Shown here: one piece after another, positions 1-64,000 of the stretch
Position numbering within the stretch: position 1 is the first letter of the stretch
Layout: the number at the start of each line of letters is the position of its first letter
Source: Pseudomonas abietaniphila
GTDB taxonomy: Bacteria > Pseudomonadota > Gammaproteobacteria > Pseudomonadales > Pseudomonadaceae
NCBI RefSeq assembly: GCF_039697315.1
Contig: NZ_CP155619.1
Coordinates: 1,860,001-1,924,000 of the forward strand
Reading direction: 5' to 3'
Length of the DNA: 64,000 bases
The notes under the pieces: generated by a model
Databases searched by the model: none
Seen by the model: the letters and a program-made list of their open reading frames with translations, nothing else
What the model was told of the DNA's origin: nothing
Translations under genes and position numbers: made by a program

Positions 1-654
1 CGTCGCACCGATCAGCTTCACGCCACGCAGCGATGCTTGATGGTACGGCTTGGCGCCCACGAACGATGGCAGGAAGCTGTGATGAATGTTGATGACCTGA
101 TGCGCATATTCGCGGCACAGATCAGGCGGCAGGATCTGCATGTAACGGGCGAGTACCACCACATCGGCTTCGTGCTGTTTCACCAGGCGTGAAACTTCAG
201 CGAAGGCCGGCTCTTTGTCTTTTGGATCGACCGGCACGTGGTAGTAAGGAATGTCGTGCCACTCGACCATGCTGCGCAGGTCCTGGTGATTGGAAATCAC
301 ACAGGCGATTTCGCAATCCAGTTCATCGCTGTGCCAGCGGTGCAACAAGTCCGCCAGACAGTGCGATTCACGGCTGGCCATCAGCACGACGCGTTTTTTC
401 TGATCGGAGTCCGTGATACGCCAATCCATCGAGAACTCTTCAGCGATGGGGGTGAATGCCTCTCGGAAGCCCTCGAGGTCGAACGGCAGGGTGTCGGCAC
501 GGATTTCGTGACGCATGAAAAACCAGCCGCTGAGGTTGTCAGAGTGATGGCTCGCTTCGGTAATCCAGCCGTTGTACGACGCCAGAAAGTTACTGACTTT
601 GGCAACGATGCCAACACGGTCCGGGCACGCGATGACCAGACGAAAAGTGCGCAT
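1..654 (-). CDS. purU: Formyltetrahydrofolate deformylase PurU (3' part outside window)
   Basis: Hydrolyses 10-formyl-tetrahydrofolate to formate and tetrahydrofolate, balancing the one-carbon pool and feeding formate to purine synthesis. Reading the minus strand from the ATG at 654 gives 218 codons with no stop up to the window edge. The first ~80 residues are an ACT-type regulatory domain (starts MRTFRLVIACPDRVGIVAKV). A formyltransferase-fold catalytic part follows, with the VLMASRESHCLADLLHRW segment near residue 90 and the INIHHSFLPSF segment near residue 195, which carries the family's active-site His. The family is about 280-290 aa, so some 65 residues are missing off the edge. It is divergent from mvaT across a 350-nt gap. 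Confidence 0.93.
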   Translation of the reverse strand, partial: MRTFRLVIACPDRVGIVAKVSNFLASYNGWITEASHHSDNLSGWFFMRHEIRADTLPFDLEGFREAFTPIAEEFSMDWRITDSDQKKRVVLMASRESHCLADLLHRWHSDELDCEIACVISNHQDLRSMVEWHDIPYYHVPVDPKDKEPAFAEVSRLVKQHEADVVVLARYMQILPPDLCREYAHQVINIHHSFLPSFVGAKPYHQASLRGVKLIGAT

Positions 655-934
655 GAGGGGGAAACTCCAGAACTTCGCAAAGGCGGCTATTCTAGCGACT
701 ACCCGACGACTCTGCAGTATTCCGATGACACTGATTTCATCGGGTGAAAAAGCACCGCCGATCAACGGTAACGGGGCACCGCTCCCGAGCCGTCCCTCCT
801 CCAGACCTAACAACGCGCAGATAAGGCCGTCAATAGCAGCATTCTTTTGAAAGCCGGCCACATAACATTTGTTTCATGAACACGCATGTCACTCAGCTAT
901 TTCAAAATGCTACAGATAAAACTTTTCTTAAATG

Positions 935-963
935 TTTACTTGCGCAAACACTGTGACTATTAT
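935..963 (+). promoter_or_regulatory. Probable sigma-70 promoter of mvaT
   Basis: TTTACT (935-940), a 17-nt spacer, then TATTAT (958-963) lie about 40 nt before the mvaT ATG in an AT-rich stretch. The match is 4/6 and 5/6 to consensus. The rest of the 655-1004 gap holds no gene I can support. It must also hold the purU promoter on the other strand, which I could not place. Confidence 0.45.
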
Positions 964-1004
964 TGCGTCATTACACCCTGCTCATCACAACACAGGTAGC
1001 CCTC

Positions 1005-1382
1005 ATGTCCCTGATCAACGAATACCGCGCAACAGAAGAAGCCATCAAAGAACTGCAAGCGCGTCTGCAAAACCTGCAACAAGACGACAAACTGCAAAAG
1101 GAACTTGAGTTCGAAGGCAAACTGCGCACCCTGATGGGCGAATATCAGAAATCCCTGCGCGACATCATCGCGCTGCTGGATCCGGATTCCAAAATGAAGG
1201 CTCCTCGCGGCGCCGCGGTAAAACCTGCCGGCACCAAGCGCGCGCGCAAGGTCAAGCAATACAAGAATCCGCACAACGGTGAAATCATCGAAACCAAAGG
1301 CGGCAACCACAAAACCCTGAAAGAGTGGAAAGCCAAGTGGGGCGGCGACGAGGTTGAAAGCTGGGCAACTCTGCTGGGCTAA
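1005..1382 (+). CDS. mvaT: MvaT, H-NS-family xenogeneic silencer
   Basis: 125-aa nucleoid protein that binds AT-rich, often horizontally acquired DNA and represses it; it also affects virulence, biofilm and phage genes in Pseudomonas. The N-terminal half (MSLINEYRATEEAIKELQ...) is a coiled-coil oligomerisation region. A basic linker (KRARKVKQYKNP) leads to the C-terminal DNA-binding part (GGNHKTLKEWKAKWG), a hallmark of MvaT/MvaU. The start at 1005 gives the usual family N-terminus; an in-frame upstream extension to 963 would overlap the likely promoter. Monocistronic, closed by the hairpin at 1428-1457. The AT-rich 7.6-16.9 kb island a few kb away is the kind of DNA this protein silences (inference). 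Confidence 0.96.
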   Translation: MSLINEYRATEEAIKELQARLQNLQQDDKLQKELEFEGKLRTLMGEYQKSLRDIIALLDPDSKMKAPRGAAVKPAGTKRARKVKQYKNPHNGEIIETKGGNHKTLKEWKAKWGGDEVESWATLLG

Positions 1383-1427
1383 TTACCCGCGTAGTGCAAT
1401 AGCTGTTGTGCAGTGATGTGCGACTCA

Positions 1428-1457
1428 AAAAAACGCCAGCAAATGCTGGCGTTTTTT
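1428..1457. terminator. Bidirectional rho-independent terminator
   Basis: Near-perfect hairpin AAAAAACGCCAGCA / TGCTGGCGTTTTTT with a two-nt loop, A-run on one side and T-run on the other. It lies between convergent mvaT and sbcB, so it can serve both. Confidence 0.9.
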
Positions 1458-1484
1458 ATTGGCCGCGAAAAGGCTGCCCGTGAT

Positions 1485-2915
1485 TTATAAGCCCACTCGT
1501 TGCTGAAGTTGCAGCGAATAATCCTGCCACTGGCTCAGCACCTTGAGTTGCTCGGGCGTCGCGGTGAGCGACTGCGCGATCAAGGCCTTGGTAAAGCCTT
1601 TCAACGTGTTGGGCGCCCCGGCCTGCGGGTCGCTGAGGCGCAACCGGCAAAAGCTTAACCAGCGTTGTTGCTCTTCAGTGTTCAGGGTTTCGGCAAAGTT
1701 TCGGGCACGGTAACGGAACAATAACTCCGGGAGACGAGGATCATCGAAAGGCCAGGACTCGCTGCCCAGTTGCTGCGGCTCCGCAATACGGACCTGCTCA
1801 CAAAGACGACGATCTCGGTCGTTGATAAAACCGTCATATAACTGCTGCTCGGGGTCTTCACTCGCCGCGAATTCATCACTGGCGTAAACCGTTTTCAACT
1901 TTTCCTGCCAGATCGCCTGCCCTTCGTTCAGACGCAAGACACGCTCTTTAAAGACGCTCATGTCCAACTGCAACCGCTGGCGATCTTCCTCACGCAAGAC
2001 GCTCAAGGGCGCGACGACCGGGCATTTATTTATATGCAGTAGTTTGAGCGGCACCGGCAACTGCCCCTGCGCCAGATCTTCGCGACGGGTATATAAGCGC
2101 TGGCGCAAGGTCTCGCCGTCTTCGTCCAGCAACGGACGGTGGTCATGAAAAAGGTCGCAGACAATCAGAGCATTGCGATTGGTCGGATGCCAGGCCAAGG
2201 GTAATACGACGCTCACGTAACTTCGCGCTGCAGAAAACCGACCGGATATATGCACCAGCGGCTGCAACAACCGAATCTGCTCCTGCACCTTGTGCTTGCT
2301 GCGCAACTGGAAAAGATAGTCGTACAGCTTGGGTTGTTTGTCGCGAATCAAACGTGCGAGTGCAATAGTTGCACGCACATCGGAGAGCGCGTCGTGCGCC
2401 TGACCATGGTCAATGCCGTTGGCTGCCGTCAGACGTTCAAGTTTCAGCGTGACGCGCCCCTCCTCTTCCGGCCAGACAATACCTTCGGGGCGAAGCGCAT
2501 ACGCGGTACGCACGACATCGATCAGGTCCCAGCGACTGTTACCGCCCTGCCACTCCCGCCCGTACGGGTCGAAGAAGTTGCGATAGAGGCTGTAACGCGT
2601 CATCTCGTCATCGAAACGCAGCGTGTTGTAACCGGCCCCGCACGTACCGGGTTTTGAAAGTTCGGCATGCACGCGGGTCATGAAATCCGCTTCACACAAT
2701 CCCTTTTCCGCCAGTCGGGCCGGGGTGATGCCCGTGACCAGGCAGGCTGCCGGGTGCGGCAGGATATCGTCGCTCGGCTGGCAATAGAGATTGACGGGGT
2801 CGGCGATTTCGTTGAGCTGCTCATCGGTGCGTATCCCCGCCATCTGAAGGGGACGGTCGTTACGCGGATTGATCCCGGTGGTTTCGTAGTCGTACCAGAA
2901 GATGCTGGAGGTCAC
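1485..2915 (-). CDS. sbcB: Exodeoxyribonuclease I (SbcB)
   Basis: 476-aa 3'-5' single-strand DNA exonuclease of recombination and mismatch repair; the E. coli protein is 475 aa. The DEDD exonuclease fold begins at the N-terminus with FWYDYETTG (acidic D9 and E11). AGYNTLRFDDEMTRY and HDALSDVRATIALARL carry the later acidic motifs. The SH3-like and C-terminal helical ExoI regions follow. I chose the GTG at 2915 (VTSSIFWYDYETTG) because it matches the family start. The frame stays open upstream to 3092, but that extension is unlike any ExoI. It is divergent from the RDD gene and convergent with mvaT. Confidence 0.94.
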   Translation of the reverse strand: MTSSIFWYDYETTGINPRNDRPLQMAGIRTDEQLNEIADPVNLYCQPSDDILPHPAACLVTGITPARLAEKGLCEADFMTRVHAELSKPGTCGAGYNTLRFDDEMTRYSLYRNFFDPYGREWQGGNSRWDLIDVVRTAYALRPEGIVWPEEEGRVTLKLERLTAANGIDHGQAHDALSDVRATIALARLIRDKQPKLYDYLFQLRSKHKVQEQIRLLQPLVHISGRFSAARSYVSVVLPLAWHPTNRNALIVCDLFHDHRPLLDEDGETLRQRLYTRREDLAQGQLPVPLKLLHINKCPVVAPLSVLREEDRQRLQLDMSVFKERVLRLNEGQAIWQEKLKTVYASDEFAASEDPEQQLYDGFINDRDRRLCEQVRIAEPQQLGSESWPFDDPRLPELLFRYRARNFAETLNTEEQQRWLSFCRLRLSDPQAGAPNTLKGFTKALIAQSLTATPEQLKVLSQWQDYSLQLQQRVGL

Positions 2916-3067
2916 GGGGCTGATCCTGAACAAAAGACCGGGCCAGTCTAACAGATGGACCTGACGCACTATCGATGCGGCAGATGTAACGAGGTTATGC
3001 GCAGGTTGCTTACCTCTCCCTGCGTGGCTAGCATCAGACTTTATTTCAAGGCGTATCCCTCCCCACA

Positions 3068-3805
3068 ATGTCCACCTCGCACGCTTGGCCAAGGATCGCT
3101 GCGCAGCCTGCCCCGCTGGACACCCGTATCCGCATGGAAACCCCGGAAGGCATCGACCTGATGCTGCGTCCTGCCGGACTGTTGTCGCGCTCGCTGGCCT
3201 TCAGCATCGATCTGTTGATTCGCGGTGCGCTGCTGACCGGACTGTTCTTTCTGCTGGGAGCACTCGGCGAGTTCGGCACCGGCGTGTTCGTGCTGGTGCT
3301 GTTCCTGATCAACTGGTGGTACATGGTGCTGTTCGAGGTCCTGCATCAGGGACGCACACCCGGCAAGCAGATCATGGGATTGCGCGTGGTCCACGATGAC
3401 GGCACGCCGGTCGGCTGGTCAGCCTCGCTGCTGCGTAATCTGCTGCGCTTCGTAGACATGCTGCCGTTCGGTTACAGCGTCGGCGCGTTTGCCTGCTTGC
3501 AACATCCTCTGTTCAAACGCCTTGGCGATCTGGCGGCGGGAACGCTGGTGATTTACCGCGACGCACCGACACCCCGTCCGACGCTGCCCGATGCGCCACC
3601 CGTGATGCCGCCGTTGGTGCTGACCTTGCCGGAGCAACGCGCCGTAATGGCCTTCGCCGAGCGGCAGGCGGGGCTTGCGCCGGCGCGGGCCGAGGAGCTT
3701 GCGTCGATACTCGTCGAACCGTTACAGATGCCCTCCCATGCGCCACCGCAACAGGCGGTGAGTCAGTTGAACGGTATCGCGCGCACACTGGCGGGGTCGG
3801 CATGA
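3068..3805 (+). CDS. RDD-family membrane protein
   Basis: 245 aa with an RDD domain: an N-terminal Arg-rich turn (RPAGLLSRSLAFSIDLLIR), two or three hydrophobic segments at about residues 45-65 and 75-95, then the typical GRTPGKQIMGLRVV motif and LLRNLLRFVDMLPFGY. A cytoplasmic tail rich in Pro and Ala follows. RDD proteins are small inner-membrane proteins of unclear, sometimes transport-related, function. It is the first gene of a run (RDD, SpoIIM-like, DUF4129, DUF4350, moxR, DUF58) that occurs together in many proteobacteria and probably acts as a MoxR-linked membrane assembly or surveillance unit. The next gene starts 13 nt after its stop. Confidence 0.88.
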   Translation: MSTSHAWPRIAAQPAPLDTRIRMETPEGIDLMLRPAGLLSRSLAFSIDLLIRGALLTGLFFLLGALGEFGTGVFVLVLFLINWWYMVLFEVLHQGRTPGKQIMGLRVVHDDGTPVGWSASLLRNLLRFVDMLPFGYSVGAFACLQHPLFKRLGDLAAGTLVIYRDAPTPRPTLPDAPPVMPPLVLTLPEQRAVMAFAERQAGLAPARAEELASILVEPLQMPSHAPPQQAVSQLNGIARTLAGSA

Positions 3806-3818
3806 AGCGAAGCTCGAC

Positions 3819-4799
3819 ATGAAGCAAAGCCAGTTCGAACAACACCATCAAGACGCCTGGCAGCAGTTCAGCCAGCGGCTTGACGCGCTGGAACGCAGCC
3901 GGCGCCGTCACGAGGCAGGCGACGGTTTTACGCAGGCGTACCGGCAAATCTGCCAGCACCTGGCGCTGGCTCAAGAGCGCGGGTACAGCAGCCATCTGGT
4001 CGAGCCGCTGCAACAACTCGCCATGCGTGGCCACCAACAGCTGTATCGCCACCGCAGCCAGTTCGCTGCCCAGTTGCTGGCGTTCGTACTGGCAGATTTC
4101 CCGCGCCTGGTGCGTGCCGAATGGCGGCTGGTCACGCTGGCCCTTGTCCTGTTCTTCGGCAGCCTGATCGTCATGGGACTGCTGGTGTACGGGTATCCGG
4201 ACCTGATCTACAGCGTGGTCAGTCCTGCTCAGGTCAGCGAAATGGAGTCGATGTACGACCCCGCGGCACGTCGTATCGGCCAGGCCGCAGAACGCGCCTC
4301 GAGCACCGACTGGCTGATGTTCGGTTACTACATCATGCACAACATCGGCATTGCCTTTCAGACCTTCGCCAGCGGGTTGCTGTTTGGCTTGGGCAGCCTG
4401 TTTTTCCTGTTCTTCAATGGGCTGATGATCGGCGCCGTCGCAGGTCACCTCACCGATGTCGGCTTCGGCCAGACGTTCTGGCCGTTCGTGGTGGGGCATG
4501 GCGCGTTCGAATTGACCGCCATTGCTCTGGCTGGTGCCGCTGGCCTGAAACTGGGCTGGGCACTGCTCGCACCCGGTCCGATGCGGCGTGGGGAAGCCCT
4601 GCGCATCGCCGCCAAAACCAGCGTCCGGCTGATCGGCGGCGTGATGCTGTTTCTGCTGATTGCCGCGTTTATCGAAGCCTACTGGTCGTCGATGACCTGG
4701 CCGCAACCCACCACCAAATACCTGGTGGGCGCCGCACTCTGGGCGTTGGTCGCGTCCTATCTGCTGTTTGCCGGGCGCACCTCTCATGCGCCTGACTGA
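3819..4799 (+). CDS. SpoIIM-like (stage II sporulation protein M family) membrane protein
   Basis: 326 aa. A soluble helical N-terminus of about 95 residues is followed by a hydrophobic segment (LVTLALVLFFGSLIVMGLLV) and a cluster of membrane helices from about residue 165 (MFGYYIMHNIGIAFQTFASG, LFFLFFNGLMIGAVAG) to the C-terminus, as in the SpoIIM/DUF95 family. The GHGAFELTAIALAGAAGLKLG motif near residue 230 is characteristic of the family. The name comes from Bacillus sporulation; in Pseudomonas the role is unknown and tied to the MoxR cluster. The end overlaps the next gene by 14 nt, so translation is probably coupled. Confidence 0.87.
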   Translation: MKQSQFEQHHQDAWQQFSQRLDALERSRRRHEAGDGFTQAYRQICQHLALAQERGYSSHLVEPLQQLAMRGHQQLYRHRSQFAAQLLAFVLADFPRLVRAEWRLVTLALVLFFGSLIVMGLLVYGYPDLIYSVVSPAQVSEMESMYDPAARRIGQAAERASSTDWLMFGYYIMHNIGIAFQTFASGLLFGLGSLFFLFFNGLMIGAVAGHLTDVGFGQTFWPFVVGHGAFELTAIALAGAAGLKLGWALLAPGPMRRGEALRIAAKTSVRLIGGVMLFLLIAAFIEAYWSSMTWPQPTTKYLVGAALWALVASYLLFAGRTSHAPD

Positions 4800-6378
4800 A
4801 GCCTGCGTGGCAATTCGCCCGCGCAATCCATGGGAAGCCATCGACCTCGGCGTACTGCTCGCGCGCCAGCATCGGCGTCTGTTGATGACGAGTTGGGCGA
4901 TCATCACGTTGCCGATTTTCGCGCTGATCAGCGGGTTGCTTTGGGACTATCCCAGCGTGGCGGTGCTGCTGTTCTGGTGGCTCAAGCCCGCGTATGAACG
5001 GCTGCCGTTGCTGATCCTCTCCCAGGCGCTGTTCGGCACAACGCCATCCTTGAAAGCCGCACTCAAGGCCTGGCCGCGTGCACTCAAACCGCAATTGCTC
5101 GCCAGCCTGACGTGGCGCCGGTTCAGCCTGAGCCGCAGCTTCTATCTGCCCGTACAACAGCTTGAAGGCCTGAACGGATTGCCACGGGCACAACGCATCG
5201 CGCTGTTGGGACAGAAGGACCGACGCGTCGCGCGCTGTCTGACGTCCATGGGCAGCACGCTGGAGATGTGCCTCTGGGTCGGCGCCATGTTGCTGTTCTA
5301 CGCGCTCATTCCCCAGCAGGTCGAACTGGACTGGTCGTGGCGCAGCCTGCTGGACATCGAAGGGCAATGGAACTGGCTGGAACATTTGACCAATGCGTTC
5401 TATGCGCTGGTGCTGGTGTTCTGGGGCCCGACGTATGTCTCGTGCGGTTTCGCCCTGTACCTCAATCGCCGTACGACGCTGGAAGCCTGGGACATCGAGC
5501 TGGCGTTCCGCCAATTGCGTCAGCGCGTGATGGGCAGTGCCTACGCGCTCTTGATCGGCCTCTCGCTTGCGTTCAGCCTGTCGCCGTCGAGCGCGATGGC
5601 AGCCGAGATCACAGACGAATCGAATTACAGCTGCCCATTGCCGCCTCTGGACTCCCCCTTGACGGACGAGCAGGTGGCAGGCCCCGCCGCAGCGCGTCTG
5701 CTCAACCAGCCGCTGACCAGCCAGGCCTCGCGACAAGCCATCAAGGCCGTGCTGGACAGCCCGCCCTTCAAGAACCCCAAAACCGTATCGGGCTGGCGAA
5801 TCGCCGACCAGAAGCACAGCGCAAAGACCGGCGACTCCCCTCAATGGCTGGCGAAGCTGGTCGTGGGTTTGCTGAACGCAGGCAAAACCCTGTCGAGCGT
5901 TTTCGAAGCGCTGCTGTGGACCGTCATCGCCGTGGTGGCCGGCTGGGTCGTGTGGCGTTATCGCGCCTGGTTCGGCACCTTTGTGAGCAGGGCGCAGCGC
6001 AAGAAACCCGCTGCGCGCACAACACCCCAACAATTGTTTGGCTTGCAGGTGGCTGCCGAGAGCCTGCCGGACGACGTCGCCAGTGCCGCAGAAAAACTCT
6101 GGTCACACGCACCGCGCGAAGCCCTCAGCCTGCTCTACCGCGCCCTGCTCAACCGCCTGCTGACCGACTATCAACTGCCTCTGAAAAATGCCGACACCGA
6201 AGGTCAGGTGCTGGCGCGCGTCGACGCCCTGAACCAGCCACCGCTCCACGCCTACAGCCATGAACTGACGCGCCACTGGCAAAACCTGGCCTACGGTCAC
6301 CGGCTTCCCGAAGCGGATGTGCAACAAGCCCTGTGTGACGAGTGGCGGCGGCTGTTCACCAAGGGAGCCGCTGCATGA
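4786..6378 (+). CDS. DUF4129-domain membrane protein of the MoxR cluster
   Basis: 530 aa. Predicted membrane segments near residues 25-60, 165-185, 205-225 and 245-263, then a periplasmic stretch, another helix near 375-390 (LLWTVIAVVAGWVVW) and a soluble C-terminal DUF4129 domain (APREALSLLYRALLNRLL... HALTRHW-like helices). DUF4129 domains are found beside transglutaminase-like and MoxR/DUF58 proteins; the biochemical function is not known. I prefer the ATG at 4786 inside the end of the upstream gene; a TTG at 4768 would add six residues. Its stop TGA overlaps the next start (ATGA). Confidence 0.82.
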   Translation: MRLTEACVAIRPRNPWEAIDLGVLLARQHRRLLMTSWAIITLPIFALISGLLWDYPSVAVLLFWWLKPAYERLPLLILSQALFGTTPSLKAALKAWPRALKPQLLASLTWRRFSLSRSFYLPVQQLEGLNGLPRAQRIALLGQKDRRVARCLTSMGSTLEMCLWVGAMLLFYALIPQQVELDWSWRSLLDIEGQWNWLEHLTNAFYALVLVFWGPTYVSCGFALYLNRRTTLEAWDIELAFRQLRQRVMGSAYALLIGLSLAFSLSPSSAMAAEITDESNYSCPLPPLDSPLTDEQVAGPAAARLLNQPLTSQASRQAIKAVLDSPPFKNPKTVSGWRIADQKHSAKTGDSPQWLAKLVVGLLNAGKTLSSVFEALLWTVIAVVAGWVVWRYRAWFGTFVSRAQRKKPAARTTPQQLFGLQVAAESLPDDVASAAEKLWSHAPREALSLLYRALLNRLLTDYQLPLKNADTEGQVLARVDALNQPPLHAYSHELTRHWQNLAYGHRLPEADVQQALCDEWRRLFTKGAAA

Positions 6379-7592
6379 ACCGGCGCACAGGGATGCTGAT
6401 CGGCGCCATCGTGCTGGTGTGCATCGCGATTGCCAGCGCACCGCTGCTTAAACGCATCGAGCACTATGAGGAAGTGGTTGACCAGGGCGCGTCACCTGAG
6501 GCGCGGGCCAACCCGTACCTCGCCGCGGAAACGTTTTTGCGTCAGCGAGGCGTGTCGGTCAACGTCACCCAAGCCCTCAACAACCTCCCTGATACGCGCC
6601 AGCAAACGCAGACCCTGATGCTGCTGGACACACGCGAGAAGATGACCCCGGCCGATGTCACCCGGGTGCTGAGCTGGACCCGTGCAGGTGGGCGACTGCT
6701 GTTCGTCGCCGAGCAGCTGTGGGATGAAAAGAAAGGCCGCAGCGGTGACCTGTTGCTCGATCAGTTGCAGGTCCATCAGTTCCTCACCCGTGATTTGCGC
6801 GAACAGGACAGACGGCGCGAACGCGAGCAGCTCAAGCCCGTCATCCCGTTGAGCACACCGGACATCGAGGCGCCAAAAACGCCCTGGCCGGAACTGACCC
6901 GACTCTACGTACAAAACGAAAACGACCCGGCCTACATGAGTTTCGACCCGGCCTTTCACCTGGACGATCCACAGGACCACGCACAGTCCTGGGCAAACAG
7001 CGCCGACGCCACCCACATGCTGCAGATGGTGTACGGCAACGGCCTGATCACGATCCTCACTGACGCGGATTTGTGGAAAACCCGCGCCATCGGCAAATAC
7101 GACAATGCCTGGTTGCTGTGGTACCTGAGCCAGGACAGCGACGTGACCTTCCTGCTGCGCACCGATCACGACGATTTGTTCGGGCTGCTCTGGAAGTATT
7201 TCCCACAGGCGTTGCTGGCGTTGGCGCTGTGCCTCGGTGCAGGTCTCTGGCACGCCGGTATGCGCCACGGACCGTTGCAGCCCGAACCCTCGCGAGCCCG
7301 TCGACAGCTGAGCGAGCACCTGCGCGCCAGCGCCGACTTTCTGCTGCGCCGCCGAGGTCAGCACGCGTTGCTACGATCCCTGCAGCAGGACATTCTGCGC
7401 CGCGCCCGACAGCGTCATCCCGGCTTCGAAACGTTACCGGTCACCGAACAGTGGCAATTGCTGGCCCGCATGACGCGCCAGCCGACCCGGCACATTGGTC
7501 AGGCCCTGCGCCCGCGCCTTGAAGAGCGCCTGTCCAGCACCGAATTCACCCGCCAGGTTGCCTACCTGCAAACCCTCAGGAATGCCTTATGA
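6375..7592 (+). CDS. DUF4350-domain membrane protein
   Basis: 405 aa. N-terminal signal-anchor (MLIGAIVLVCIAIASAPLL), a periplasmic DUF4350-type domain that begins NPYLAAETFLRQRGVSV and continues with a glutamine-amidotransferase-like stretch (LMLLDTREKMTPADV, GGRLLFVAE), a second membrane helix near residues 280-298 (ALLALALCLGAGLWHAG), and a basic helical cytoplasmic tail. Function unknown. It overlaps the DUF4129 gene by 4 nt (ATGA). Its own stop also forms ATGA (7589-7592), which in an undisturbed operon would be the start of moxR. Here moxR lies 9.3 kb further on because of an insertion. Confidence 0.85.
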   Translation: MNRRTGMLIGAIVLVCIAIASAPLLKRIEHYEEVVDQGASPEARANPYLAAETFLRQRGVSVNVTQALNNLPDTRQQTQTLMLLDTREKMTPADVTRVLSWTRAGGRLLFVAEQLWDEKKGRSGDLLLDQLQVHQFLTRDLREQDRRREREQLKPVIPLSTPDIEAPKTPWPELTRLYVQNENDPAYMSFDPAFHLDDPQDHAQSWANSADATHMLQMVYGNGLITILTDADLWKTRAIGKYDNAWLLWYLSQDSDVTFLLRTDHDDLFGLLWKYFPQALLALALCLGAGLWHAGMRHGPLQPEPSRARRQLSEHLRASADFLLRRRGQHALLRSLQQDILRRARQRHPGFETLPVTEQWQLLARMTRQPTRHIGQALRPRLEERLSSTEFTRQVAYLQTLRNAL

Positions 7593-7741
7593 TGCGGAGC
7601 GTTGCGGTCGTTAGATCACAGTGATATCAAAATCTTAGGTCTGTCCGTGGGGAGTGAAGAGGCGTAGCCGTAGCCATCAAACAGCCCAAGCAGACAGGGT
7701 GACATAGTGATTGGCCAACGACGGGATGAACGATGTAGCTT

Positions 7742-8400
7742 GTGTGGGGCAGCGAGGATTTCGTAATCGCAGGGCAACCTTATCAAGGGTTTCCTGTTCT
7801 GCTGTGGGACTCGATGGACAGCTGTACCCAGGCCAATCAATTCTTCCGTCGTTACCTCCTCCGTGGGGAGATCGGCTCGAAGAGATCCTGGCCGAATACC
7901 AGACGAGCGCTGTACGACTTCTATAGCTTCCTACAAGCCCATCACCTTGACTGGCGGGACGTAGATCGTGGTGAGGCGATGAGGCTTGTTGCTGCCTATC
8001 GGGACTAGTGTCTGGTGACGTGTGGATTGGCACGCAACACCCCCCGCCAGCGGCTGACGTACATCTGCAAGCTCCACGAGTTCGCCTTGGGAAAAGGTTG
8101 GGTTAAGCGCCTGCCGTTCGGTCATGTGGAGCGGACTGGTAAGCGCGAAACATGCTTCCTCAGACACGTTGATGCGAGTTGTGGCAGAGCCTTGGTGAAC
8201 GATGTGATGCCGCGCCGTCCCCCCCCCTGCCTGGATATCTGAGCATGTCCGAGACGAAGTCGCTTTTGACCGCGGTAGATAATCCACACCACCGCACCAT
8301 GATTCAGTTGGCCCTGCGCGCAAAGGCTTGCGTCGTAACGAACTAGCTACCTTTCCAGTCGCGTATGTTTTCGTCCCGGACGAGGCTGGAGGAAGCTGTG
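7742..8400 (+). pseudogene. Decayed tyrosine recombinase/integrase
   Basis: Pieces of a tyrosine-recombinase N-terminal region can be read in succession. Frame 1 from 7742 gives a SAM-like core-binding domain (RRALYDFYSFLQAHHLDWRD... LVAAYRD) ended by a TAG at 8006-8008. The same frame continues after the stop (CGLARNTPRQRLTYICKLHEFAL... DVMPRRP) to a C-run at 8218-8227, where the frame shifts. A second frame gives LTAVDNPHHRTMIQLALRA, and a third gives GLRRNELATFPVAYVFVPDEA. At least one nonsense and two frameshift changes are present, and no catalytic C-terminus (HxLRH...Y) was found. It probably once moved the island and can no longer do so. Confidence 0.7.
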
Positions 8401-8772
8401 AGCAGCCCCGTGCCAAGGGAAACGCCCATATCCCTTGTCCAGCGAAGGTATCCAGGAACTGTGAGATATGATCGGTGGGCCGGCAGTCGACCAAGTCCAT
8501 GCCCAGCGAAAGATCTCCATCTGCCAGAGTGCGCCCCATCGGCAGACTAGGGACGTGTCCAAGAAGCGGGCAATGGTGGCTAGTATCACAAAGCCATTAA
8601 ACGCTTGACGCAGATGATTTTTTTTAAGATGTTATCCGACTAATTATCATGGACGAAAAAATGTCGGCACCCTCTCTCTCCCAAGTACGGGCATTCCCTT
8701 CCGTTTCCAGGTCATGTGCGCCCCGAAGCCGGTGGTCGTCACGACAATCGCGCTCCGTGACGAGAAGCGAAC
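8401..8772. other. Gene-poor island DNA upstream of the large NTPase gene
   Basis: No reading frame here looks like a protein. The first part may be the unrecognisable remainder of the decayed recombinase. A TTGACG at 8605-8610 has no good -10 partner. Confidence 0.4.
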
Positions 8773-8803
8773 TTGGTAACGATAGCTCCATGCAGCATAC
8801 AAT
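8773..8803 (+). promoter_or_regulatory. Possible promoter of the two-gene NTPase operon
   Basis: TTGGTA (8773-8778) and TACAAT (8798-8803), spacer 19 nt, end 38 nt before the ATG at 8842. The spacing is long and the -35 weak, so this is tentative. The start codon itself has a good Shine-Dalgarno AGGGG at 8831-8835. Confidence 0.25.
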
Positions 8804-8841
8804 AAAAATGATCAAAACTACCTGTCGCCCAGGGGCTTTAG

Positions 8842-11800
8842 ATGTCTATCGATAATCCACGTGCCACATATGTTGCCGAACTTCCTCGCGCCCTTGAAAG
8901 CCACTCAGGATATATTGATCAGGTGCTGCTGAGCCAGATTCTTGGTGTCGTGCCTAGAAGTGGAAAAATCATTAGGTCTGTGATTAACACCCTAAGCTCA
9001 ACGCCTCTGAGTTCCAAAGCTAATGCAATGGAGCGTATGGCCTTACTAATTGCGGACAAACGCTTTCTGACGAAGTGGGAAAAATTTCCAAAAGGTTCAT
9101 TTCCAACATTTACATATTGCCTTAAAAGCTTCTTGAAGTTGAAAGACCCCAATTTGGCGCTAGACTCGGAGAAGCTTAAAGACTTCTTCGAAACTCGTAA
9201 TGGAAAAAAGAAATACCCAATTCTAGAGAATATGGATCTTCTCGTTAAAGTAGTACGAGAATCATCAGCAGACCGGCGAGTGGCAGCAATGTTCCTCTGG
9301 GCGCTCAGAGACGGTTGTATAAGTGGTTATGCAGAAGATCCAAGTGAAGAGTGCCTGTACGACTTCTGGCCACGACTTAACGAATCCTTGGAGAGAAGCG
9401 GTGAGATAGAGCTACTTGAGCTTATTCAAACGCCTATCTGGCATGTAAACACTAAACCGGCCGCCAATCTGATTACCAAAACGTCAGTTGAATTGAATTC
9501 GCCTGCGAAAAAAGTGCTAGAAGTAAGGCTCCCTCAAATAACTCCTTTTTTTGCAGAATTTAGCAGCCTGCTGAAGAAGATCGAGATTGAGATTGGCCGA
9601 TACGAGGTCTCCAATAAATTATTAGTTAGCAAGGTGACGTCGCTTCAGAAAGAAAAAGACCCTATAACGAGTCTGGAAGGAATTTCGGATATTGTGAATG
9701 ATGCGCGTAGCGCTTTTAATCATGCAATAACCCAGGCAGAAAATCTCGAAAGATATTTGAATTCGGCAATATCGGAGCGGTTAGCCGTATTGGGCGCGAA
9801 ACCTCTATACAATATCCAAGCTGAAGCGAGCCTTCTAGAATTCAATCGATGGAGCAAAGAAATCGTCGACTGGGGACAGAAGGTCGATATATTACTTCCC
9901 CGCCTGGACAGCATACTACTAAACAAACAAACTAACGAATCGCATCAACGGCTATATGAACCCCGAAAAATATCAAACTTCAACGAACTTGATAGCTTTT
10001 GCGTTGAGCTTGAAAAATTACAGAACATTGTTCTCAAAGGGGAGGAAGCTCTCCTCCTGGTTAACAGGCGAGTTCGTGAAAACCTGTCTAATCTAAGCTG
10101 GAGCGCGTTCGGTGACAAATCAATCACCAATAGATCTTGGGTTGCAGTAGCCCGGCTTCTTATTCAGCGCGAAGAGCTCAGCGTAAAACTTGCACTGATG
10201 GTTCATAACAGCTTCAACGATCTTCATCTTGACTTTTCCGAACTCATCAAGAAAAAGGTCGCAAGTAACGACAAAGATGAAATTATAAAACTGCTAGATA
10301 TACTGTCCTGGCTGTCACTAGGCCAAATAGAACAAATTTCCGAGAAGCAACCTGACCTGAAAGTAATATTAGCAGTAGTCGAGCTAGACGCTTACTTCAA
10401 ATCTTTAGCTCTGGGAGTTGATGGCTTTGTATGTTGGAGCTCTAGTCCTTTAAGGGACGTTATCTCTAGCCAAAGCAACAACCTATGCGAGATGTTCTTT
10501 CGACAAACATACGAAGCTTCCATCGGCTTTGGCTTCCATGCTTCGACTACCGATCAGATTCTTTTGCTCGCAGCTACAGCGCGAGTGCAAAGTGCACATA
10601 TTCAAAATCGAACCGCATCAAATGAAGCATTAGTAGCTAATTTAGCAGACACTTTATCATTCAGACGAAAGGGAGGAAAAACCACATATGCTCACATATG
10701 GCGAGAAGCATATGACGATACATTTAGTCATCTAGCCAAGTCATTAGAAAAGGGTGGTGTCGTCACTTTTCTTGAGGATTATAATTCATGGATGTCCGAA
10801 TTCGACATCGAAGAATACCTCGACAAATGGAAATCAGAGATTCCGGAACACCTAAAGAAAAACTCTGAATATAACAAATTCATTCGAAACCAAATTAGCT
10901 TAAAAACGCACGAAATCGACGCTTGGATTAAACTTTACAAGGCAAGTAGCGACGAGCCTCCTGAATTCGCTGACAGTGGAGCTACTAAAAAGCTTAAAAG
11001 AACACTAGGCGAATTGCTTAAATGCCAGGATTCTGAGTCGAGAACAATCCAAGCCTGGCTCGAAGCCGCGACCAGGCCACGAAGTGAACAAAACAATAAT
11101 TATGTTATGTACCAACGAAGTCAGGAGTCATGCAATACACAAGAATTAAATCTAACTGAGAGCAATCCTTTTCTGCCCCGTGTACTTACCCATAGTATGG
11201 ACGGGAAGTCCAGTTACGACGATCTGTTCACCGACGCCCTGATGTATGATTTCGGGTTCAACAAGCCTATACAACTTGCTGAACTTTATGAGTCCAAAGA
11301 TTTGCTAGAGGCGTATGCTTCGCTAGCAAATAAACTCAACGAAGAGTTGCCTCCAGCATTGGATCGAAAGATTGAAAAAAAAGTAGAAGATCTAGAAAGT
11401 CGGCAAGGCGTGAGATTGCTGGCCTTATCGAGATTGTATGACGGAATGGGCGAGACGGAAAGTACTGGCATAATAGCCAAGCTACAAGGGTACCTTGATA
11501 ATCATGAGTGGAATAATTTTGACAAGGAGTATTCCGAAGCCGAACAGTACATTCTCGAGCTTGAACATGAGAAAGAGCAAGCTAGTCGCCGCAATATCAT
11601 TATAAAAAAGATTACATCGCTGGGCGGAGTTTTAGAGCGCGATGATCTAGATGAGCAGGCGCTTACTAATATTCTCCACGCATTGGAGGTAGAGTATCTT
11701 CCCCGCCGGGCTCACATCGAAGTATTAAACAAAATTCAGTCTATATCCATCGCAGATAAAGGATTAGCTTCTGCAGTAGAATCATGTATACATACTTTAG

Positions 11801-14652
11801 AACAAGCGAACCCACTGCCCTCCGCTGACGCTTCGGAATCTGCCGCATTTTATCTTAATCAAGCTATTACTCCTCTCGCAAAGGAAATCGCTAGAAGCCA
11901 TACGTTATTGCCATCATACGCAAGGCAATTGAATTTGCTTGCCCTTTCCCTAGTGTATAATATTGAAAGGGCGAAGGATCTATTTTCGGATAATTCACTA
12001 CTCTTATCATTATTAGTGGAGACCGATGAGATTTGGCAACAGATTTCCGAAAGAGGTAAGGAAGGTGTAGATCTAATACTATCCGAGTTCACCAAGCGCG
12101 GCCTGTCGATTACTGTCCAAGCACCGGCTCCCTCTGTCGATATTGCGGTACGCACAGAGGTCGCTAATGCTCCAAGTGTTACACCAGATAAAGACATTCG
12201 GTCGATACTGATTGACATGTCAAGGAAAGCTAAAATTGGCACGGAGCTTATTGCCCCTAGCTCGGACATGCCATCCCTCATCAATTCACGAAATTGGAGT
12301 AGGACCGCAAACCTGGCGCTGCATACTTTAGCGCAATCCAACTACACCTCTAGGGAAGCTGTTGAGACATGGGCAATAGCAACATTACTTAACGATAGTA
12401 CCGCTTTTGGGATCCCTCAATACGCCTCCGTCATGAGTCTTTTTCGGAAAGATAGTGAGCTGCCAATAGTAAAAAGCATACTAACCGATAGAAGCCCCAA
12501 GTCTTCTTTAACAACCCTCTCGCTAGGATTTATTCAGCTTTTCGCGTGCGCCCTAGCTCCAGGCACTGCCATCGCACCAGTTTATGACAGCCTTCAAAAA
12601 ATCGTTCTTCTCATAGACGTGGCGCGGAAGTTTGAAAGAGAGTTTTCAGAGGTCTTTAGTGTCGGGAGCGGCTTTGAATCATTGGCCACAAGAGCGCTGT
12701 GGGAATCATTCACCGGCGACTCTAAGCAAGCGGAAGCACGGTCAACATTTATGTATCTGGCTTGGATGCTTCACGCACCAAGAACGTTAGCAAATTGCCT
12801 GATCTCTCAGCCAATAGATATTGAACAGCGTAAAGCGGAAGCGCTTGCAAACGCAGCAGATGTTGCGTTGAAAAATGGAATCCCCGATCTTATTCAGGGT
12901 TTTCTAGACTTGAAGCAAAGCATACCTTCAAAACCATTCCAACTCTTCGTTGAAATGATTCAGAAACAGTCGGTTGGTCAATCTGACTTACCGGCTATCT
13001 TGTCTGTAACTTCCGGTCTGCAACGAAGAAGTGACGGGCAGTTGTTCGCAGTTATTCGCCTATCGCCGAGAAAATCGGACAGCCCTGATCGACTAGTAAT
13101 CACTCTTCCACCGACGGCTCCGATCCGCTTCCCTGGAGCCTTGACAGCGCTAACTCTCGATGGGCCATTCCTGTCTGAAATATCTATCGTTCAAGAGTTT
13201 CTATTACTTGACGAGCGCGCTGAAATATTTTCAGTTGAGCTTCAGTGCGTTGCGACATCGCTAAAAGGAATCAAGTCGAAATTTGACCAGCGTTTGGACT
13301 TTACAATTGATGGCAGTGAAGAGTTCAATCCACTGACTTCTGATGAAATAGAGGAAGCATTTGACCATTTCCCTGCCCAACAAATGCGTGGTCCTCGGTA
13401 TGTTCCTCGTGTCGCTGATGAGCGCAAGATAGAGAAAGCTCTATTTAGTAGCAGGACAGTACGCAGCCTATGGATATCAAGTCCGCGGCGCTCCGGCAAG
13501 ACGACGATGTTGTTCAGGATTCTAGATGAGTTTTCCCATAAGGCTAATCGCGACAGCCTAGTTGTATACCTGACTCTAGACGAGTCCATTTCTGACATCA
13601 CGATGTTTAACAAGTGGGTTTGGAAGCGCATTCGCACTTTGAACCCAAACAAAGAGCTTAGGGAACTGTATCCCGACTTTGAGTTAATTGGGCGGGATTT
13701 GCCCTACGACTCAGATGCGGGGACATTTCTATGTCATATCTCAGACCGGCTACTGAATGGACACTCAGAAGCCTCTCGAATAATTTTCCTTATCGATGAG
13801 ATAGACCGATTCGCCTCGATGTACTTCGATAGCGACGACAAAAAGAAGGTTGCAACGGATATTCTGTGGCAGATCAGACTCGCTATCTCTGACAGGCGCG
13901 ATGTAGGAATTGTTTTTGCCGGATCTTCCGCATCAAAACAGGTGTTTATATCCAATGCTGAATCGCCTTTTTATAACAGCATCGACCACATGGAGTTAAC
14001 GCCGTTTTCATGTAAGACAGATCTACTAGAGGCTCACTCTAGACAGATCGTTGAGCCTGCGAGGATAAAATCGCGTCATGTGATGCCCAAGGAGGCTTTA
14101 GAGCACCTCATTTGGATATGCGCTGGCATCCCCTATTACATGAAGCTAGTTGCGGGCGCCACTTTTGCAGTTGCCAAGCAGTCGCACATTTTAAAAAGCG
14201 ACATCAACGACGGTCTGCGTGCACTTCTAGCCCGTGAAACGGGCATACCTAAGTTAGACGATATGGGAGGTGAGCCTGGCTCTGATGATTTAAGAACGAC
14301 AATTACTCTTCAACGTAATTTTGATGGAATTGTCGCGCAAGCGGTACTATATGCGTTCGCAGAGATCCATAGCCCCGTTAGTGGTCACAGAACGTATCGA
14401 GGCAAGTTGGCGTCTAAAGAAAGCAAACTTGTCTATAAGTACTTCCTCACCAAACCCACCATTGAAAGAGGAATTGACATCTGCATCGGGTTAGGTCTAA
14501 TTCGGCTAATAGAGAATGACAGCGCTCCCGAAATGGATTTTGTCATTCCTATCTTGGGAGAAACCCTTAGAAAGTCTTCTGGACGATTTTGGGCGACCAT
14601 CGACCATGAACTTTCCAACTATGGAATAGAGGAAGCGCAGAATGAACATTAA
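8842..14652 (+). CDS. Giant P-loop NTPase (1936 aa), candidate defence/conflict ATPase
   Basis: I do not recognise this protein as a named family. Residues 1 to about 1400 are mostly alpha-helical, without membrane segments or signal peptide; a charged, coiled-coil-like stretch lies near 895-925. A beta-rich segment near 1400-1500 precedes an AAA/STAND-like NTPase: Walker A SPRRSGKTT with K1553, Walker B IIFLIDEID with D1652 and E1653, and a sensor-1-like IVFAGSS near 1692-1696. The C-terminus (YRGKLASKESKLVYKYF... GLGLIRLI) looks like a winged helix. Such layouts (long sensor region plus a GxRRSGKT ATPase) are common in STAND-type immune ATPases, but no effector domain is evident. The next gene overlaps by 11 nt. 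Codon use is AT-rich, unlike the flanks. Confidence 0.85.
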   Translation: MSIDNPRATYVAELPRALESHSGYIDQVLLSQILGVVPRSGKIIRSVINTLSSTPLSSKANAMERMALLIADKRFLTKWEKFPKGSFPTFTYCLKSFLKLKDPNLALDSEKLKDFFETRNGKKKYPILENMDLLVKVVRESSADRRVAAMFLWALRDGCISGYAEDPSEECLYDFWPRLNESLERSGEIELLELIQTPIWHVNTKPAANLITKTSVELNSPAKKVLEVRLPQITPFFAEFSSLLKKIEIEIGRYEVSNKLLVSKVTSLQKEKDPITSLEGISDIVNDARSAFNHAITQAENLERYLNSAISERLAVLGAKPLYNIQAEASLLEFNRWSKEIVDWGQKVDILLPRLDSILLNKQTNESHQRLYEPRKISNFNELDSFCVELEKLQNIVLKGEEALLLVNRRVRENLSNLSWSAFGDKSITNRSWVAVARLLIQREELSVKLALMVHNSFNDLHLDFSELIKKKVASNDKDEIIKLLDILSWLSLGQIEQISEKQPDLKVILAVVELDAYFKSLALGVDGFVCWSSSPLRDVISSQSNNLCEMFFRQTYEASIGFGFHASTTDQILLLAATARVQSAHIQNRTASNEALVANLADTLSFRRKGGKTTYAHIWREAYDDTFSHLAKSLEKGGVVTFLEDYNSWMSEFDIEEYLDKWKSEIPEHLKKNSEYNKFIRNQISLKTHEIDAWIKLYKASSDEPPEFADSGATKKLKRTLGELLKCQDSESRTIQAWLEAATRPRSEQNNNYVMYQRSQESCNTQELNLTESNPFLPRVLTHSMDGKSSYDDLFTDALMYDFGFNKPIQLAELYESKDLLEAYASLANKLNEELPPALDRKIEKKVEDLESRQGVRLLALSRLYDGMGETESTGIIAKLQGYLDNHEWNNFDKEYSEAEQYILELEHEKEQASRRNIIIKKITSLGGVLERDDLDEQALTNILHALEVEYLPRRAHIEVLNKIQSISIADKGLASAVESCIHTLEQANPLPSADASESAAFYLNQAITPLAKEIARSHTLLPSYARQLNLLALSLVYNIERAKDLFSDNSLLLSLLVETDEIWQQISERGKEGVDLILSEFTKRGLSITVQAPAPSVDIAVRTEVANAPSVTPDKDIRSILIDMSRKAKIGTELIAPSSDMPSLINSRNWSRTANLALHTLAQSNYTSREAVETWAIATLLNDSTAFGIPQYASVMSLFRKDSELPIVKSILTDRSPKSSLTTLSLGFIQLFACALAPGTAIAPVYDSLQKIVLLIDVARKFEREFSEVFSVGSGFESLATRALWESFTGDSKQAEARSTFMYLAWMLHAPRTLANCLISQPIDIEQRKAEALANAADVALKNGIPDLIQGFLDLKQSIPSKPFQLFVEMIQKQSVGQSDLPAILSVTSGLQRRSDGQLFAVIRLSPRKSDSPDRLVITLPPTAPIRFPGALTALTLDGPFLSEISIVQEFLLLDERAEIFSVELQCVATSLKGIKSKFDQRLDFTIDGSEEFNPLTSDEIEEAFDHFPAQQMRGPRYVPRVADERKIEKALFSSRTVRSLWISSPRRSGKTTMLFRILDEFSHKANRDSLVVYLTLDESISDITMFNKWVWKRIRTLNPNKELRELYPDFELIGRDLPYDSDAGTFLCHISDRLLNGHSEASRIIFLIDEIDRFASMYFDSDDKKKVATDILWQIRLAISDRRDVGIVFAGSSASKQVFISNAESPFYNSIDHMELTPFSCKTDLLEAHSRQIVEPARIKSRHVMPKEALEHLIWICAGIPYYMKLVAGATFAVAKQSHILKSDINDGLRALLARETGIPKLDDMGGEPGSDDLRTTITLQRNFDGIVAQAVLYAFAEIHSPVSGHRTYRGKLASKESKLVYKYFLTKPTIERGIDICIGLGLIRLIENDSAPEMDFVIPILGETLRKSSGRFWATIDHELSNYGIEEAQNEH

Positions 14653-16504
14653 TTCGCACAAGCTTCTTGCTGAAGAGATAATACGATCATGGCTGAAACC
14701 GACGAGTAACTATGTAGTCATCGCTCCCCCTATGAGCGGCAGCAACCTCTTCTTTGCGGAACTAACGTCGCCTTCCAACATTCACCGCATTATCAGAAAA
14801 GACGCTGAGTTACTTGCTATCGCCAGACTTGACAACCGTGACTTTCATAACGATTTGCTGTTCGCTAAGCGTGTGGCCGTTAAATGGGGAGTTCTTGGAT
14901 CAGTGAGTGAGAGTTCCTCCGACGACCCCCTTGAAGTTATGAATTTTGCGGTCGCTCGACTTGTAGATGCGGGAAAGATCCCTGTAATAATTATTCAACG
15001 ATTTCATGAAGCCTTAAAAAAGCTTGGAGAAGAGATTGGCATACATCTGCGCAATTTGGAACATGAGTACAATCTTAAGACTGTTGTTGAATTGCCGGTG
15101 TCGCTCGACGTACTACGGCAGAGGTGGGACGCCATCGAAAAGGAGAAAGCTCCATTTTTGCAATCCGACTGGGGCCAAGGACATAGCCATAAGCTACTTA
15201 AGGGCTACTCTCTAGCTGAGTTGAGAGATAAGTCTGCAACCTATAAATTAAATCAAGGTATTGCGGATGTGCTCTTCAGCGCGACAGCTGGGATGGTGGA
15301 GCTCGTAGATCGGCTTTTACCGGATCTCGAGGGGAAAAATACCAACGGTGCCACAATGTATATTCGAAGTCGCTCGTTTGAACTTTGCGAGCGGCTGGTG
15401 AGGTGGTTAGATCCTCAAAACCTATCGCACGTTTATAAGAAATCCGTGGTAAATTTGCTCGACCCTCAGCTGTGCGTTGGAAGCGCGATAAACCTTAGAC
15501 ATCATGACTGGGCTGATATAATTCTAGATAAAACGTTCAAATTGAATTGCAGAATGCTGGCTTGGGCTTCTGTGTTTGTCCTAGCGAGACATTCGGACCC
15601 AAGCTTTACAAAAGGTCTGCGTGCGTTGATAGAGGCAAAAAAGTATAACCAAGCTGTACCTATACTCGACATTTTAATAGAAACGGACGAGCATAGTTCC
15701 CATAAATGGGCGGCAGTCAAGCTTGTAAATGAGTTCTCCTCACTAACTCAAAAACTTTTTCTCGAGGGCGCCCACTGGCATCAGGCGAACCGCATACTTT
15801 TTCTACTAGATGCTAGCCGTCAGCAGGTTGAGTCTGAAGGTTTGACGCTTCAAAACATATTAGCATGGAGACCCTTAGTATCGATGCTAGATGCCTTTTC
15901 CCGCGAAGTCCAAAACAACAAAGATGTGAGAATAGAAAATTACCTTTGTCAACATTACACTCGAGAAGAAATTTTACCGTTTTTTCATTTACTAAAGCTA
16001 CGCCTACAGTCGACGTCTATGCTGGATCCATATCTTGCTCTCCAATCCATCGTTACCCAACCAGAAGCAATTTTGCAAATATACGCATATTACGTTTTGG
16101 GTATCCAATTTTGGAATTTTGAAGGCTTGATCCCCGAAGAAAAGGAAGAAGTTAAGCAGTTTTCGCGAAAGTCTATTACAATTAATTGCACGTCTAACCC
16201 TTTGGGTTTTGTAGAGCTGCTTTATTTAGCTGCCTTTAGGACCAAAGATATTGATACTTCAACTCAATTCATCCGCAATTATGAGGACATCGACAAGTTC
16301 GAGCAATTTTACGAAGTTCGAAAGGGACAAGTCCATAGCACAGCCTTTGCTCAAGAAGCGAAAACTCGGGAATATCTTGATTTTTGTTATGCTTTGATAG
16401 AGCGTGCGTTCCAATGTATTTACCCTGGCTCTTCAAGCTCCTGGCTTCAAGAGCCTGGATTGATGGTGGGAAAAATGATCGATCATATTGTACCGAACGC
16501 CTGA
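14642..16504 (+). CDS. Partner protein (620 aa) with degenerate P-loop domain
   Basis: Unrecognised family. The N-terminal ~200 residues look like a P-loop domain that has lost its key residues: the Walker A position reads VIAPPMSGSNLF (residues 26-37), with Ser-Asn where Lys-Ser/Thr is expected, and the Walker B-like strand reads IPVIIIQRFHEA (113-124), with Gln for Asp. From about 240 on it is a helical-repeat-like region without membrane segments. The start ATG lies inside the end of the 1936-aa gene (11-nt overlap), so the two are translated together and probably act as a complex, one active and one inactive ATPase. Shares the island's AT-rich codon use. Confidence 0.82.
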   Translation: MNINSHKLLAEEIIRSWLKPTSNYVVIAPPMSGSNLFFAELTSPSNIHRIIRKDAELLAIARLDNRDFHNDLLFAKRVAVKWGVLGSVSESSSDDPLEVMNFAVARLVDAGKIPVIIIQRFHEALKKLGEEIGIHLRNLEHEYNLKTVVELPVSLDVLRQRWDAIEKEKAPFLQSDWGQGHSHKLLKGYSLAELRDKSATYKLNQGIADVLFSATAGMVELVDRLLPDLEGKNTNGATMYIRSRSFELCERLVRWLDPQNLSHVYKKSVVNLLDPQLCVGSAINLRHHDWADIILDKTFKLNCRMLAWASVFVLARHSDPSFTKGLRALIEAKKYNQAVPILDILIETDEHSSHKWAAVKLVNEFSSLTQKLFLEGAHWHQANRILFLLDASRQQVESEGLTLQNILAWRPLVSMLDAFSREVQNNKDVRIENYLCQHYTREEILPFFHLLKLRLQSTSMLDPYLALQSIVTQPEAILQIYAYYVLGIQFWNFEGLIPEEKEEVKQFSRKSITINCTSNPLGFVELLYLAAFRTKDIDTSTQFIRNYEDIDKFEQFYEVRKGQVHSTAFAQEAKTREYLDFCYALIERAFQCIYPGSSSSWLQEPGLMVGKMIDHIVPNA

Positions 16505-16522
16505 TGCGTTAATGTTTTTTGA

Positions 16523-16568
16523 GTCCAGATCTCATCCGTCGTTGCATTAGCGTAGCTGAGGTCTGGAC
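16523..16568 (+). terminator. Stem-loop after the NTPase operon
   Basis: GTCCAGATCTCA (16523-16534) pairs with TGAGGTCTGGAC (16557-16568), 12 bp with one G-T pair and a 22-nt loop, starting 18 nt after the stop of the 620-aa gene. No T-run follows, so it may be a weak terminator, an mRNA-stabilising hairpin or a protein site. Confidence 0.4.
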
Positions 16569-16896
16569 CGCTAAATCTCTATCTGTGGCACACTTTAGTT
16601 TTCAGCTGAGATGTTCTATGACTTATTTAACCCAGCGAGCTACTAAAGCGCGGGGCTCATTAACTTAGAATTCTAGGTAATGGGGTTAATTATAGCTGTA
16701 GCTGTCATGCATCGCGATTTTCACGAACATCTACAAATCTTTATGGGTTACATTATCTACGCGTTCGATATGAGGCATCAGCCTCCACTCAGACCCTTTC
16801 TCATCGGGAATCAGAGGTTGTTGATCCCGAGGATCGCCCACTCGTCAGAAAGCGGACGTCCTAAAAAAGCAGTTAAATTAGGTAACCTGTTGATTT
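16569..16896. other. Gene-free right end of the island, with a dyad at 16804-16830
   Basis: No convincing gene. TCGGGAATCA (16804-16813), an 8-nt spacer, and TGATCCCGA (16822-16830) form inverted arms of the size seen in tyrosine-recombinase core sites, but could also be a simple hairpin. The DNA is AT-rich close to moxR (16865-16920) and could supply a new promoter for moxR; none is clear enough to call. Confidence 0.35.
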
Positions 16897-18021
16897 ATGA
16901 AAAAAAATATAGATTTAACAGTTAGCTGGGCTCCGGAAATTGTGAGCGATCACCCGACCGAACCGTCGAGCAGCGTAGCAAACCCGGCAGAATCCCCCGA
17001 ACAGCCCGGCATCGACCAAAAAGACGCCGCTCCGCATGCTGCGCCGGCCAGCAACCCTGCGCAGCAACGCCAGCGGGCCATCCACCTGGCTCAAGCCGTT
17101 CGCCATGAGTTGCAGAAGGCGGTAATCGGCCAGGACGCGGTCATCGACGATGTGCTGACTGCGTTGATCGGTGGCGGCCATGTCTTGCTGGAGGGCGTTC
17201 CCGGCCTTGGAAAAACCTTGTTGGTGCGCGCCCTCGCCCGCTGCTTCGGCGGCGAGTTTGCACGCATTCAGTTCACGCCCGACTTGATGCCCAGCGACGT
17301 CACCGGGCATGCGGTCTACGACATGCAGACCGAGCAATTCAAACTGCGCAAAGGCCCCTTGTTCACTAACCTGTTGCTGGCTGACGAGATCAACCGCGCC
17401 CCGGCCAAGACCCAGGCGGCGCTGCTCGAAGCGATGCAGGAGCGTCAGGTCACCCTCGAAGGCCGCGCCCTGCCCGTGCCGCAGCCGTTCATGGTGCTGG
17501 CGACCCAGAATCCGATCGAACAGGAAGGCACTTACCCGCTGCCCGAAGCCGAGCTGGACCGCTTCATGCTCAAGCTGCGGATGGATTATCCACAGGCCGA
17601 GCAGGAACTGGACATGGTGCGTCAGGTGACGCGATCGACGCGCTCGGACATGCTGGACGTCCAGCCGCTGCGCACGTTGATGCAGGCCAAGGATGTGCAA
17701 GCGCTGCAACGCATCGCCAGCGACTTGCCGGTGGACGAACAGGTGCTCGACTATGCGGTGCGTCTGGCTCGCGCCACGCGTACGTGGCCAGGTCTGACGC
17801 TCGGTGCAGGCCCTCGCGCCTCGATTGCACTGGTCCGTGGCGGACGTGCCCGGGCGCTGTTGCGCGGTGGCGAGTTTGTGATTCCTGACGACATCAAGGG
17901 CTGCGCGCTGGCGGTCCTGCGCCACCGTGTAAGGTTATCGCCCGAGCTCGACATCGAGGGCATGTCGGTGGATCAAGTGCTCAAGCAGTTGCTCGATCAG
18001 GTTCCGGCGCCGCGCCAATGA
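16897..18021 (+). CDS. MoxR-family AAA+ ATPase
   Basis: AAA+ ATPase of the MoxR class, thought to act as a chaperone that assembles or activates partner complexes, often with DUF58/VWA proteins. Counting from the ATG at 16897: Walker A GVPGLGKT (100-107), Walker B LLLADE (159-164), sensor VLATQNPIEQEGTYPLPEAELDRF and the C-terminal lid. The native start was probably an ATG overlapping the DUF4350 stop. After the island insertion the reading VSDHPTEPSSS begins at a GTG at 16942. Fifteen island-derived codons from an upstream in-frame ATG (16897) could extend it; neither start has an ideal ribosome site. The stop overlaps the DUF58 start (ATGA at 18018-18021). Confidence 0.92.
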   Translation: MKKNIDLTVSWAPEIVSDHPTEPSSSVANPAESPEQPGIDQKDAAPHAAPASNPAQQRQRAIHLAQAVRHELQKAVIGQDAVIDDVLTALIGGGHVLLEGVPGLGKTLLVRALARCFGGEFARIQFTPDLMPSDVTGHAVYDMQTEQFKLRKGPLFTNLLLADEINRAPAKTQAALLEAMQERQVTLEGRALPVPQPFMVLATQNPIEQEGTYPLPEAELDRFMLKLRMDYPQAEQELDMVRQVTRSTRSDMLDVQPLRTLMQAKDVQALQRIASDLPVDEQVLDYAVRLARATRTWPGLTLGAGPRASIALVRGGRARALLRGGEFVIPDDIKGCALAVLRHRVRLSPELDIEGMSVDQVLKQLLDQVPAPRQ

Positions 18022-19373
18022 AGCAACTGCTCAAGCCGTCGACCCGGTTGCTCTGGTGGCTCGCCGTGCTGGCAGGCTTCGCCGTGATGCTGGGCATTCT
18101 TCAGTCGTTGGGCCGCGGCCCGACGGTGAAACTCGACGGGCTGTTCTGGGCGCTGCTCTGCGTGATCGGCGCACTGGCCGCACTGGATGCATTCTGGGTC
18201 GGGCGTTTGCCGTCGCCACGCCTGCAACGCCAACTGCCCGGCAGCCTGGCGCTCGGCCGCTGGAGCGACGTGCGCATCGACATCGAGCATCAGTCACTGC
18301 GCTCCCTGCCGATGACCGTGTTTGATCATGGGCCTGAGGGTCCGGGCAATCGTTTCGAGGTCGACAACCTGCCGCAGGAAATGATGCTGCGTCCCCAACG
18401 CAAGTCGCAGTTGACCTACCGGCTGCGCCCGACAAGCCGGGGCCATTTCACCTTCGAACGGATCGAAATCCAGCTCCGCAGCCCGCTGCGCTTGTGGACC
18501 TCGCGACGCTACCTGCCCGTCATGGACTCGGCGCGGGTCTACCCGGACTTCGCACGGTTGCACAACGGACAATTACTGGCGGTGGATAACTGGCTGAGCC
18601 AGATCGGCATTCGTCAGCGCCAGCGCCGGGGGCTGGGTCTTGAATTCAACCAGCTGCGTGAGTTTCGCGAAGGCGACAGCCTGCGGCAGATCGACTGGAA
18701 AGCCACGGCACGTCAACGCATGCCGATTGCCCGGGAATATCAGGATGAGCGCGATCAACAGATTGTTTTCCTGCTCGACTGCGGACGCCGGATGCGCAGC
18801 CAGGATGGCGAGCTGACGCATTTCGATCACGCCCTCAATGCCTGCCTGCTGCTGGGTTATGTCGCGCTGCGTCAGGGCGATGCCGTGGGTGTGTCGACGT
18901 TTGCCGCCGAGCAGAATCGCCACTTGTCGCCCGTTAAAGGCGCGGCGCAGTTGAATGTGCTGCTCAACCACGTGTATGACCTGGACAGCACTCAGCATCC
19001 CGCCGACTACAGTGCGGCCATCCGGCAGCTGTTGATCAGGCAAAAACGCCGCGCGCTGGTGGTGCTGGTCACCAACCTGCGCGATGAAGATGATGAAGAT
19101 TTACTCGGCGCCGTCAAACAACTGAGCCGCCATCATCGGGTGTTGGTCGCCAGCCTTCGCGAAGACGTACTGGATGAGCGGCGTCAGGCTCCGGTGCAGA
19201 CCTGGCAGGAAGCGCTCGATTACTGCGGGACGGTGGACTTTCTGAACGCGCGGGCGGGTCTGCATGAGCGTTTGAACGCTCATGGCATACCGGTGCTGGA
19301 TGTGCGCCCCGGCGAACTGGGGCCGCAGTTGGTGAGTCGCTATCTGGGCTGGAAGAAAGCCGGCACCTTGTGA
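18018..19373 (+). CDS. DUF58-domain protein of the MoxR cluster
   Basis: 451 aa. Two N-terminal hydrophobic segments (LLWWLAVLAGFAVMLGIL and LFWALLCVIGALAALDAF), a beta-rich middle (RPTSRGHFTFERIEIQLRSPLRLW) and the DUF58 motif FNQLREFREGDSLRQIDWKATAR near residues 210-235. A vWA-like domain with QIVFLLDCGRRMRSQ follows. DUF58 proteins are usually MoxR partners; the exact role is unknown. Translationally coupled to moxR and last gene of the interrupted operon. Confidence 0.9.
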   Translation: MKQLLKPSTRLLWWLAVLAGFAVMLGILQSLGRGPTVKLDGLFWALLCVIGALAALDAFWVGRLPSPRLQRQLPGSLALGRWSDVRIDIEHQSLRSLPMTVFDHGPEGPGNRFEVDNLPQEMMLRPQRKSQLTYRLRPTSRGHFTFERIEIQLRSPLRLWTSRRYLPVMDSARVYPDFARLHNGQLLAVDNWLSQIGIRQRQRRGLGLEFNQLREFREGDSLRQIDWKATARQRMPIAREYQDERDQQIVFLLDCGRRMRSQDGELTHFDHALNACLLLGYVALRQGDAVGVSTFAAEQNRHLSPVKGAAQLNVLLNHVYDLDSTQHPADYSAAIRQLLIRQKRRALVVLVTNLRDEDDEDLLGAVKQLSRHHRVLVASLREDVLDERRQAPVQTWQEALDYCGTVDFLNARAGLHERLNAHGIPVLDVRPGELGPQLVSRYLGWKKAGTL

Positions 19374-19385
19374 AAGGTGCCGCGA

Positions 19386-19745
19386 TCAGGCCGACGCTTC
19401 CAGCGGGTAAAAACTGAAGTAACGCTGCAAGGCCTGAATCAGGTGGAAATACTCGGGAGGCGCCGCCTGCAGTCTGAAACCAGAGTCGTAAACGCGCGGC
19501 GTTTCATCTTCCTGGCACCACAGACAACTGGCGTTGATGTCGATGTTGTAAAGGCCGCCCTTCCCGTCCGGCACCTTTAAACGCAGCTGAAAATCTGCGC
19601 CGACGAGAATCGGCAGATCGCTGATCAGCATCAGGCCCTGTTCCGAGACGTTACCCAGGCACCCCAACGGTTTGTCGTTGTACCGGTTAAACACCTGCAG
19701 GTAATACGGTAACTGGTGACGCTCGATTCGTCTTTCGTTGAGCAT
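19386..19745 (-). CDS. PilZ-domain protein
   Basis: 119 aa single-domain PilZ protein, expected to bind cyclic di-GMP. The two signature motifs are present: RxxxR (R5-RIE-R9) near the start and NVSEQG ([D/N]xSxxG), followed by the beta-barrel (LVGADFQLRLKVP, INASCLWC). The start at 19745 (MLNERRIERHQLPYY) fits the family; the frame is open further upstream, to 19847, without similarity. Convergent with the DUF58 gene, only 12 nt apart. Likely a local c-di-GMP receptor; its target is not evident. Confidence 0.88.
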   Translation of the reverse strand: MLNERRIERHQLPYYLQVFNRYNDKPLGCLGNVSEQGLMLISDLPILVGADFQLRLKVPDGKGGLYNIDINASCLWCQEDETPRVYDSGFRLQAAPPEYFHLIQALQRYFSFYPLEASA

Positions 19746-20062
19746 TGTTGGACACGCCCTGGAATGACCATTGAGCATGGTCGCGCTAGTGCATTGAGAT
19801 TCGGTCGCACGTGAAACTGCCAAGACGACGTACGCAATCGAATCCACCTGTTCATTACAACAGGGAGGTCATCTGACTCACCAGCCATAACCGAAGTCAC
19901 TCATCCGATTATTCGAATTCGCGATAACGCCCGCGTTTCTATAACCAGAGTGCCCTTCGCTCACTCCTGTGATGAAAGCTTAGGTCCCTATGTTTTTCCA
20001 GACTAGCTCAAGCTGACGCAACATCCACCCGAAAAAGGGACCGCCCATCCATTCGGGTGTAA
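19746..20062. other. Intergenic region, dyad at 20026-20059
   Basis: No gene seen. CACCCGAA (20026-20033) and TTCGGGTG (20052-20059) form an 8-bp stem with an 18-nt loop directly after the stop of the minus-strand lipoprotein gene. It could be its terminator, though no T-run follows. Confidence 0.3.
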
Positions 20063-20437
20063 CTACAGTGAAGCAGGTCGCGGGACGGCAGGCGGTGCCA
20101 GATTGTCGTGTCCCAATTGATGCAGCGTGTCCAGACGGGCCTGCGCCCGGTAGGCGTACTCACTGGACGGATAATTGGAAATGATGAACTGATAGGTCTG
20201 CACTGCATCGACGTAGAGTTTCTGGCGTTCCAGGCACTGGCCGCGCAACATGGACACTTCGGGTTGAACATATCGACGCGACCGGCTTTCGCGGTCCACT
20301 TTCGACAGGTTATACATCACCGCATCGCAGTCGCCCTTGGCGTACGCGCGGTTGGCATTGTCCAGATGGCTGTTCATTGCCCAGCGGGTGCAACCGCTCA
20401 GCGCCGCCAGCGCCACTAATATCATCACGATTCGCAT
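20063..20437 (-). CDS. Small TPR-like lipoprotein
   Basis: 124 aa. The start at 20437 is set by a strong ribosome site (AGGAG) and gives a lipoprotein signal peptide MRIVMILVALAALSGC with the lipobox LSGC, so it should be lipidated at Cys16. The mature part has tetratricopeptide-like helices (NANRAYAKGDCDAVMYNLSKV, YVDAVQTYQFIISNYPSSEYA), as in small outer-membrane or periplasmic TPR lipoproteins. No specific function can be given. Divergent from pykA. Confidence 0.85.
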   Translation of the reverse strand: MRIVMILVALAALSGCTRWAMNSHLDNANRAYAKGDCDAVMYNLSKVDRESRSRRYVQPEVSMLRGQCLERQKLYVDAVQTYQFIISNYPSSEYAYRAQARLDTLHQLGHDNLAPPAVPRPASL

Positions 20438-20615
20438 GAGAGTCTCCTGTGCTCTGCATTGTATCGGCGCATCGCGGCATTTCTTCAAGGTCGATTTATC
20501 GGCCGCCGGTCTGCCGATTGCCCAGTCGTAACGCGGCAAGGTAGTGCAAAGGAACAATGACTACAGGCCAATACAGTAGTAGCCTCTCGCTGCGCTTCAT
20601 TTAAGGAGTTTGTGC

Positions 20616-22067
20616 ATGTCCGTTCGTCGCACCAAAATCGTAGCCACACTTGGCCCTGCCAGTAATTCGCCCGAAGTCATCGAGAAGCTGATTCTTGCCG
20701 GGCTGGACGTTGCCCGCCTGAACTTCTCCCACGGCACGCCCGACGAGCACAAGGCTCGCGCGAAGCTGATCCGCGACATCGCCGCCAAGAACGGCCGCTT
20801 CGTCGCGTTGCTGGGTGACCTGCAAGGCCCGAAAATTCGTATCGCCAAATTCGCCAACAAGAAGATCGAGCTGAAAGTCGGTGACAAGTTCACCTTCTCC
20901 ACCAGCCATCCTCTGACGGAAGGTACCCAGGAAATCGTCGGCATCGACTATCCCGATCTGGTCAAGGATTGCGGCGTAGGCGACGAACTGCTGCTCGACG
21001 ACGGACGCGTGGTCATGCGCGTGGACACGCAAACCGCTGACGCCCTGCACTGCACCGTGACCATCGGCGGCCCGCTGTCCGACCACAAAGGCATCAACCG
21101 TCGCGGTGGTGGCCTGACGGCACCGGCGCTGACTGAAAAAGACAAGCAAGACATCAAGCTCGCGGCAGAAATGGACCTGGATTACCTGGCCGTTTCCTTC
21201 CCGCGCGACGCCGCCGACATGGAATACGCTCGCAAACTGCGTGACGAATCCGGCGGCACCGCCTGGCTGGTGGCGAAGATCGAACGCGCCGAAGCCGTGG
21301 CCGACGACGAAACCCTCGACGCGCTGATCCGTGCCAGTGACGCGGTCATGGTTGCCCGTGGCGACCTGGGCGTGGAAATCGGCGACGCAGAACTGGTCGG
21401 CATCCAGAAGAAAATCATCCTGCACGCACGTCGCCATAACAAAGCGGTGATCGTGGCCACGCAGATGATGGAATCAATGATTTCAAGCCCGATGCCAACC
21501 CGTGCCGAAGTGTCCGACGTGGCCAACGCCGTGCTCGACTACACCGACGCCGTGATGCTGTCCGCTGAAAGTGCTGCCGGTTCCTACCCTGTCGAAGCCG
21601 TTGAAGCCATGGCGCGTATCTGCGTCGGCGCCGAGCGTCACCCGACCGGCAAGACCTCCAGCCACCGCATCGGTCATTCGTTCACCCGTTGCGACGAGAG
21701 CATCGCGCTGGCCGCCATGTACACCGCCAACCACTTCCCTGGGGTGAAAGCGATCATCGCACTGACCGAAAGCGGCTACACCCCGCTGATCATGTCGCGC
21801 ATCCGCTCCTCGGTGCCGATCTACGCGTTCTCCCCGCACCGCAACACCCAGGCGCGCGCGGCGATGTTCCGTGGCGTCTACACCATCCCGTTCGACCCGG
21901 CTTCGCTGCCTGCGGGTCAGGTCAGCCAGGCCGCCGTGGACGAGCTGCTCAAGCGCGGTCTGGTCGAGCAAGGCGACTGGGTCATCCTGACCAAGGGTGA
22001 CAGCTACCACACCATCGGTGGCACCAACGGCATGAAGATCCTGCATGTCGGCGACCCGCTCGTTTAA
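20616..22067 (+). CDS. pykA: Pyruvate kinase (PykA type)
   Basis: 483 aa, the usual length for the AMP/sugar-phosphate-regulated Pseudomonas PykA. Converts phosphoenolpyruvate and ADP to pyruvate and ATP. Signature features: RRTKIVATLGPASNS at the start, LDVARLNFSHG, the substrate and cation segment (LLGDLQGPKIRI), the catalytic Lys region AWLVAKIERAEAV, MVARGDLGVEIG, and ATQMMESMISSPMPTRAEVSDVANAVLD. The C-terminal allosteric domain follows (ALTESGYTPLIMSR). Start at 20616 with AAGGAG at 20603-20608. Monocistronic, ended by a strong terminator. Confidence 0.97.
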   Translation: MSVRRTKIVATLGPASNSPEVIEKLILAGLDVARLNFSHGTPDEHKARAKLIRDIAAKNGRFVALLGDLQGPKIRIAKFANKKIELKVGDKFTFSTSHPLTEGTQEIVGIDYPDLVKDCGVGDELLLDDGRVVMRVDTQTADALHCTVTIGGPLSDHKGINRRGGGLTAPALTEKDKQDIKLAAEMDLDYLAVSFPRDAADMEYARKLRDESGGTAWLVAKIERAEAVADDETLDALIRASDAVMVARGDLGVEIGDAELVGIQKKIILHARRHNKAVIVATQMMESMISSPMPTRAEVSDVANAVLDYTDAVMLSAESAAGSYPVEAVEAMARICVGAERHPTGKTSSHRIGHSFTRCDESIALAAMYTANHFPGVKAIIALTESGYTPLIMSRIRSSVPIYAFSPHRNTQARAAMFRGVYTIPFDPASLPAGQVSQAAVDELLKRGLVEQGDWVILTKGDSYHTIGGTNGMKILHVGDPLV

Positions 22068-22084
22068 GACGCTGCAGCGATAGC

Positions 22085-22121
22085 AAAAGCCCCGGCCCTC
22101 GTGAGAGACCGGGGCTTTTTT
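22085..22121 (+). terminator. Rho-independent terminator of pykA
   Basis: AAAAGCCCCGG (22085-22095) pairs with CCGGGGCTTTTT (22109-22120), ending in a T-run, 18 nt after the pykA stop. Confidence 0.92.
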
Positions 22122-22173
22122 GTGCGCGACTGCGGAGGCGATCTGACGGTATCGGCGATTTATCCGACCGAAC

Positions 22174-22209
22174 CTGTAGGCGCGCACTTGCCTACGATCT
22201 GGCGCGCAG
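22174..22209. repeat. REP-like palindromic element
   Basis: CTGTAGGCGCGCACTTGCC TACG... resembles the Pseudomonas REP head; TAGGC (22177-22181) and GCCTA (22090+100 = 22190-22194) form the imperfect stem. Single copy, in the gap between pykA and the reductase gene. Confidence 0.4.
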
Positions 22210-22248
22210 CGGTAGTAAACCCTGCCAATGCGATCCCGGTTGCGTTCA

Positions 22249-23178
22249 TCAGGCCTTTTCCATGAAGACATCCGCCAACAGTTGGCTGCGAGGCAGTCCT
22301 GCAATGTACAGGCGCTTGGAAAAAGCCTCGACACTCACTGGCGATCCGCACACCAGTGCAACGGTTTGCCGGGAGCTGACGCGCAAACCGGAAAGCGCCG
22401 CCTGAACATCCGCTGCGTCGATCAACTCCACCTGCAGATGCGGATGCTCGACCGCCAGCGCCCGCAACTCAGCCGCAAGGTAATGTTCATGCGCCACATG
22501 CATCACCCGAATCGGCCCTTGGTGTTGTTGACGCAATGCCTCGCGCAGCACGCCCCACAGCGGCCCCAGGCCAGTGCCACTCGCCAGCAGCCACAGCGGT
22601 CGCTCCTGCCAGTCAGGATCGTAATGCAGGGCACCGCCGCGCAACTCGCCCAATCGAATGGCGTCACCGACCTTGAGCGTGCGCGCGACGTCGACGAAAG
22701 CCCCGGGGTGGCGACAATCGATATGAAATTCGAGAAACGGATCCTCGCCCGGCAGACTCGCCAGCGAGTAAGGGCGCGCGATGCCGGTATCGGTCCAGAG
22801 CACCAGATGCTGACCCGCGCGATAGCGCAACGGGCGCTCAGGCTCCAGACGCAGACGCAGCACCGACGAACCGACCCCGTCACAACGCATGACCCTGGCA
22901 GGCAAGCCATCGCGCAACGGGTCGAAGATTTCGACACGCAGGTCATCGACCACTCGGCACTGACACGACAAGCGCCAGCCCTGCTCACGCTTGCTGGCGT
23001 CGAGTGCTTCAGGAAGGGCGTCCAGCGGCTCACCGTCAACGCAACGCACCAGGCAGGCGTGACAACTGCCCGCACGGCAACTGAAAGGGACTGCCAGGCC
23101 AGCGCTGTTCAAGGCATCAAGCAGGTTGGAACCGGGGACGACGGACCACTGCCGGTCGCCTGCGCGCAACTCAGGCAT
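22249..23178 (-). CDS. 2Fe-2S ferredoxin / flavin-type oxidoreductase
   Basis: 309 aa. The N-terminal plant-type ferredoxin domain has the cluster motif CRAGSCHACLVRC and a later Cys in LSCQC. It is followed by an FAD-binding reductase domain (PYSLAS flavin motif near 155) and an NAD(P)-binding domain (LLASGTGLGPLWGVL, VALVCGSP). Such proteins carry electrons from NAD(P)H to a partner oxygenase or other enzyme; no partner is nearby. The start at 23178 (MPELRAGDRQW) overlaps the upstream diguanylate cyclase by 8 nt; an alternative Met lies 7 residues earlier (23199). Likely cotranscribed with the cyclase. Confidence 0.85.
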   Translation of the reverse strand: MPELRAGDRQWSVVPGSNLLDALNSAGLAVPFSCRAGSCHACLVRCVDGEPLDALPEALDASKREQGWRLSCQCRVVDDLRVEIFDPLRDGLPARVMRCDGVGSSVLRLRLEPERPLRYRAGQHLVLWTDTGIARPYSLASLPGEDPFLEFHIDCRHPGAFVDVARTLKVGDAIRLGELRGGALHYDPDWQERPLWLLASGTGLGPLWGVLREALRQQHQGPIRVMHVAHEHYLAAELRALAVEHPHLQVELIDAADVQAALSGLRVSSRQTVALVCGSPVSVEAFSKRLYIAGLPRSQLLADVFMEKA

Positions 23179-24292
23179 CGGCGTAATCCCAAGCACCATG
23201 GCAGCAGTTCCGGCCGTGGTGTTTGGCCCGATACAACGCGTGGTCGGCACGCTGCAAGGCGCGATCCATGTCGTCGTCGCGCTCGATCAGGGTCATGCCG
23301 ACCGAGAGACTCAGCTCCAGGCCCGGCAGATCGGGAATGACCACGCCTGCAAACGCCTCACGCACGCGTTCGCAGCATTCGACCAGTTGCGCACGGGTGC
23401 AACGCGGAATCAGCAACACAAACTCCTCTCCACCATAGCGCGCCAGAATGTCATCCGAACGCAGGCAGTCGCTGGCGGTGGCCGCGAACACCTGCAACAC
23501 CCGATCGCCCGCCGCATGCCCCAGCAGATCGTTGACCCGCTTGAAATGGTCCAGGTCGATCAGGGCAAGACCGCCGGTGTAGTTGCCATCCATGGTTTCA
23601 AGCTCACGGGTGGCCAGACGCAAGAAATGCCGGCGATTGTACAGATTGGTCAACTCATCGGTCGACGCCAGTTCTTCGAGCTGAAACATCATACCGCGCA
23701 AGGTTTCCTGATGCGCCTGCAAGGTGATCCGACGCTGATGCATGCGCTGCCGCGAGCGCTGCACGAACCCCGCGTACATGCACAACCAGCCCAGCACGAT
23801 GAACAACGAGCAGGTCTGAAGCGCGGCCAGGCCTGGGTCATTGAGCTGGCCGCTAAAGGCATCCCACAGGTTGATGCCGGTAAACCCCAACAAGGCAAGC
23901 ACGGCGCAACGCGTGAACACCTTGGGCGGGAGATGGAACAGGCCGAACAGCAACACCAGCACATACAGCACCAGGAAGGTGCCGCGTGCGGAATCCAGAT
24001 GGGCCAGCAGGAACGTTTCCCAGCCGAGTCCCATCAGCACCTGAAATTCGGTCAGGCTGGGGTCTTTGAACCGGTTGTTGAGTCCGCCGAAAAACACCAG
24101 GCTCAGCGCGCCCTGAGACAGCAGCACGGCCACGCTGGTCAGCCACACACCGAAGAACGTCGCATGGTAATAACCGGCGCAGAACGCCACCCACATGAGC
24201 GCAATCAGCAACACGTAGGTGCCGGCAGCCAAAGCAAAACGCTTGAGTCGCAAGCGCTGGATAGATCCATCTATAGGAGGCTGGGTCGTCAT
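23171..24292 (-). CDS. Membrane-bound diguanylate cyclase (GGDEF)
   Basis: 373 aa. About six N-terminal membrane segments (from ALAAGTYVLLIALMWVAF to SLFIVLGWLCMYAGF), a short linker helix, then a GGDEF domain (ASTDELTNLYNRRHF; active-site RYGGEEF; ending RADHALYRAKHHGRN). The GGEEF signature and the full set of substrate residues suggest it makes cyclic di-GMP. The sensor is a six-helix MASE-like domain; its signal is unknown. Start at 24292 (MTTQPPID); upstream codons are open but not typical. The reductase gene overlaps its end. Confidence 0.9.
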   Translation of the reverse strand: MTTQPPIDGSIQRLRLKRFALAAGTYVLLIALMWVAFCAGYYHATFFGVWLTSVAVLLSQGALSLVFFGGLNNRFKDPSLTEFQVLMGLGWETFLLAHLDSARGTFLVLYVLVLLFGLFHLPPKVFTRCAVLALLGFTGINLWDAFSGQLNDPGLAALQTCSLFIVLGWLCMYAGFVQRSRQRMHQRRITLQAHQETLRGMMFQLEELASTDELTNLYNRRHFLRLATRELETMDGNYTGGLALIDLDHFKRVNDLLGHAAGDRVLQVFAATASDCLRSDDILARYGGEEFVLLIPRCTRAQLVECCERVREAFAGVVIPDLPGLELSLSVGMTLIERDDDMDRALQRADHALYRAKHHGRNCCHGAWDYADA

Positions 24293-24614
24293 CGTGTGAG
24301 GGTTCGTCCTGTCCGGCCACAAGGGCCTGGATCCCACCGCTGGCCGAAGGGGCAGCGGTCGCTTCATTCATCCGGGAAGGTTGCAATGTAGAGGAAACCG
24401 GGCGTTTCGCCAACGCGTCCGTCGAGGCAAAGGGCTTGCCATTCAATCGCAGGGATCTGGCGCGCTGAAGGTCAATCGGCTGCAAAGTCCGGTTGCAAGG
24501 CCTGATGAAACCTTTTGATGAACCCTGCCTGGACACCCTAACTATGTATATCAACCCAAACGGTTGGAATCGGTAACCTGCGTCAGTCTTCAACCACCAT
24601 GGACGGTTAGAAAA
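24293..24614. other. Divergent intergenic region
   Basis: 322 nt between the minus-strand cyclase and the plus-strand 338-aa gene; no gene or clear promoter recognised. An AT-rich patch at 24538-24560 may hold the promoter of the plus-strand gene. Confidence 0.3.
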
Positions 24615-25631
24615 ATGCAGTTAAGAAACGACACTCAATGGCTGAGCAAATTCAAGATCGAGGTCACTTCCAACTCGAACAGGCTCTACCGCAACGGGAA
24701 CCAGCAAGTAAAAGTCACGGTGAGCCTGACCCCCGCCAAAGGGCAGGAAATTACCGATGGACAACTCGACAGCATCTGGCTCTTCCTGATCTCGGACGAT
24801 GGTCAATACCGCGATCTGCGCACCCACTTTGGCGAACGGGCTTATCAGGCGTACTGGCCGTCAGAAATCCCCGGCCCCGTAGAACCGCAAGAGCTGTTCC
24901 GCGTTTCGACGGTTAAAGACCCTAGATTCGAGTATTACGCCGCATCCGGCTCCGCTCCCCTGAACCTGATCGAATCCAGTTCGCGCGCCCGCACCTTCTA
25001 CATCTCCTCACTGGCTCCGGCGGGCGAGCGGTACAAGATTTACGCCGCGATCACCAAAGAAGAAGGTGTTGAGTACGCCACCAGCACCTCGATCTTCAAC
25101 GCCCACGCCGAAATAGAGACCGTAGCCTCTCCCCACAAGAAGCGGTCGGACTTCACGCTTGAGCGCGTTCACGAGTACGAAGGGAAATCGGGCGACACGG
25201 ACGTAGACATCGACCTGTATTACCTGGAATTCGCCAATCGACATTTCAAGATTGTCGATGCCATTCCCTACGGTCCCAACGCCGATGACTCCTATTACAG
25301 CGACGCCCTGGATGTCTCTCCCTGGTACCGCGTTTTTGACGGCGTCTGGCCCGCACGTATCTACGAGGAGCATTTCCACTATGCCCTCAAGCCCGGCGAA
25401 CCTGGACATTTCACATCCCATGACGCCTCCGTTGCGGTGAACACCCGGGAAGGCGCCATGAATTTCATCCGCCTGGAATTAATTGGCTATGGGAGTGACT
25501 TCACAAAATACACCAGGACCTTTTTTGGACCGAGCCGTTGGGGCGTGCTTGACCAGTACGGCAACGAATACGGTATCCAGATGACCCAGGAAAACGGGGG
25601 TAACGAGCTGAACTTCAAGATGCGCCATTAA
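24615..25631 (+). CDS. Unrecognised protein next to the Rhs pair
   Basis: 338 aa, no family recognised. No signal peptide or membrane segment; aromatic-rich with alternating hydrophobic residues, suggesting a beta-sandwich-rich protein. It starts MQLRNDTQWLSKFKIEVTS and has segments such as QVKVTVSLTPAKGQEI (Ig-like strand pattern) and FHYALKPGEPGHFTS. The start at 24615 lacks a strong ribosome site; the frame is open to 24564. It lies 86 nt before the split Rhs genes on the same strand, so it may be cotranscribed and act with them, for instance as an accessory or cargo factor (inference). Confidence 0.65.
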   Translation: MQLRNDTQWLSKFKIEVTSNSNRLYRNGNQQVKVTVSLTPAKGQEITDGQLDSIWLFLISDDGQYRDLRTHFGERAYQAYWPSEIPGPVEPQELFRVSTVKDPRFEYYAASGSAPLNLIESSSRARTFYISSLAPAGERYKIYAAITKEEGVEYATSTSIFNAHAEIETVASPHKKRSDFTLERVHEYEGKSGDTDVDIDLYYLEFANRHFKIVDAIPYGPNADDSYYSDALDVSPWYRVFDGVWPARIYEEHFHYALKPGEPGHFTSHDASVAVNTREGAMNFIRLELIGYGSDFTKYTRTFFGPSRWGVLDQYGNEYGIQMTQENGGNELNFKMRH

Positions 25632-25717
25632 CGGCTCGAGGCTGTTCCGCCGCACCCTGTCGACCGACGATGGGGTGCGCTCACTTGCCACTTGGCGCAC
25701 TGACAAAGAGAACTCAC

Positions 25718-28354
25718 ATGTCCGGTATTCATACCCAAGCCACCCACTTCATGGACTGCATCAAGACCGGAGTCGATGCCCGAACCGGGCAATTCACCCT
25801 GGCGTTTCAACTGCCCCTGCTTCCCGCCAACAACCTGGCCGGGCCATCGATCACCCCCACCCTTACCTTCAGCGTTCTGGGTTCCACACGTGACAAAGGG
25901 TTCGGGCTGGGCTGGTCGCTGGACCTGAGCGAACTCAATCTGCATCAGGACGCACCGTCATTGCGGCTGTCGTCGGGTGAGCACTTCGCCGTCGATCTCG
26001 ACAACACCCCGTTCACGCCGGGCAGCGAGTTGACGCTGTTCGATGCCAAGCTCAAATCCAGGCGGGTGGTCTGCGAGAGCGATTCGGTGTTTCGGGTGGA
26101 TCAAAAAAATGGCCAGACTGAAATCCTGACCCGACAGCCGGACAGTTCCCGCTACCTGGTCACCGAACTGCGCAGCCAGGAAGGTAATCGCGTGTTCGTC
26201 GAGTGGTCGCCCTACGGCAACGACGACTTCATCCTCGAACGGATCAGCGACGAGACGCGCACCTTGCTGCACGTGCAGAGGGCGGATGACGATGAGGTCG
26301 CTTCCACTGTTCCCGGGCGCGCAGACGAGACCGTACGCCTGCGGTTGGTCAACGATGCATTGAGCGAACTTTACCTGCCCGGCATCGACACGCCGTTCAG
26401 CATCCTTTATGAGCACCATGCGCTTGATCCGGACAATCATCTTCTGCTGCCGAGCACACTCACCAGCCCGTTGGGAGCGACCGATTCCGTGATCTGGGCC
26501 ACGGGCGAAGAAGGCCACCAACTCCCCGAAGGAGCGCCCTTCCGGGTATTGCCACGGGTGTTGCAGTGGACCCACTCGGCGGGAGAAACGACTGGCGAGC
26601 TGACCCGCACGTATGAATGGTCCGGCGTGCACAACTTCCTGGGTTTTGGCAGCGATCAGGCATTCGACTGGCAGCAAGGACGCGACAACCTGTATCAGGT
26701 CGAGCAGGATTACGATTACCAGGTCACCGAAAACCAGACCGGTCCGGACGGCAGAACGCTTGCGACCATCACCCGCACCTGGAACCGCTTTCACTTGCTC
26801 ACGAGCGAAGCCACCCGCCGAGGCAATTGCGAGTTGCGCACCACAACCACGTTCGGCATCGCGCCCGACACCGACTGGGAGGACCAGCCCGCGTGGTGCC
26901 AGCTTCCGCATAAACAGACCGTGACCTACATCGACCGCTCGAACGCCGGCCGGCAACGCCGGGAAGAAACCGAGTATCGCTACGACGCAGCCGGCAACGT
27001 CGTGTTCACTCGTTCGCCCAGCGGCATAGAGGAACACAGCGAGTACTACCCTGCCGACGGTGTCGCGGACACGGAAAACGACGAGGGCTGCCCGCCCAAT
27101 CCTCTGGGCATGGTCCGGCACCTGAAGACAAAGACCGTGATACCCGCACGCCTGAATGACGGCACCTACGGCGGCGCCTCTGTCATCTCGACCACGTACC
27201 GCTATGCGGCGCTGGCATCGAAACTCACGGGCGGACCTGCGTTTGTCGTGGTGAGCCGCGAGACCGCGTGGGATGAGACCCAGGGTCGTCTGCTTGAAAC
27301 CACTACGCAGACCTATATCACTGACAGCGGCCCGCACTATGCCCGGCTTGCAAACAAAGTCACCACGCTCAATGGCAAAGCCACCACCACCGATTATCGC
27401 TACGAGCTGTCCGAGGAAGAGTTGATCACCCATGTCACCCTCACCGGGTTCGAGCGAACCGACCGGGTGCGCGCCACTCAAAGCAGCGCGCGGGACTTGG
27501 GCACAGGCCGTTTGACCCGCGAGCGCAACCACGCCGGCGTCGTCTCCCGCTACGCCTACGACGCCCTGGGCCGTGTCACGCTGGCGGTCACGGCCGATGA
27601 CAGCCGCTATGAAGCCCGACGTACTTCGACCTATTGCGTGAACGACCGGGCTGCGCTCGAACACAGGGCCGGGAGCGAAAACCCGGTGATGATCGAGCAT
27701 CGACATTCGACCGGCCAGCGGCGTCGACAATGGCTCGATGGCGAGGGACGCACCGTCCGGGTGGAGCTCGAAGACATCGATCACGCCCCTGCTGTGTTTC
27801 GCGAGATCGCCAGTACCGTCTTCGACGCCGAAGGCCGATCGGTCAGCGAAACCCAACAGGACTGGCTGCGCGATCCTCAGGACCCTGCCGCAGTGACGGC
27901 ACTCAGGCTCACGACGACGACGTTTTACGACGACTGGGGCCACGTCCACCGGAGCATCACGCCCGATGGCGTGGAAACGTACAGCGAGCACGACCCGATC
28001 AGCCTCACCGTCAAGCGATGGCAGCAAAGCGGCACGCTCAAGAGCCCGCACACGCTGACCCACTTTAACGCGGCGGGCAGTCCTGTCAGCGAACACCTGT
28101 ACGACACCGAAGGCACATTGATCCGGACCAGAGAGTGGCGGCGCGACGGACTGGACCGCGTCACCGCGTCCACAATCAAAGTGCCCGACCAGGCTGACCG
28201 CGTGACCTCCGTCCAGCTCGATGTCTATGGGCGAACCGTCGAGCAGCGGCTGGCTGACAATACAGTGGTGAGCTGGACCTACGCCTTGCACAGCGACGAC
28301 AACCACCCTGAAACCGTCGCCGTCACGCCACCGCTTGCGGCCCAAACGTCATAA
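25718..28354 (+). CDS. YD-repeat/Rhs protein, N-terminal half
   Basis: 878 aa. Begins with a region typical of Rhs/SpvB-like shells (TGVDARTGQFTLAFQLPLLPANNL... FGLGWSLDLS) and continues with YD/Rhs repeats (YRYDAAGNVVFTRSPSG, YAYDALGRVTLA, TFYDDWGHVHRSITPDG). It lacks the Rhs core and C-terminal tip, which are in the next ORF. The last residues (VSWTYALHSDDNHPETVAV) read as the first part of a sequence that continues in the next gene (FIIGRQTFDGLGRQLSV). The two are separated by one TAA and 93 nt in the same frame. Rhs shells encapsulate a toxic C-terminal domain. Confidence 0.85.
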   Translation: MSGIHTQATHFMDCIKTGVDARTGQFTLAFQLPLLPANNLAGPSITPTLTFSVLGSTRDKGFGLGWSLDLSELNLHQDAPSLRLSSGEHFAVDLDNTPFTPGSELTLFDAKLKSRRVVCESDSVFRVDQKNGQTEILTRQPDSSRYLVTELRSQEGNRVFVEWSPYGNDDFILERISDETRTLLHVQRADDDEVASTVPGRADETVRLRLVNDALSELYLPGIDTPFSILYEHHALDPDNHLLLPSTLTSPLGATDSVIWATGEEGHQLPEGAPFRVLPRVLQWTHSAGETTGELTRTYEWSGVHNFLGFGSDQAFDWQQGRDNLYQVEQDYDYQVTENQTGPDGRTLATITRTWNRFHLLTSEATRRGNCELRTTTTFGIAPDTDWEDQPAWCQLPHKQTVTYIDRSNAGRQRREETEYRYDAAGNVVFTRSPSGIEEHSEYYPADGVADTENDEGCPPNPLGMVRHLKTKTVIPARLNDGTYGGASVISTTYRYAALASKLTGGPAFVVVSRETAWDETQGRLLETTTQTYITDSGPHYARLANKVTTLNGKATTTDYRYELSEEELITHVTLTGFERTDRVRATQSSARDLGTGRLTRERNHAGVVSRYAYDALGRVTLAVTADDSRYEARRTSTYCVNDRAALEHRAGSENPVMIEHRHSTGQRRRQWLDGEGRTVRVELEDIDHAPAVFREIASTVFDAEGRSVSETQQDWLRDPQDPAAVTALRLTTTTFYDDWGHVHRSITPDGVETYSEHDPISLTVKRWQQSGTLKSPHTLTHFNAAGSPVSEHLYDTEGTLIRTREWRRDGLDRVTASTIKVPDQADRVTSVQLDVYGRTVEQRLADNTVVSWTYALHSDDNHPETVAVTPPLAAQTS

Positions 28355-28447
28355 GCAGCGGCATCGGAGCACTCACGCCCATCGCCGGGAACGCTGCCGC
28401 GCACGCCACGCTTCCCGGTGAACTGCACATTTCGAAGGATCGAAAAC

Positions 28448-30892
28448 ATGAACACTCCTTTCATCATTGGCCGTCAGACGTTCGACGGCCTGGGTCGCCA
28501 GCTGTCGGTTGACGCGGGCGGGCACACCTCCCGGTTTCATTACCGCGACGGCCAGCTCCCGCCCTCTTCGACGACCCTGGCCGACGGCAACGAAATCAGA
28601 TTCACCTACGAGAAGCACCTCAACCATCAGTTGCTCAGCGTCGCAGCCGACGGCGAAGCCACGACCGAGATAACCCGTCACCCCGCCTTCGGTCATCCCG
28701 GCGCCGTGAGAGGTGAACGGGGACATCAAGCCTTCGCTTTCAGCGCCACCGGCCAACCTGCCGAAGACCACTGGACCGTTGACGGGCAGACCTACACGAC
28801 CCGCTGGCTCTATTCCTTCGGCGGCCTGTTGCAGGGTTTTGACGATGCTCAGGGCATCGCCCACCGGCGTCAGTTCGATTCGGCAGGTCGGTTGCAGCAA
28901 ACCCGCGTCGGCGAACTGGAAACCACCTACACCTATGACGCCCTGTCACGGCCGCTGACCGTCAACGTCAGCGACCCGGAAAACCGGCGCACCCTCACCA
29001 CTTCGATCACGTATGACGCGCTCGGGCGTGAGCACATGCGCACGTTCACCGTCACGCAAAGCGAAGAAGGACACCCTCCTGCCATCAGGACGATCACCGA
29101 GACGACAGGCTATTCCGCTCTGGATCAGATCACGTCCCGACGCTGGACCGACGGCGATGAGCAAAGCGAGCAGCGCTTTGAATACGATGCGCGCGACCGG
29201 CTGGTGCGGTGCACGGCTGACAACCAGGCGGTGGCGGAGGATCCGTTTGGGAACCTCATCGTCGACCAGGCGTTCACCTTCAACGGGTTTAACGGCCATG
29301 AAACGGTGGTGAGCCTGTTCGCCGACGGAAGTCGGGACGAAGCCCGTTTCAGCTATGCAGACGACGATCCGGTTCGGCTGGTGAAAATCACCCACACCCA
29401 CGCCTCCTGGCCATCGGAAATCACGCTGAGCTACGACGCCTGCGGCCGGGTCATCAGCGACAGCCTGGGCCGTCAATTCAGCTGGAATACCCAGGGCCGA
29501 CTCACGGAAGTCCGCACACCGGCGGGGACTTGCAAGTATCGCTATGACCCCAGCGGACAGCTCACCGACCGCGAAGTGAACGGTGTGCTGACGCGTGATT
29601 TCTTCAGCGCGGATCAACTGACTCACCAGCAGACCGGCAACGACAGCGTTCAGTTGATCGGCGACCTGAACGCCCTGTTCGCCCTGAACAAGGTGACCGA
29701 CGGCGTTCGCCAGACCCTGCTGCTCGGCACCGATGCACAAGGCAGCGTACATCTGGAAGCCGACAGCGCAGTGCGTGCCCGCCACTACTCCGCCCATGGT
29801 GCGAACGGTCTCGCCAGCGATCACGCAGCGTTCGGCTACGCCGGCGAGCAGCGCGAACCCTTGTCGGGCCTTTACATCCCGGGAGGGAATCGACCTTACG
29901 ATCCGGTGCTGATGTGCTTTCTGGCCCCTGACACCGACAGCCCGTTCGGCCAGGGCGGGATCAATCCCTACGCGTGGTGTGCCGGAGATCCGGTCAATCG
30001 CATCGATCCGGATGGCCACAGTTGGGTGAACTACGCCCTCGCCGGCGCGGGCCTTGCGCTGGCGGCGGTGGCGTTGATTCCCGGTCTGCAAGCGGCCTTG
30101 CCCGCAGCGGGTGTGTTGATCAGTTCCGGGACAGGCCTGCTGACCACCGGCCAGATCGCGACGCTTGCCGCCGTGGCGCTGGATATCGTCTCGCTGGCCA
30201 CCGGGGCCGCGAGCACGGTACTTGAGGCGACCGGGCATGACCGTACCGCGTCAGGCATTCTGGGCGGCATTTCTCTGATGACCGGCCTGTCTGGCGCCGG
30301 GATAGGCCTGAAACTGGCCGGCCTGAAACACGCCGGAGCCCGACAGCGGGCGATGGACATCAAGCAAGGCTGGACGCCGCCCAAGCCTGGTCGTCTGGGC
30401 AACGGTGAATTGCTGGCCCAGCACACCTCCAGAGGTGTGGACGTGGGTTTCATTGACACCTATCACGGCACCAATCGGGTCGCCCTTCTCACCCACGGTG
30501 ATCCCAAGCGCGCATTGCTCATGGGTCCGGACGGCCACGTAGCCCGTGCCGCCGACATCGCACGGGACGTCATCGCGCCCCGGCTCGAAGCGCTCGGGGT
30601 CGGCGCCGATGAGACCTTCGTATTGCTCTCGTGCTGGAGCGGAAAAAACGGTGCGGCGCTGGAGATCGCCAAGGAACTGGGCCGTCCGGTTCAGGGGTTT
30701 ACCCATAAAGTTTTTGTGAAAGGCTTCGCCAATCTGCAGAGTCCAGCCAACGCGGCGAATATCCCCAAGGAGGCCGTTCCGTATTTTGAGCGCCTGCGTG
30801 CGACGGGTAATCCGCTCAAAGCCTGGAAGACTACCCTGCGAGATGCACAGGCCACGATCTTTCACCCTGACGGCAGCATGACTGCGGTATGA
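28448..30892 (+). CDS. Rhs protein, C-terminal half with core and variable toxin-like tip
   Basis: 814 aa. Rhs repeats (residues 1-400), the Rhs-associated core (YAGEQREPLSGLYIPGGNRPYDP... INPYAWCAGDPVNRIDPDG, ending near residue 523), then hydrophobic helices (about 527-600) and a variable tip to 814. The tip contains LLTHGDP (H683) and FVLLSCWSGKNG (C729), a His-Gly...Cys-x-Gly arrangement with 46-residue spacing like clan CD (caspase-like) peptidases, so a cysteine-peptidase-type toxin is plausible but unproven. The start at 28448 has AAGGAT just upstream. No small immunity-like gene follows before fumA. Confidence 0.83.
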   Translation: MNTPFIIGRQTFDGLGRQLSVDAGGHTSRFHYRDGQLPPSSTTLADGNEIRFTYEKHLNHQLLSVAADGEATTEITRHPAFGHPGAVRGERGHQAFAFSATGQPAEDHWTVDGQTYTTRWLYSFGGLLQGFDDAQGIAHRRQFDSAGRLQQTRVGELETTYTYDALSRPLTVNVSDPENRRTLTTSITYDALGREHMRTFTVTQSEEGHPPAIRTITETTGYSALDQITSRRWTDGDEQSEQRFEYDARDRLVRCTADNQAVAEDPFGNLIVDQAFTFNGFNGHETVVSLFADGSRDEARFSYADDDPVRLVKITHTHASWPSEITLSYDACGRVISDSLGRQFSWNTQGRLTEVRTPAGTCKYRYDPSGQLTDREVNGVLTRDFFSADQLTHQQTGNDSVQLIGDLNALFALNKVTDGVRQTLLLGTDAQGSVHLEADSAVRARHYSAHGANGLASDHAAFGYAGEQREPLSGLYIPGGNRPYDPVLMCFLAPDTDSPFGQGGINPYAWCAGDPVNRIDPDGHSWVNYALAGAGLALAAVALIPGLQAALPAAGVLISSGTGLLTTGQIATLAAVALDIVSLATGAASTVLEATGHDRTASGILGGISLMTGLSGAGIGLKLAGLKHAGARQRAMDIKQGWTPPKPGRLGNGELLAQHTSRGVDVGFIDTYHGTNRVALLTHGDPKRALLMGPDGHVARAADIARDVIAPRLEALGVGADETFVLLSCWSGKNGAALEIAKELGRPVQGFTHKVFVKGFANLQSPANAANIPKEAVPYFERLRATGNPLKAWKTTLRDAQATIFHPDGSMTAV

Positions 30893-30903
30893 AGAGGCTC
30901 GCG

Positions 30904-30945
30904 AACCTTAGCCGTTCGGCGCCACACCCCCTCAAGACTAAGGTT
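30904..30945 (+). terminator. Possible stem-loop after the Rhs gene
   Basis: AACCTTAG (30904-30911) and CTAAGGTT (30938-30945) are perfectly complementary with a 26-nt loop, 11 nt after the Rhs stop. The long loop and lack of a clear T-run make a terminator role uncertain. Confidence 0.3.
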
Positions 30946-31113
30946 TAGCCTGCGGCAGGGTGTCGCGCCGGTGACCAAGCGGTATACTGCGGCGCCTTTT
31001 CCTGCCGCTGCGCCTGAGCGTTAGCCGAGCCAAAGGCCGTTTGCACGATTGCCCAGAGCATCCCGTGCAAACCGCCCTACATAATGTTCCCGCCTGATAG
31101 AGGAGAACGCCCC

Positions 31114-32637
31114 ATGACCGTGATCAAGCAGGATGACCTGATTCAGAGCGTTGCCGACGCCCTGCAGTTCATCTCCTATTACCACCCCGTCGATTTCATT
31201 CAGGCCATGCATGAGGCCTACCTGCGCGAAGAATCGCCTGCCGCGCGCGACTCCATGGCCCAGATCCTGATCAACTCGCGCATGTGTGCCACTGGCCACC
31301 GTCCGATCTGCCAGGACACCGGCATCGTGACCGTATTCGTACGCGTGGGCATGGACGTGCGCTGGGATGGCGCCACCATGAGCCTGGACGACATGATCAA
31401 CGAGGGCGTGCGTCGCGCCTACAACCTGCCGGAAAACGTCCTGCGTGCCTCGATCCTCGCCGACCCGGCGGGCGCTCGTAAAAACACCAAGGACAACACC
31501 CCGGCGGTCATCCACTACTCCATCGTTCCGGGTAACACCGTGGAAGTGGACGTGGCGGCCAAAGGCGGCGGTTCGGAAAACAAATCGAAGATGGCGATGC
31601 TCAACCCGTCCGACTCGATCGTTGACTGGGTACTGAAAACCGTTCCGACCATGGGCGCGGGCTGGTGCCCACCGGGCATGCTGGGTATCGGCATCGGCGG
31701 CACCGCCGAGAAAGCCGCCGTCATGGCCAAGGAAGTCCTGATGGAATCCATCGACATCCACGAGCTCAAGGCCCGCGGCCCGTCGAACCGTCTGGAAGAA
31801 ATGCGTCTGGAGCTGTTCGAGAAGGTCAACCAGCTGGGCATCGGCGCTCAGGGCCTGGGCGGTCTGACCACCGTGCTCGACGTCAAGATCATGGATTACC
31901 CGACCCACGCCGCTTCGCTGCCGGTCTGCATGATCCCTAACTGCGCCGCCACCCGTCACGCGCACTTCGTGCTCGACGGTTCCGGCCCCGCCTCGCTGGA
32001 AGCGCCACCGCTGGACGCTTACCCGGAAATCGTCTGGGAAGCCGGCCCATCGGCTCGCCGCGTCAACCTCGACACCCTGACGCCGGAAGACGTGCAGAGC
32101 TGGAAGCCGGGCGAAACCGTCCTGCTCAACGGCAAAATGCTGACCGGCCGCGATGCGGCGCACAAGCGCATGGTCGAAATGCTGAACAAGGGCGAAACCC
32201 TGCCGGTCGATCTGAAAGGTCGCTTCATCTATTACGTCGGTCCGGTCGATCCGGTCGGTGATGAAGTCGTCGGCCCTGCTGGCCCGACCACCGCCACGCG
32301 GATGGACAAGTTCACCCGTCAGATCCTCGAACAAACCGGCCTGCTGGGCATGATCGGCAAATCCGAGCGCGGCCCGACCGCCATTGACGCGATCAAGGAC
32401 AACAAAGCCGTTTACCTGATGGCCGTCGGCGGTGCGGCTTACCTCGTCGCCCAGGCGATCAAGAAATCGCAGGTCCTGGCATTCCCTGAACTGGGTATGG
32501 AAGCGATCTACGAGTTCGAAGTCAAAGACATGCCGGTCACTGTCGCAGTGGACAGCAACGGCGAGTCGGTACACATCACCGGTCCTGCGATCTGGCAGAA
32601 GAAGATCAGTGAAAGTCTGGCGGTGGAAGTGCAGTAA
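31114..32637 (+). CDS. fumA: Class I (iron-sulfur) fumarate hydratase
   Basis: 507 aa, full length for the class I fumarase with both domains on one chain. Interconverts fumarate and malate with a 4Fe-4S cluster. N-terminal domain: ICQDTGIVTVFVRVG, PGARKNTKDNTPA-like segment and GGGSENKSKMAMLNPSD; cluster-region Cys in MGAGWCPPGMLGIGIGG, LPVCMIPNCAATRHAHF. C-terminal beta domain: TGRDAAHKRM, FIYYVGPVDPVGDEVVGPAGPTTATRMDKF. Start at 31114 with AGAGGAG at 31099-31105. It sits between the Rhs pair and the Tc locus and is housekeeping, unrelated to them. Confidence 0.96.
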   Translation: MTVIKQDDLIQSVADALQFISYYHPVDFIQAMHEAYLREESPAARDSMAQILINSRMCATGHRPICQDTGIVTVFVRVGMDVRWDGATMSLDDMINEGVRRAYNLPENVLRASILADPAGARKNTKDNTPAVIHYSIVPGNTVEVDVAAKGGGSENKSKMAMLNPSDSIVDWVLKTVPTMGAGWCPPGMLGIGIGGTAEKAAVMAKEVLMESIDIHELKARGPSNRLEEMRLELFEKVNQLGIGAQGLGGLTTVLDVKIMDYPTHAASLPVCMIPNCAATRHAHFVLDGSGPASLEAPPLDAYPEIVWEAGPSARRVNLDTLTPEDVQSWKPGETVLLNGKMLTGRDAAHKRMVEMLNKGETLPVDLKGRFIYYVGPVDPVGDEVVGPAGPTTATRMDKFTRQILEQTGLLGMIGKSERGPTAIDAIKDNKAVYLMAVGGAAYLVAQAIKKSQVLAFPELGMEAIYEFEVKDMPVTVAVDSNGESVHITGPAIWQKKISESLAVEVQ

Positions 32638-32654
32638 GCGCTTCGACGGTCATG

Positions 32655-32683
32655 AAAAGCCCGGCCCTCGTGCCGGGCTTTTT
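32655..32683. terminator. Rho-independent terminator between fumA and tcaC
   Basis: AAAAGCCCGG (32655-32664) pairs with CCGGGCTTTT (32673-32682); T-run on the plus strand and A-run on the other, between convergent genes. Confidence 0.88.
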
Positions 32684-32716
32684 ATTGCCACGTGTCCTCT
32701 AGGAACCGGCCCTTGC

Positions 32717-35700
32717 CTAAAACCCGAGCCGGTTCTTTTTGCGCTTCCCGGCCTGCGAACCATCGTCCAGCAAAGGCAGGCCTGCCGCCGCTCGTCCGGC
32801 GTTCACTTCCTCAGCGGTATCGTTCTCGTCCTCGCTGATGGTGTACCAGGTCTGATAGGTGGTGCGGCGCAACCAGCCCTTGGCTGTCCAGGTCTCGGTC
32901 GGGCGACCCAGCGGGTCGTAGAATTGCTTGTCGTGGTACCAGTGTTCACGCACCGAACGGTCGTCGACATATTCATGGGTGTCCGTGAAATAGGGGCGAT
33001 ACACGCGGACAGCCAAGCCCTTGTTGTTGTACTCGACGCGCTCGCTGACGCGCCATCGATCGTCGGCGTCAACCTCCACCAATGCACCATTGGTGTATTG
33101 CAGCTGCCCATTGACCACGTGGTAGGCCTTGCCGCTCTCCACTCTTTGCCGGGTTTGCAGGGCTCGTCCAAAACCATCGAGGGAGGTCAGCGTCATTCGC
33201 TGCTGCCGTTCGGGATCATCAGGATAACGGTCCCACTGCAGGGTGATCCCGTGCACGGGCACCTTGTCCCGCATCCAGCTAAAAACATCGTAATAGTAAG
33301 CCGTGGCGTAATCGGTCTTGTGCTCCGCCGTTATCGCCTCAGAGGGCTTGAGGGATAACAATGTCGCGCCCTCCAGAGGATCAAAGCCGACTGCGTTGCC
33401 GAGTTCTGTGCCATAAAAGCTGGTCATTCTGAGAACGCCGAAAGCGTCATACATCGCCTCCTGAGTGTTCTCATTAGGGTCAATAACCTTAGAGGGCAGC
33501 AGGTTGTAATAACTGAACTCCGCCGAGGTGATACAACCGTCCGGCGCCGTCACTGCCGTTATCAACAGGCTGTAGGGGTCGTAGGTGACGGTGCTCGGCC
33601 CATGGCTGGCGGTCGGTCTGAACGCGTCGACACGGTAGAAATGCTCAGGCCCCGCATACGTATTGAAACCGCGCCTGACCGACCACAACACAACCGACGG
33701 ATCCTCTGGCAGAGCACTGGCCATACGTGAATAACCGACCTCTACCAACTTGCTGGCCAGCGCCTCTTCACCTTCCGGTCCCTGAAAGATGGGCACTTTG
33801 CTGTAGGCGGTCAACGCATGGGCATCCAGCTCAGCGATCTCCACCGCATCCGCCAGCGCCTGGAACGTTGCCTGACCATCGGGGCACTCGACGTAGCGTT
33901 GCTTCGACAGCGCCACCAGAGTTCGCGGCAATGACGCAAACCAGCCATCAGGGTCTTTAAAAGCCTCGTAGCCAAGATCTTCGGCGTTCACCTGCGAGGC
34001 CTCGGTCATCATCGCGTTGGCCCGCGTCAAATACGGCAGCCCCAATCGCCAGCTTTGTGCTTCATCCAGGTGAATCGCCTCTGTTCTGCTTTCGCTCAGG
34101 TAATAGCGCTGCTGAGCCTCGTCATGGGACGCCCGCCACCACGTCTGTTGATGCTCATCGGTAAAGGGAGAGTCATCACCCGGCAGCTTGCGCCGCGCGT
34201 AGTTCACGGTAACCCCGTGGGTCAACACACCGTACTGATCCCACGCGAGATTGACTGCACGCTGGCACATCGGATCATCGGCCTGCCCCTCATACTGGTG
34301 ACTGATGGACTCCAGCGCCAATGGCAGCATGCGAGCGTAGCGCTGAAAAGGGCCGACCGCTTCAAGCTGGCGTACCAGATAACGCGAAGACTGCACGGTG
34401 TAAGGCAATGTCGACGGCGCAACGCCCTCATAACCAAACACCTCAACCCGCAGCACGGAACCTGCGAGCGCTCGGGCCATTTCTCGCAAATCGGCGGCCA
34501 CAGGCGGCTCAATGACCTGATCCTGGCCGTCGGCGTAGGAGGTCAACACATCGGGGCCCAGCACGACGGCCACTTCGTCACTCTCGTTGAAACCATAAGG
34601 GGCTTTGTGCGGATAACGTCCCGTGTGATACCAGGTTTTACTCAGGATCGGCGCCGTAAAACCTGCGCTCGCGTCGCCCGATCCCACCTCACTGTCGCGT
34701 TGCAGGATCAACCCGAAGCCACGAAACACTCTGTGAAGGCCATCGTAGTAGCCCTGACGGTACGAGAACGACTGAGTCAGCTGATTACCCGTCACCTCAT
34801 CGAGCTGGGTTTGTCGGCTGACCAGGTGCAACGCAAAGGGTACGCCGGACTCGACAGGCAGACCTGCTGCCACCCGCTCCTGCTTTTCATCCAGCCATTC
34901 CTGCGCCGAACTGCGGTACGTCACGCTGCCTGACGCGCCCATGCTGTTATTCGTCTCTTGCAGAAGATACGGCTTGATCGGCGGACAGTCGAAACGCCAG
35001 TGCGCAGGCGTCATGTGGGGAATGGTCAACACCAGACTAGAGCACCCAAGCCCTTGCAGGTCGGCCATGCTGACCTGGCTGAAGCGATCGTAGCGAACAC
35101 CGGCTGGCCACGGGATCTGGACGGGTTCTGCGAAGGCATTGCCCGATGTGTTCATGAACAACGTGAAGCCGTCAGGCTGCAGATACACCATATCGACGGC
35201 ACCAGACCCGTCCATGTCAGCCAGCCGAATACGCCCGGCGTCGAAGTCTTCGTAAGCGAAACCGAGCGTCGCGAACTCCTGTCCCTTTCCAAAATGCCCC
35301 CGGCCCATGTTCGGCCAGAACCGGACCTCGTTATGCCGAATACGCACCAGATGTTGCTGCCCAGAGCCGAGAATGTCGCAAAACGCCACCAGCTCCGCAG
35401 GGCTGTTACTCAGCAGCGGCAGGAAGTCGTTCTCTTCATCGTGATTGACATCGGCGGGCGGTGCGAACCCTTTGGCGCGTCGGCTGGCATACAAACGCAC
35501 ACTGCGCGGACCGATCAGGGCAAGGTCTGAAAGCCCGTCACCGACCAGATCGGCCAACTGCCCTTGAGGATGAAAGAACTCGGCCGGAAACGCAGAAAAC
35601 GGCGCAAACCCCGACCATGTCCGGTCCGGCGCGAGGGTGAAGAATCCCGCCATTCCCGGTTGCGCGACGACCCAGTCGAGGCGCCCGTTACCGGTCATGT

Positions 35701-37087
35701 CGGCGAGGGACTGATGCACACCCGTTCGCGAATCGATCGTCGGGATGCTGGGCACGACGTGCCAGGGACCATAGGCCACGGCGTCTGGGTCTTGTGAATC
35801 GACATCGCGTACCGGCTCGCGATACAGCCAGCCTTTATCTTCTCGATACAGCACGCCCGCCAGGCCTTCACCGTACAGATCCACCAGTTGGTAACGCTGT
35901 TCGTCATTCAGCCCGGGCATCTTGTCGAATGCCGTGAAGCCGCCCAATTGAGGATCGAAATCCTCATAGCTGAAGGTCACCCGAGGTCGGCGATCGATAG
36001 GCCGCGAGCCGTAGATGGACCAGCTCAGGTGCTCCACGGACGTCAGTACCTTGTAGCACTGCCGGAAGTCGTCATAGTTGAGCTTCAACGCGCTGATCAG
36101 CACCGGGTCGGGGCCCAGCTCGTCAGGAAAGTGATGGAACATGATGACGTAGTGGACGAAACGCAGATTGCCCAGCTCAAAACCGTAAGCGAATGATGAG
36201 TGATAATCGGCGCGTCCTTCCCATGGGGTGTCCTCGCCATACTGGAGGCTGTCTCGCGCGTCGCTGCGCTCGCCGTAGTCGAACAACAGATCGAAATGCC
36301 ATTGCAGGTCGCCGATCTGCCCGGGCTGCCACAGATACAGATGCGGGTGCGCCGAGGCATTGCCATAGCGCACGCGCCACAGGTAACACTGCGCCATGAA
36401 GTTACGTTTCGGGCCGGGGTCGGTCTGTGGATTCAAGCCCTCAAGGTCTTCGGCCTTGTACTCATACAGAATGTGTTCACCCTGCGCATTCATGGTTTCT
36501 TCAAGCAACCACTCAGCCACCCGGTTTGAATCTGCCGTGTCGGTGCTGCGCGAACCCGGGTTGCGCCCATACAGCGCCAGCGTGCCGTCGGCGCCATGCA
36601 CCAGCCAGAAGCCCGGCGGATCGTCGACACTGCGCCAATGTTCGATACGCTGGAACGCCCCCTCGATGCTGGCGAAGTAACGAATCACCTGATAAGCCGC
36701 ATCCAGCGCCAGATCGTTGTAGTGGCTGATCGTCGTTTCCTTGACCGCGCCGTTGCCGTCGCGCTCCGGCAACCACATTTCTCCGTCCGGCCCAAGAATC
36801 ACGTCATCGTCGTTGTACAGCGGCACCCCTTTTGTGGCTCGCCTCGCCACACAGCCCAGGTTCAGGTTCCAGCCAGGCCCGAACAGCCCGTTGCCCACGG
36901 AACTGGCATAGTTGAGCGTCAACGGCGGCGCATACCCGCGACCGGCAGTGATGGGCAACGGGATCTCCAACGACGCCGCCCCCGTCGCACCGACAGCGCC
37001 CCAGCCTTTACCAATGCTTTGGATCGCGCCACCACCTTTGGGCAGCGACGGGGCGGCGATACCGACGGTTTGCTCTTGATCAGCCAT
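32717..37087 (-). CDS. tcaC: Insecticidal toxin complex B subunit (TcaC/TcdB-like)
   Basis: 1456 aa, within the usual 1400-1500 for TcB. In order: SpvB-like N-terminus (SLPKGGGAIQSIGKGWGAVGATGAASLEIPLPI; YASSVGNGLFGPGWNLNL), FG-GAP/integrin-like propeller repeats (LADMTGNGRLDWVV, LADLVGDGLSDLALIG, LADMDGSGAVDMVYLQPDG), then TcdB middle domains (YRQGYYDGLHRVFRGFG) and a YD-repeat C-terminus. In Tc toxins the B subunit and the N-terminal part of C form the hollow cocoon that holds the toxin and docks on the A pore. Start at 37087 (MADQEQTVGIAAP) with GGGAG upstream. Divergent from the A-subunit genes. Confidence 0.93.
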   Translation of the reverse strand: MADQEQTVGIAAPSLPKGGGAIQSIGKGWGAVGATGAASLEIPLPITAGRGYAPPLTLNYASSVGNGLFGPGWNLNLGCVARRATKGVPLYNDDDVILGPDGEMWLPERDGNGAVKETTISHYNDLALDAAYQVIRYFASIEGAFQRIEHWRSVDDPPGFWLVHGADGTLALYGRNPGSRSTDTADSNRVAEWLLEETMNAQGEHILYEYKAEDLEGLNPQTDPGPKRNFMAQCYLWRVRYGNASAHPHLYLWQPGQIGDLQWHFDLLFDYGERSDARDSLQYGEDTPWEGRADYHSSFAYGFELGNLRFVHYVIMFHHFPDELGPDPVLISALKLNYDDFRQCYKVLTSVEHLSWSIYGSRPIDRRPRVTFSYEDFDPQLGGFTAFDKMPGLNDEQRYQLVDLYGEGLAGVLYREDKGWLYREPVRDVDSQDPDAVAYGPWHVVPSIPTIDSRTGVHQSLADMTGNGRLDWVVAQPGMAGFFTLAPDRTWSGFAPFSAFPAEFFHPQGQLADLVGDGLSDLALIGPRSVRLYASRRAKGFAPPADVNHDEENDFLPLLSNSPAELVAFCDILGSGQQHLVRIRHNEVRFWPNMGRGHFGKGQEFATLGFAYEDFDAGRIRLADMDGSGAVDMVYLQPDGFTLFMNTSGNAFAEPVQIPWPAGVRYDRFSQVSMADLQGLGCSSLVLTIPHMTPAHWRFDCPPIKPYLLQETNNSMGASGSVTYRSSAQEWLDEKQERVAAGLPVESGVPFALHLVSRQTQLDEVTGNQLTQSFSYRQGYYDGLHRVFRGFGLILQRDSEVGSGDASAGFTAPILSKTWYHTGRYPHKAPYGFNESDEVAVVLGPDVLTSYADGQDQVIEPPVAADLREMARALAGSVLRVEVFGYEGVAPSTLPYTVQSSRYLVRQLEAVGPFQRYARMLPLALESISHQYEGQADDPMCQRAVNLAWDQYGVLTHGVTVNYARRKLPGDDSPFTDEHQQTWWRASHDEAQQRYYLSESRTEAIHLDEAQSWRLGLPYLTRANAMMTEASQVNAEDLGYEAFKDPDGWFASLPRTLVALSKQRYVECPDGQATFQALADAVEIAELDAHALTAYSKVPIFQGPEGEEALASKLVEVGYSRMASALPEDPSVVLWSVRRGFNTYAGPEHFYRVDAFRPTASHGPSTVTYDPYSLLITAVTAPDGCITSAEFSYYNLLPSKVIDPNENTQEAMYDAFGVLRMTSFYGTELGNAVGFDPLEGATLLSLKPSEAITAEHKTDYATAYYYDVFSWMRDKVPVHGITLQWDRYPDDPERQQRMTLTSLDGFGRALQTRQRVESGKAYHVVNGQLQYTNGALVEVDADDRWRVSERVEYNNKGLAVRVYRPYFTDTHEYVDDRSVREHWYHDKQFYDPLGRPTETWTAKGWLRRTTYQTWYTISEDENDTAEEVNAGRAAAGLPLLDDGSQAGKRKKNRLGF

Positions 37088-37449
37088 GGCATTTGCTCCC
37101 TGCAAATTTACTCCCCTACCTCAAACAACCATTTTTTAATGCAACAACATCGCCAGATCGATTTAACTCTTGAGAGGTAATTTAAGCCTAGGAGGCAAGG
37201 GCCCCGTCATTAGAACAAATAGCGATGAATATCACTTCAGATCCATATAAACCCTAAACTCAGTACCTCCAAAGCTTACATAAAAAAAGAAATAATGATT
37301 ATCGCTATTAAATCTAAGCGAAGAACCAGCGCTAACCTGTTGAAATCCATGAAGTCTTAACCAGCCAACACCAGACAAACCGTATTCAAGCTCGACAAAA
37401 CCAACGGCGAATACAATTCTGAAATCATGACCCACGGAGGGACCTGATC
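37088..37449. promoter_or_regulatory. AT-rich divergent control region of the Tc locus
   Basis: 362 nt between tcaC (minus) and tcaA (plus), clearly AT-richer than its surroundings, and must contain the promoters for both. I could not assign boxes with confidence. The ribosome site of tcaA is GGAGGG at 37436-37441. A 67-codon minus-strand frame at 37232-37435 lacks a ribosome site and is probably chance. Confidence 0.45.
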
Positions 37450-40356
37450 ATGGATGAATATTCTCGCTCGTTACTGTCCAATCTTGTGAAAAAAACCTCA
37501 ACGGCAAGTGAGCACATTGATAGCACCCGTTTTCTGAACGCGCTAGAACAAATAAATTGCCGTTCGGTTTTCGACATACTGCGCCTCTCAAAGCGGTCCT
37601 TTGTTCGTGAAATGCGTAAACTAACAGGCGTGAATGCGAACCTTGCTTACGAGAACGCTCAGTGTTACGCCACGCAAATTGCGCGCCTTTATCGTAACGA
37701 ACTTGTTTCTTCTGAGCGTCACGCACACTCACCGAACGGAAGTGGCATACGTTCACTTGTTGAGATCGGCCCCAGTTTTCAAAACCTGTTTCAGGAGAAC
37801 TGGAGTACATTTTGCAATGTGGGTGCCGTGGAGGCCATGGACTCTCCTGCGGCTTATCTAATATCGCTTTACAGATTTGCAACAGAAAAGCTCGAAAGCA
37901 GCACCGCCGATGCAAAACGTGTGGTGATTGACACCAGACGTCCGGATTTAAAGAATTTGACCATCGACCAAGTGAGTACCTTTAAAGCGGTACCGATGCT
38001 GGAAATTGTAAACAAAGTTCTAGAGGAAGGAATCAGGCGATATACAGACAGCGATGGCAATACTAACGCAGGCAAAACCATTTACGAGCTCATCGCGCAA
38101 AAAAAACACCCATTCCTGTTTCCTTATAACTTCTACCACCATCAGGTATACCTTGCCCTGTCAAAAAGAACATTAAGTCTTGGAGAACTCCGCCACACGG
38201 TAAGCCGACAACTGCCAATCTTTGGCGACCCCGGAAGCGTGGCATTCGGGAACGTTAACTTGCCCTCTTCAGAGGCTGCACTGTCTTCATCTAATGCGCA
38301 ACTCATGCTGACAGACTTAAGCCCTGAACAGATCCAGATCCTGACTCTCCTCGATTGGCCTGCACCTGAAACCGATACCGCTGTCCTTGAAGATCGGTTC
38401 CGGGAGTACTACTCAAGCGAATACAACGAGAACAACCCTCTTAACTCTGTGAATGAATTCATGCGTAAAACCGGTGTCACAGCGGTGGAGCTTGAATCAC
38501 TGCTCGCCACCAGATCGCAAACGCCTGTTCCCTCAACACACGCGACTGCTATTGCGGGTACACGCCACGCCGCGCAGTACGGAGCTGCCTATGTCAACGT
38601 CGCTAACGGTGGAGACGAACTGGCATTAACGGGTACAGGGGACAGCGCCAGTATCGACAAAACCACATATAAAACATTTGACAGACTGCAGCGCTTCATC
38701 AGACTCCAGCGGTGGTTGAAGATTCCTTGGGCAGATTTAGACACGTTACTTATTTCAACGCCCAGAATAGAAGCTGTCACCGGACAGAGCAAATTTTCGA
38801 CCAATACATTGCGCACGATCGGCGTATTCAAACATTTGGCAAAACGTTACAAGATTTCGCCCGGGGAGTTTGCCGGCATCATTGACCGCGTTGCGATCTT
38901 CTCTGTGGGCGGTAAACTTTCACTGTTTGATGAGACATTCAATAAGGCTAACATCTTCGACCGTACACTCACCCTGGACAATCGTACGTTGACACTGCCC
39001 TTGGACACGCAAACAGCCTCTACGCTGGCCAATGGACTGAAGTTAGACGCAAACACAGGTTTTTTCTTAAGCTTGGTCGAGGAGTCTCTGGAAACGCCGC
39101 CAAGAATGAGTCAGGCGTTTATAACAAAATTGTACCGTCAGAGCCGTATTGCCCGATTGTTTAATCTGTCTTTGGAGGACCTTTACCTGCTGGTTAACAT
39201 GCTGGGAGGGGTGACCTACACCGACATCCTAAAAAACGGGACAATACGTAACACAACGCCCAGAACCACACCCGATCTATTTGATCTGTTGATGCAATGC
39301 GATTGGGCGGTAACGTGGTTTAAAGATGTTCAATGGAGCGTGAAAGCGTTAGACGACCTTATTAATCACAGCACTGCTCCCTTGGTGGACATCGTGACTA
39401 GCGCATGGGTCGACAACCTTAAAATCGAAGCTACATCGCTCTCTGACAGCGTATCAGAAGGTTTGACGCACATGGACATCCCAGCACTAACAGTGGGCGC
39501 TGGTATTGATAACCGTTGGTATGAACTGGTGTTTTCAACGCTATTAAACGATGCAGGCTTTATCTTTGCGACCGAAGACGTGCTGGTGACCGTTCGCCAA
39601 AAACTGCAGGGATTGACGGATGCAAAAATTGACGGCGTGCCGTGGGAAGTATACCCAGGGTTATCCAACACGTTGAATCTGATTTCTTCGACGGTGACTT
39701 TTTATCTCCGCCTTCAAAACGAAAAGGTCGGCGGCGTATTGTCAGACATTGGCTTATCCCCGCAGACGGCAAATGATTTACTGCTGTATATACAGTCTTC
39801 CCCTGAGGCGCTACTGGCAGCGGCCACCGGTGAAGTCGAAAGTTTCAAAAACATGCTAAAACACTTATATAAACTTTGCGAATTAAAAAAAGCCACCGGC
39901 ATCAGCCAACTGGCTTTTCTTAAACTGGCTCAGCATCCACAATGGCTTGATCCTAACCTGGCAGCACCTTTACCGGTCTCGTTGGCAAGTATCTACTTAT
40001 TTACCAGTTATACCCAATGGGTGCAATACGTCAATCAGCCAGAAAAAAAGATGATTGAGTATCTTGAATTCGCAAACATTGATTCGCCCAGCGATGCTCA
40101 TCCTGCACAGTGCGCAGAACGACTGTCTTCCCTGCTGGACCTCTCTTCAGCGGACATCCTCCAGGCATCCAATTTACTCAGCGGAAGCGTAGCAAGCTGT
40201 GTATCAGAGATACACTGGCTGATAAGACTCAAACAAATGACTGTTGCAACCGGACTTTCTGTGACGACACTTTTGTTGGCAACCAGTCTGACACCGGACA
40301 GCTCAGAGGCTGACTGGGAGAAAGTCGGTAGCGCCTCCATTGGCTCTACGCTCTAA
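37450..40356 (+). CDS. tcaA: Insecticidal toxin complex A component, first part (TcaA-like)
   Basis: 968 aa. N-terminal Salmonella-virulence-plasmid A/TcdA-like (VRP1) helical shell region: FLNALEQINCRSVFDILRLSKRSFV, DSPAAYLISLYRFATEKL, RRPDLKNLTIDQVSTFKAVPMLEIVNKVL, FPYNFYHHQVYLALSKRTLSLGEL. More helical shell follows to the C-terminus. In TcaA/TcaB-type systems the A subunit is encoded in two genes that together replace one ~2500-aa TcdA. This is the first piece: 968 + 1581 = 2549 residues. Start at 37450 with GGAGGG eight nt upstream. Coupled to the next gene by a 41-nt gap. Visibly lower GC than the genomic background. Confidence 0.88.
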   Translation: MDEYSRSLLSNLVKKTSTASEHIDSTRFLNALEQINCRSVFDILRLSKRSFVREMRKLTGVNANLAYENAQCYATQIARLYRNELVSSERHAHSPNGSGIRSLVEIGPSFQNLFQENWSTFCNVGAVEAMDSPAAYLISLYRFATEKLESSTADAKRVVIDTRRPDLKNLTIDQVSTFKAVPMLEIVNKVLEEGIRRYTDSDGNTNAGKTIYELIAQKKHPFLFPYNFYHHQVYLALSKRTLSLGELRHTVSRQLPIFGDPGSVAFGNVNLPSSEAALSSSNAQLMLTDLSPEQIQILTLLDWPAPETDTAVLEDRFREYYSSEYNENNPLNSVNEFMRKTGVTAVELESLLATRSQTPVPSTHATAIAGTRHAAQYGAAYVNVANGGDELALTGTGDSASIDKTTYKTFDRLQRFIRLQRWLKIPWADLDTLLISTPRIEAVTGQSKFSTNTLRTIGVFKHLAKRYKISPGEFAGIIDRVAIFSVGGKLSLFDETFNKANIFDRTLTLDNRTLTLPLDTQTASTLANGLKLDANTGFFLSLVEESLETPPRMSQAFITKLYRQSRIARLFNLSLEDLYLLVNMLGGVTYTDILKNGTIRNTTPRTTPDLFDLLMQCDWAVTWFKDVQWSVKALDDLINHSTAPLVDIVTSAWVDNLKIEATSLSDSVSEGLTHMDIPALTVGAGIDNRWYELVFSTLLNDAGFIFATEDVLVTVRQKLQGLTDAKIDGVPWEVYPGLSNTLNLISSTVTFYLRLQNEKVGGVLSDIGLSPQTANDLLLYIQSSPEALLAAATGEVESFKNMLKHLYKLCELKKATGISQLAFLKLAQHPQWLDPNLAAPLPVSLASIYLFTSYTQWVQYVNQPEKKMIEYLEFANIDSPSDAHPAQCAERLSSLLDLSSADILQASNLLSGSVASCVSEIHWLIRLKQMTVATGLSVTTLLLATSLTPDSSEADWEKVGSASIGSTL

Positions 40357-40397
40357 GCACATCGTTACGTTCAGTCTATTGAGTTCAGGAGAAAAAT

Positions 40398-43300
40398 ATG
40401 ACGCTTTCAATCGAGAGTCAGCTAATCGAATCCTACCGAGATGCATTGGTGGGGTACTACCTTAGCGAAGTCATTCCTAATCACCGCCCTATCATAGAAT
40501 CAGGCCTTCATTCTCGAATCAAAACTGCGAATGATCTGTATGAGTATCTATTGCTGGACAATCAGGTTGCCCATGAGGTCCAGTCGAGTCCTGTTGCATC
40601 GGCGATTGCGAGCCTGCAGCAATATATAAATGCCACCCTCATGGGAATGGAGCCAGGATACGAACAGCTGCGACCCGATGAGGCGCAGTTCACAGAATGG
40701 CGTGACCGCAGCAGCCAATATCCTATTTGGGCAGCTAACCAGCAGTTGGCACTGTATCCTGAAATTTACATTTCGCCCGATTTAAGGTTAGCGAAGTCGG
40801 TGTATTTCACACGACTCGAAAATGATATAAACCAAAACAAGATCACGCTGGACAGTGTTCAGAGCGCAGTGTGCGCATACTTGTCCAATTTTGAAGAGGT
40901 TGCCAACCTCACCGTATTGAATGGCTATATCGACAGCGATAAATTCTCCGAGGGAAAATACTATTTCATTGGCAAGTCACCCGCAGAAAAACAGTATTAC
41001 TGGCGGGTCGTTGACATGAACGAACGTGCTTATGTTTCCGGCACTGAAGGTCCAAAGTTTGACTACCCGACGCCAGGTGCCTGGTCGGACTGGCAAAAAG
41101 CAGACATCGGCGTTTCGACATCGACGCTTGAGCGCACCATTCGCCCCGTTTTCTTTAATAATCGACTCTTTATCACCTGGGTTGACCTGATCTACACCAC
41201 CGAAGAAATTACAGTGAATTATTCCCTGCCTGCCGGGGAGCCTCCCTATCCCGTACCGCCTACAGCCCCCGAAAGCTCAACGATTATTCGCGGCCTCAAT
41301 GTCAAACTCATGTTCAACATATCCTATAAAAAGTACGACAACTCCTGGAGTGTGCCACAAACTTACATGGACATTATCACGCCTAACCGTATCGAATTAG
41401 ATGGCGGAAAAACAGCGAGGGTGGACAAAGACCTGAACACCGTTGCCAGTTACGACATTTCAAACTCTCCGGAGTCCTTATTTATCGCAATGTATCTGGG
41501 TGCGAGTAGGGGAGCAGACGAGCCGACTGGGGAACTAACCACCTATGCGCTGCTGCACACTCGACTTATTGACAAAAACTTCAATATTCAGACGTGTTTC
41601 CCCTCCGCCGGAAGCGCGCCCAACATTTACTCCCCCACCGATTCAGAACCCAGCGAACTTCGAGTCAGGAAATTGATGTGGACATTCGGGTTGAACAACC
41701 CAGACCGTTTCCAATTTCTTTCTGACATGCATATACAACTTAAGCATTTGGAAACGCTAACCCCACCTGAGTGGAATTACGGAAACTTACAAAAAGAAAT
41801 ATCACCGCCGCTCGCTCAGATTGACGCAGCAGGGTCAGCAGTAAACTTCACCACCTACATCGAAAACAAGATACCCAGTGACTCTTATGATATCGAGGTT
41901 TTGGTGGAGAGATTGAACATTATTAACCTGACCCCTATGGAAGAACTCATGTCAATCAAATCCCCTTACCCAACCCATAACTGGGAAAAGTTAGGCGTAG
42001 GATCAACCATAAAAGCCTATGATAAAGATTGGACTTTTTCCATGAGCTTATATTATTCCGGGCAACTATGGAGTATCGAGATAAAGACGCCAGACCTAAA
42101 GCCTTTAGTGATTCCACAGAACAGCACCGATATTTCCGGCAACATGATTAGTCGCGAATCACTCTTAACACTTAAGAGCGCTGCTATCACTGAACGAAGT
42201 GAGTCGGATTGGTTTACTAACCCAATCGACGTCGGGCTATATAGAGCTTCTAAACAAGGCGACGAGGTGTATAGCCAAGCCATACTTCTCCCACTCAACA
42301 TGGCCAACCCAGTTGGCTTCCTTAACCCACTTAAAGAGTCTTCCGAGGAAGAACAAATAGTAGGTCCTAGCCCGCTGAATGCAGCTTTACGCTTCAACAA
42401 AGAAACTCTGGAGATTTCCACTCCTTTCGTGACGCTAAATCCGGACAACCGCAGAGTTTTCTACATCGCCCATGGCGTGATCTGCACAGACGCGGCAGGC
42501 ATGGAGGAACACCTTGCGCTGAAGCTTGAAAAGCTTGAATTAGAATACGCAACCGGCGAATCTAGCTCCCCACTCAAGGCCCCTAAAATAGGACGGCGAA
42601 CAGATCCGGAACTTGGAACCGCAGAGTTCATCGATTTCTCCGGCTCTACCATTGCAAGTAGCGACAGTGGCAACTCGGATCGCAGTCCTATCCGGATGAA
42701 TACGTTGTTTGCCAGAGAGTTGATCAACAAAGCGAATATAGCGCTTGAGGCGTTGTTGTCCTGGGGTACGCAACACCTGCCTGAACCCGCACTTAGCGCC
42801 GAGGCCGCCGCCAGCTATATGGATTTCAACGGTGCAAATGGCTTGTATTTCTGGGAGCTGTTCCTGCACGTCCCCTTCCTGATTGCCCATCGTCTCAATC
42901 TGGAAAGACAGCTGAGTGAGTCATCGTTCTGGCTTGGCTTTGTATTCGATCCGGCACGGAAAGCCAACAGCGAGACAGGCGCTCCAGCTTACTGGAATGT
43001 AAGGCCCCTCGTTGAATCATCAGATCCAGATTATTTTATGCGCAGCCCTATTGATCCCGATGGCATCGCTGCAAGTCATCCGGTTCGGTACCAGAAAGCT
43101 GTCTACTTTCACTACATCAAAAACCTGATTGATCGCGGGGACGCATCATATCGGCAATTGACTCCTGACAGCCTTAACGAGGCCAAGTTGTGGTATGTCC
43201 GCGTTCTGGACCTTCTCGGTCCTCGGCCTGACGGCCAGATCATCAGCCGATGGGTACCTGCAAAGCTGAGCGACGTAGCAGCTTCAAAGAGTAGCGGCCT

Positions 43301-45143
43301 CCGTGCGTTCGAGCTTCGTCTTCAAGACGAGGGAACCGCGCCTGCGCTGCCAACGAAAGGGTCTCTGCCTTCCTTGCGCTTGAGCACGTTCGGTCGCGAC
43401 CCAACGCTGAACGAACTCGATAACGACTACTTTTTGCCTCCATTCAATGCCGAGCTGATCAAACACTGGAATACGCTTGACTCCAGGCTTTATAACCTAC
43501 GGCATAACTTCACCATCGACGGTAAACCTCTCTCCTTGTCGTTGTTCGCAACGCCGCTTGATCCGCGAGCGATGTTGACCGCTTATGCCAGCGGCGCGAA
43601 CGATGGGGCGGCTGGCAGCTTGTTGGCACAGGAGGTTCCACATTTTCGGTACACGGTACTGTCGGCCCGAGCGAATGCGGCAGTGGAAACCCTCATCCAG
43701 TTTGCGTCTACGTTGTTATCGATGATTGATCGCAAGGATCAGGCCGACTACCAAGAGCTTCAGCAGGCTCAGGTATGGGAGTTCAGCCAGTTCGCTATTG
43801 ATCTACAAGAGGAAACGCAACGCGTAGAGAAGGAGGCTAAAAAGGCGCTGCAAGCCAGTTTGGCCATCGCTCAGGATCGCGTGACTTTTTATACCGATCT
43901 TGCGGATGAGAATGTCATTCCCAAAGAAGTATCAGCTGCTGCAATGCATATGGCAGGACGACTAGCAGACGGTGTCGCTGGAATGTCAGCCAGTGCCGCT
44001 GCGGCACTGAAGGTCATACCCAATCATGTGGGATTTCACGCGGGAGCAACCGGAGGCATGGCCTGTGGGGTAGCTGCCGGTGCTGAAGCCGGGGGACATC
44101 GGTTGGAGGGAATCCCGGAAGTTGTGGCAATCATGTCCCAGATGGTTGCTGCGGAATCCCATGGCATCGGCGATGCCCTGGATCGGTCCGCAACCTATGA
44201 CCGTCGCTTGCAGGAATGGGAGCATGCACGTGACCAAGCCAGCCTGGAGTGCGATCTGCTCAACACGCAACTGGCCGTTCACGAAGCCCAGATCAAGGTG
44301 ACCGTCATTCAGCTGGAACAGGCCAAACTGGCCAAAACTCAAGCTGAGAAGATGTCTACCTTCCTGAAGAATCAGCGCTTCACAAACGCCCAGCTTTATC
44401 AATGGCTCAGCGGCCAGTTTTCGATGCTGTACTACCAGGCGTATGACGCAACGCTCTCATTGTGTATGAGTGCGCAAGCCTGCTGGCAGTACGAGATCGG
44501 CGATTACGCAACGAGCTTCATTCAACCCAATGCATGGAAGGATGATTACAAAGGCTTGACGGCCGGGGAAACACTGAAATTGAACCTGCTACGCATGGAC
44601 GCAGCTTATCTGACCCGATACGAACGCAGGCTTGAGATTGTCAAAACGGTATCGGTCCGCCAGTTGCCGGTGTCCACCACTGAAGAGCCAACCCTCAATC
44701 AAGACTGGGAGACGGTGAGGGCCCGCTTGCTAGACGAGGGCATTGCAGCGTTTGAGATTACGCAGGCCATGCTCGATGCCGACTACCCGGGGCACACATT
44801 CAGGCGCATCAAACGTATCAGTGTTTCTCTGCCTGTAGTTCTTGGACCTTATCAGGACATTCGTGCAACGCTTACCCAGACCTACAACGCAGTTCAGATC
44901 GGCGGGGTGTTGAAAGAGAACATGCGTGCCAGTCAGCAAATAGCAATTTGCACCGGCGTCGATGATGACGGCCTGTTCGTTTTCAACTTCGACGACGAAC
45001 GTTATTTACCGTTTGAGGGCACAGGGGTCATTTCACGCTGGACGCTGTCGTTTCGAAACCCGCAATCACAGAAGGAAATGATCGAGTCAATTACCGACAT
45101 CATCGTGCATTTTCGCTACACGGCCAAAATCGGTGGGGCGTAG
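40398..45143 (+). CDS. tcaB: Insecticidal toxin complex A component, second part (TcaB-like)
   Basis: 1581 aa. Begins with an ABC-toxin N-terminal/neuraminidase-like region (SYRDALVGYYLSEVIPNH; LALYPEIYISPDLRLAKS; YYWRVVDMNERAYVSGT). Receptor-binding-type beta domains fill the middle. From about residue 1095 to 1375 comes a long helical pore-forming channel (QADYQELQQAQVWEFSQFA, Ala/Gly-rich hydrophobic loop near 1185-1235), then the TcB-binding beta domain (SVSLPVVLGPYQDIRATLTQTYN, ISRWTLSFRNPQ). This part makes the translocation channel through the host membrane. Ribosome site AGGAG at 40387-40391. The first ~2.5 kb is AT-richer than the C-terminal end. Confidence 0.9.
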   Translation: MTLSIESQLIESYRDALVGYYLSEVIPNHRPIIESGLHSRIKTANDLYEYLLLDNQVAHEVQSSPVASAIASLQQYINATLMGMEPGYEQLRPDEAQFTEWRDRSSQYPIWAANQQLALYPEIYISPDLRLAKSVYFTRLENDINQNKITLDSVQSAVCAYLSNFEEVANLTVLNGYIDSDKFSEGKYYFIGKSPAEKQYYWRVVDMNERAYVSGTEGPKFDYPTPGAWSDWQKADIGVSTSTLERTIRPVFFNNRLFITWVDLIYTTEEITVNYSLPAGEPPYPVPPTAPESSTIIRGLNVKLMFNISYKKYDNSWSVPQTYMDIITPNRIELDGGKTARVDKDLNTVASYDISNSPESLFIAMYLGASRGADEPTGELTTYALLHTRLIDKNFNIQTCFPSAGSAPNIYSPTDSEPSELRVRKLMWTFGLNNPDRFQFLSDMHIQLKHLETLTPPEWNYGNLQKEISPPLAQIDAAGSAVNFTTYIENKIPSDSYDIEVLVERLNIINLTPMEELMSIKSPYPTHNWEKLGVGSTIKAYDKDWTFSMSLYYSGQLWSIEIKTPDLKPLVIPQNSTDISGNMISRESLLTLKSAAITERSESDWFTNPIDVGLYRASKQGDEVYSQAILLPLNMANPVGFLNPLKESSEEEQIVGPSPLNAALRFNKETLEISTPFVTLNPDNRRVFYIAHGVICTDAAGMEEHLALKLEKLELEYATGESSSPLKAPKIGRRTDPELGTAEFIDFSGSTIASSDSGNSDRSPIRMNTLFARELINKANIALEALLSWGTQHLPEPALSAEAAASYMDFNGANGLYFWELFLHVPFLIAHRLNLERQLSESSFWLGFVFDPARKANSETGAPAYWNVRPLVESSDPDYFMRSPIDPDGIAASHPVRYQKAVYFHYIKNLIDRGDASYRQLTPDSLNEAKLWYVRVLDLLGPRPDGQIISRWVPAKLSDVAASKSSGLRAFELRLQDEGTAPALPTKGSLPSLRLSTFGRDPTLNELDNDYFLPPFNAELIKHWNTLDSRLYNLRHNFTIDGKPLSLSLFATPLDPRAMLTAYASGANDGAAGSLLAQEVPHFRYTVLSARANAAVETLIQFASTLLSMIDRKDQADYQELQQAQVWEFSQFAIDLQEETQRVEKEAKKALQASLAIAQDRVTFYTDLADENVIPKEVSAAAMHMAGRLADGVAGMSASAAAALKVIPNHVGFHAGATGGMACGVAAGAEAGGHRLEGIPEVVAIMSQMVAAESHGIGDALDRSATYDRRLQEWEHARDQASLECDLLNTQLAVHEAQIKVTVIQLEQAKLAKTQAEKMSTFLKNQRFTNAQLYQWLSGQFSMLYYQAYDATLSLCMSAQACWQYEIGDYATSFIQPNAWKDDYKGLTAGETLKLNLLRMDAAYLTRYERRLEIVKTVSVRQLPVSTTEEPTLNQDWETVRARLLDEGIAAFEITQAMLDADYPGHTFRRIKRISVSLPVVLGPYQDIRATLTQTYNAVQIGGVLKENMRASQQIAICTGVDDDGLFVFNFDDERYLPFEGTGVISRWTLSFRNPQSQKEMIESITDIIVHFRYTAKIGGA

Positions 45144-45171
45144 CATGTAGCCCGTGCGAGGTCGGAAGCGT

Positions 45172-45504
45172 TCAACCACTCAGAGGCGACGCTTCCGCCA
45201 ACGCACCACCGCCCCGCACCAGACTCAAGGGCGGCGCAAAGGCTCGGTGCTGGCTTAAATAACGCATACAACTGACCCGCAGGAACGAGGCGAAATTGAT
45301 CACTTCGCCCCGGTAATCCATGACCTCTTCGTACAGTTTGCTGATCAGTTGGTTGGTGGTGATGCCGTCGTGACCCGCGATTTCGGCGAGGATGTCCCAG
45401 AACTGGTTTTCCAGGCGCAGGGTCGTGACGACGCCGCAAATGCGCAGTGAGCGTGAGCGGGATTCGTACAGAATGGGGTCGGCCTTTACGTAAAGTTCGC
45501 ACAT
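45172..45504 (-). CDS. Ribbon-helix-helix domain protein
   Basis: 110 aa. SRSLRICGVVTTLRLENQFWDILAEIAG-type N-terminus with a hydrophobic strand followed by two helices (GITTNQLISKLYEEVM; VINFASFLRVSCMRYL), the pattern of RHH_4-type ribbon-helix-helix proteins. It could bind DNA or act as a small accessory factor. Start at 45504 with a GGAGGG ribosome site. The DJ-1 gene upstream on the same strand ends 17 nt before it, so they are probably cotranscribed. They lie between tcaB and tccC but need not be toxin-related. Confidence 0.78.
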   Translation of the reverse strand: MCELYVKADPILYESRSRSLRICGVVTTLRLENQFWDILAEIAGHDGITTNQLISKLYEEVMDYRGEVINFASFLRVSCMRYLSQHRAFAPPLSLVRGGGALAEASPLSG

Positions 45505-45520
45505 GCGACGTCCCTCCGTT

Positions 45521-46102
45521 TCAAAGAATGATCTGCGTGCCGAGGACCTTGAGGAACGCCGCCAACCAGGCCGGATGCGCGGGCCATGCAGGACCGGTGA
45601 CCAGTTTGCCATCGGTGTGCGCTTCGTCCATGCCGATCTCGACGTACTCGCCGCCTGCCAACCGAACCTCGGGCGCACAGGCGGGGTAGGCGCTCACCGA
45701 TTTGCCCTTGAGCACGCCGGTTTCAGCCAACAGTTGCGGACCGTGGCAGACAGCGGCAATCGGCTTGTCATCGCGACCGAATTCGCGCACCAGTTCCAGC
45801 ACCCTCTCGTTGAGGCGCAGGTACTCAGGTGAGCGGCCACCGGGCACCAACAAGGCGTCGTAGTCGGCGGACTTCACGCTGTCGAAATCGAAATTCAGGC
45901 CGAAATTATGGCCGCGCTTTTCGCTGTAGGTCTGATCACCTTCGAAATCATGAATGGCCGTGCGAATCACATCGCCCTTCTTTTTGCCCGGGCAGACAGC
46001 ATGCACGGTGTGCCCGACCATCTGCAGCGCCTGGAAGGGCACCATCACTTCGTAGTCTTCGACGTAATCGCCGACCAGCATGAGAATTTTCTTGGCAGCC
46101 AT
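45521..46102 (-). CDS. DJ-1/PfpI-family protein
   Basis: 193 aa, full length for the family. Rossmann-like start ([23 protein letters not shown]), the nucleophile elbow [12 protein letters not shown] with the reactive Cys, and a Glu in the first helix (EDYE) to support it. DJ-1/PfpI enzymes include deglycases/glyoxalases and chaperone-like proteases; the member's activity cannot be told from sequence. Start with a GAGG ribosome site at 46109-46112. Likely operon with the RHH gene downstream. Confidence 0.9.
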
Positions 46103-46308
46103 TTTCGGTCCTCATCGATGAGTGGTGCGTTGTGATACCGATCAGTATCGGACCTGAATCGGCAACATGGGTAACAGCCTAGTACTACGGCGCACGGCTG
46201 ATTCGCTTACCGGACATATGGGTAGCCGCCAGACCGTTGATCAGTCAACGTCGCAACAGCAGTGGGCGCCCCTACGCTTAAAGCATTGCCCAGACAAGGA
46301 CGTCAGCC

Positions 46309-48993
46309 ATGAGCCTGCACACCCACACTCCCCGCTTGCTGGTGATCGACCCTCGGGCATTGTTGATCCGCGAGGTTGCTTATTGCCGCTCCGATCAGGA
46401 TATCCCCGCAGAAGAACGCGTGGCCCGACGTACCTGGGACGTGGCGGGGCGAGCCGTGGCTGATTGGGATCCGCGGTTGTGGGCGGCAGGATCTCGCGCA
46501 AACAACACAGTTATTCCCTCGCTCTCGGGACATACTCTGCTGGCGGACAGCGTGGATGCGGGTTGGACGTTAAGCCTTACGGGCGCTGACAAGCAGATTC
46601 AGGAGAACCGGGACGGGCGAGGACACTTCAGTCTGACCGAGTGTGACGCGCTGCTGCGACCGGTTTCAATCACTGAGAAGGCTCCAGATGCAGAGGCTAC
46701 TGTGGTTGAGCGACTGACGTACGGCGGTGCCGCTGCGCCGTCCGGTCAGCGTGGCCGACTGATTCGCCATGACGATCCGGCGGGGACCTCGCAAGCCCTG
46801 GCTTTTGGCGTGACAGGCGGGGTACTGATCGCAAACCGGCGCTTTCTGCAAGACACGCAAATTTCGCCAGACTGGCCGCTTGAATCCGCATCACGCGATC
46901 AGTTGCTGGAAGCTGGAGAGGGTCATACCACCACAACCCTCTTCGATGCCATGGCAATGCCCATCAGCCAGATCGACGCAGCGGGAAACCGGCAGGTTCA
47001 TCGCTACAACGTCGACGGCTCGCTCAAGGAAACCGCTATCGAGTTGGTGGGGAGCTCCACCGCTCAAACACTGGTCAGCGATATTCAGTACAACCCGTTT
47101 GGCCAAGTCATCAGCGAGCGTCTGGGTAACGGCGTGCGCACAGAAAATACCTACGAGCTGCAGACTGGGCGACTCATCGGCATCAGCGCCCGCACAGCCG
47201 AGGGCATCGTCTTACAAAACCTGACGTATGAACATGATCCGGTGAGCAATATCGTCCGGCTTGAAGACCTGTCAGCCGCCCCTTCCGCCGCCAGAAATAC
47301 AAAGGCCGACCCGGCCAATCTGTACCGCTACGACAGCCTGTACCAGTTGGTGGAAGCTACGGGTCGTGAGGTCAAAACCGGTTTCAGTCACGGGCCTGCT
47401 TTACCCGACGAGCAGCCGCTGCTGCCCGATCCCACTCAACTGACAAACTATACCCAGACCTACTCCTATGACGCGGGCGCCAATCTGCGCCAGATGCGGC
47501 ATGTCGGCGATCACTCGTTTACCCGCACGATGCTCGTGGCATCCGACAGCAACCGTAGCCTGCCCGAGGGCGAAGTCGATAACCCTCTCGAACGCGGGTT
47601 CGATGCCAATGGCAATCTTCAGGAGCTCGTACGGGGACAGCCCCTGCTGTGGGACGCGCGCAATCAGCTTCGTCAGGTCACGGCCGTGCAGCGCGCAGAC
47701 GGCGCTCACGACGACGAGGTGTACGTTTACGATGGCTACGGACAACGCTGCCGCAAGCTTCGTCGGGCACAAACGAACGCTCGAACACTCAACGCTGAAG
47801 TGCGTTACCTGCCGGGTCTTGAGATTCGCAACGAGCCTGATGGCGAGCGGTTGAATGTCGCCTCGGTTCAGGCCGGACGCAGCCGCGTCAGAATCCTGCA
47901 TTGGGAGGCCGGCAAACCCAATGGCATCGACAACGATCAAGTGCGTTACACCCTTCAGGACCACTTGGGATCCAGCGCACTGGAACTGGATCATCAGGGC
48001 GAGCTGATCAGCCAGGAAGGGTATTACCCGTTCGGTGGCACGGCCTGGTGGGCAGCGCGCAGTGCGGTGCAAGCGAAGTACAAGACCGTGCGTTACTCAG
48101 GCAAGGAGCGTGACGCCTCGGGGCTTTATGACTACGGGTTCAGGTATTACGCCCCCTGGTTGATGCGTTGGATCAACCCGGACCCGGACAGGAATGCCGA
48201 TGGGCCGAACCTGTATCGCATGGTCAGAAACAATCCGTTGTCCCTGACCGATCACGACGGGCGGGCACCCACGCCTCTCGATCCGGTTGCCGATGACGGA
48301 CACAATACACAGCCGAAGCTGACAGCTCCTCCCCAAAAAAGTCAGGAGACCTTTTCCTACGTCGTGGAAGATCTGGAGCGAACGTTGGCCACGACCGAAG
48401 AAGGGGCTGAAGAACGAAACAGACTGATCAACGAAAACTTCACGCACAAGATTGTTTTGAAGTCGATGATCAAGACCGATCCAAAACTCTCGACGCTGGA
48501 AAAGCCGAGCAAATACTGGAATAGATTCGAAAAGCATGAATGGACCTTCATGCACAATTTCAAATACTCGGATTCAGGAAAAATATTTGCCAACGATGTA
48601 GCCCGCCATCAGTACAAGGCGGTGGCCAAGGCCAATCACTTTTTCGGGCACCTGCCCTCAACCATACGACGATTCAAGGTCATCAACGAGACCACGCTCA
48701 GCAAAACCGAGGGGCTGGAGAACGAGTCAGCGGAAATGCTGGAGGTGTTTTTTTCTCAAACCCCTAACGGGAAGACCACACAGCGCATTCTTGATGACTT
48801 CGATTTGAAAGCGACGGCCGTCCGGCGAGAACCCAACGCAGGCAAAATCGACTTCGTTATCAGCGTCGAACCCAAGGGATCGTTTACCCGGGTCAGTGCT
48901 GCTGAGTCAGACACGACGGCAGCCAGCACATCCTCAAGGCCGACCACTGGTTTTTTCAGACGCCGTCTTCAGAAAACCAAGGCAGTCGCTTGA
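46309..48993 (+). CDS. tccC: Insecticidal toxin complex C subunit (TccC-like) with hypervariable toxin tip
   Basis: 894 aa. TccC-type N-terminus (TPRLLVIDPRALLIREVAYCR), YD repeats, and the Rhs core (YSGKERDASGLYDYGFRYYAPWLMRWINPDPDRNADG... RMVRNNPLSLTDHDG; D625-D627 and D648-D650 fit the self-cleaving aspartyl motifs). The hypervariable tip runs from about residue 655 to 894. In TccC proteins the tip is cut off and held inside the B-C cocoon, then injected into the host cell. The tip here (KYWNRFEKHEWTFMHNFKYS... LEVFFSQTPNGKTTQRI) matches no toxin I know. 206-nt gap from the DJ-1 gene; the start is the first ATG of the TccC-like reading. Confidence 0.9.
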   Translation: MSLHTHTPRLLVIDPRALLIREVAYCRSDQDIPAEERVARRTWDVAGRAVADWDPRLWAAGSRANNTVIPSLSGHTLLADSVDAGWTLSLTGADKQIQENRDGRGHFSLTECDALLRPVSITEKAPDAEATVVERLTYGGAAAPSGQRGRLIRHDDPAGTSQALAFGVTGGVLIANRRFLQDTQISPDWPLESASRDQLLEAGEGHTTTTLFDAMAMPISQIDAAGNRQVHRYNVDGSLKETAIELVGSSTAQTLVSDIQYNPFGQVISERLGNGVRTENTYELQTGRLIGISARTAEGIVLQNLTYEHDPVSNIVRLEDLSAAPSAARNTKADPANLYRYDSLYQLVEATGREVKTGFSHGPALPDEQPLLPDPTQLTNYTQTYSYDAGANLRQMRHVGDHSFTRTMLVASDSNRSLPEGEVDNPLERGFDANGNLQELVRGQPLLWDARNQLRQVTAVQRADGAHDDEVYVYDGYGQRCRKLRRAQTNARTLNAEVRYLPGLEIRNEPDGERLNVASVQAGRSRVRILHWEAGKPNGIDNDQVRYTLQDHLGSSALELDHQGELISQEGYYPFGGTAWWAARSAVQAKYKTVRYSGKERDASGLYDYGFRYYAPWLMRWINPDPDRNADGPNLYRMVRNNPLSLTDHDGRAPTPLDPVADDGHNTQPKLTAPPQKSQETFSYVVEDLERTLATTEEGAEERNRLINENFTHKIVLKSMIKTDPKLSTLEKPSKYWNRFEKHEWTFMHNFKYSDSGKIFANDVARHQYKAVAKANHFFGHLPSTIRRFKVINETTLSKTEGLENESAEMLEVFFSQTPNGKTTQRILDDFDLKATAVRREPNAGKIDFVISVEPKGSFTRVSAAESDTTAASTSSRPTTGFFRRRLQKTKAVA

Positions 48994-49006
48994 ATCTAAA
49001 CGGGGC

Positions 49007-50164
49007 TTACCCCCGCCGATCCAACGCATTGACCACCAGCCGATCCACCCATCCCCACAGGCGCTGTTTGACACGGCGCCACAGGGGACGGGATTTCCAG
49101 TCCGCCAGGCTCACTTCGCTGCTGACCCGAAAATCCCGCTCGAAGCTCTGGGTCACGGCCAGGGTCAGTCCGGGGTCGATGGCTTCAAGATTGGCCTCCA
49201 GATTGAAGCGCAGGTTCCAGTGGTCGAAGTTACAGGAACCTACGCTTACCCAGTCGTCCACCAGCACCATTTTCAAGTGCAGGAAACACGGCTGGTATTC
49301 GAAGATTTTCACTCCGGCTCGGAGCAGACGCGGGTAATACCGGTGGCCGGCGTAGCGCACGGACGGGTGGTCGGTGCGCGGGCCGGTGAGCAGCAGGCGC
49401 ACATCGACACCCCGGGACGCCGCACGACGCAATGCGCGGCGGACTTTCCAGGTCGGCAGGAAATACGGCGTCGCCAGCCAGATGCGTGTCCTGCTGGTGT
49501 TCAGGGAGCGGATCAGCGACTGCAGGATGTCGCGGTGCTGGCGTGAGTCGGCATAGGCCACTCGCCCGAATCCACTGCCGCTGACCGGCGCTTTCGGCAA
49601 ACGCGGCAACCCGAAGTTTTCCGCGGGTCGCCATGCGCGGCGTCTGGGGTTGGCGTGGAACTGACGGTCGAACAGCGCTTGCCAGTCGAGCACCAGCGGA
49701 CCGCGAATCTCGACCATCACTTCGTGCCATTCGCTGGCGTCCTGATCCGGTCGCCAGAATTCGTCTGTCACGCCCGTTCCGCCCACCACCGCCAGCGCCT
49801 TGTCGATCAGCAACAGCTTGCGATGATCACGGTAGAAATTGCGTATGCCGCGACGCCAGTGCACGCGGTTGTAAAACCGCAGAATCACACCCGCCTCGGT
49901 CAAACGCGTACGCAGGCTCAAGGTAAAGGCCAGAGAACCGAAGTCGTCGAACAGGCAACGCACGATCACACCACGTTGCGCGGCATTGACCAGCGCTTGC
50001 ACAACGGCCTCTGCACACGCGCCCGCCTCCACCAGATACAGTTCGAGTTCGACCTGCTGCTGCGCCCCGTCGATCGCGGCGATCATGCGCGGGAAAAACG
50101 CCGGGCCGTCGATCAGAAGGTTGAACTGGTTGTCGTCACGCCACGGAAAAATCGCGCCTCTCAT
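49007..50164 (-). CDS. Phospholipase D-family cardiolipin synthase-like protein
   Basis: 385 aa with two HKD motifs: YRDHRKLLLIDKALAVVGG (first) and FLHLKMVLVDDWVSVGSCNFD (second), so both active-site halves are intact. Resembles ClsB/YbhO-type phosphatidyltransferases, which make cardiolipin or related lipids; no N-terminal membrane helices of ClsA type are present. Start at 50164 lies 2 nt after the YceI stop, so the two are cotranscribed. Confidence 0.88.
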   Translation of the reverse strand: MRGAIFPWRDDNQFNLLIDGPAFFPRMIAAIDGAQQQVELELYLVEAGACAEAVVQALVNAAQRGVIVRCLFDDFGSLAFTLSLRTRLTEAGVILRFYNRVHWRRGIRNFYRDHRKLLLIDKALAVVGGTGVTDEFWRPDQDASEWHEVMVEIRGPLVLDWQALFDRQFHANPRRRAWRPAENFGLPRLPKAPVSGSGFGRVAYADSRQHRDILQSLIRSLNTSRTRIWLATPYFLPTWKVRRALRRAASRGVDVRLLLTGPRTDHPSVRYAGHRYYPRLLRAGVKIFEYQPCFLHLKMVLVDDWVSVGSCNFDHWNLRFNLEANLEAIDPGLTLAVTQSFERDFRVSSEVSLADWKSRPLWRRVKQRLWGWVDRLVVNALDRRG

Positions 50165-50166
50165 GA

Positions 50167-50748
50167 TCAACGCGCCGTGAAGATCAGTACAGCGCCGACC
50201 GGCACCGAAAACCCGATGGCCGAGAGATCAGCGACTTTGCGCAATCCTTCGAGCCCCGACAGCAATCCGAAATCCTCGGCGTGCAACACCAGGGGTTCCA
50301 GCGTCACCACTTGAAAACGTTTGTCGTCGAGTCGCGTTGCCAGCAGTTGGGCGCTGTAGCTCTGCGACTGGCCGTGCATTTGCACGTTCAACGGCAGCCG
50401 TAACTCCAGCTGCGCGCCGGGTGCCAGCGCATTGATCGGACGCATGTCCAGTTGAGCCGTGATGCGGGCTTCGGGGAATTGCTTGATGTCGAACAGCTGC
50501 CTGCGCAAGCGCTCATCGCGCAACGGAATGCCGGTGTTGACCGATTCCAGCTCGACTTCCAGCTCGGCCACGCCCTTGGGATCGACCTTGCCGTGCAGGT
50601 TGAGGAAGCGATGGACTTCGGAAATGTCGGCGTTTTTCGTGGAAATGAACGACAGTCGCGAGGACTCGTTATCCAGATACCAGTTCGCCTGAGCAGGCAG
50701 CGCCATCACGGCGAGCGAGGCCAGCAGCAGGCGGGTGAGAGTGGGCAT
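50167..50748 (-). CDS. YceI-family periplasmic protein
   Basis: 193 aa. Cleavable signal peptide (MPTLTRLLLASLAVMALPAQA) and a YceI-like lipocalin-type beta barrel (WYLDNESSRLSFISTKNADISEVHRF... LRDERLRRQLFDIKQFPEARITAQL). YceI proteins bind hydrophobic isoprenoid-type ligands in the periplasm. Immediately upstream of the PLD-family gene, with 2 nt between them. GGAG ribosome site before the ATG at 50748. Confidence 0.9.
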   Translation of the reverse strand: MPTLTRLLLASLAVMALPAQANWYLDNESSRLSFISTKNADISEVHRFLNLHGKVDPKGVAELEVELESVNTGIPLRDERLRRQLFDIKQFPEARITAQLDMRPINALAPGAQLELRLPLNVQMHGQSQSYSAQLLATRLDDKRFQVVTLEPLVLHAEDFGLLSGLEGLRKVADLSAIGFSVPVGAVLIFTAR

Positions 50749-50820
50749 GAGAACTCCAGAGGCGCGAATGAGGCAACCTTATCCGGCTGTCAGACCACTG
50801 GCAAATGGGTACGTTCGCCC

Positions 50821-51159
50821 TCACGGCACGGGAGGCAACAATCGACAGCCCTGACGCTGGCCTTGCCATTGAGCGCTGTTTTCACGGCCCATCCCGGTGG
50901 CGGTGACTCGCTTGTCGGCCAGGCTTTCCGTCAATGTGCTCGGCAGCCACTGCTTCACGTAGCCCTGACAGTAGTCGACCGGGTTGTTCATCACATAGCG
51001 GCAGGAACAATATTCCTTGGCGGTGTAAGCACTGATGATGCTCGGAAACGCCTGCAACGGGACACGCCAGACCCAGACCACGGCGAGTAGAAATACCACC
51101 ATCAGGATCGCCACCGCGCTGAACGGGCGTCGCCGAATGAACCCCTTCCTGGCCGTCAT
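50821..51159 (-). CDS. Small membrane-anchored protein of unknown function
   Basis: 112 aa from 51159 (MTARKGFIRRRPFSAVAILMVVF). One N-terminal membrane anchor, then a periplasmic part with several Cys (KEYCSCRYVMNNPVDYCQGYV) that could form disulfides or bind metal. The start overlaps the stop of the serine hydrolase gene (ATGA, 51156-51159), so translation is coupled. Function unknown; it may be an accessory of the hydrolase. Confidence 0.72.
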   Translation of the reverse strand: MTARKGFIRRRPFSAVAILMVVFLLAVVWVWRVPLQAFPSIISAYTAKEYCSCRYVMNNPVDYCQGYVKQWLPSTLTESLADKRVTATGMGRENSAQWQGQRQGCRLLPPVP

Positions 51160-52244
51160 TGGGCACGCTCCACGGCCACGGCTTTCAACGCCCACTTGAG
51201 CAACTGGTTGTGATCGTAGGTCCCGTCCCGGTCATCGGCGTAACGCACGATGACCAGCCCCGCGCTCGGGATCACATACAACGCCTGTCCCCAATGACCC
51301 AGGCCGGCGAAGGTATCGGGCGGCGCGTCAGGCCAGGGACCAGGTGTGTTATCCGCTGCCCGGTTAAGCCACCACTGCCCCCCTGGCGCTTCGGTGGTGG
51401 CCGTTTGGGAACTGAACGGGGTGAGGTTGAAATCGACCCAAGCCTGCGCCAGCAAGCGGTGATCCTGCCAACGGCCGCCACGCTGCATGAGCAAACCGAT
51501 ACGGGCCAGATCCCGCGCGGTCATGTAGGCGTAGGAGGAGCCGACAAAGGTGCCGGTGCTGTCCGTTTCCCAGACCGCGCTCTTGATGCCCAGCGGGTCG
51601 AACAAAGCCGTCCACGGGTAATCGGCGTAGGCCGTGGCGCCCACCATGCCTCGTAGCGCGGCGGCCAATACGGTGCTGTCGCCACTGGAATAGCGATACG
51701 CCGTGCCGGGCGCGCTTGCGACGTGGTGTTCGGCGGTAAAGCGCGCCATGTCGCTCCGGCCTCGGGTGTAGAGCATGGCGACGACCGAGGAGTTGAGTGG
51801 CGCGTATTCGTAATCCTCTTGCCAGTCCAGACCCGACGCCCAGTGCAGCAGGTCCTGAATCCTGATGTCCGGATGCGCGCTGAACGGTGGGTAGTAACGT
51901 GCGACCGGGTCAGCCAGCTTGAAGCGCCCTTCTGTAAAGGCCACGCCCAGTACCGTTGCAAGAATGCTTTTGCTGACCGACCAGGTGAGGTGCGGCGTCT
52001 CGGCACGGGTCACGCCGCCATAGCGTTCGTAGACCACTTCGCCGTTGCGAACGATCAACAGCGCATCGGTGCGTATGCCGTTGCGGGTCTGCTCATCGCG
52101 AGGCGGGAAGGCGTAGGTTTCCAGGTCCTTTAACGCTGCACTTGAAGCGAGAGGTCGAACCGACCACTGCGCGTCAGGCCAGGTGTCGGCAACTGCCGAA
52201 CAGGCCATCGATAAAACTAAAAGCGTTAACAGCAAACGGCTCAT
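51156..52244 (-). CDS. Serine hydrolase, beta-lactamase/class C family
   Basis: 362 aa. Signal peptide (MSRLLLTLLVLSMACSAVA), then the class C penicillin-binding fold: SxxK nucleophile S89-VSK92, the Tyr motif Y185-SS, and a GHWGQ (HxG-like) third motif near 310. Such proteins act as peptidases, esterases or beta-lactamase-like enzymes in the periplasm; an actual antibiotic resistance role is not indicated. First gene of a two-gene unit with the small Cys-rich membrane protein. Confidence 0.88.
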   Translation of the reverse strand: MSRLLLTLLVLSMACSAVADTWPDAQWSVRPLASSAALKDLETYAFPPRDEQTRNGIRTDALLIVRNGEVVYERYGGVTRAETPHLTWSVSKSILATVLGVAFTEGRFKLADPVARYYPPFSAHPDIRIQDLLHWASGLDWQEDYEYAPLNSSVVAMLYTRGRSDMARFTAEHHVASAPGTAYRYSSGDSTVLAAALRGMVGATAYADYPWTALFDPLGIKSAVWETDSTGTFVGSSYAYMTARDLARIGLLMQRGGRWQDHRLLAQAWVDFNLTPFSSQTATTEAPGGQWWLNRAADNTPGPWPDAPPDTFAGLGHWGQALYVIPSAGLVIVRYADDRDGTYDHNQLLKWALKAVAVERAQ

Positions 52245-52358
52245 GAACGGACCTCACGCACGGATACCGACAATCCTGGCAGTCAATGATGACAGCACGG
52301 GGAAACCCTCTCTGAGGCCGTTCAAACACCGCACACCATCAGCCGGACGAAAATCTTC

Positions 52359-52447
52359 TGTGGGAGCGAATTCATTCGCAATTGGCCAGCAGGGTCAAAG
52401 TAGCCCCGTCGCCTGAACAACTTTCGCGAATGAATTAGCTCCCCCAG
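52359..52447. repeat. REPIN (paired inverted REP elements)
   Basis: GTGGGAGCGAATTCATTC at 52360-52378 and its near complement GCGAATGAATTAGCTCCC at 52426-52443 flank a GC-rich loop. Same family as 59899-59990. The gap 52245-52609 upstream of olsB holds no other feature I can name. Confidence 0.8.
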
Positions 52448-52609
52448 TAATGGTATCGGCGTCTCCCACCTGCCGCCCCGCCTGTCACGCAACCATCACC
52501 AAAGCTTAATGGTGGTGACATCGGCCCTCCCTAGCCTGCATTCGTACAGCAATGCTTCGAATCATTCAGTCGACCGGCCTGGACCAAGGCTGGCCCACGG
52601 AGACGCCCT

Positions 52610-53365
52610 ATGACTCAGATCGCCAGTATTCGAGACACCAGCGTAGACCGCCGCCTGCAGGCCGAGCGCCTGGTAGGACCTCACGCCCTGCAAGAAGCAC
52701 AGGCTTTGCGTTTCAGCGTGTTCAGCGGCGAATTCAACGCCAAACTCAAAGGTGCCGAGCTGGGTCTGGACATCGACGATTACGACGTTCACTGCATGCA
52801 CATCGGCGTGCGTGACCTCAACAGCGGTCGGCTGGTCGCCACCACTCGCCTGCTGGACCACAAGGCGGCCAACACACTGGGCCGTTTCTACAGCGAAGAA
52901 GAATTCAGCCTTCATGGCCTGGGCCATCTGCAGGGTCCAATCCTGGAGCTGGGCCGTACCTGCGTCGACCCGGCCTACCGCAACGGCGGGACCATTGCCG
53001 TGCTGTGGAGCGAGCTGGCCGAAGTCCTCAACGAAGGCGGTTACAGCTACCTGATGGGCTGCGCCAGCATTCCAATGCAGGACGGCGGCATCCAGGCTCA
53101 CGCCATCATGCAGCGTCTGCGTGAACGCTACCTGAGCACCGAACATTTGCGCGCCGAGCCGAAGAACCCGCTGCCGACGCTCGATATTCCGAACAACGTG
53201 ATCTGCGAAATGCCCCCGCTGCTCAAGGCCTACATGCGTCTGGGCGCCAAGATCTGCGGCGAGCCGTGCTGGGATGAAGATTTCCAGGTCGCCGACGTGT
53301 TCATCCTGCTCAAACGCGACGAGCTGTGCCCGCGCTACGCCCGTCACTTCAAGGCAGCGGTGTGA
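52610..53365 (+). CDS. olsB: L-ornithine N-acyltransferase OlsB
   Basis: 251-aa GNAT-fold enzyme that puts a 3-hydroxyacyl chain from ACP onto ornithine, the first step of ornithine lipid synthesis, a phosphorus-free membrane lipid made mostly under phosphate limitation. Family segments: [72 protein letters not shown] C-terminus. Stop overlaps the olsA start by one nt (TGATG), so the two are coupled. The upstream gap may carry a phosphate-responsive promoter; none is clear. Confidence 0.9.
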
Positions 53366-54156
53366 TGAGCTCGCTGCGCAGTCATGCGCGAGTCATCCGC
53401 GTGCTGTGGGTCATCGGCCTGGGCCTGACCATTGCGGGCGCGTTCGCCCTGATGGAACGTCTGCGCGTCGGCAACACCATGGCCCGTCGTCAGCGCTGGA
53501 CGAGCTGGTTCATGGCTTGCCTGACGGCCGCACTGCCGTTTCGCGTCACGGTCAGCGGCACATTGCCGGCTCAGCCCGCCTTGTGGGTCAGCAACCATGT
53601 GTCATGGACCGACATTCCCCTACTGGGCATGCTCGCCCCGCTGTCGTTTCTGTCCAAGGCTGAAGTGCGCACCTGGCCGGTGGCTGGCTGGTTGGCGCTG
53701 AAGGCCGGCACGCTGTTCATTCGTCGCGGTTCGGGTGACAGCAAGCTGATTCAGAAGCAAATGGGCCAGCACTTGCAAGGTCATCATTCGCTGGTGATCT
53801 TCCCTGAAGGCACCACCACGGACGGCACTCGCTTGCGGACGTTCCACGGCCGCCTGCTGTCCAGCGCCATTGAAACCGGAACCCCTGTGCAACCGGTTGC
53901 CATCCGGTATGTGCGCGACGGCAAGCCCGATCACATCGCGCCGTTCATTGGCGATGACGATCTGCTTTCCCACCTGCGCCGCTTGTTCGCCAACGAAGTA
54001 AGCGATGTGCACATCCAGTTGCTGGAGCCGATCGCGTCTCAGGGAAAAGAGCGCGCGGCATTGGCGTTCGAAGCACAGACTGCGGTGCAGACTGCACTGT
54101 TTGGCGAGGTGGCTCAGCCTGCCGAGGCTCGACCATCCACCGCCAGGGCGGCCTGA
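53365..54156 (+). CDS. olsA: Lyso-ornithine lipid O-acyltransferase OlsA
   Basis: 263-aa PlsC-type acyltransferase; acylates lyso-ornithine lipid to finish ornithine lipid. N-terminal hydrophobic segment, the catalytic NHVSWTD (H78, D83) and the FPEGTT motif (146-151). Start at 53365 overlaps the olsB stop. The last 43 nt overlap the convergent acpH gene. Confidence 0.9.
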   Translation: MSSLRSHARVIRVLWVIGLGLTIAGAFALMERLRVGNTMARRQRWTSWFMACLTAALPFRVTVSGTLPAQPALWVSNHVSWTDIPLLGMLAPLSFLSKAEVRTWPVAGWLALKAGTLFIRRGSGDSKLIQKQMGQHLQGHHSLVIFPEGTTTDGTRLRTFHGRLLSSAIETGTPVQPVAIRYVRDGKPDHIAPFIGDDDLLSHLRRLFANEVSDVHIQLLEPIASQGKERAALAFEAQTAVQTALFGEVAQPAEARPSTARAA

Positions 54157-54713
54157 GCGAACGCCTGAAGTTGCGGGTAAAACTCGCTGAAATCCTCGCT
54201 TAACGGCTGATAAAGCGCCTGCAGTTCCTGCATGGCGCCGGCCAGTCCCTCGGGGCGTGACAGGCGTCGGGCAATCCCGGCCAACGCATCGCCCACCACC
54301 TCGAAATCACGGTACGACCCCAGCCAGTCATGGGCCGCCATGCGCGGCGCGATCATCGCCAGACGCTCCGGCAGTTCAGGCTCGTTCGCCAGCACGCGAT
54401 AAACCTGGTCGGTGAACGTGTCCAGCGGCACGTCCGAATACTGCGACCAGTCCCGCGCCAGACAATGATCGAAGAACACGTCCAGCACGATGCCGACATA
54501 GCGACGGCGCTCGGCCGGAAATCGTCCCATCGCCCGTTTGGTCACGGGGTGGGCGTCGGTAAATGCATCGATGCGCCGATGCAGACGGATCGCCTGCTCG
54601 ATGTCCTGGGGAAAGCGACCCGGCAGCAAGCCTTTGACGAAATCGCCATACAGGCTGCCCAGCAACTGAGAAGGCGTCTGACCGCCCAGATGGAGGTGTG
54701 CGAGGTAGTTCAT
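54114..54713 (-). CDS. acpH: Acyl carrier protein phosphodiesterase (AcpH)
   Basis: 199 aa. MNYLAHLHLG start and HD-domain-type metal site (LGSLYGDFVKG, DVFFDHCLARDW) fit AcpH, which removes the 4'-phosphopantetheine arm from acyl carrier protein and so lowers the holo-ACP pool. Adjacent to the ACP-using olsBA pair, with overlapping 3' ends. Start at 54713; the frame extends upstream but the family start is MNYL. Confidence 0.85.
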   Translation of the reverse strand: MNYLAHLHLGGQTPSQLLGSLYGDFVKGLLPGRFPQDIEQAIRLHRRIDAFTDAHPVTKRAMGRFPAERRRYVGIVLDVFFDHCLARDWSQYSDVPLDTFTDQVYRVLANEPELPERLAMIAPRMAAHDWLGSYRDFEVVGDALAGIARRLSRPEGLAGAMQELQALYQPLSEDFSEFYPQLQAFAQAALAVDGRASAG

Positions 54714-54748
54714 GAAGACATGCACCTTTGCAATAAACGACACGGCCC

Positions 54749-54844
54749 CTGTGGGAGTGAGCCTGCTCACGAAGAGGACCGTACATCCGCCACATTCTAT
54801 GGCGCATAACATTCACCGTTCGTGAGCAAGCTCACTCCCACAGG
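54749..54844. repeat. REPIN of a second sequence type
   Basis: CCTGTGGGAGTGAGCCTGCT (54749-) is mirrored by GAGCAAGCTCACTCCCACAG (54824-54843). Related to the fluorescens-type GTGGGAGCGGGCTTGC REP, distinct from the GAATTCATTC type elsewhere in the window. Confidence 0.8.
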
Positions 54845-54900
54845 AGCATCGCGTGATCGGAATGGCTGCACGAAGCCTAAACCATTTAAGTCAGGGGCTC

Positions 54901-54998
54901 ATATCGTTATAATCCGATATACCCATTCACTCTATGCTTAGAACTCTTTTATATTTGTATATCGCGATTTACCAATATAAAGTTCGCCCCATCGCGAT
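54901..54998 (+). promoter_or_regulatory. Promoter and operator sites of the ArsR-MFS-xenB unit
   Basis: Three ATCG-type palindromes lie in 100 bp: ATATCG(N8)CGATAT (54901-54920), ATCGCGAT (54961-54968) and ATCGCGAT (54991-54998). The middle one lies in the spacer between TTGTAT (54955-54960) and TATAAA (54976-54981). This is the arrangement expected for repression by the ArsR-family protein encoded next door (inference). The first site is 107 nt before its ATG. Confidence 0.55.
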
Positions 54999-55026
54999 AT
55001 AACGCTACACGCAGATTGAGAACGAC

Positions 55027-55329
55027 ATGCCTATCGACCTCGACGAAATAATAAAAGCCCTGGCTCACCCGGTTCGCCGTCAGATTCTGGTCTGGCTCAA
55101 GGACCCTTATGCCTGTTTCCCCGATCAGGATCACTCGCTTGAAAACGGCGTGTGTGCCGGTCAGATCGACCAACGCGCGGGGCTGTCGCAATCGACCGTT
55201 TCCGCTCACCTGGCCACTCTGCAACGCGCTGGCCTGATCACCAGCAAGAAATACGGCCAGTGGCATTTCTTCAAACGTAACGAAGACGCCATTCAGGCGT
55301 TTTTGCAGGAGCTGACTCAGCAGCTTTGA
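55027..55329 (+). CDS. ArsR-family transcriptional regulator
   Basis: 100-aa winged-helix regulator (LAHPVRRQILVWL... CAGQIDQRAGLSQSTVSAHLATLQRAGLITSKKYGQWHFFKRNE). One Cys in the HTH approach and a PYACFPDQDH stretch could be a ligand- or metal-sensing site, but the typical CxC of arsenic sensors is absent. Probably represses its own operon (MFS exporter and xenB) until an electrophilic or quinone-type substrate binds, by analogy with the neighbours (inference). Confidence 0.86.
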   Translation: MPIDLDEIIKALAHPVRRQILVWLKDPYACFPDQDHSLENGVCAGQIDQRAGLSQSTVSAHLATLQRAGLITSKKYGQWHFFKRNEDAIQAFLQELTQQL

Positions 55330-55369
55330 GCTGACCGCTCTCAAACACCGATTTTTCAGGAGACGCACC

Positions 55370-56536
55370 GTGCCCCTTTCGCTACTTATTCTGGCCCTGA
55401 GCGCCTTCGCCATCGGGACGACCGAGTTCGTCATCATGGGCTTGCTGCCCGACGTCGCCGCTGACCTGGGCGTCAGCATCCCGGGCGCCGGCTGGCTGGT
55501 GACCGGCTACGCCCTGGGCGTTGCCATCGGCGCACCGTTCATGGCCATGGCCACCGCCAAACTCCCGCGCAAAGCGGCGCTGGTCACGCTGATGGGGATC
55601 TTCATCATCGGCAACCTGCTCTGCGCCGTCGCGGCCGATTACAACATTTTGATGTTCGCCCGCGTGATCACTGCGCTGTGCCACGGTGCGTTCTTCGGCA
55701 TCGGCTCGGTCGTCGCAGCCGGCCTGGTTCCGGCCAACCGCCGAGCATCGGCCGTCGCGCTGATGTTCACCGGCCTGACCCTTGCCAACGTCCTCGGCGT
55801 GCCCCTGGGCACCGCGCTCGGACAACAGGCGGGCTGGCGCTCGACTTTCTTCGCGGTCACCGTGATCGGCGTCATTGCCTTCATCGGCCTGATCCGTTTC
55901 CTGCCGGCCAAGCGCGACGAAGAGAAACTCGACATGCGGGCTGAACTCGGTGCGCTCAAAGGTGCCGGGATCTGGCTGTCGCTGAGCATGACCGCACTGT
56001 TTGCCGCTTCGGTGTTCGCGCTGTTCACCTACGTCGCGCCGTTGTTGGGGGAGATCACCGGCGTATCGCCGCTGGGCGTGACCTGGACCTTGATGCTGAT
56101 CGGGCTGGGCCTGACCGCCGGCAACATCATCGGCGGCAAGCTGGCGGATCGCCGCTTGGCCGCCACGCTGATCGGCGTATTCATTGCCATGGCCGTGACG
56201 TCCACTGTCCTGACCTGGACCAGCGTTGCGCTGATCCCGGCTGAAATCACCCTCTTCCTCTGGGCCACCGCCTGTTTCGCCGCTGTGCCTGCCTTGCAGA
56301 TTAACGTAGTGACCTTCGGCAAGGACGCACCGAACCTGGTGTCGACCCTGAACATCGGTGCCTTCAACGTCGGCAACGCGTTGGGCGCATGGGTCGGCGG
56401 CAGCGTCATCGCCCACGGCTACGGCCTGACCAGCGTGCCCCTCGCCGCCGGTGGCCTGGCGATCCTGGCGCTGATTGTGACCCTGATCAATTTCCGTCAG
56501 CGCGGCGACGGCGAACTGGCCGCTGCGACGAACTGA
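55370..56536 (+). CDS. MFS exporter, DHA1/YdhP-AraJ type
   Basis: 388 aa, twelve predicted membrane segments; starts LLILALSAFAIGTTEFVIMGLLPDVAADLG, the hallmark of the DHA1 drug:H+ antiporter subgroup (YdhP/AraJ). The loop motif PRKAA after helix 2 and the GxxLADRR motif after helix 8 fit. GTG start with AGGAG at 55358-55362. 40 nt after the ArsR gene and 58 nt before xenB, so all three are likely one unit, exporting a compound that XenB can also reduce. Confidence 0.88.
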   Translation: MPLSLLILALSAFAIGTTEFVIMGLLPDVAADLGVSIPGAGWLVTGYALGVAIGAPFMAMATAKLPRKAALVTLMGIFIIGNLLCAVAADYNILMFARVITALCHGAFFGIGSVVAAGLVPANRRASAVALMFTGLTLANVLGVPLGTALGQQAGWRSTFFAVTVIGVIAFIGLIRFLPAKRDEEKLDMRAELGALKGAGIWLSLSMTALFAASVFALFTYVAPLLGEITGVSPLGVTWTLMLIGLGLTAGNIIGGKLADRRLAATLIGVFIAMAVTSTVLTWTSVALIPAEITLFLWATACFAAVPALQINVVTFGKDAPNLVSTLNIGAFNVGNALGAWVGGSVIAHGYGLTSVPLAAGGLAILALIVTLINFRQRGDGELAAATN

Positions 56537-56594
56537 TTTCAACGCTTCAAAACTGCGGATTCACCCACTACCCAACGCATTGAGGATATCCCCG

Positions 56595-57644
56595 ATGAGC
56601 ACAATTTTTGACCCGATCAAGATGGGCGAGCTGGAGCTGGCCAACCGGATCGTCATGGCGCCGCTCACCCGTTGCCGCGCCGACGAAGGCCGCGTACCGA
56701 ACGCGATGATGGCCGAGTACTACGTGCAGCGCGCCACAGCCGGCCTGATCATCAGCGAAGCAACGTCGGTCACGCCGATGGGCGTCGGCTACCCGGACAC
56801 GCCCGGTATCTGGTCCAACGATCAGGTTCGCGGCTGGAGCAACATCACCAAGGCCGTTCACGCCGCGGGCAGCAAAATGGTGTTGCAACTGTGGCACGTC
56901 GGCCGTGTGTCGCACCCCATCTACCTGAACGGCGAGACGCCCGTCGCACCGAGCGCGATTCAACCAAAAGGCCACGTGAGCCTGGTGCGCCCGCTGTCTG
57001 ACTACGTGACGCCTCGTGCGCTGGAACTGGCTGAAATCGACGACATCATCGACGCCTACCGCGTCGGTGCCGAGAACGCCAAGGCCGCCGGGTTCGATGG
57101 CGTGGAAATCCACGGCGCCAACGGTTACCTGCTCGATCAGTTCCTGCAAAGCAGCACCAACACGCGCACCGACCGCTACGGCGGCTCGCTGGAAAACCGC
57201 GCGCGCTTGCTGCTGGAAGTGACCGACGCCGCCATCGAAGTCTGGGGCGCAGGCCGTGTCGGCGTGCACCTGGCACCTCGCGCCGACTCCCACGACATGG
57301 GCGACGACAACCTGGCTGAGACCTTCACCTACGTCGCGCAGGAACTGGGCAAACGCGGCATCGCGTTCATCTGCGCCCGTGAGCGCGAGCTGGACGACAG
57401 CCTGAGCCCACGTTTGAAAGAGGCGTTTGGTGGGGCGTTCATCGCCAACGAGAAATTCACCAAACAGAGCGCCAATGAGTGGCTGGCGAGCGGCAAAGCG
57501 GATGCGGTGGCCTTCGGTGTGCCGTTCATTGCCAACCCCGATCTGCCTGCACGCCTGGCCAAGGATGCTCCGCTGAACGAGCCGCACCCTGAAACGTTTT
57601 ATGGGAAAGGGGCTGTGGGGTATATCGATTATCCAACGCTGTAA
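56595..57644 (+). CDS. xenB: Old Yellow Enzyme-family ene-reductase (XenB-like)
   Basis: 349 aa FMN-dependent alkene/nitro reductase, the length of Pseudomonas XenB. Key features: STIFDPIKMGELELANRIVMAPLTR, FMN and substrate-binding Trp (LQLWHVGRVSHP), the catalytic pair HGANGYLLDQF, NTRTDRYGGSLENRARLLLE and the C-terminal GKADAVAFGVPFIANPDL. Reduces activated C=C bonds and nitro-compounds such as nitroglycerin, using NADPH. Start at 56595 with GAGGAT at 56582-56587. Regulated with the MFS gene by the ArsR protein (inference). Confidence 0.9.
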   Translation: MSTIFDPIKMGELELANRIVMAPLTRCRADEGRVPNAMMAEYYVQRATAGLIISEATSVTPMGVGYPDTPGIWSNDQVRGWSNITKAVHAAGSKMVLQLWHVGRVSHPIYLNGETPVAPSAIQPKGHVSLVRPLSDYVTPRALELAEIDDIIDAYRVGAENAKAAGFDGVEIHGANGYLLDQFLQSSTNTRTDRYGGSLENRARLLLEVTDAAIEVWGAGRVGVHLAPRADSHDMGDDNLAETFTYVAQELGKRGIAFICARERELDDSLSPRLKEAFGGAFIANEKFTKQSANEWLASGKADAVAFGVPFIANPDLPARLAKDAPLNEPHPETFYGKGAVGYIDYPTL

Positions 57645-57664
57645 TCAGCGTATCTGGATTGAAT

Positions 57665-57769
57665 GATCGTTCCTACGCTCCGCGTGGTAACGCAGCGACT
57701 GACGCTCCGCGTCCACTTGGACGCAGAGCGTCTTGGCCCTGCATTCCCACGCGAAGCGTGGGGACGATC
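57665..57769. repeat. Intergenic palindromic repeat unit
   Basis: GATCGTTCCTACGCTCCGCG at the left is mirrored by CGCGAAGCGTGGGGACGATC at the right, with an inner GACGCTCCGCGTCC / GGACGCAGAGCGTC stem (57701-57732). It looks like the short palindromic unit scattered in Pseudomonas genomes, different from the GTGGGAG REPs. The remainder of the 57645-57869 gap holds nothing else I can name. Confidence 0.7.
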
Positions 57770-57869
57770 ACAGATAAACCGTATGCACGGGTCCTGCTGC
57801 CGGTTCCCGGCAGATCGCGGGACAAAGTGGAGCGCCACCCCGGCAGCTCCTGCGCTTTGCTCAGAGCGC

Positions 57870-58730
57870 CTACTGACCCCGCGCGTTAATCTGCTGCGAC
57901 AACGTCTGAATCTGACTCTGCAAGGTATTGAGACTGCGCGTCATCTGCCCGCGAAACGCATCGAATTCCGCCGTGCTCGCGCCCGAAGAAGCCGCCTGCG
58001 CCGGACGATTGTCCTGCTCGCTCTTGAGCACAATCATGTCCTGCTCCAGACGCTCGATCGCCTGACTGTTATTACTCTTCTTCAAATTCGCCACATCGGC
58101 ACTCAGGCTCTTGAGTTCAGAATCCAGACGATCCTGCTGCGACTGCGACGACTTGCTGTCAGGCATCGCCGCCTTCAACGCACCCAGCTCGGTCGCGACC
58201 GTCTTCAACTGATCCTGCAACTGCTGATTGGTCGCCTGCTGCTGCGTCGCTTGAGCGGCAATCTGCTCCAGGCGCTTGTCCAGGCCGCCCTGCAACCCCG
58301 CAACGCCTTGCTGCTGCTTGTTTTGGTCAGCGAGTTGATCCTGCAACTGCTTGATCTGCGCCTTCAGCGCTTCACCGCCACTGTTGGCAACGGATTCAGT
58401 GGCGACGACCTTGCCGGAAATGTCCTGCAGGCGCCCCGCCGCTTCCTCGCTGATGCGCGCAAAGCTTTCCTGGGTGGCGACAAGTTGCTGTTCCATTAAT
58501 GAAACCTGCTGAAAACTCCACCAGCCCAAACCACAGAACGCGATGAACAGCGCCCCGATCAAGGCCCACAAAGCGCCCGTGCCCGGGGCTTTGACCTTGA
58601 CCACCGGTGTGGTCCGCGAATACACCGTGGTGCGCTCACGGGCACCGGCGGTCGGGATGAAGTCATCGTCGTCATCTTTGGCGCTGAGGCTCGGCACATC
58701 ATCGATGTCGTCATACGGATCTTTGCGCAT
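57870..58730 (-). CDS. Coiled-coil membrane protein of unknown function
   Basis: 286 aa. An acidic cytoplasmic N-terminus (DPYDDIDDVPSLSAKDDDDDF), one membrane helix near residues 75-95 (LWALIGALFIAFCGLGWWSF), then a long Gln/Ala/Leu-rich coiled coil (about 100-285). Conserved in pseudomonads as a hypothetical inner-membrane protein; possibly structural. Start at 58730 (MRKDPYDD). The 81-nt gap to the epimerase gene has no clear terminator. Confidence 0.75.
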   Translation of the reverse strand: MRKDPYDDIDDVPSLSAKDDDDDFIPTAGARERTTVYSRTTPVVKVKAPGTGALWALIGALFIAFCGLGWWSFQQVSLMEQQLVATQESFARISEEAAGRLQDISGKVVATESVANSGGEALKAQIKQLQDQLADQNKQQQGVAGLQGGLDKRLEQIAAQATQQQATNQQLQDQLKTVATELGALKAAMPDSKSSQSQQDRLDSELKSLSADVANLKKSNNSQAIERLEQDMIVLKSEQDNRPAQAASSGASTAEFDAFRGQMTRSLNTLQSQIQTLSQQINARGQ

Positions 58731-58811
58731 GTGTTTCCCTTTGAAGACCGCTGAATCTGAATGGCGGCAGTATAACCGCGACACGTAGGACCCTATGAAT
58801 CGCCGGCCGTT

Positions 58812-59810
58812 TTAAACGGCCTGGCCGTGCTGCGCCTTCCACCAGCCACAGAACTCATCCAGCGCGGTCCAGACGCTGACGTTGGGCTGGTAATCCAGAT
58901 AATACTGGGCGCGGCTGATATCAAGCGTGAAATCTCGGTTCATGACCTGCATCCCCACTCTAGACAGCGTAGGTTCAGGTCGGCCGGGCCAGAGCAGGCA
59001 GGCCGCTTCGTTGATCGCCGCCGCGCTGTAGGCCAGCCCGTACGAGCGATAGCGCGTGACAGGCGGCAACTGCATCTGACGCAGGACGTAATTGACCACG
59101 TCCCAGAGGGGAATCGGCGTGCCATTGCTGATGTTGTAGGCCTTGCCCAGTGCCGCCCCCGTCGCCAGCAAACTGCTGAGGATCGCCTCGTTCAGGTTCT
59201 GAATGCTGGTGAAATCGACCTTATTCAAGCCATTGCCGATGATCGACAGGCGTTTCTTGCGCTGCATCTGCATCAGCCTCGGGAAGATGCTGGTGTCTCC
59301 CGCGCCGGTGACGAAGCGAGGACGCAACGCAATGACTTCAAGCCCGAACTCCGTGGCGCCAAACACCTTTTGCTCGGCCAGGTACTTGGTCGCGGCATAG
59401 TGATTGTGGAAGCGCTTGGGAATCTGTTCTTCACGAATATTCAGGTGCGACTGCCCATCGAAATAGATCGATGGCGAGGACAAGTGCACCAGCCGGCGGA
59501 CATGTTGCTTGAGACAGGCTTCAACGACGTTTTCAGTGACCTGAACGTTGCCCTCATGGAAGTCCTGACGGCGTCCCCAGGTGCCGACAGCCCCCGCGCA
59601 ATGGACGACCGCCTCGACGTCGTCGCACAGGGCGTGCACCAGCTCTGGATCACTCAAGTCGCCTTGAATGAATTCGGCGCCGCGCCGCACCAGATGCTCA
59701 ACGCCCTCTGCTCGACGGCCGTTGACCCGGACGCTCAATCCCTGCTCCAGGGCAAAACGCGCAAAGCGTCCGCCGATGAAGCCGCTCGCGCCGGTGACCA
59801 GAATCTTCAT
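58812..59810 (-). CDS. NAD-dependent epimerase/dehydratase (extended SDR)
   Basis: 332 aa. N-terminal TGASGFIGGRFARF glycine motif, HLSSPSIYF and the YAATK catalytic YxxxK near residue 138. Extended SDR of the UDP-sugar epimerase/3-beta-hydroxysteroid dehydrogenase-like class; substrate unknown. Full length. The upstream gap to argP holds a REPIN. Confidence 0.87.
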   Translation of the reverse strand: MKILVTGASGFIGGRFARFALEQGLSVRVNGRRAEGVEHLVRRGAEFIQGDLSDPELVHALCDDVEAVVHCAGAVGTWGRRQDFHEGNVQVTENVVEACLKQHVRRLVHLSSPSIYFDGQSHLNIREEQIPKRFHNHYAATKYLAEQKVFGATEFGLEVIALRPRFVTGAGDTSIFPRLMQMQRKKRLSIIGNGLNKVDFTSIQNLNEAILSSLLATGAALGKAYNISNGTPIPLWDVVNYVLRQMQLPPVTRYRSYGLAYSAAAINEAACLLWPGRPEPTLSRVGMQVMNRDFTLDISRAQYYLDYQPNVSVWTALDEFCGWWKAQHGQAV

Positions 59811-59898
59811 TTACCGCTCCGTTCAAAATAAATATGCACAACATAGGCTCGCGAGGCCGGTTCCTGCACGGCGCAGGAATCTCTGGCGTCAGTGATCT

Positions 59899-59990
59899 CT
59901 GTGGGAGCGAATTCATTCGCAATGCGGTTTTGCGAACGACATATCTTCGCAGGCTGATCAGCCCTATCGCGAATGAATTCGCTCCCACAG
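59899..59990. repeat. REPIN (paired inverted REP elements)
   Basis: CTGTGGGAGCGAATTCATTC (59899-59918) and GAATGAATTCGCTCCCACAG (59971-59990) are exact inverted copies around a variable centre. Same type as 52359-52447, and distinct from 54749-54844. Confidence 0.85.
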
Positions 59991-60032
59991 GTCTTGCAAC
60001 CAACCAAGAAACCTCAGCGTCTGCACTGACGC

Positions 60033-60932
60033 TCACGGCGCTGCCAGCGGCACCAACCATTGACCGGCTTTCTTCGCCAGATGATCAGTCAACTGCGTCA
60101 ACAACTGCCCGCCATTGCGCCAATGATGCCAGTACAAGGGCACATCGATGCAGCGATCGCTCAACAATTCCACGAGTTTGCCGCTCGCCAGTTGCTCTCG
60201 CACCTGCAATTCAGGCACCAGGCCCCAGCCCATTCCGGATTCCGTCATGCGAATGAAACCTTCGGACGACGGGCACAGATGATGCTCGAAGCCGCCCTCG
60301 ACACCCAGCGAGGCCAGGTAGCGATGCTGAAGAAAGTCATCCGGCCCGAAGACCATCGCCGGTGAACGTGCCAGCGCCTGAGCCGTGACGCCATTCGGAA
60401 AATGCCGCGCGATAAAGGCCGGGCTGGCCAACGCACGATAGCGCATGGCGCCCAGCAGCAAACTGCGCGCCCCCGCCACCGGGCGTTCGCTGCCACACAG
60501 GCAGGCCGCCACTTCACCGGCACGCATGCGCTTGAGGCCAACGTCCTGATCCTCCACCACCAGATCGGTCAGCAACCGGTGTTCGGCACAAAAATCCCCC
60601 ACCGCCAGCGCCCACCAGGTGGCCAGGCTGTCGGCGTTCAAGGCAATGCGCAGACGTTCCGGAACGCCACCTTCGTCAAGCGCCGGGACCACGCTTTGCA
60701 GGTCTCGCTCCAGCAACCGAACCTGTTGAACGTGGTTCAGCAGGCGCCGACCAATGTCAGTGGGGCTGGGCGGCGTCGCCCTTACCAGCACTGGCTGACC
60801 GATCCGTGCCTCCAGTAACTTGATCCGCTGTGAGACGGCGGACTGCGACAGGCCCAGAACCTGGGCCGCCCGTTCGAAACCCGCCTGCTCAATGACCGCC
60901 GCCAGCGCCGAAAGCAACTTGTAGTCAAACAT
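60033..60932 (-). CDS. argP: LysR-family regulator ArgP (IciA)
   Basis: 299 aa. N-terminal winged helix (FERAAQVLGLSQSAVSQRIKLLEARIGQPVLVR) and LysR effector-binding domain. Matches ArgP, which activates argO when arginine is bound and is kept off by lysine. It is divergent from an ACT-domain gene and argO, consistent with that role. Start at 60932 (MFDYKLLSALAAVIEQ); the longer upstream frame has no family similarity. Confidence 0.9.
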   Translation of the reverse strand: MFDYKLLSALAAVIEQAGFERAAQVLGLSQSAVSQRIKLLEARIGQPVLVRATPPSPTDIGRRLLNHVQQVRLLERDLQSVVPALDEGGVPERLRIALNADSLATWWALAVGDFCAEHRLLTDLVVEDQDVGLKRMRAGEVAACLCGSERPVAGARSLLLGAMRYRALASPAFIARHFPNGVTAQALARSPAMVFGPDDFLQHRYLASLGVEGGFEHHLCPSSEGFIRMTESGMGWGLVPELQVREQLASGKLVELLSDRCIDVPLYWHHWRNGGQLLTQLTDHLAKKAGQWLVPLAAP

Positions 60933-60951
60933 CACTTTTCCTAATGAGCGA

Positions 60952-60982
60952 TGAGCATTATTGGTTTTTCTTATACCGCTCA
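60952..60982 (+). promoter_or_regulatory. Possible ArgP operator
   Basis: TGAGC (60952-60956) and GCTCA (60978-60982) form a dyad in the 96-nt gap between divergent argP and the ACT gene, of the T-N11-A type used by LysR proteins. Tentative; no footprint can be inferred. Confidence 0.3.
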
Positions 60983-61028
60983 TTGCCCGACACTCGCCAC
61001 ACAAACCTGCTTGCGACGAGAACATCCG

Positions 61029-61430
61029 ATGTCCGGTGAGACTTCCCTCAACGTGCTGCTGCGCAGCATGAGCCCACAACTGAACGACGGTGAATATGTG
61101 TTCGCCAGCGTGCCCGACGGAAGCGATCTCCAGAGCGCGCAGGTCATAGGCAGCTTCCGCGAGCAGGAGGGGCTGACCGTTATTGTTGAACGACAGCAGG
61201 CCGAATCACTGGGCCTCGCCTGCGGCTACGTCATGGCATGGATCACCTTGACCGTGCACTCGTCATTGGAGGCCGTGGGGCTGACCGCAGCGTTTGCCAG
61301 CGCGTTGGGAAAAGCAGGCATCAGCTGCAATGTGATCGCGGGCTTCTATCACGATCATTTGTTCGTGGGAAAAGATGACGCGCACAAAGCCATGACGGTA
61401 CTGCGCGAACTGGCCACCAGCGCCCACTGA
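61029..61430 (+). CDS. ACT-domain protein
   Basis: 133 aa. Two ACT-like beta-alpha repeats (LNVLLRSMSPQLNDGEYVFASVP; VMAWITLTVHSSLEAVGLTAAFASALGKAGISCNVIAGFYHDHLFV), a fold that binds amino acids. Between divergent argP and argO, so it may sense the amino acid that ArgP/ArgO handle; no enzyme domain is attached. Start at 61029 (MSGETSLN); the longer frame to 60951 is not supported. Confidence 0.82.
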   Translation: MSGETSLNVLLRSMSPQLNDGEYVFASVPDGSDLQSAQVIGSFREQEGLTVIVERQQAESLGLACGYVMAWITLTVHSSLEAVGLTAAFASALGKAGISCNVIAGFYHDHLFVGKDDAHKAMTVLRELATSAH

Positions 61431-61453
61431 TTCACTTCACGGAGCGATACCTC

Positions 61454-62056
61454 ATGTGGCAGAGCTACCTCAACGGCCTGTTGGTTGCGTTCGGCCTGAT
61501 CATGGCCATTGGCACCCAGAATGCCTACGTCCTGGCGCAAAGCCTGCGTCGCGAGCATCACCTGTCGGTCGCGCTGTTGTGCATTGTGTGCGATGCGATC
61601 CTGGTCGCCGCCGGCGTGTTCGGACTGGCGAATGTGCTGGCGCACAACCCGACATTGCTGGCCGTCGCGCGCTGGGGCGGCGTGGTGTTTCTGCTGTGGT
61701 ACGGCAGCAAAGCCCTGCGCCGCGCCCTGTCACCGCAAAGCCTGCAACAGGGCGACGCCGACGGTCAGCGTTCGCGCCGCGCCGTGTTGCTGACGGCATT
61801 GGCAGTCACCCTCCTCAACCCGCACGTTTATCTCGACACGGTTCTGTTGATCGGCTCCCTCGGAGCGCAGCAGACAGAACCGGGCGCCTACGTGGCCGGT
61901 GCCGCCAGTGCGTCATTGCTGTGGTTCTCGACGCTGGCGATCGGCGCAGCCTGGCTCGCGCCGTGGCTCGCACGACCGGCGACATGGCGCCTGCTGGATC
62001 TGATGGTCGCCGCAATGATGTTCAGTGTCGCGATGCAGTTGATCCGAACCGCCTGA
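61454..62056 (+). CDS. argO: Arginine exporter ArgO (LysE family)
   Basis: 200 aa, LysE/ArgO fold: GLLVAFGLIMAIGTQNAYVLAQSLRREHH start with the conserved GTQN, internal amphipathic loop, NPHVYLDTVLLIGSLG, and a final helix. Exports arginine (and canavanine) under ArgP control. Starts 23 nt after the ACT gene, so probably an operon. Ends 222 nt before sodB. Confidence 0.9.
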   Translation: MWQSYLNGLLVAFGLIMAIGTQNAYVLAQSLRREHHLSVALLCIVCDAILVAAGVFGLANVLAHNPTLLAVARWGGVVFLLWYGSKALRRALSPQSLQQGDADGQRSRRAVLLTALAVTLLNPHVYLDTVLLIGSLGAQQTEPGAYVAGAASASLLWFSTLAIGAAWLAPWLARPATWRLLDLMVAAMMFSVAMQLIRTA

Positions 62057-62161
62057 TTATTTACAGGCGCGGCGACTCATCAAAAATATCCATCATTTCC
62101 CGCGCAACGCTCTGGAACCTCTATCCCACACAGTTGTTGCGTGGTTATGGGCCGGACCCGG

Positions 62162-62170
62162 TGCTATGAT
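62162..62170 (+). promoter_or_regulatory. Possible extended -10 promoter of sodB
   Basis: TGCTATGAT (62162-62170) fits the extended -10 pattern TGnTATAAT and lies 108 nt before the sodB start. No good -35 is present. The long 5' leader would allow regulation at the RNA level, as known for sodB in other bacteria (inference). Confidence 0.35.
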
Positions 62171-62278
62171 CCAAAACCCTGCGCCGCAAAGAGTAAAAGA
62201 CTCTCCGGCGTATGTTCTGTCTGGCCGCCCGTGATCGGCCTTGCGCAAACCGCAACTGACCTGATTAGGAGAATTACC

Positions 62279-62875
62279 ATGGCTTTCGAATTGCCTCCGC
62301 TGCCGTACGCTCATGATGCTCTGGCACCGCACATCTCCAAGGAAACTCTGGAATACCACCACGACAAGCACCACAACACCTACGTCGTGAACCTGAACAA
62401 CCTGGTGCCAGGCACCGAGTTCGAAGGCAAGACCCTGGAAGAAATCGTCAAGTCTTCCTCGGGCGGTATCTTCAACAACGCAGCCCAGGTCTGGAACCAC
62501 ACTTTCTACTGGAACTGCCTGGCGCCAAACGCCGGCGGCCAACCGACCGGCGCACTGGCTGATGCCATCAACGCTGCGTTCGGTTCCTTCGACAAGTTCA
62601 AGGAAGAGTTCAGCAAGACCTCCATCGGCACCTTCGGCTCCGGCTGGGGCTGGCTGGTGAAGAAAGCTGACGGCTCCCTGGCGCTGGCCAGCACCATCGG
62701 CGCCGGCAACCCGCTGACCAGCGGCGACACCCCGCTGCTGACCTGCGACGTCTGGGAACACGCTTACTACATCGACTACCGCAACCTGCGTCCAAAATAC
62801 GTCGAGGCGTTCTGGAACCTGGTGAACTGGAAGTTCGTTGCTGAGCAGTTCGAAGGCAAAGCCTTCACCGCCTGA
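62279..62875 (+). CDS. sodB: Iron superoxide dismutase SodB
   Basis: 198 aa. Converts superoxide to hydrogen peroxide and oxygen in the cytoplasm. All four metal ligands are present: H27, H74, D157 and H161 ([26 protein letters not shown]), with the Fe-type residues around them. Start at 62279 set by AGGAG at 62267-62271. Monocistronic; ended by a strong hairpin. Confidence 0.97.
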
Positions 62876-62901
62876 TTACCGCATCTAAGCGCGGTTTAGA
62901 G

Positions 62902-62929
62902 AAAAACCCGGCATTGCCGGGTTTTTTTT
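62902..62929 (+). terminator. Rho-independent terminator of sodB
   Basis: AAAAACCCGGCA (62902-62913) and TGCCGGGTTTTT (62915-62926) with a one-nt loop and a T-run of eight, 26 nt after the sodB stop. Confidence 0.93.
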
Positions 62930-63183
62930 CGCCTTCTGTTCATCCTTTATGTATTGTCAGAAAGCGATAGCGGACTAATATCAGTTTCGTCCGAATCGAT
63001 GAAAAGAGGCTCAAGTTCCGCGCCCTGTTTACCGACACAGTACCGATAGCCTTACTTGCCTGCATGTGGATCGTTATCTGAATGAAACAGGTCAGGTGTG
63101 TATCGAAACCTTGACCCCATGGCCTGCATTGCCAATGCTTGCATACAGTCACCCGCTATCAGCATGGATGAAGGAATGCCCAT

Positions 63184-64000
63184 TTGAAGCTGGAACTCAA
63201 GAACAGCTTGTCGGTGAAGCTGCTGCGTGTGGTGTTGCTTTCAGCGCTCGTCGTGGGCGTTGTGCTCAGCTGCGCACAGATTGTCTACGACGCCTACAAG
63301 ACCCGGCAGGCCGTCGCCACTGACGCCGAGCGGATTCTCGACATGTTCCGTGACCCGTCGACACAGGCTGTTTATAGCCTGGACCGGGAAATGGGCATGC
63401 AGGTCATCGAGGGCCTGTTTCAGGACAAGGCCGTACGCATGGCATCTATTGGCCATCCCAATGAGACCCTGCTTGCAGAAAAGACCCGTGACCTAAAACC
63501 CTCGCCGACGCGTTGGCTGACCGACCCGATTCTCGGCCAGGAACGCAGCTTCACCACGCAGTTGGTCGGCCGCAGCCCATACAGCGAATATTACGGCGAT
63601 CTGCGCATCACCCTCGACACCGCGACCTATGGCGAGGGCTTTCTCGTCAATTCGATGATCATCTTCATTTCCGGCGTGCTGCGCGCTCTGGCGATGGGGT
63701 TGGTGTTGTATCTGGTCTATCACTGGCTGCTCACCAAACCGCTGTCGCGCATCATCGAACACCTGACGAGCATCAATCCCGACCGGCCCAGCGAACACCA
63801 GTTGCCACTGCTCAAAGGTCACGAGAAGAACGAGTTGGGGCTCTGGGTCAACACCGCCAACGAACTGCTGGCCTCCATTGAGCGCAACACTCACCTGCGT
63901 CACGAGGCGGAATCCAGCCTGCTGCGCATGGCCCAATATGACTTTCTGACCGGGCTGCCTAATCGCCAACAGCTGCAACAGCAACTGGACAAGATCCTGA
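63184..64000 (+). CDS. bifA: Cyclic-di-GMP phosphodiesterase BifA (5' part)
   Basis: First 272 residues of a membrane GGDEF-EAL protein. N-terminal membrane anchor (LLRVVLLSALVVGVVLS), a periplasmic domain ending RITLDTATYGEGF, a second membrane helix (FISGVLRALAMGLVLYLVYHW), HAMP-like linker and the start of the GGDEF domain (YDFLTGLPNRQQL). Recognised as BifA, whose degenerate GGDEF is inactive while its EAL domain degrades c-di-GMP and so favours motility over biofilm; that part is beyond the window. Start is a TTG at 63184, supported by AAGGA at 63171-63175; no in-frame ATG precedes it. The 62930-63183 gap has no other gene. Confidence 0.85.
   Translation, partial: MKLELKNSLSVKLLRVVLLSALVVGVVLSCAQIVYDAYKTRQAVATDAERILDMFRDPSTQAVYSLDREMGMQVIEGLFQDKAVRMASIGHPNETLLAEKTRDLKPSPTRWLTDPILGQERSFTTQLVGRSPYSEYYGDLRITLDTATYGEGFLVNSMIIFISGVLRALAMGLVLYLVYHWLLTKPLSRIIEHLTSINPDRPSEHQLPLLKGHEKNELGLWVNTANELLASIERNTHLRHEAESSLLRMAQYDFLTGLPNRQQLQQQLDKIL

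What the first reader, a model, noticed from the sequence alone, without database searches (positions are those of the whole stretch)
8842..16504. Undescribed two-gene NTPase system on an island
Seen: a 1936-residue protein with one complete P-loop NTPase near its C-terminus (Walker A SPRRSGKTT, K1553; Walker B IIFLIDEID, D1652-E1653) and a very long helical N-terminal region, translationally coupled (11-nt overlap) to a 620-residue protein. Both are AT-rich and lie in an island next to a broken recombinase. Known: giant proteins with a sensor region plus STAND/AAA ATPase and a small partner are typical of prokaryotic immune and conflict systems. Inference: this pair is a new system of that kind. 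I know no named family with this layout, and no effector domain is obvious, so the killing or interference mechanism would also be new.
Basis: partly seen in the sequence, partly recalled or inferred. Interest (0 to 1): 0.9.

Follow-up and report, generated by a model that had tools for sequence, protein, structure and literature searches.

The report
Split bacterial immune receptor with RNase
Two neighbouring bacterial genes appear to form a split immune alarm: a giant sensor with a working molecular switch, and a partner whose switch is dead but which carries an RNA-cutting domain like that of a CRISPR enzyme, so that it could stop an infected cell from growing.

Summary
The two genes are real and intact at the stated coordinates, on an AT-rich insert. 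A (1936 aa): fast-evolving, largely helical N-terminal part, then a C-terminal STAND NTPase with winged helix (nearest solved folds: archaeal STAND ATPases, NLR resistosomes, CED-4); Walker residues kept in 27 of 27 aligned sequences. B (620 aa): a second STAND/ORC-like domain without Walker A in 59 of 59 informative sequences, then a Csm6-like HEPN RNase domain whose catalytic set (Ex3Q, Rx4H) is kept in 60 of 60. A and B trees match (r=0.98, 19 pairs); the pair is rare and patchy, lies at different sites, and in one Stutzerimonas genome sits among restriction genes. Kaur et al. 2021 predicted a two-gene operon of this logic (nSTAND2), yet neither protein matches the nSTAND2 profile: a new, uncharacterised family of that kind. 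Likely mechanism: A senses an invader, co-assembles with B using ATP, HEPN is activated, RNA is cut, growth stops. Defence activity is inferred, not shown.

The parts
8842..14652 (+). Gene A, 1936 aa: putative sensor plus active STAND NTPase
   Evidence: Intact ORF; 44 hits including itself, most about 1900-1980 aa
8842..11052 (+). A residues 1-737, not modelled; fast-evolving, residues 241-430 look like helical bundle/coiled coil
   Evidence: Mean pairwise identity 0.23, 0.15 and 0.25 for residues 1-240, 241-430, 431-737; profile matches only helical bundles in the PDB
11053..12993 (+). A residues 738-1384, all-helical solenoid-like region
   Evidence: AlphaFold2 model, DSSP helices; mean pairwise identity 0.25-0.28
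12994..13308 (+). A residues 1385-1489, beta-strand domain of unknown type
   Evidence: Strands at model residues 648-752; barely covered by the structure comparison
13363..14574 (+). A residues about 1508-1911, STAND/AAA+ NTPase with winged helix
13480..13503 (+). Walker A of A, residues 1547-1554 (SPRRSGKT)
13783..13800 (+). Walker B of A, residues 1648-1653
14642..16504 (+). Gene B, 620 aa: pseudo-STAND domain plus HEPN RNase effector
   Evidence: Intact ORF; 51 hits including itself; AlphaFold2 mean pLDDT 88.9, pTM 0.84
14642..15376 (+). B residues 1-245, ORC/STAND-type AAA+ fold without Walker A; degenerate Walker B (invariant RFH, residues 120-122)
15578..16483 (+). B residues 313-614, Csm6-like helical/HEPN region
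16064..16078 (+). B E475-x3-Q479, counterpart of Csm6 E332-x3-Q336
   Evidence: 51 of 51, 9 of 9 further; alignment to Csm6
16319..16336 (+). B R560-x4-H565, HEPN catalytic motif
   Evidence: 51 of 51, 9 of 9 further; aligned to Csm6 R415/H422
7742..8242 (+). Remnant of a tyrosine recombinase in two short frames (only 7742-8008 was searched)
6342..7592 (+). DUF4350 gene, left border of the insertion site
   Evidence: Pfam DUF4350 E 2.1e-29
16897..18021 (+). MoxR-type AAA gene, right border; next to DUF4350 in 13 of 14 same-genus loci examined

Best explanation
A and B are a two-protein, NLR-like (STAND) immune system. A is the sensor and switch: its large fast-evolving N-terminal part binds a cue of an invader, and its C-terminal STAND NTPase exchanges nucleotide and oligomerises. 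B is the effector: its N-terminal domain has the same AAA+/STAND kind of fold but cannot bind ATP in the normal way; it docks into A's assembly as a dead subunit, and its C-terminal Csm6-like HEPN domains are brought together and cut RNA without sequence choice, causing growth arrest or death of the infected cell. Shown by computation: intact pair, domain folds, active and dead NTPase motifs, complete HEPN motif, co-evolution, patchy distribution, different insertion sites. Inferred: heteromeric assembly, direction of signalling, RNA cleavage, phage as the trigger.
Confidence: 0.62

Rival explanations
1. B's dead STAND domain, not A, is the sensor: it binds nucleic acid (or a nucleotide signal) and A is the ATP-driven assembly platform, as Kaur et al. 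propose for inactive STAND domains in general.
For: B's pseudo-NTPase core is strongly conserved (0.51 mean pairwise identity for residues 111-245) with invariant non-catalytic residues (R120, F121, H122, S175-G180), as expected of a ligand site. The proposal is in PMC8195603 (passages).
Against: Strong conservation fits a fixed interface with A equally well; the fast-evolving part, typical of a sensor facing phage, is in A.
Confidence: 0.17
2. Toxin-antitoxin or growth-control module: B is an HEPN RNase toxin kept inactive by the giant A, released by stress and with no dedicated phage sensing.
For: HEPN toxins with a partner gene are common (PMC3710099, passages); overlapping two-gene operon.
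Against: A 1936-aa STAND protein with intact Walker motifs in 27 of 27 is far from usual antitoxins; the toxin lies downstream; N-terminal variability of A suggests recognition of a changing target.
Confidence: 0.12
3. Mobile-element maintenance or DNA-handling function: the ORC/TnsC-like folds reflect a role in replication or transposition of the island.
For: Structure hits include ORC/Cdc6, TnsC and MuB; a recombinase remnant is adjacent.
Against: No transposase or replication gene travels with the pair in the five loci; the recombinase is a fragment; the HEPN motif has no role there.
Confidence: 0.05
4. B's HEPN domain is a structural, non-catalytic fold and the effector is elsewhere (for example in A residues 1-737, never modelled here).
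For: A residues 1-737 and 1385-1489 have no assigned function; the HEPN assignment is computational.
Against: Catalytic R and H are kept in 60 of 60 sequences, while flanking HEPN sequence is only 0.21-0.38 identical.
Confidence: 0.04

Closest known systems
nSTAND2 two-gene counter-invader operon (predicted; Kaur et al. 2021, eLife 10:e70394, PMC8195603)
   Same: Two-gene mobile operon; both proteins carry STAND NTPase modules; one has lost its NTP-binding motifs and is fused to an effector, HEPN RNase being one of the two commonest; predicted hetero-oligomer.
   Different: Neither protein matches Pfam PF20702 nSTAND2 (no match in the whole genome at E up to 10); A matches AAA_14/AAA_35/ATPase_2 instead. 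In this family the effector does not vary: 58 of 58 hits to B's NTPase region are 583-624 aa. The very long helical part of A is not mentioned in the section read. Sequences of the paper's own examples could not be compared (supplements not available).
Csm6 (type III CRISPR ancillary RNase)
   Different: The CARF sensor is replaced by a dead STAND domain; NCBIfam cas_csm6 does not match in this genome; partner is a STAND NTPase, not a Cas10 complex.
Avs / bacterial NLR-related single-protein STAND systems
   Same: STAND NTPase switch with a large recognition region and a nuclease-type effector.
   Different: Effector and NTPase switch are split over two proteins and the NTPase is at the C terminus of the sensor. 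Order effector-NTPase-sensor in Avs is recalled, supported in passing by PMC9122126 (passages). Avs3 (8dgc) appears among B's fold matches only through the NTPase fold.
Plant sensor/helper NLR pairs and NAIP/NLRC4
   Same: Two STAND proteins of divided labour acting together; analogy only.
   Different: Different effectors and no common origin of the pair tested; seen only in search listings.

Membership tests
STAND/AAA+ NTPase (protein A) | P-loop NTPase core with Walker A and B | tested here: met
   27 of 27 sequences; AAA_14 in 24 of 24, (window protein 24.2 bits, below the curated 27)
STAND/AAA+ NTPase (protein A) | STAND-type fold with C-terminal winged helix | tested here: met
STAND/AAA+ fold (protein B) | AAA+/STAND core fold | tested here: met
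STAND/AAA+ NTPase (protein B) | Walker A and B motifs for catalysis | tested here: not met
   No GK[ST] in the first 60 residues in 0 of 51 and 0 of 9; Arg120 in 51 of 51
HEPN RNase (protein B) | Rx4-6H motif, polar residue after R, at the end of a helix | tested here: met
   R560 and H565 in 51 of 51; K561 in 43, S in 4, G in 3, N in 1; helix 547-563
HEPN RNase (protein B) | Conserved upstream acidic residue in an Ex3[KR]-type motif | tested here: met
   E475-x3-Q479 in 51 of 51; Q instead of K/R, as in T. thermophilus Csm6 E332-x3-Q336
HEPN RNase (protein B) | Metal-independent RNase activity | not testable with these tools
   Needs biochemistry
Csm6 | Match to the cas_csm6 family model | tested here: not met
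   No TIGR02672 match in the window's genome at E up to 0.001; no NCBIfam match to B but FdhE at 0.084
Csm6 | N-terminal CARF domain | tested here: inconclusive
   Region 1-245 aligns to AAA+ folds; absence of CARF rows is not proof
nSTAND2 two-gene system (Kaur 2021) | Two-gene operon, both with STAND modules | tested here: met
nSTAND2 two-gene system (Kaur 2021) | One partner with eroded NTP-binding motifs fused to HEPN or GT4 | tested here: met
nSTAND2 two-gene system (Kaur 2021) | Sequence membership of the nSTAND2 NTPase family (PF20702) | tested here: not met
   0 matches in the own genome at E up to 10; no nSTAND2 in Pfam scans of A and B
nSTAND2 two-gene system (Kaur 2021) | Arginine finger in both proteins | not tested
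   Would need a complex model; no interface was modelled
nSTAND2 two-gene system (Kaur 2021) | Variable effector on the eroded partner | tested here: not met
   58 of 58 hits to B residues 1-250 have 583-624 aa; the search admits only 0.55-1.75 times the query length
Anti-phage defence system | Protection against phage | not testable with these tools
   No experiment
Anti-phage defence system | Patchy, horizontally moved, near other defence genes | tested here: met
   rarity; insertion between DUF4350 and MoxR; restriction genes beside one of five loci

The most novel reading that the evidence does not exclude
A heteromeric bacterial resistosome: an ATP-competent STAND sensor and a catalytically dead STAND-HEPN effector co-assemble in one ring, so that the switch and the RNA-cutting effector are divided between two proteins, a bacterial counterpart of paired sensor/helper NLRs in which a Csm6-type RNase is driven by protein assembly instead of cyclic oligoadenylate.
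Probability: 0.4. Interest if true: 0.8.

Novelty: new variant of a known kind. Interest (0 to 1): 0.58.

Why it matters
If right, it turns an unlabelled pair of proteins annotated 'hypothetical protein' or 'ATP-binding protein' into a testable immune system: it tells which residues should matter (A K1553, B R560 and H565), gives a first concrete family in which to test the 2021 prediction that active and dead STAND subunits assemble together, and shows a Csm6-type RNase under a control other than cyclic oligoadenylate. It also shows how a defence system can be missed by current libraries when its effector is recognisable only from structure.

Tried and rejected
B as a sequence-detectable paralogue of A's NTPase: rejected on sequence; kept as a structural statement only.

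Carriage on phages, plasmids or viral contigs: no match; E. coli genomes: no match to a 3991-base piece of L004 in blastn mode, which would miss more divergent DNA.

Direct repeats marking the insert ends: none between the borders at 14 nt or longer. Rfam: nothing at gathering score in 7400-17100. Promoter- and terminator-like sites are at chance number (13 against 12.3 and 8 against 8.2); one terminator-like site lies just behind B (16496-16510). PHROGs: none for A or B. BFVD structures: AAA/clamp-loader proteins only, no full-length match in the 50 rows shown.

Two weak hits of the A profile in other families of the class (G894, G990; E 7e-4 and 9e-4, residues 220-412) were dropped as matches to the helical low-complexity region. 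In the distance comparison 19 pairs were used (18 of the 20 rows with a shared contig length, plus the window): P0067 was dropped as truncated and P0093 because two B rows share its contig length; pairing by equal contig length is an assumption. Foldseek's first-ranked hit for A, Brr2, was rejected (TM 0.10, rmsd 29.6).

nSTAND2 comparison set: PF20702 gave 4 weak matches in 239 genomes; three regions were read and looked, by eye, like other STAND families, so no alignment was built. True nSTAND2 operons were therefore not compared directly.
Full report
OBSERVATION. The two ORFs are as described: A 8842-14652 (+), 1936 aa, and B 14642-16504 (+), 620 aa, overlapping by 11 nt. They fill the AT-rich stretch of the window (GC 0.42-0.47 over 9-17 kb; 0.60-0.64 on both sides). 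The window lies in a single-contig genome of 6.55 Mb and B occurs once in it.

SITE. Upstream genes are RDD, SpoIIM, DUF4129 and DUF4350, downstream MoxR and DUF58. In the 18 other same-genus genomes, 14 had a MoxR match at E 1e-80 or better; in 13 of these 14 the DUF4350 gene is directly next to MoxR, so the segment between 7592 and 16897 is an insert. In the 14th (G018) two other genes lie between, judged from gene order. The insert carries a fragment of a tyrosine recombinase (7742-8008) whose relatives are on 100 plasmid records.

FAMILY. The B search gave 51 hits and the A search 44, the window's own included, in both cases nearly all full length; names given by the sources are Pseudomonas, Stutzerimonas, Klebsiella aerogenes, Pantoea ananatis and, Massilia. 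Whole-genome scans: 3 of 398 same-genus genomes (own included), 2 of 298 of the family (own included), 1 of 56 of the genus of G571, 2 of 328 in a second same-genus draw, both already found; in the class draw of 369 only the own genome had a real match. The GTDB 220 contig scan confirmed 3 loci among 18 pattern matches. So the pair is rare and patchy. In five independent loci read as DNA (window, L002, L003, L004, L011) B follows A directly (for L011). L006 and L007 are the same loci as L002 and L003, judged from identical ORF lists. Distance matrices of A and B agree with r=0.977 (19 pairs, 0 of 2000 permutations as high).

HEPN TEST. Anantharaman et al. 2013 (PMC3710099, passages) define HEPN RNases by Rx4-6H at the end of helix 3, usually a polar residue after R, and often an upstream Ex3[KR]. 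T. thermophilus Csm6 uses R415, N416, H422, with E332 holding R415 (PMC10897365, passages). B has R560-K-x3-H565 at the end of helix 547-563 and E475-x3-Q479 in helix 473-486; Csm6 has E332-x3-Q336; E-to-R distance is 85 and 83. All four residues are invariant in 51 of 51, and the motifs recur in 9 of 9 further sequences. As a control, B's C-terminal profile was compared with the last 280 residues of 95 non-homologous ORFs: the best was the second Thermus CARF-type CRISPR protein (19.5; next 18.3). TtCsm6 itself had been missed by the ORF picker and was run apart: 21.5. Both alignments put R560/H565 on the Rx6H of the Thermus proteins. Each P value alone is weak (0.027, 0.054). That the second protein is an HEPN RNase is my recall; the record calls it a CARF protein.

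NEIGHBOURS. L003 has a DDE transposase upstream; the IS3-like genes beside B in L004 are recognised by eye only. So direct positional evidence for defence comes from one of five loci.

MECHANISM. Shown: folds, motifs, pairing, distribution. Inferred from established STAND and HEPN biology: A senses, binds ATP and oligomerises; B joins through its dead NTPase domain; clustering pairs the HEPN domains; RNA is cleaved; the cell stops growing. The main rival is that B's dead domain is the receptor, as proposed for inactive STAND domains in PMC8195603.

PRIOR ART. Section 15 of Kaur et al. 2021 (PMC8195603, read whole; other passages) describes a distinct, mobile two-gene operon whose two STAND NTPases (nSTAND2) include one with eroded motifs fused most often to GT4 or HEPN. 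The logic here is the same. Membership in the nSTAND2 sequence family was tested and not met: PF20702 finds nothing in this genome at E up to 10 and does not appear in Pfam scans of 24 A or 24 B sequences. Unlike that operon, the effector does not vary here: 58 of 58 hits to B's NTPase region have 583-624 aa. DefensePredictor (PMC13092281, passages) reports four HEPN systems, none described in those passages as a STAND pair; Tha (PMC11087260, passages) is a single HEPN protein. Literature searches for such a pair (an open-access library only) showed no experimental study of it in their listings.

VERDICT. A real, conserved, previously unlabelled two-gene STAND system with a Csm6-like HEPN effector: a new variant of a predicted kind. 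Interest 0.58: the architecture makes the prediction of mixed active/dead STAND assemblies directly testable, but the class was foreseen and no activity is shown.

Noticed in passing
window 37450-48993: An insecticidal-toxin-complex-like cluster (VRP1 match E 3.2e-48 in 37450-40356; Rhs core match in 46309-48993) in a second lower-GC stretch. The label is from these matches and recall; described only.
   Followed up: no
window 7742-8242: Tyrosine recombinase fragments; relatives mostly on Pseudomonas plasmids (66 of 100 records), which hints at a plasmid-borne element as the former carrier.
   Followed up: partly
L030:14102-16487: In another same-genus genome (G018) the same DUF4350/MoxR gap holds two other genes, so the gap may be a recurrent insertion site.
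   Followed up: partly
window 14642-15376 (B residues 120-122 and 175-181): Invariant or near-invariant RFH and SDWGQGH in the dead NTPase domain of B: a conserved site of unknown role, either the interface with A or a ligand pocket.
   Followed up: no
window 12994-13308: A beta-strand domain between helical region and NTPase of A, not identified.
   Followed up: no
L043:5859-10456 and L041:6225-9768: Runs of STAND-like P-loop ORFs beside long membrane-like Ala/Gly/Val-rich P-loop ORFs, found through weak nSTAND2 matches; seen by eye only.
   Followed up: no
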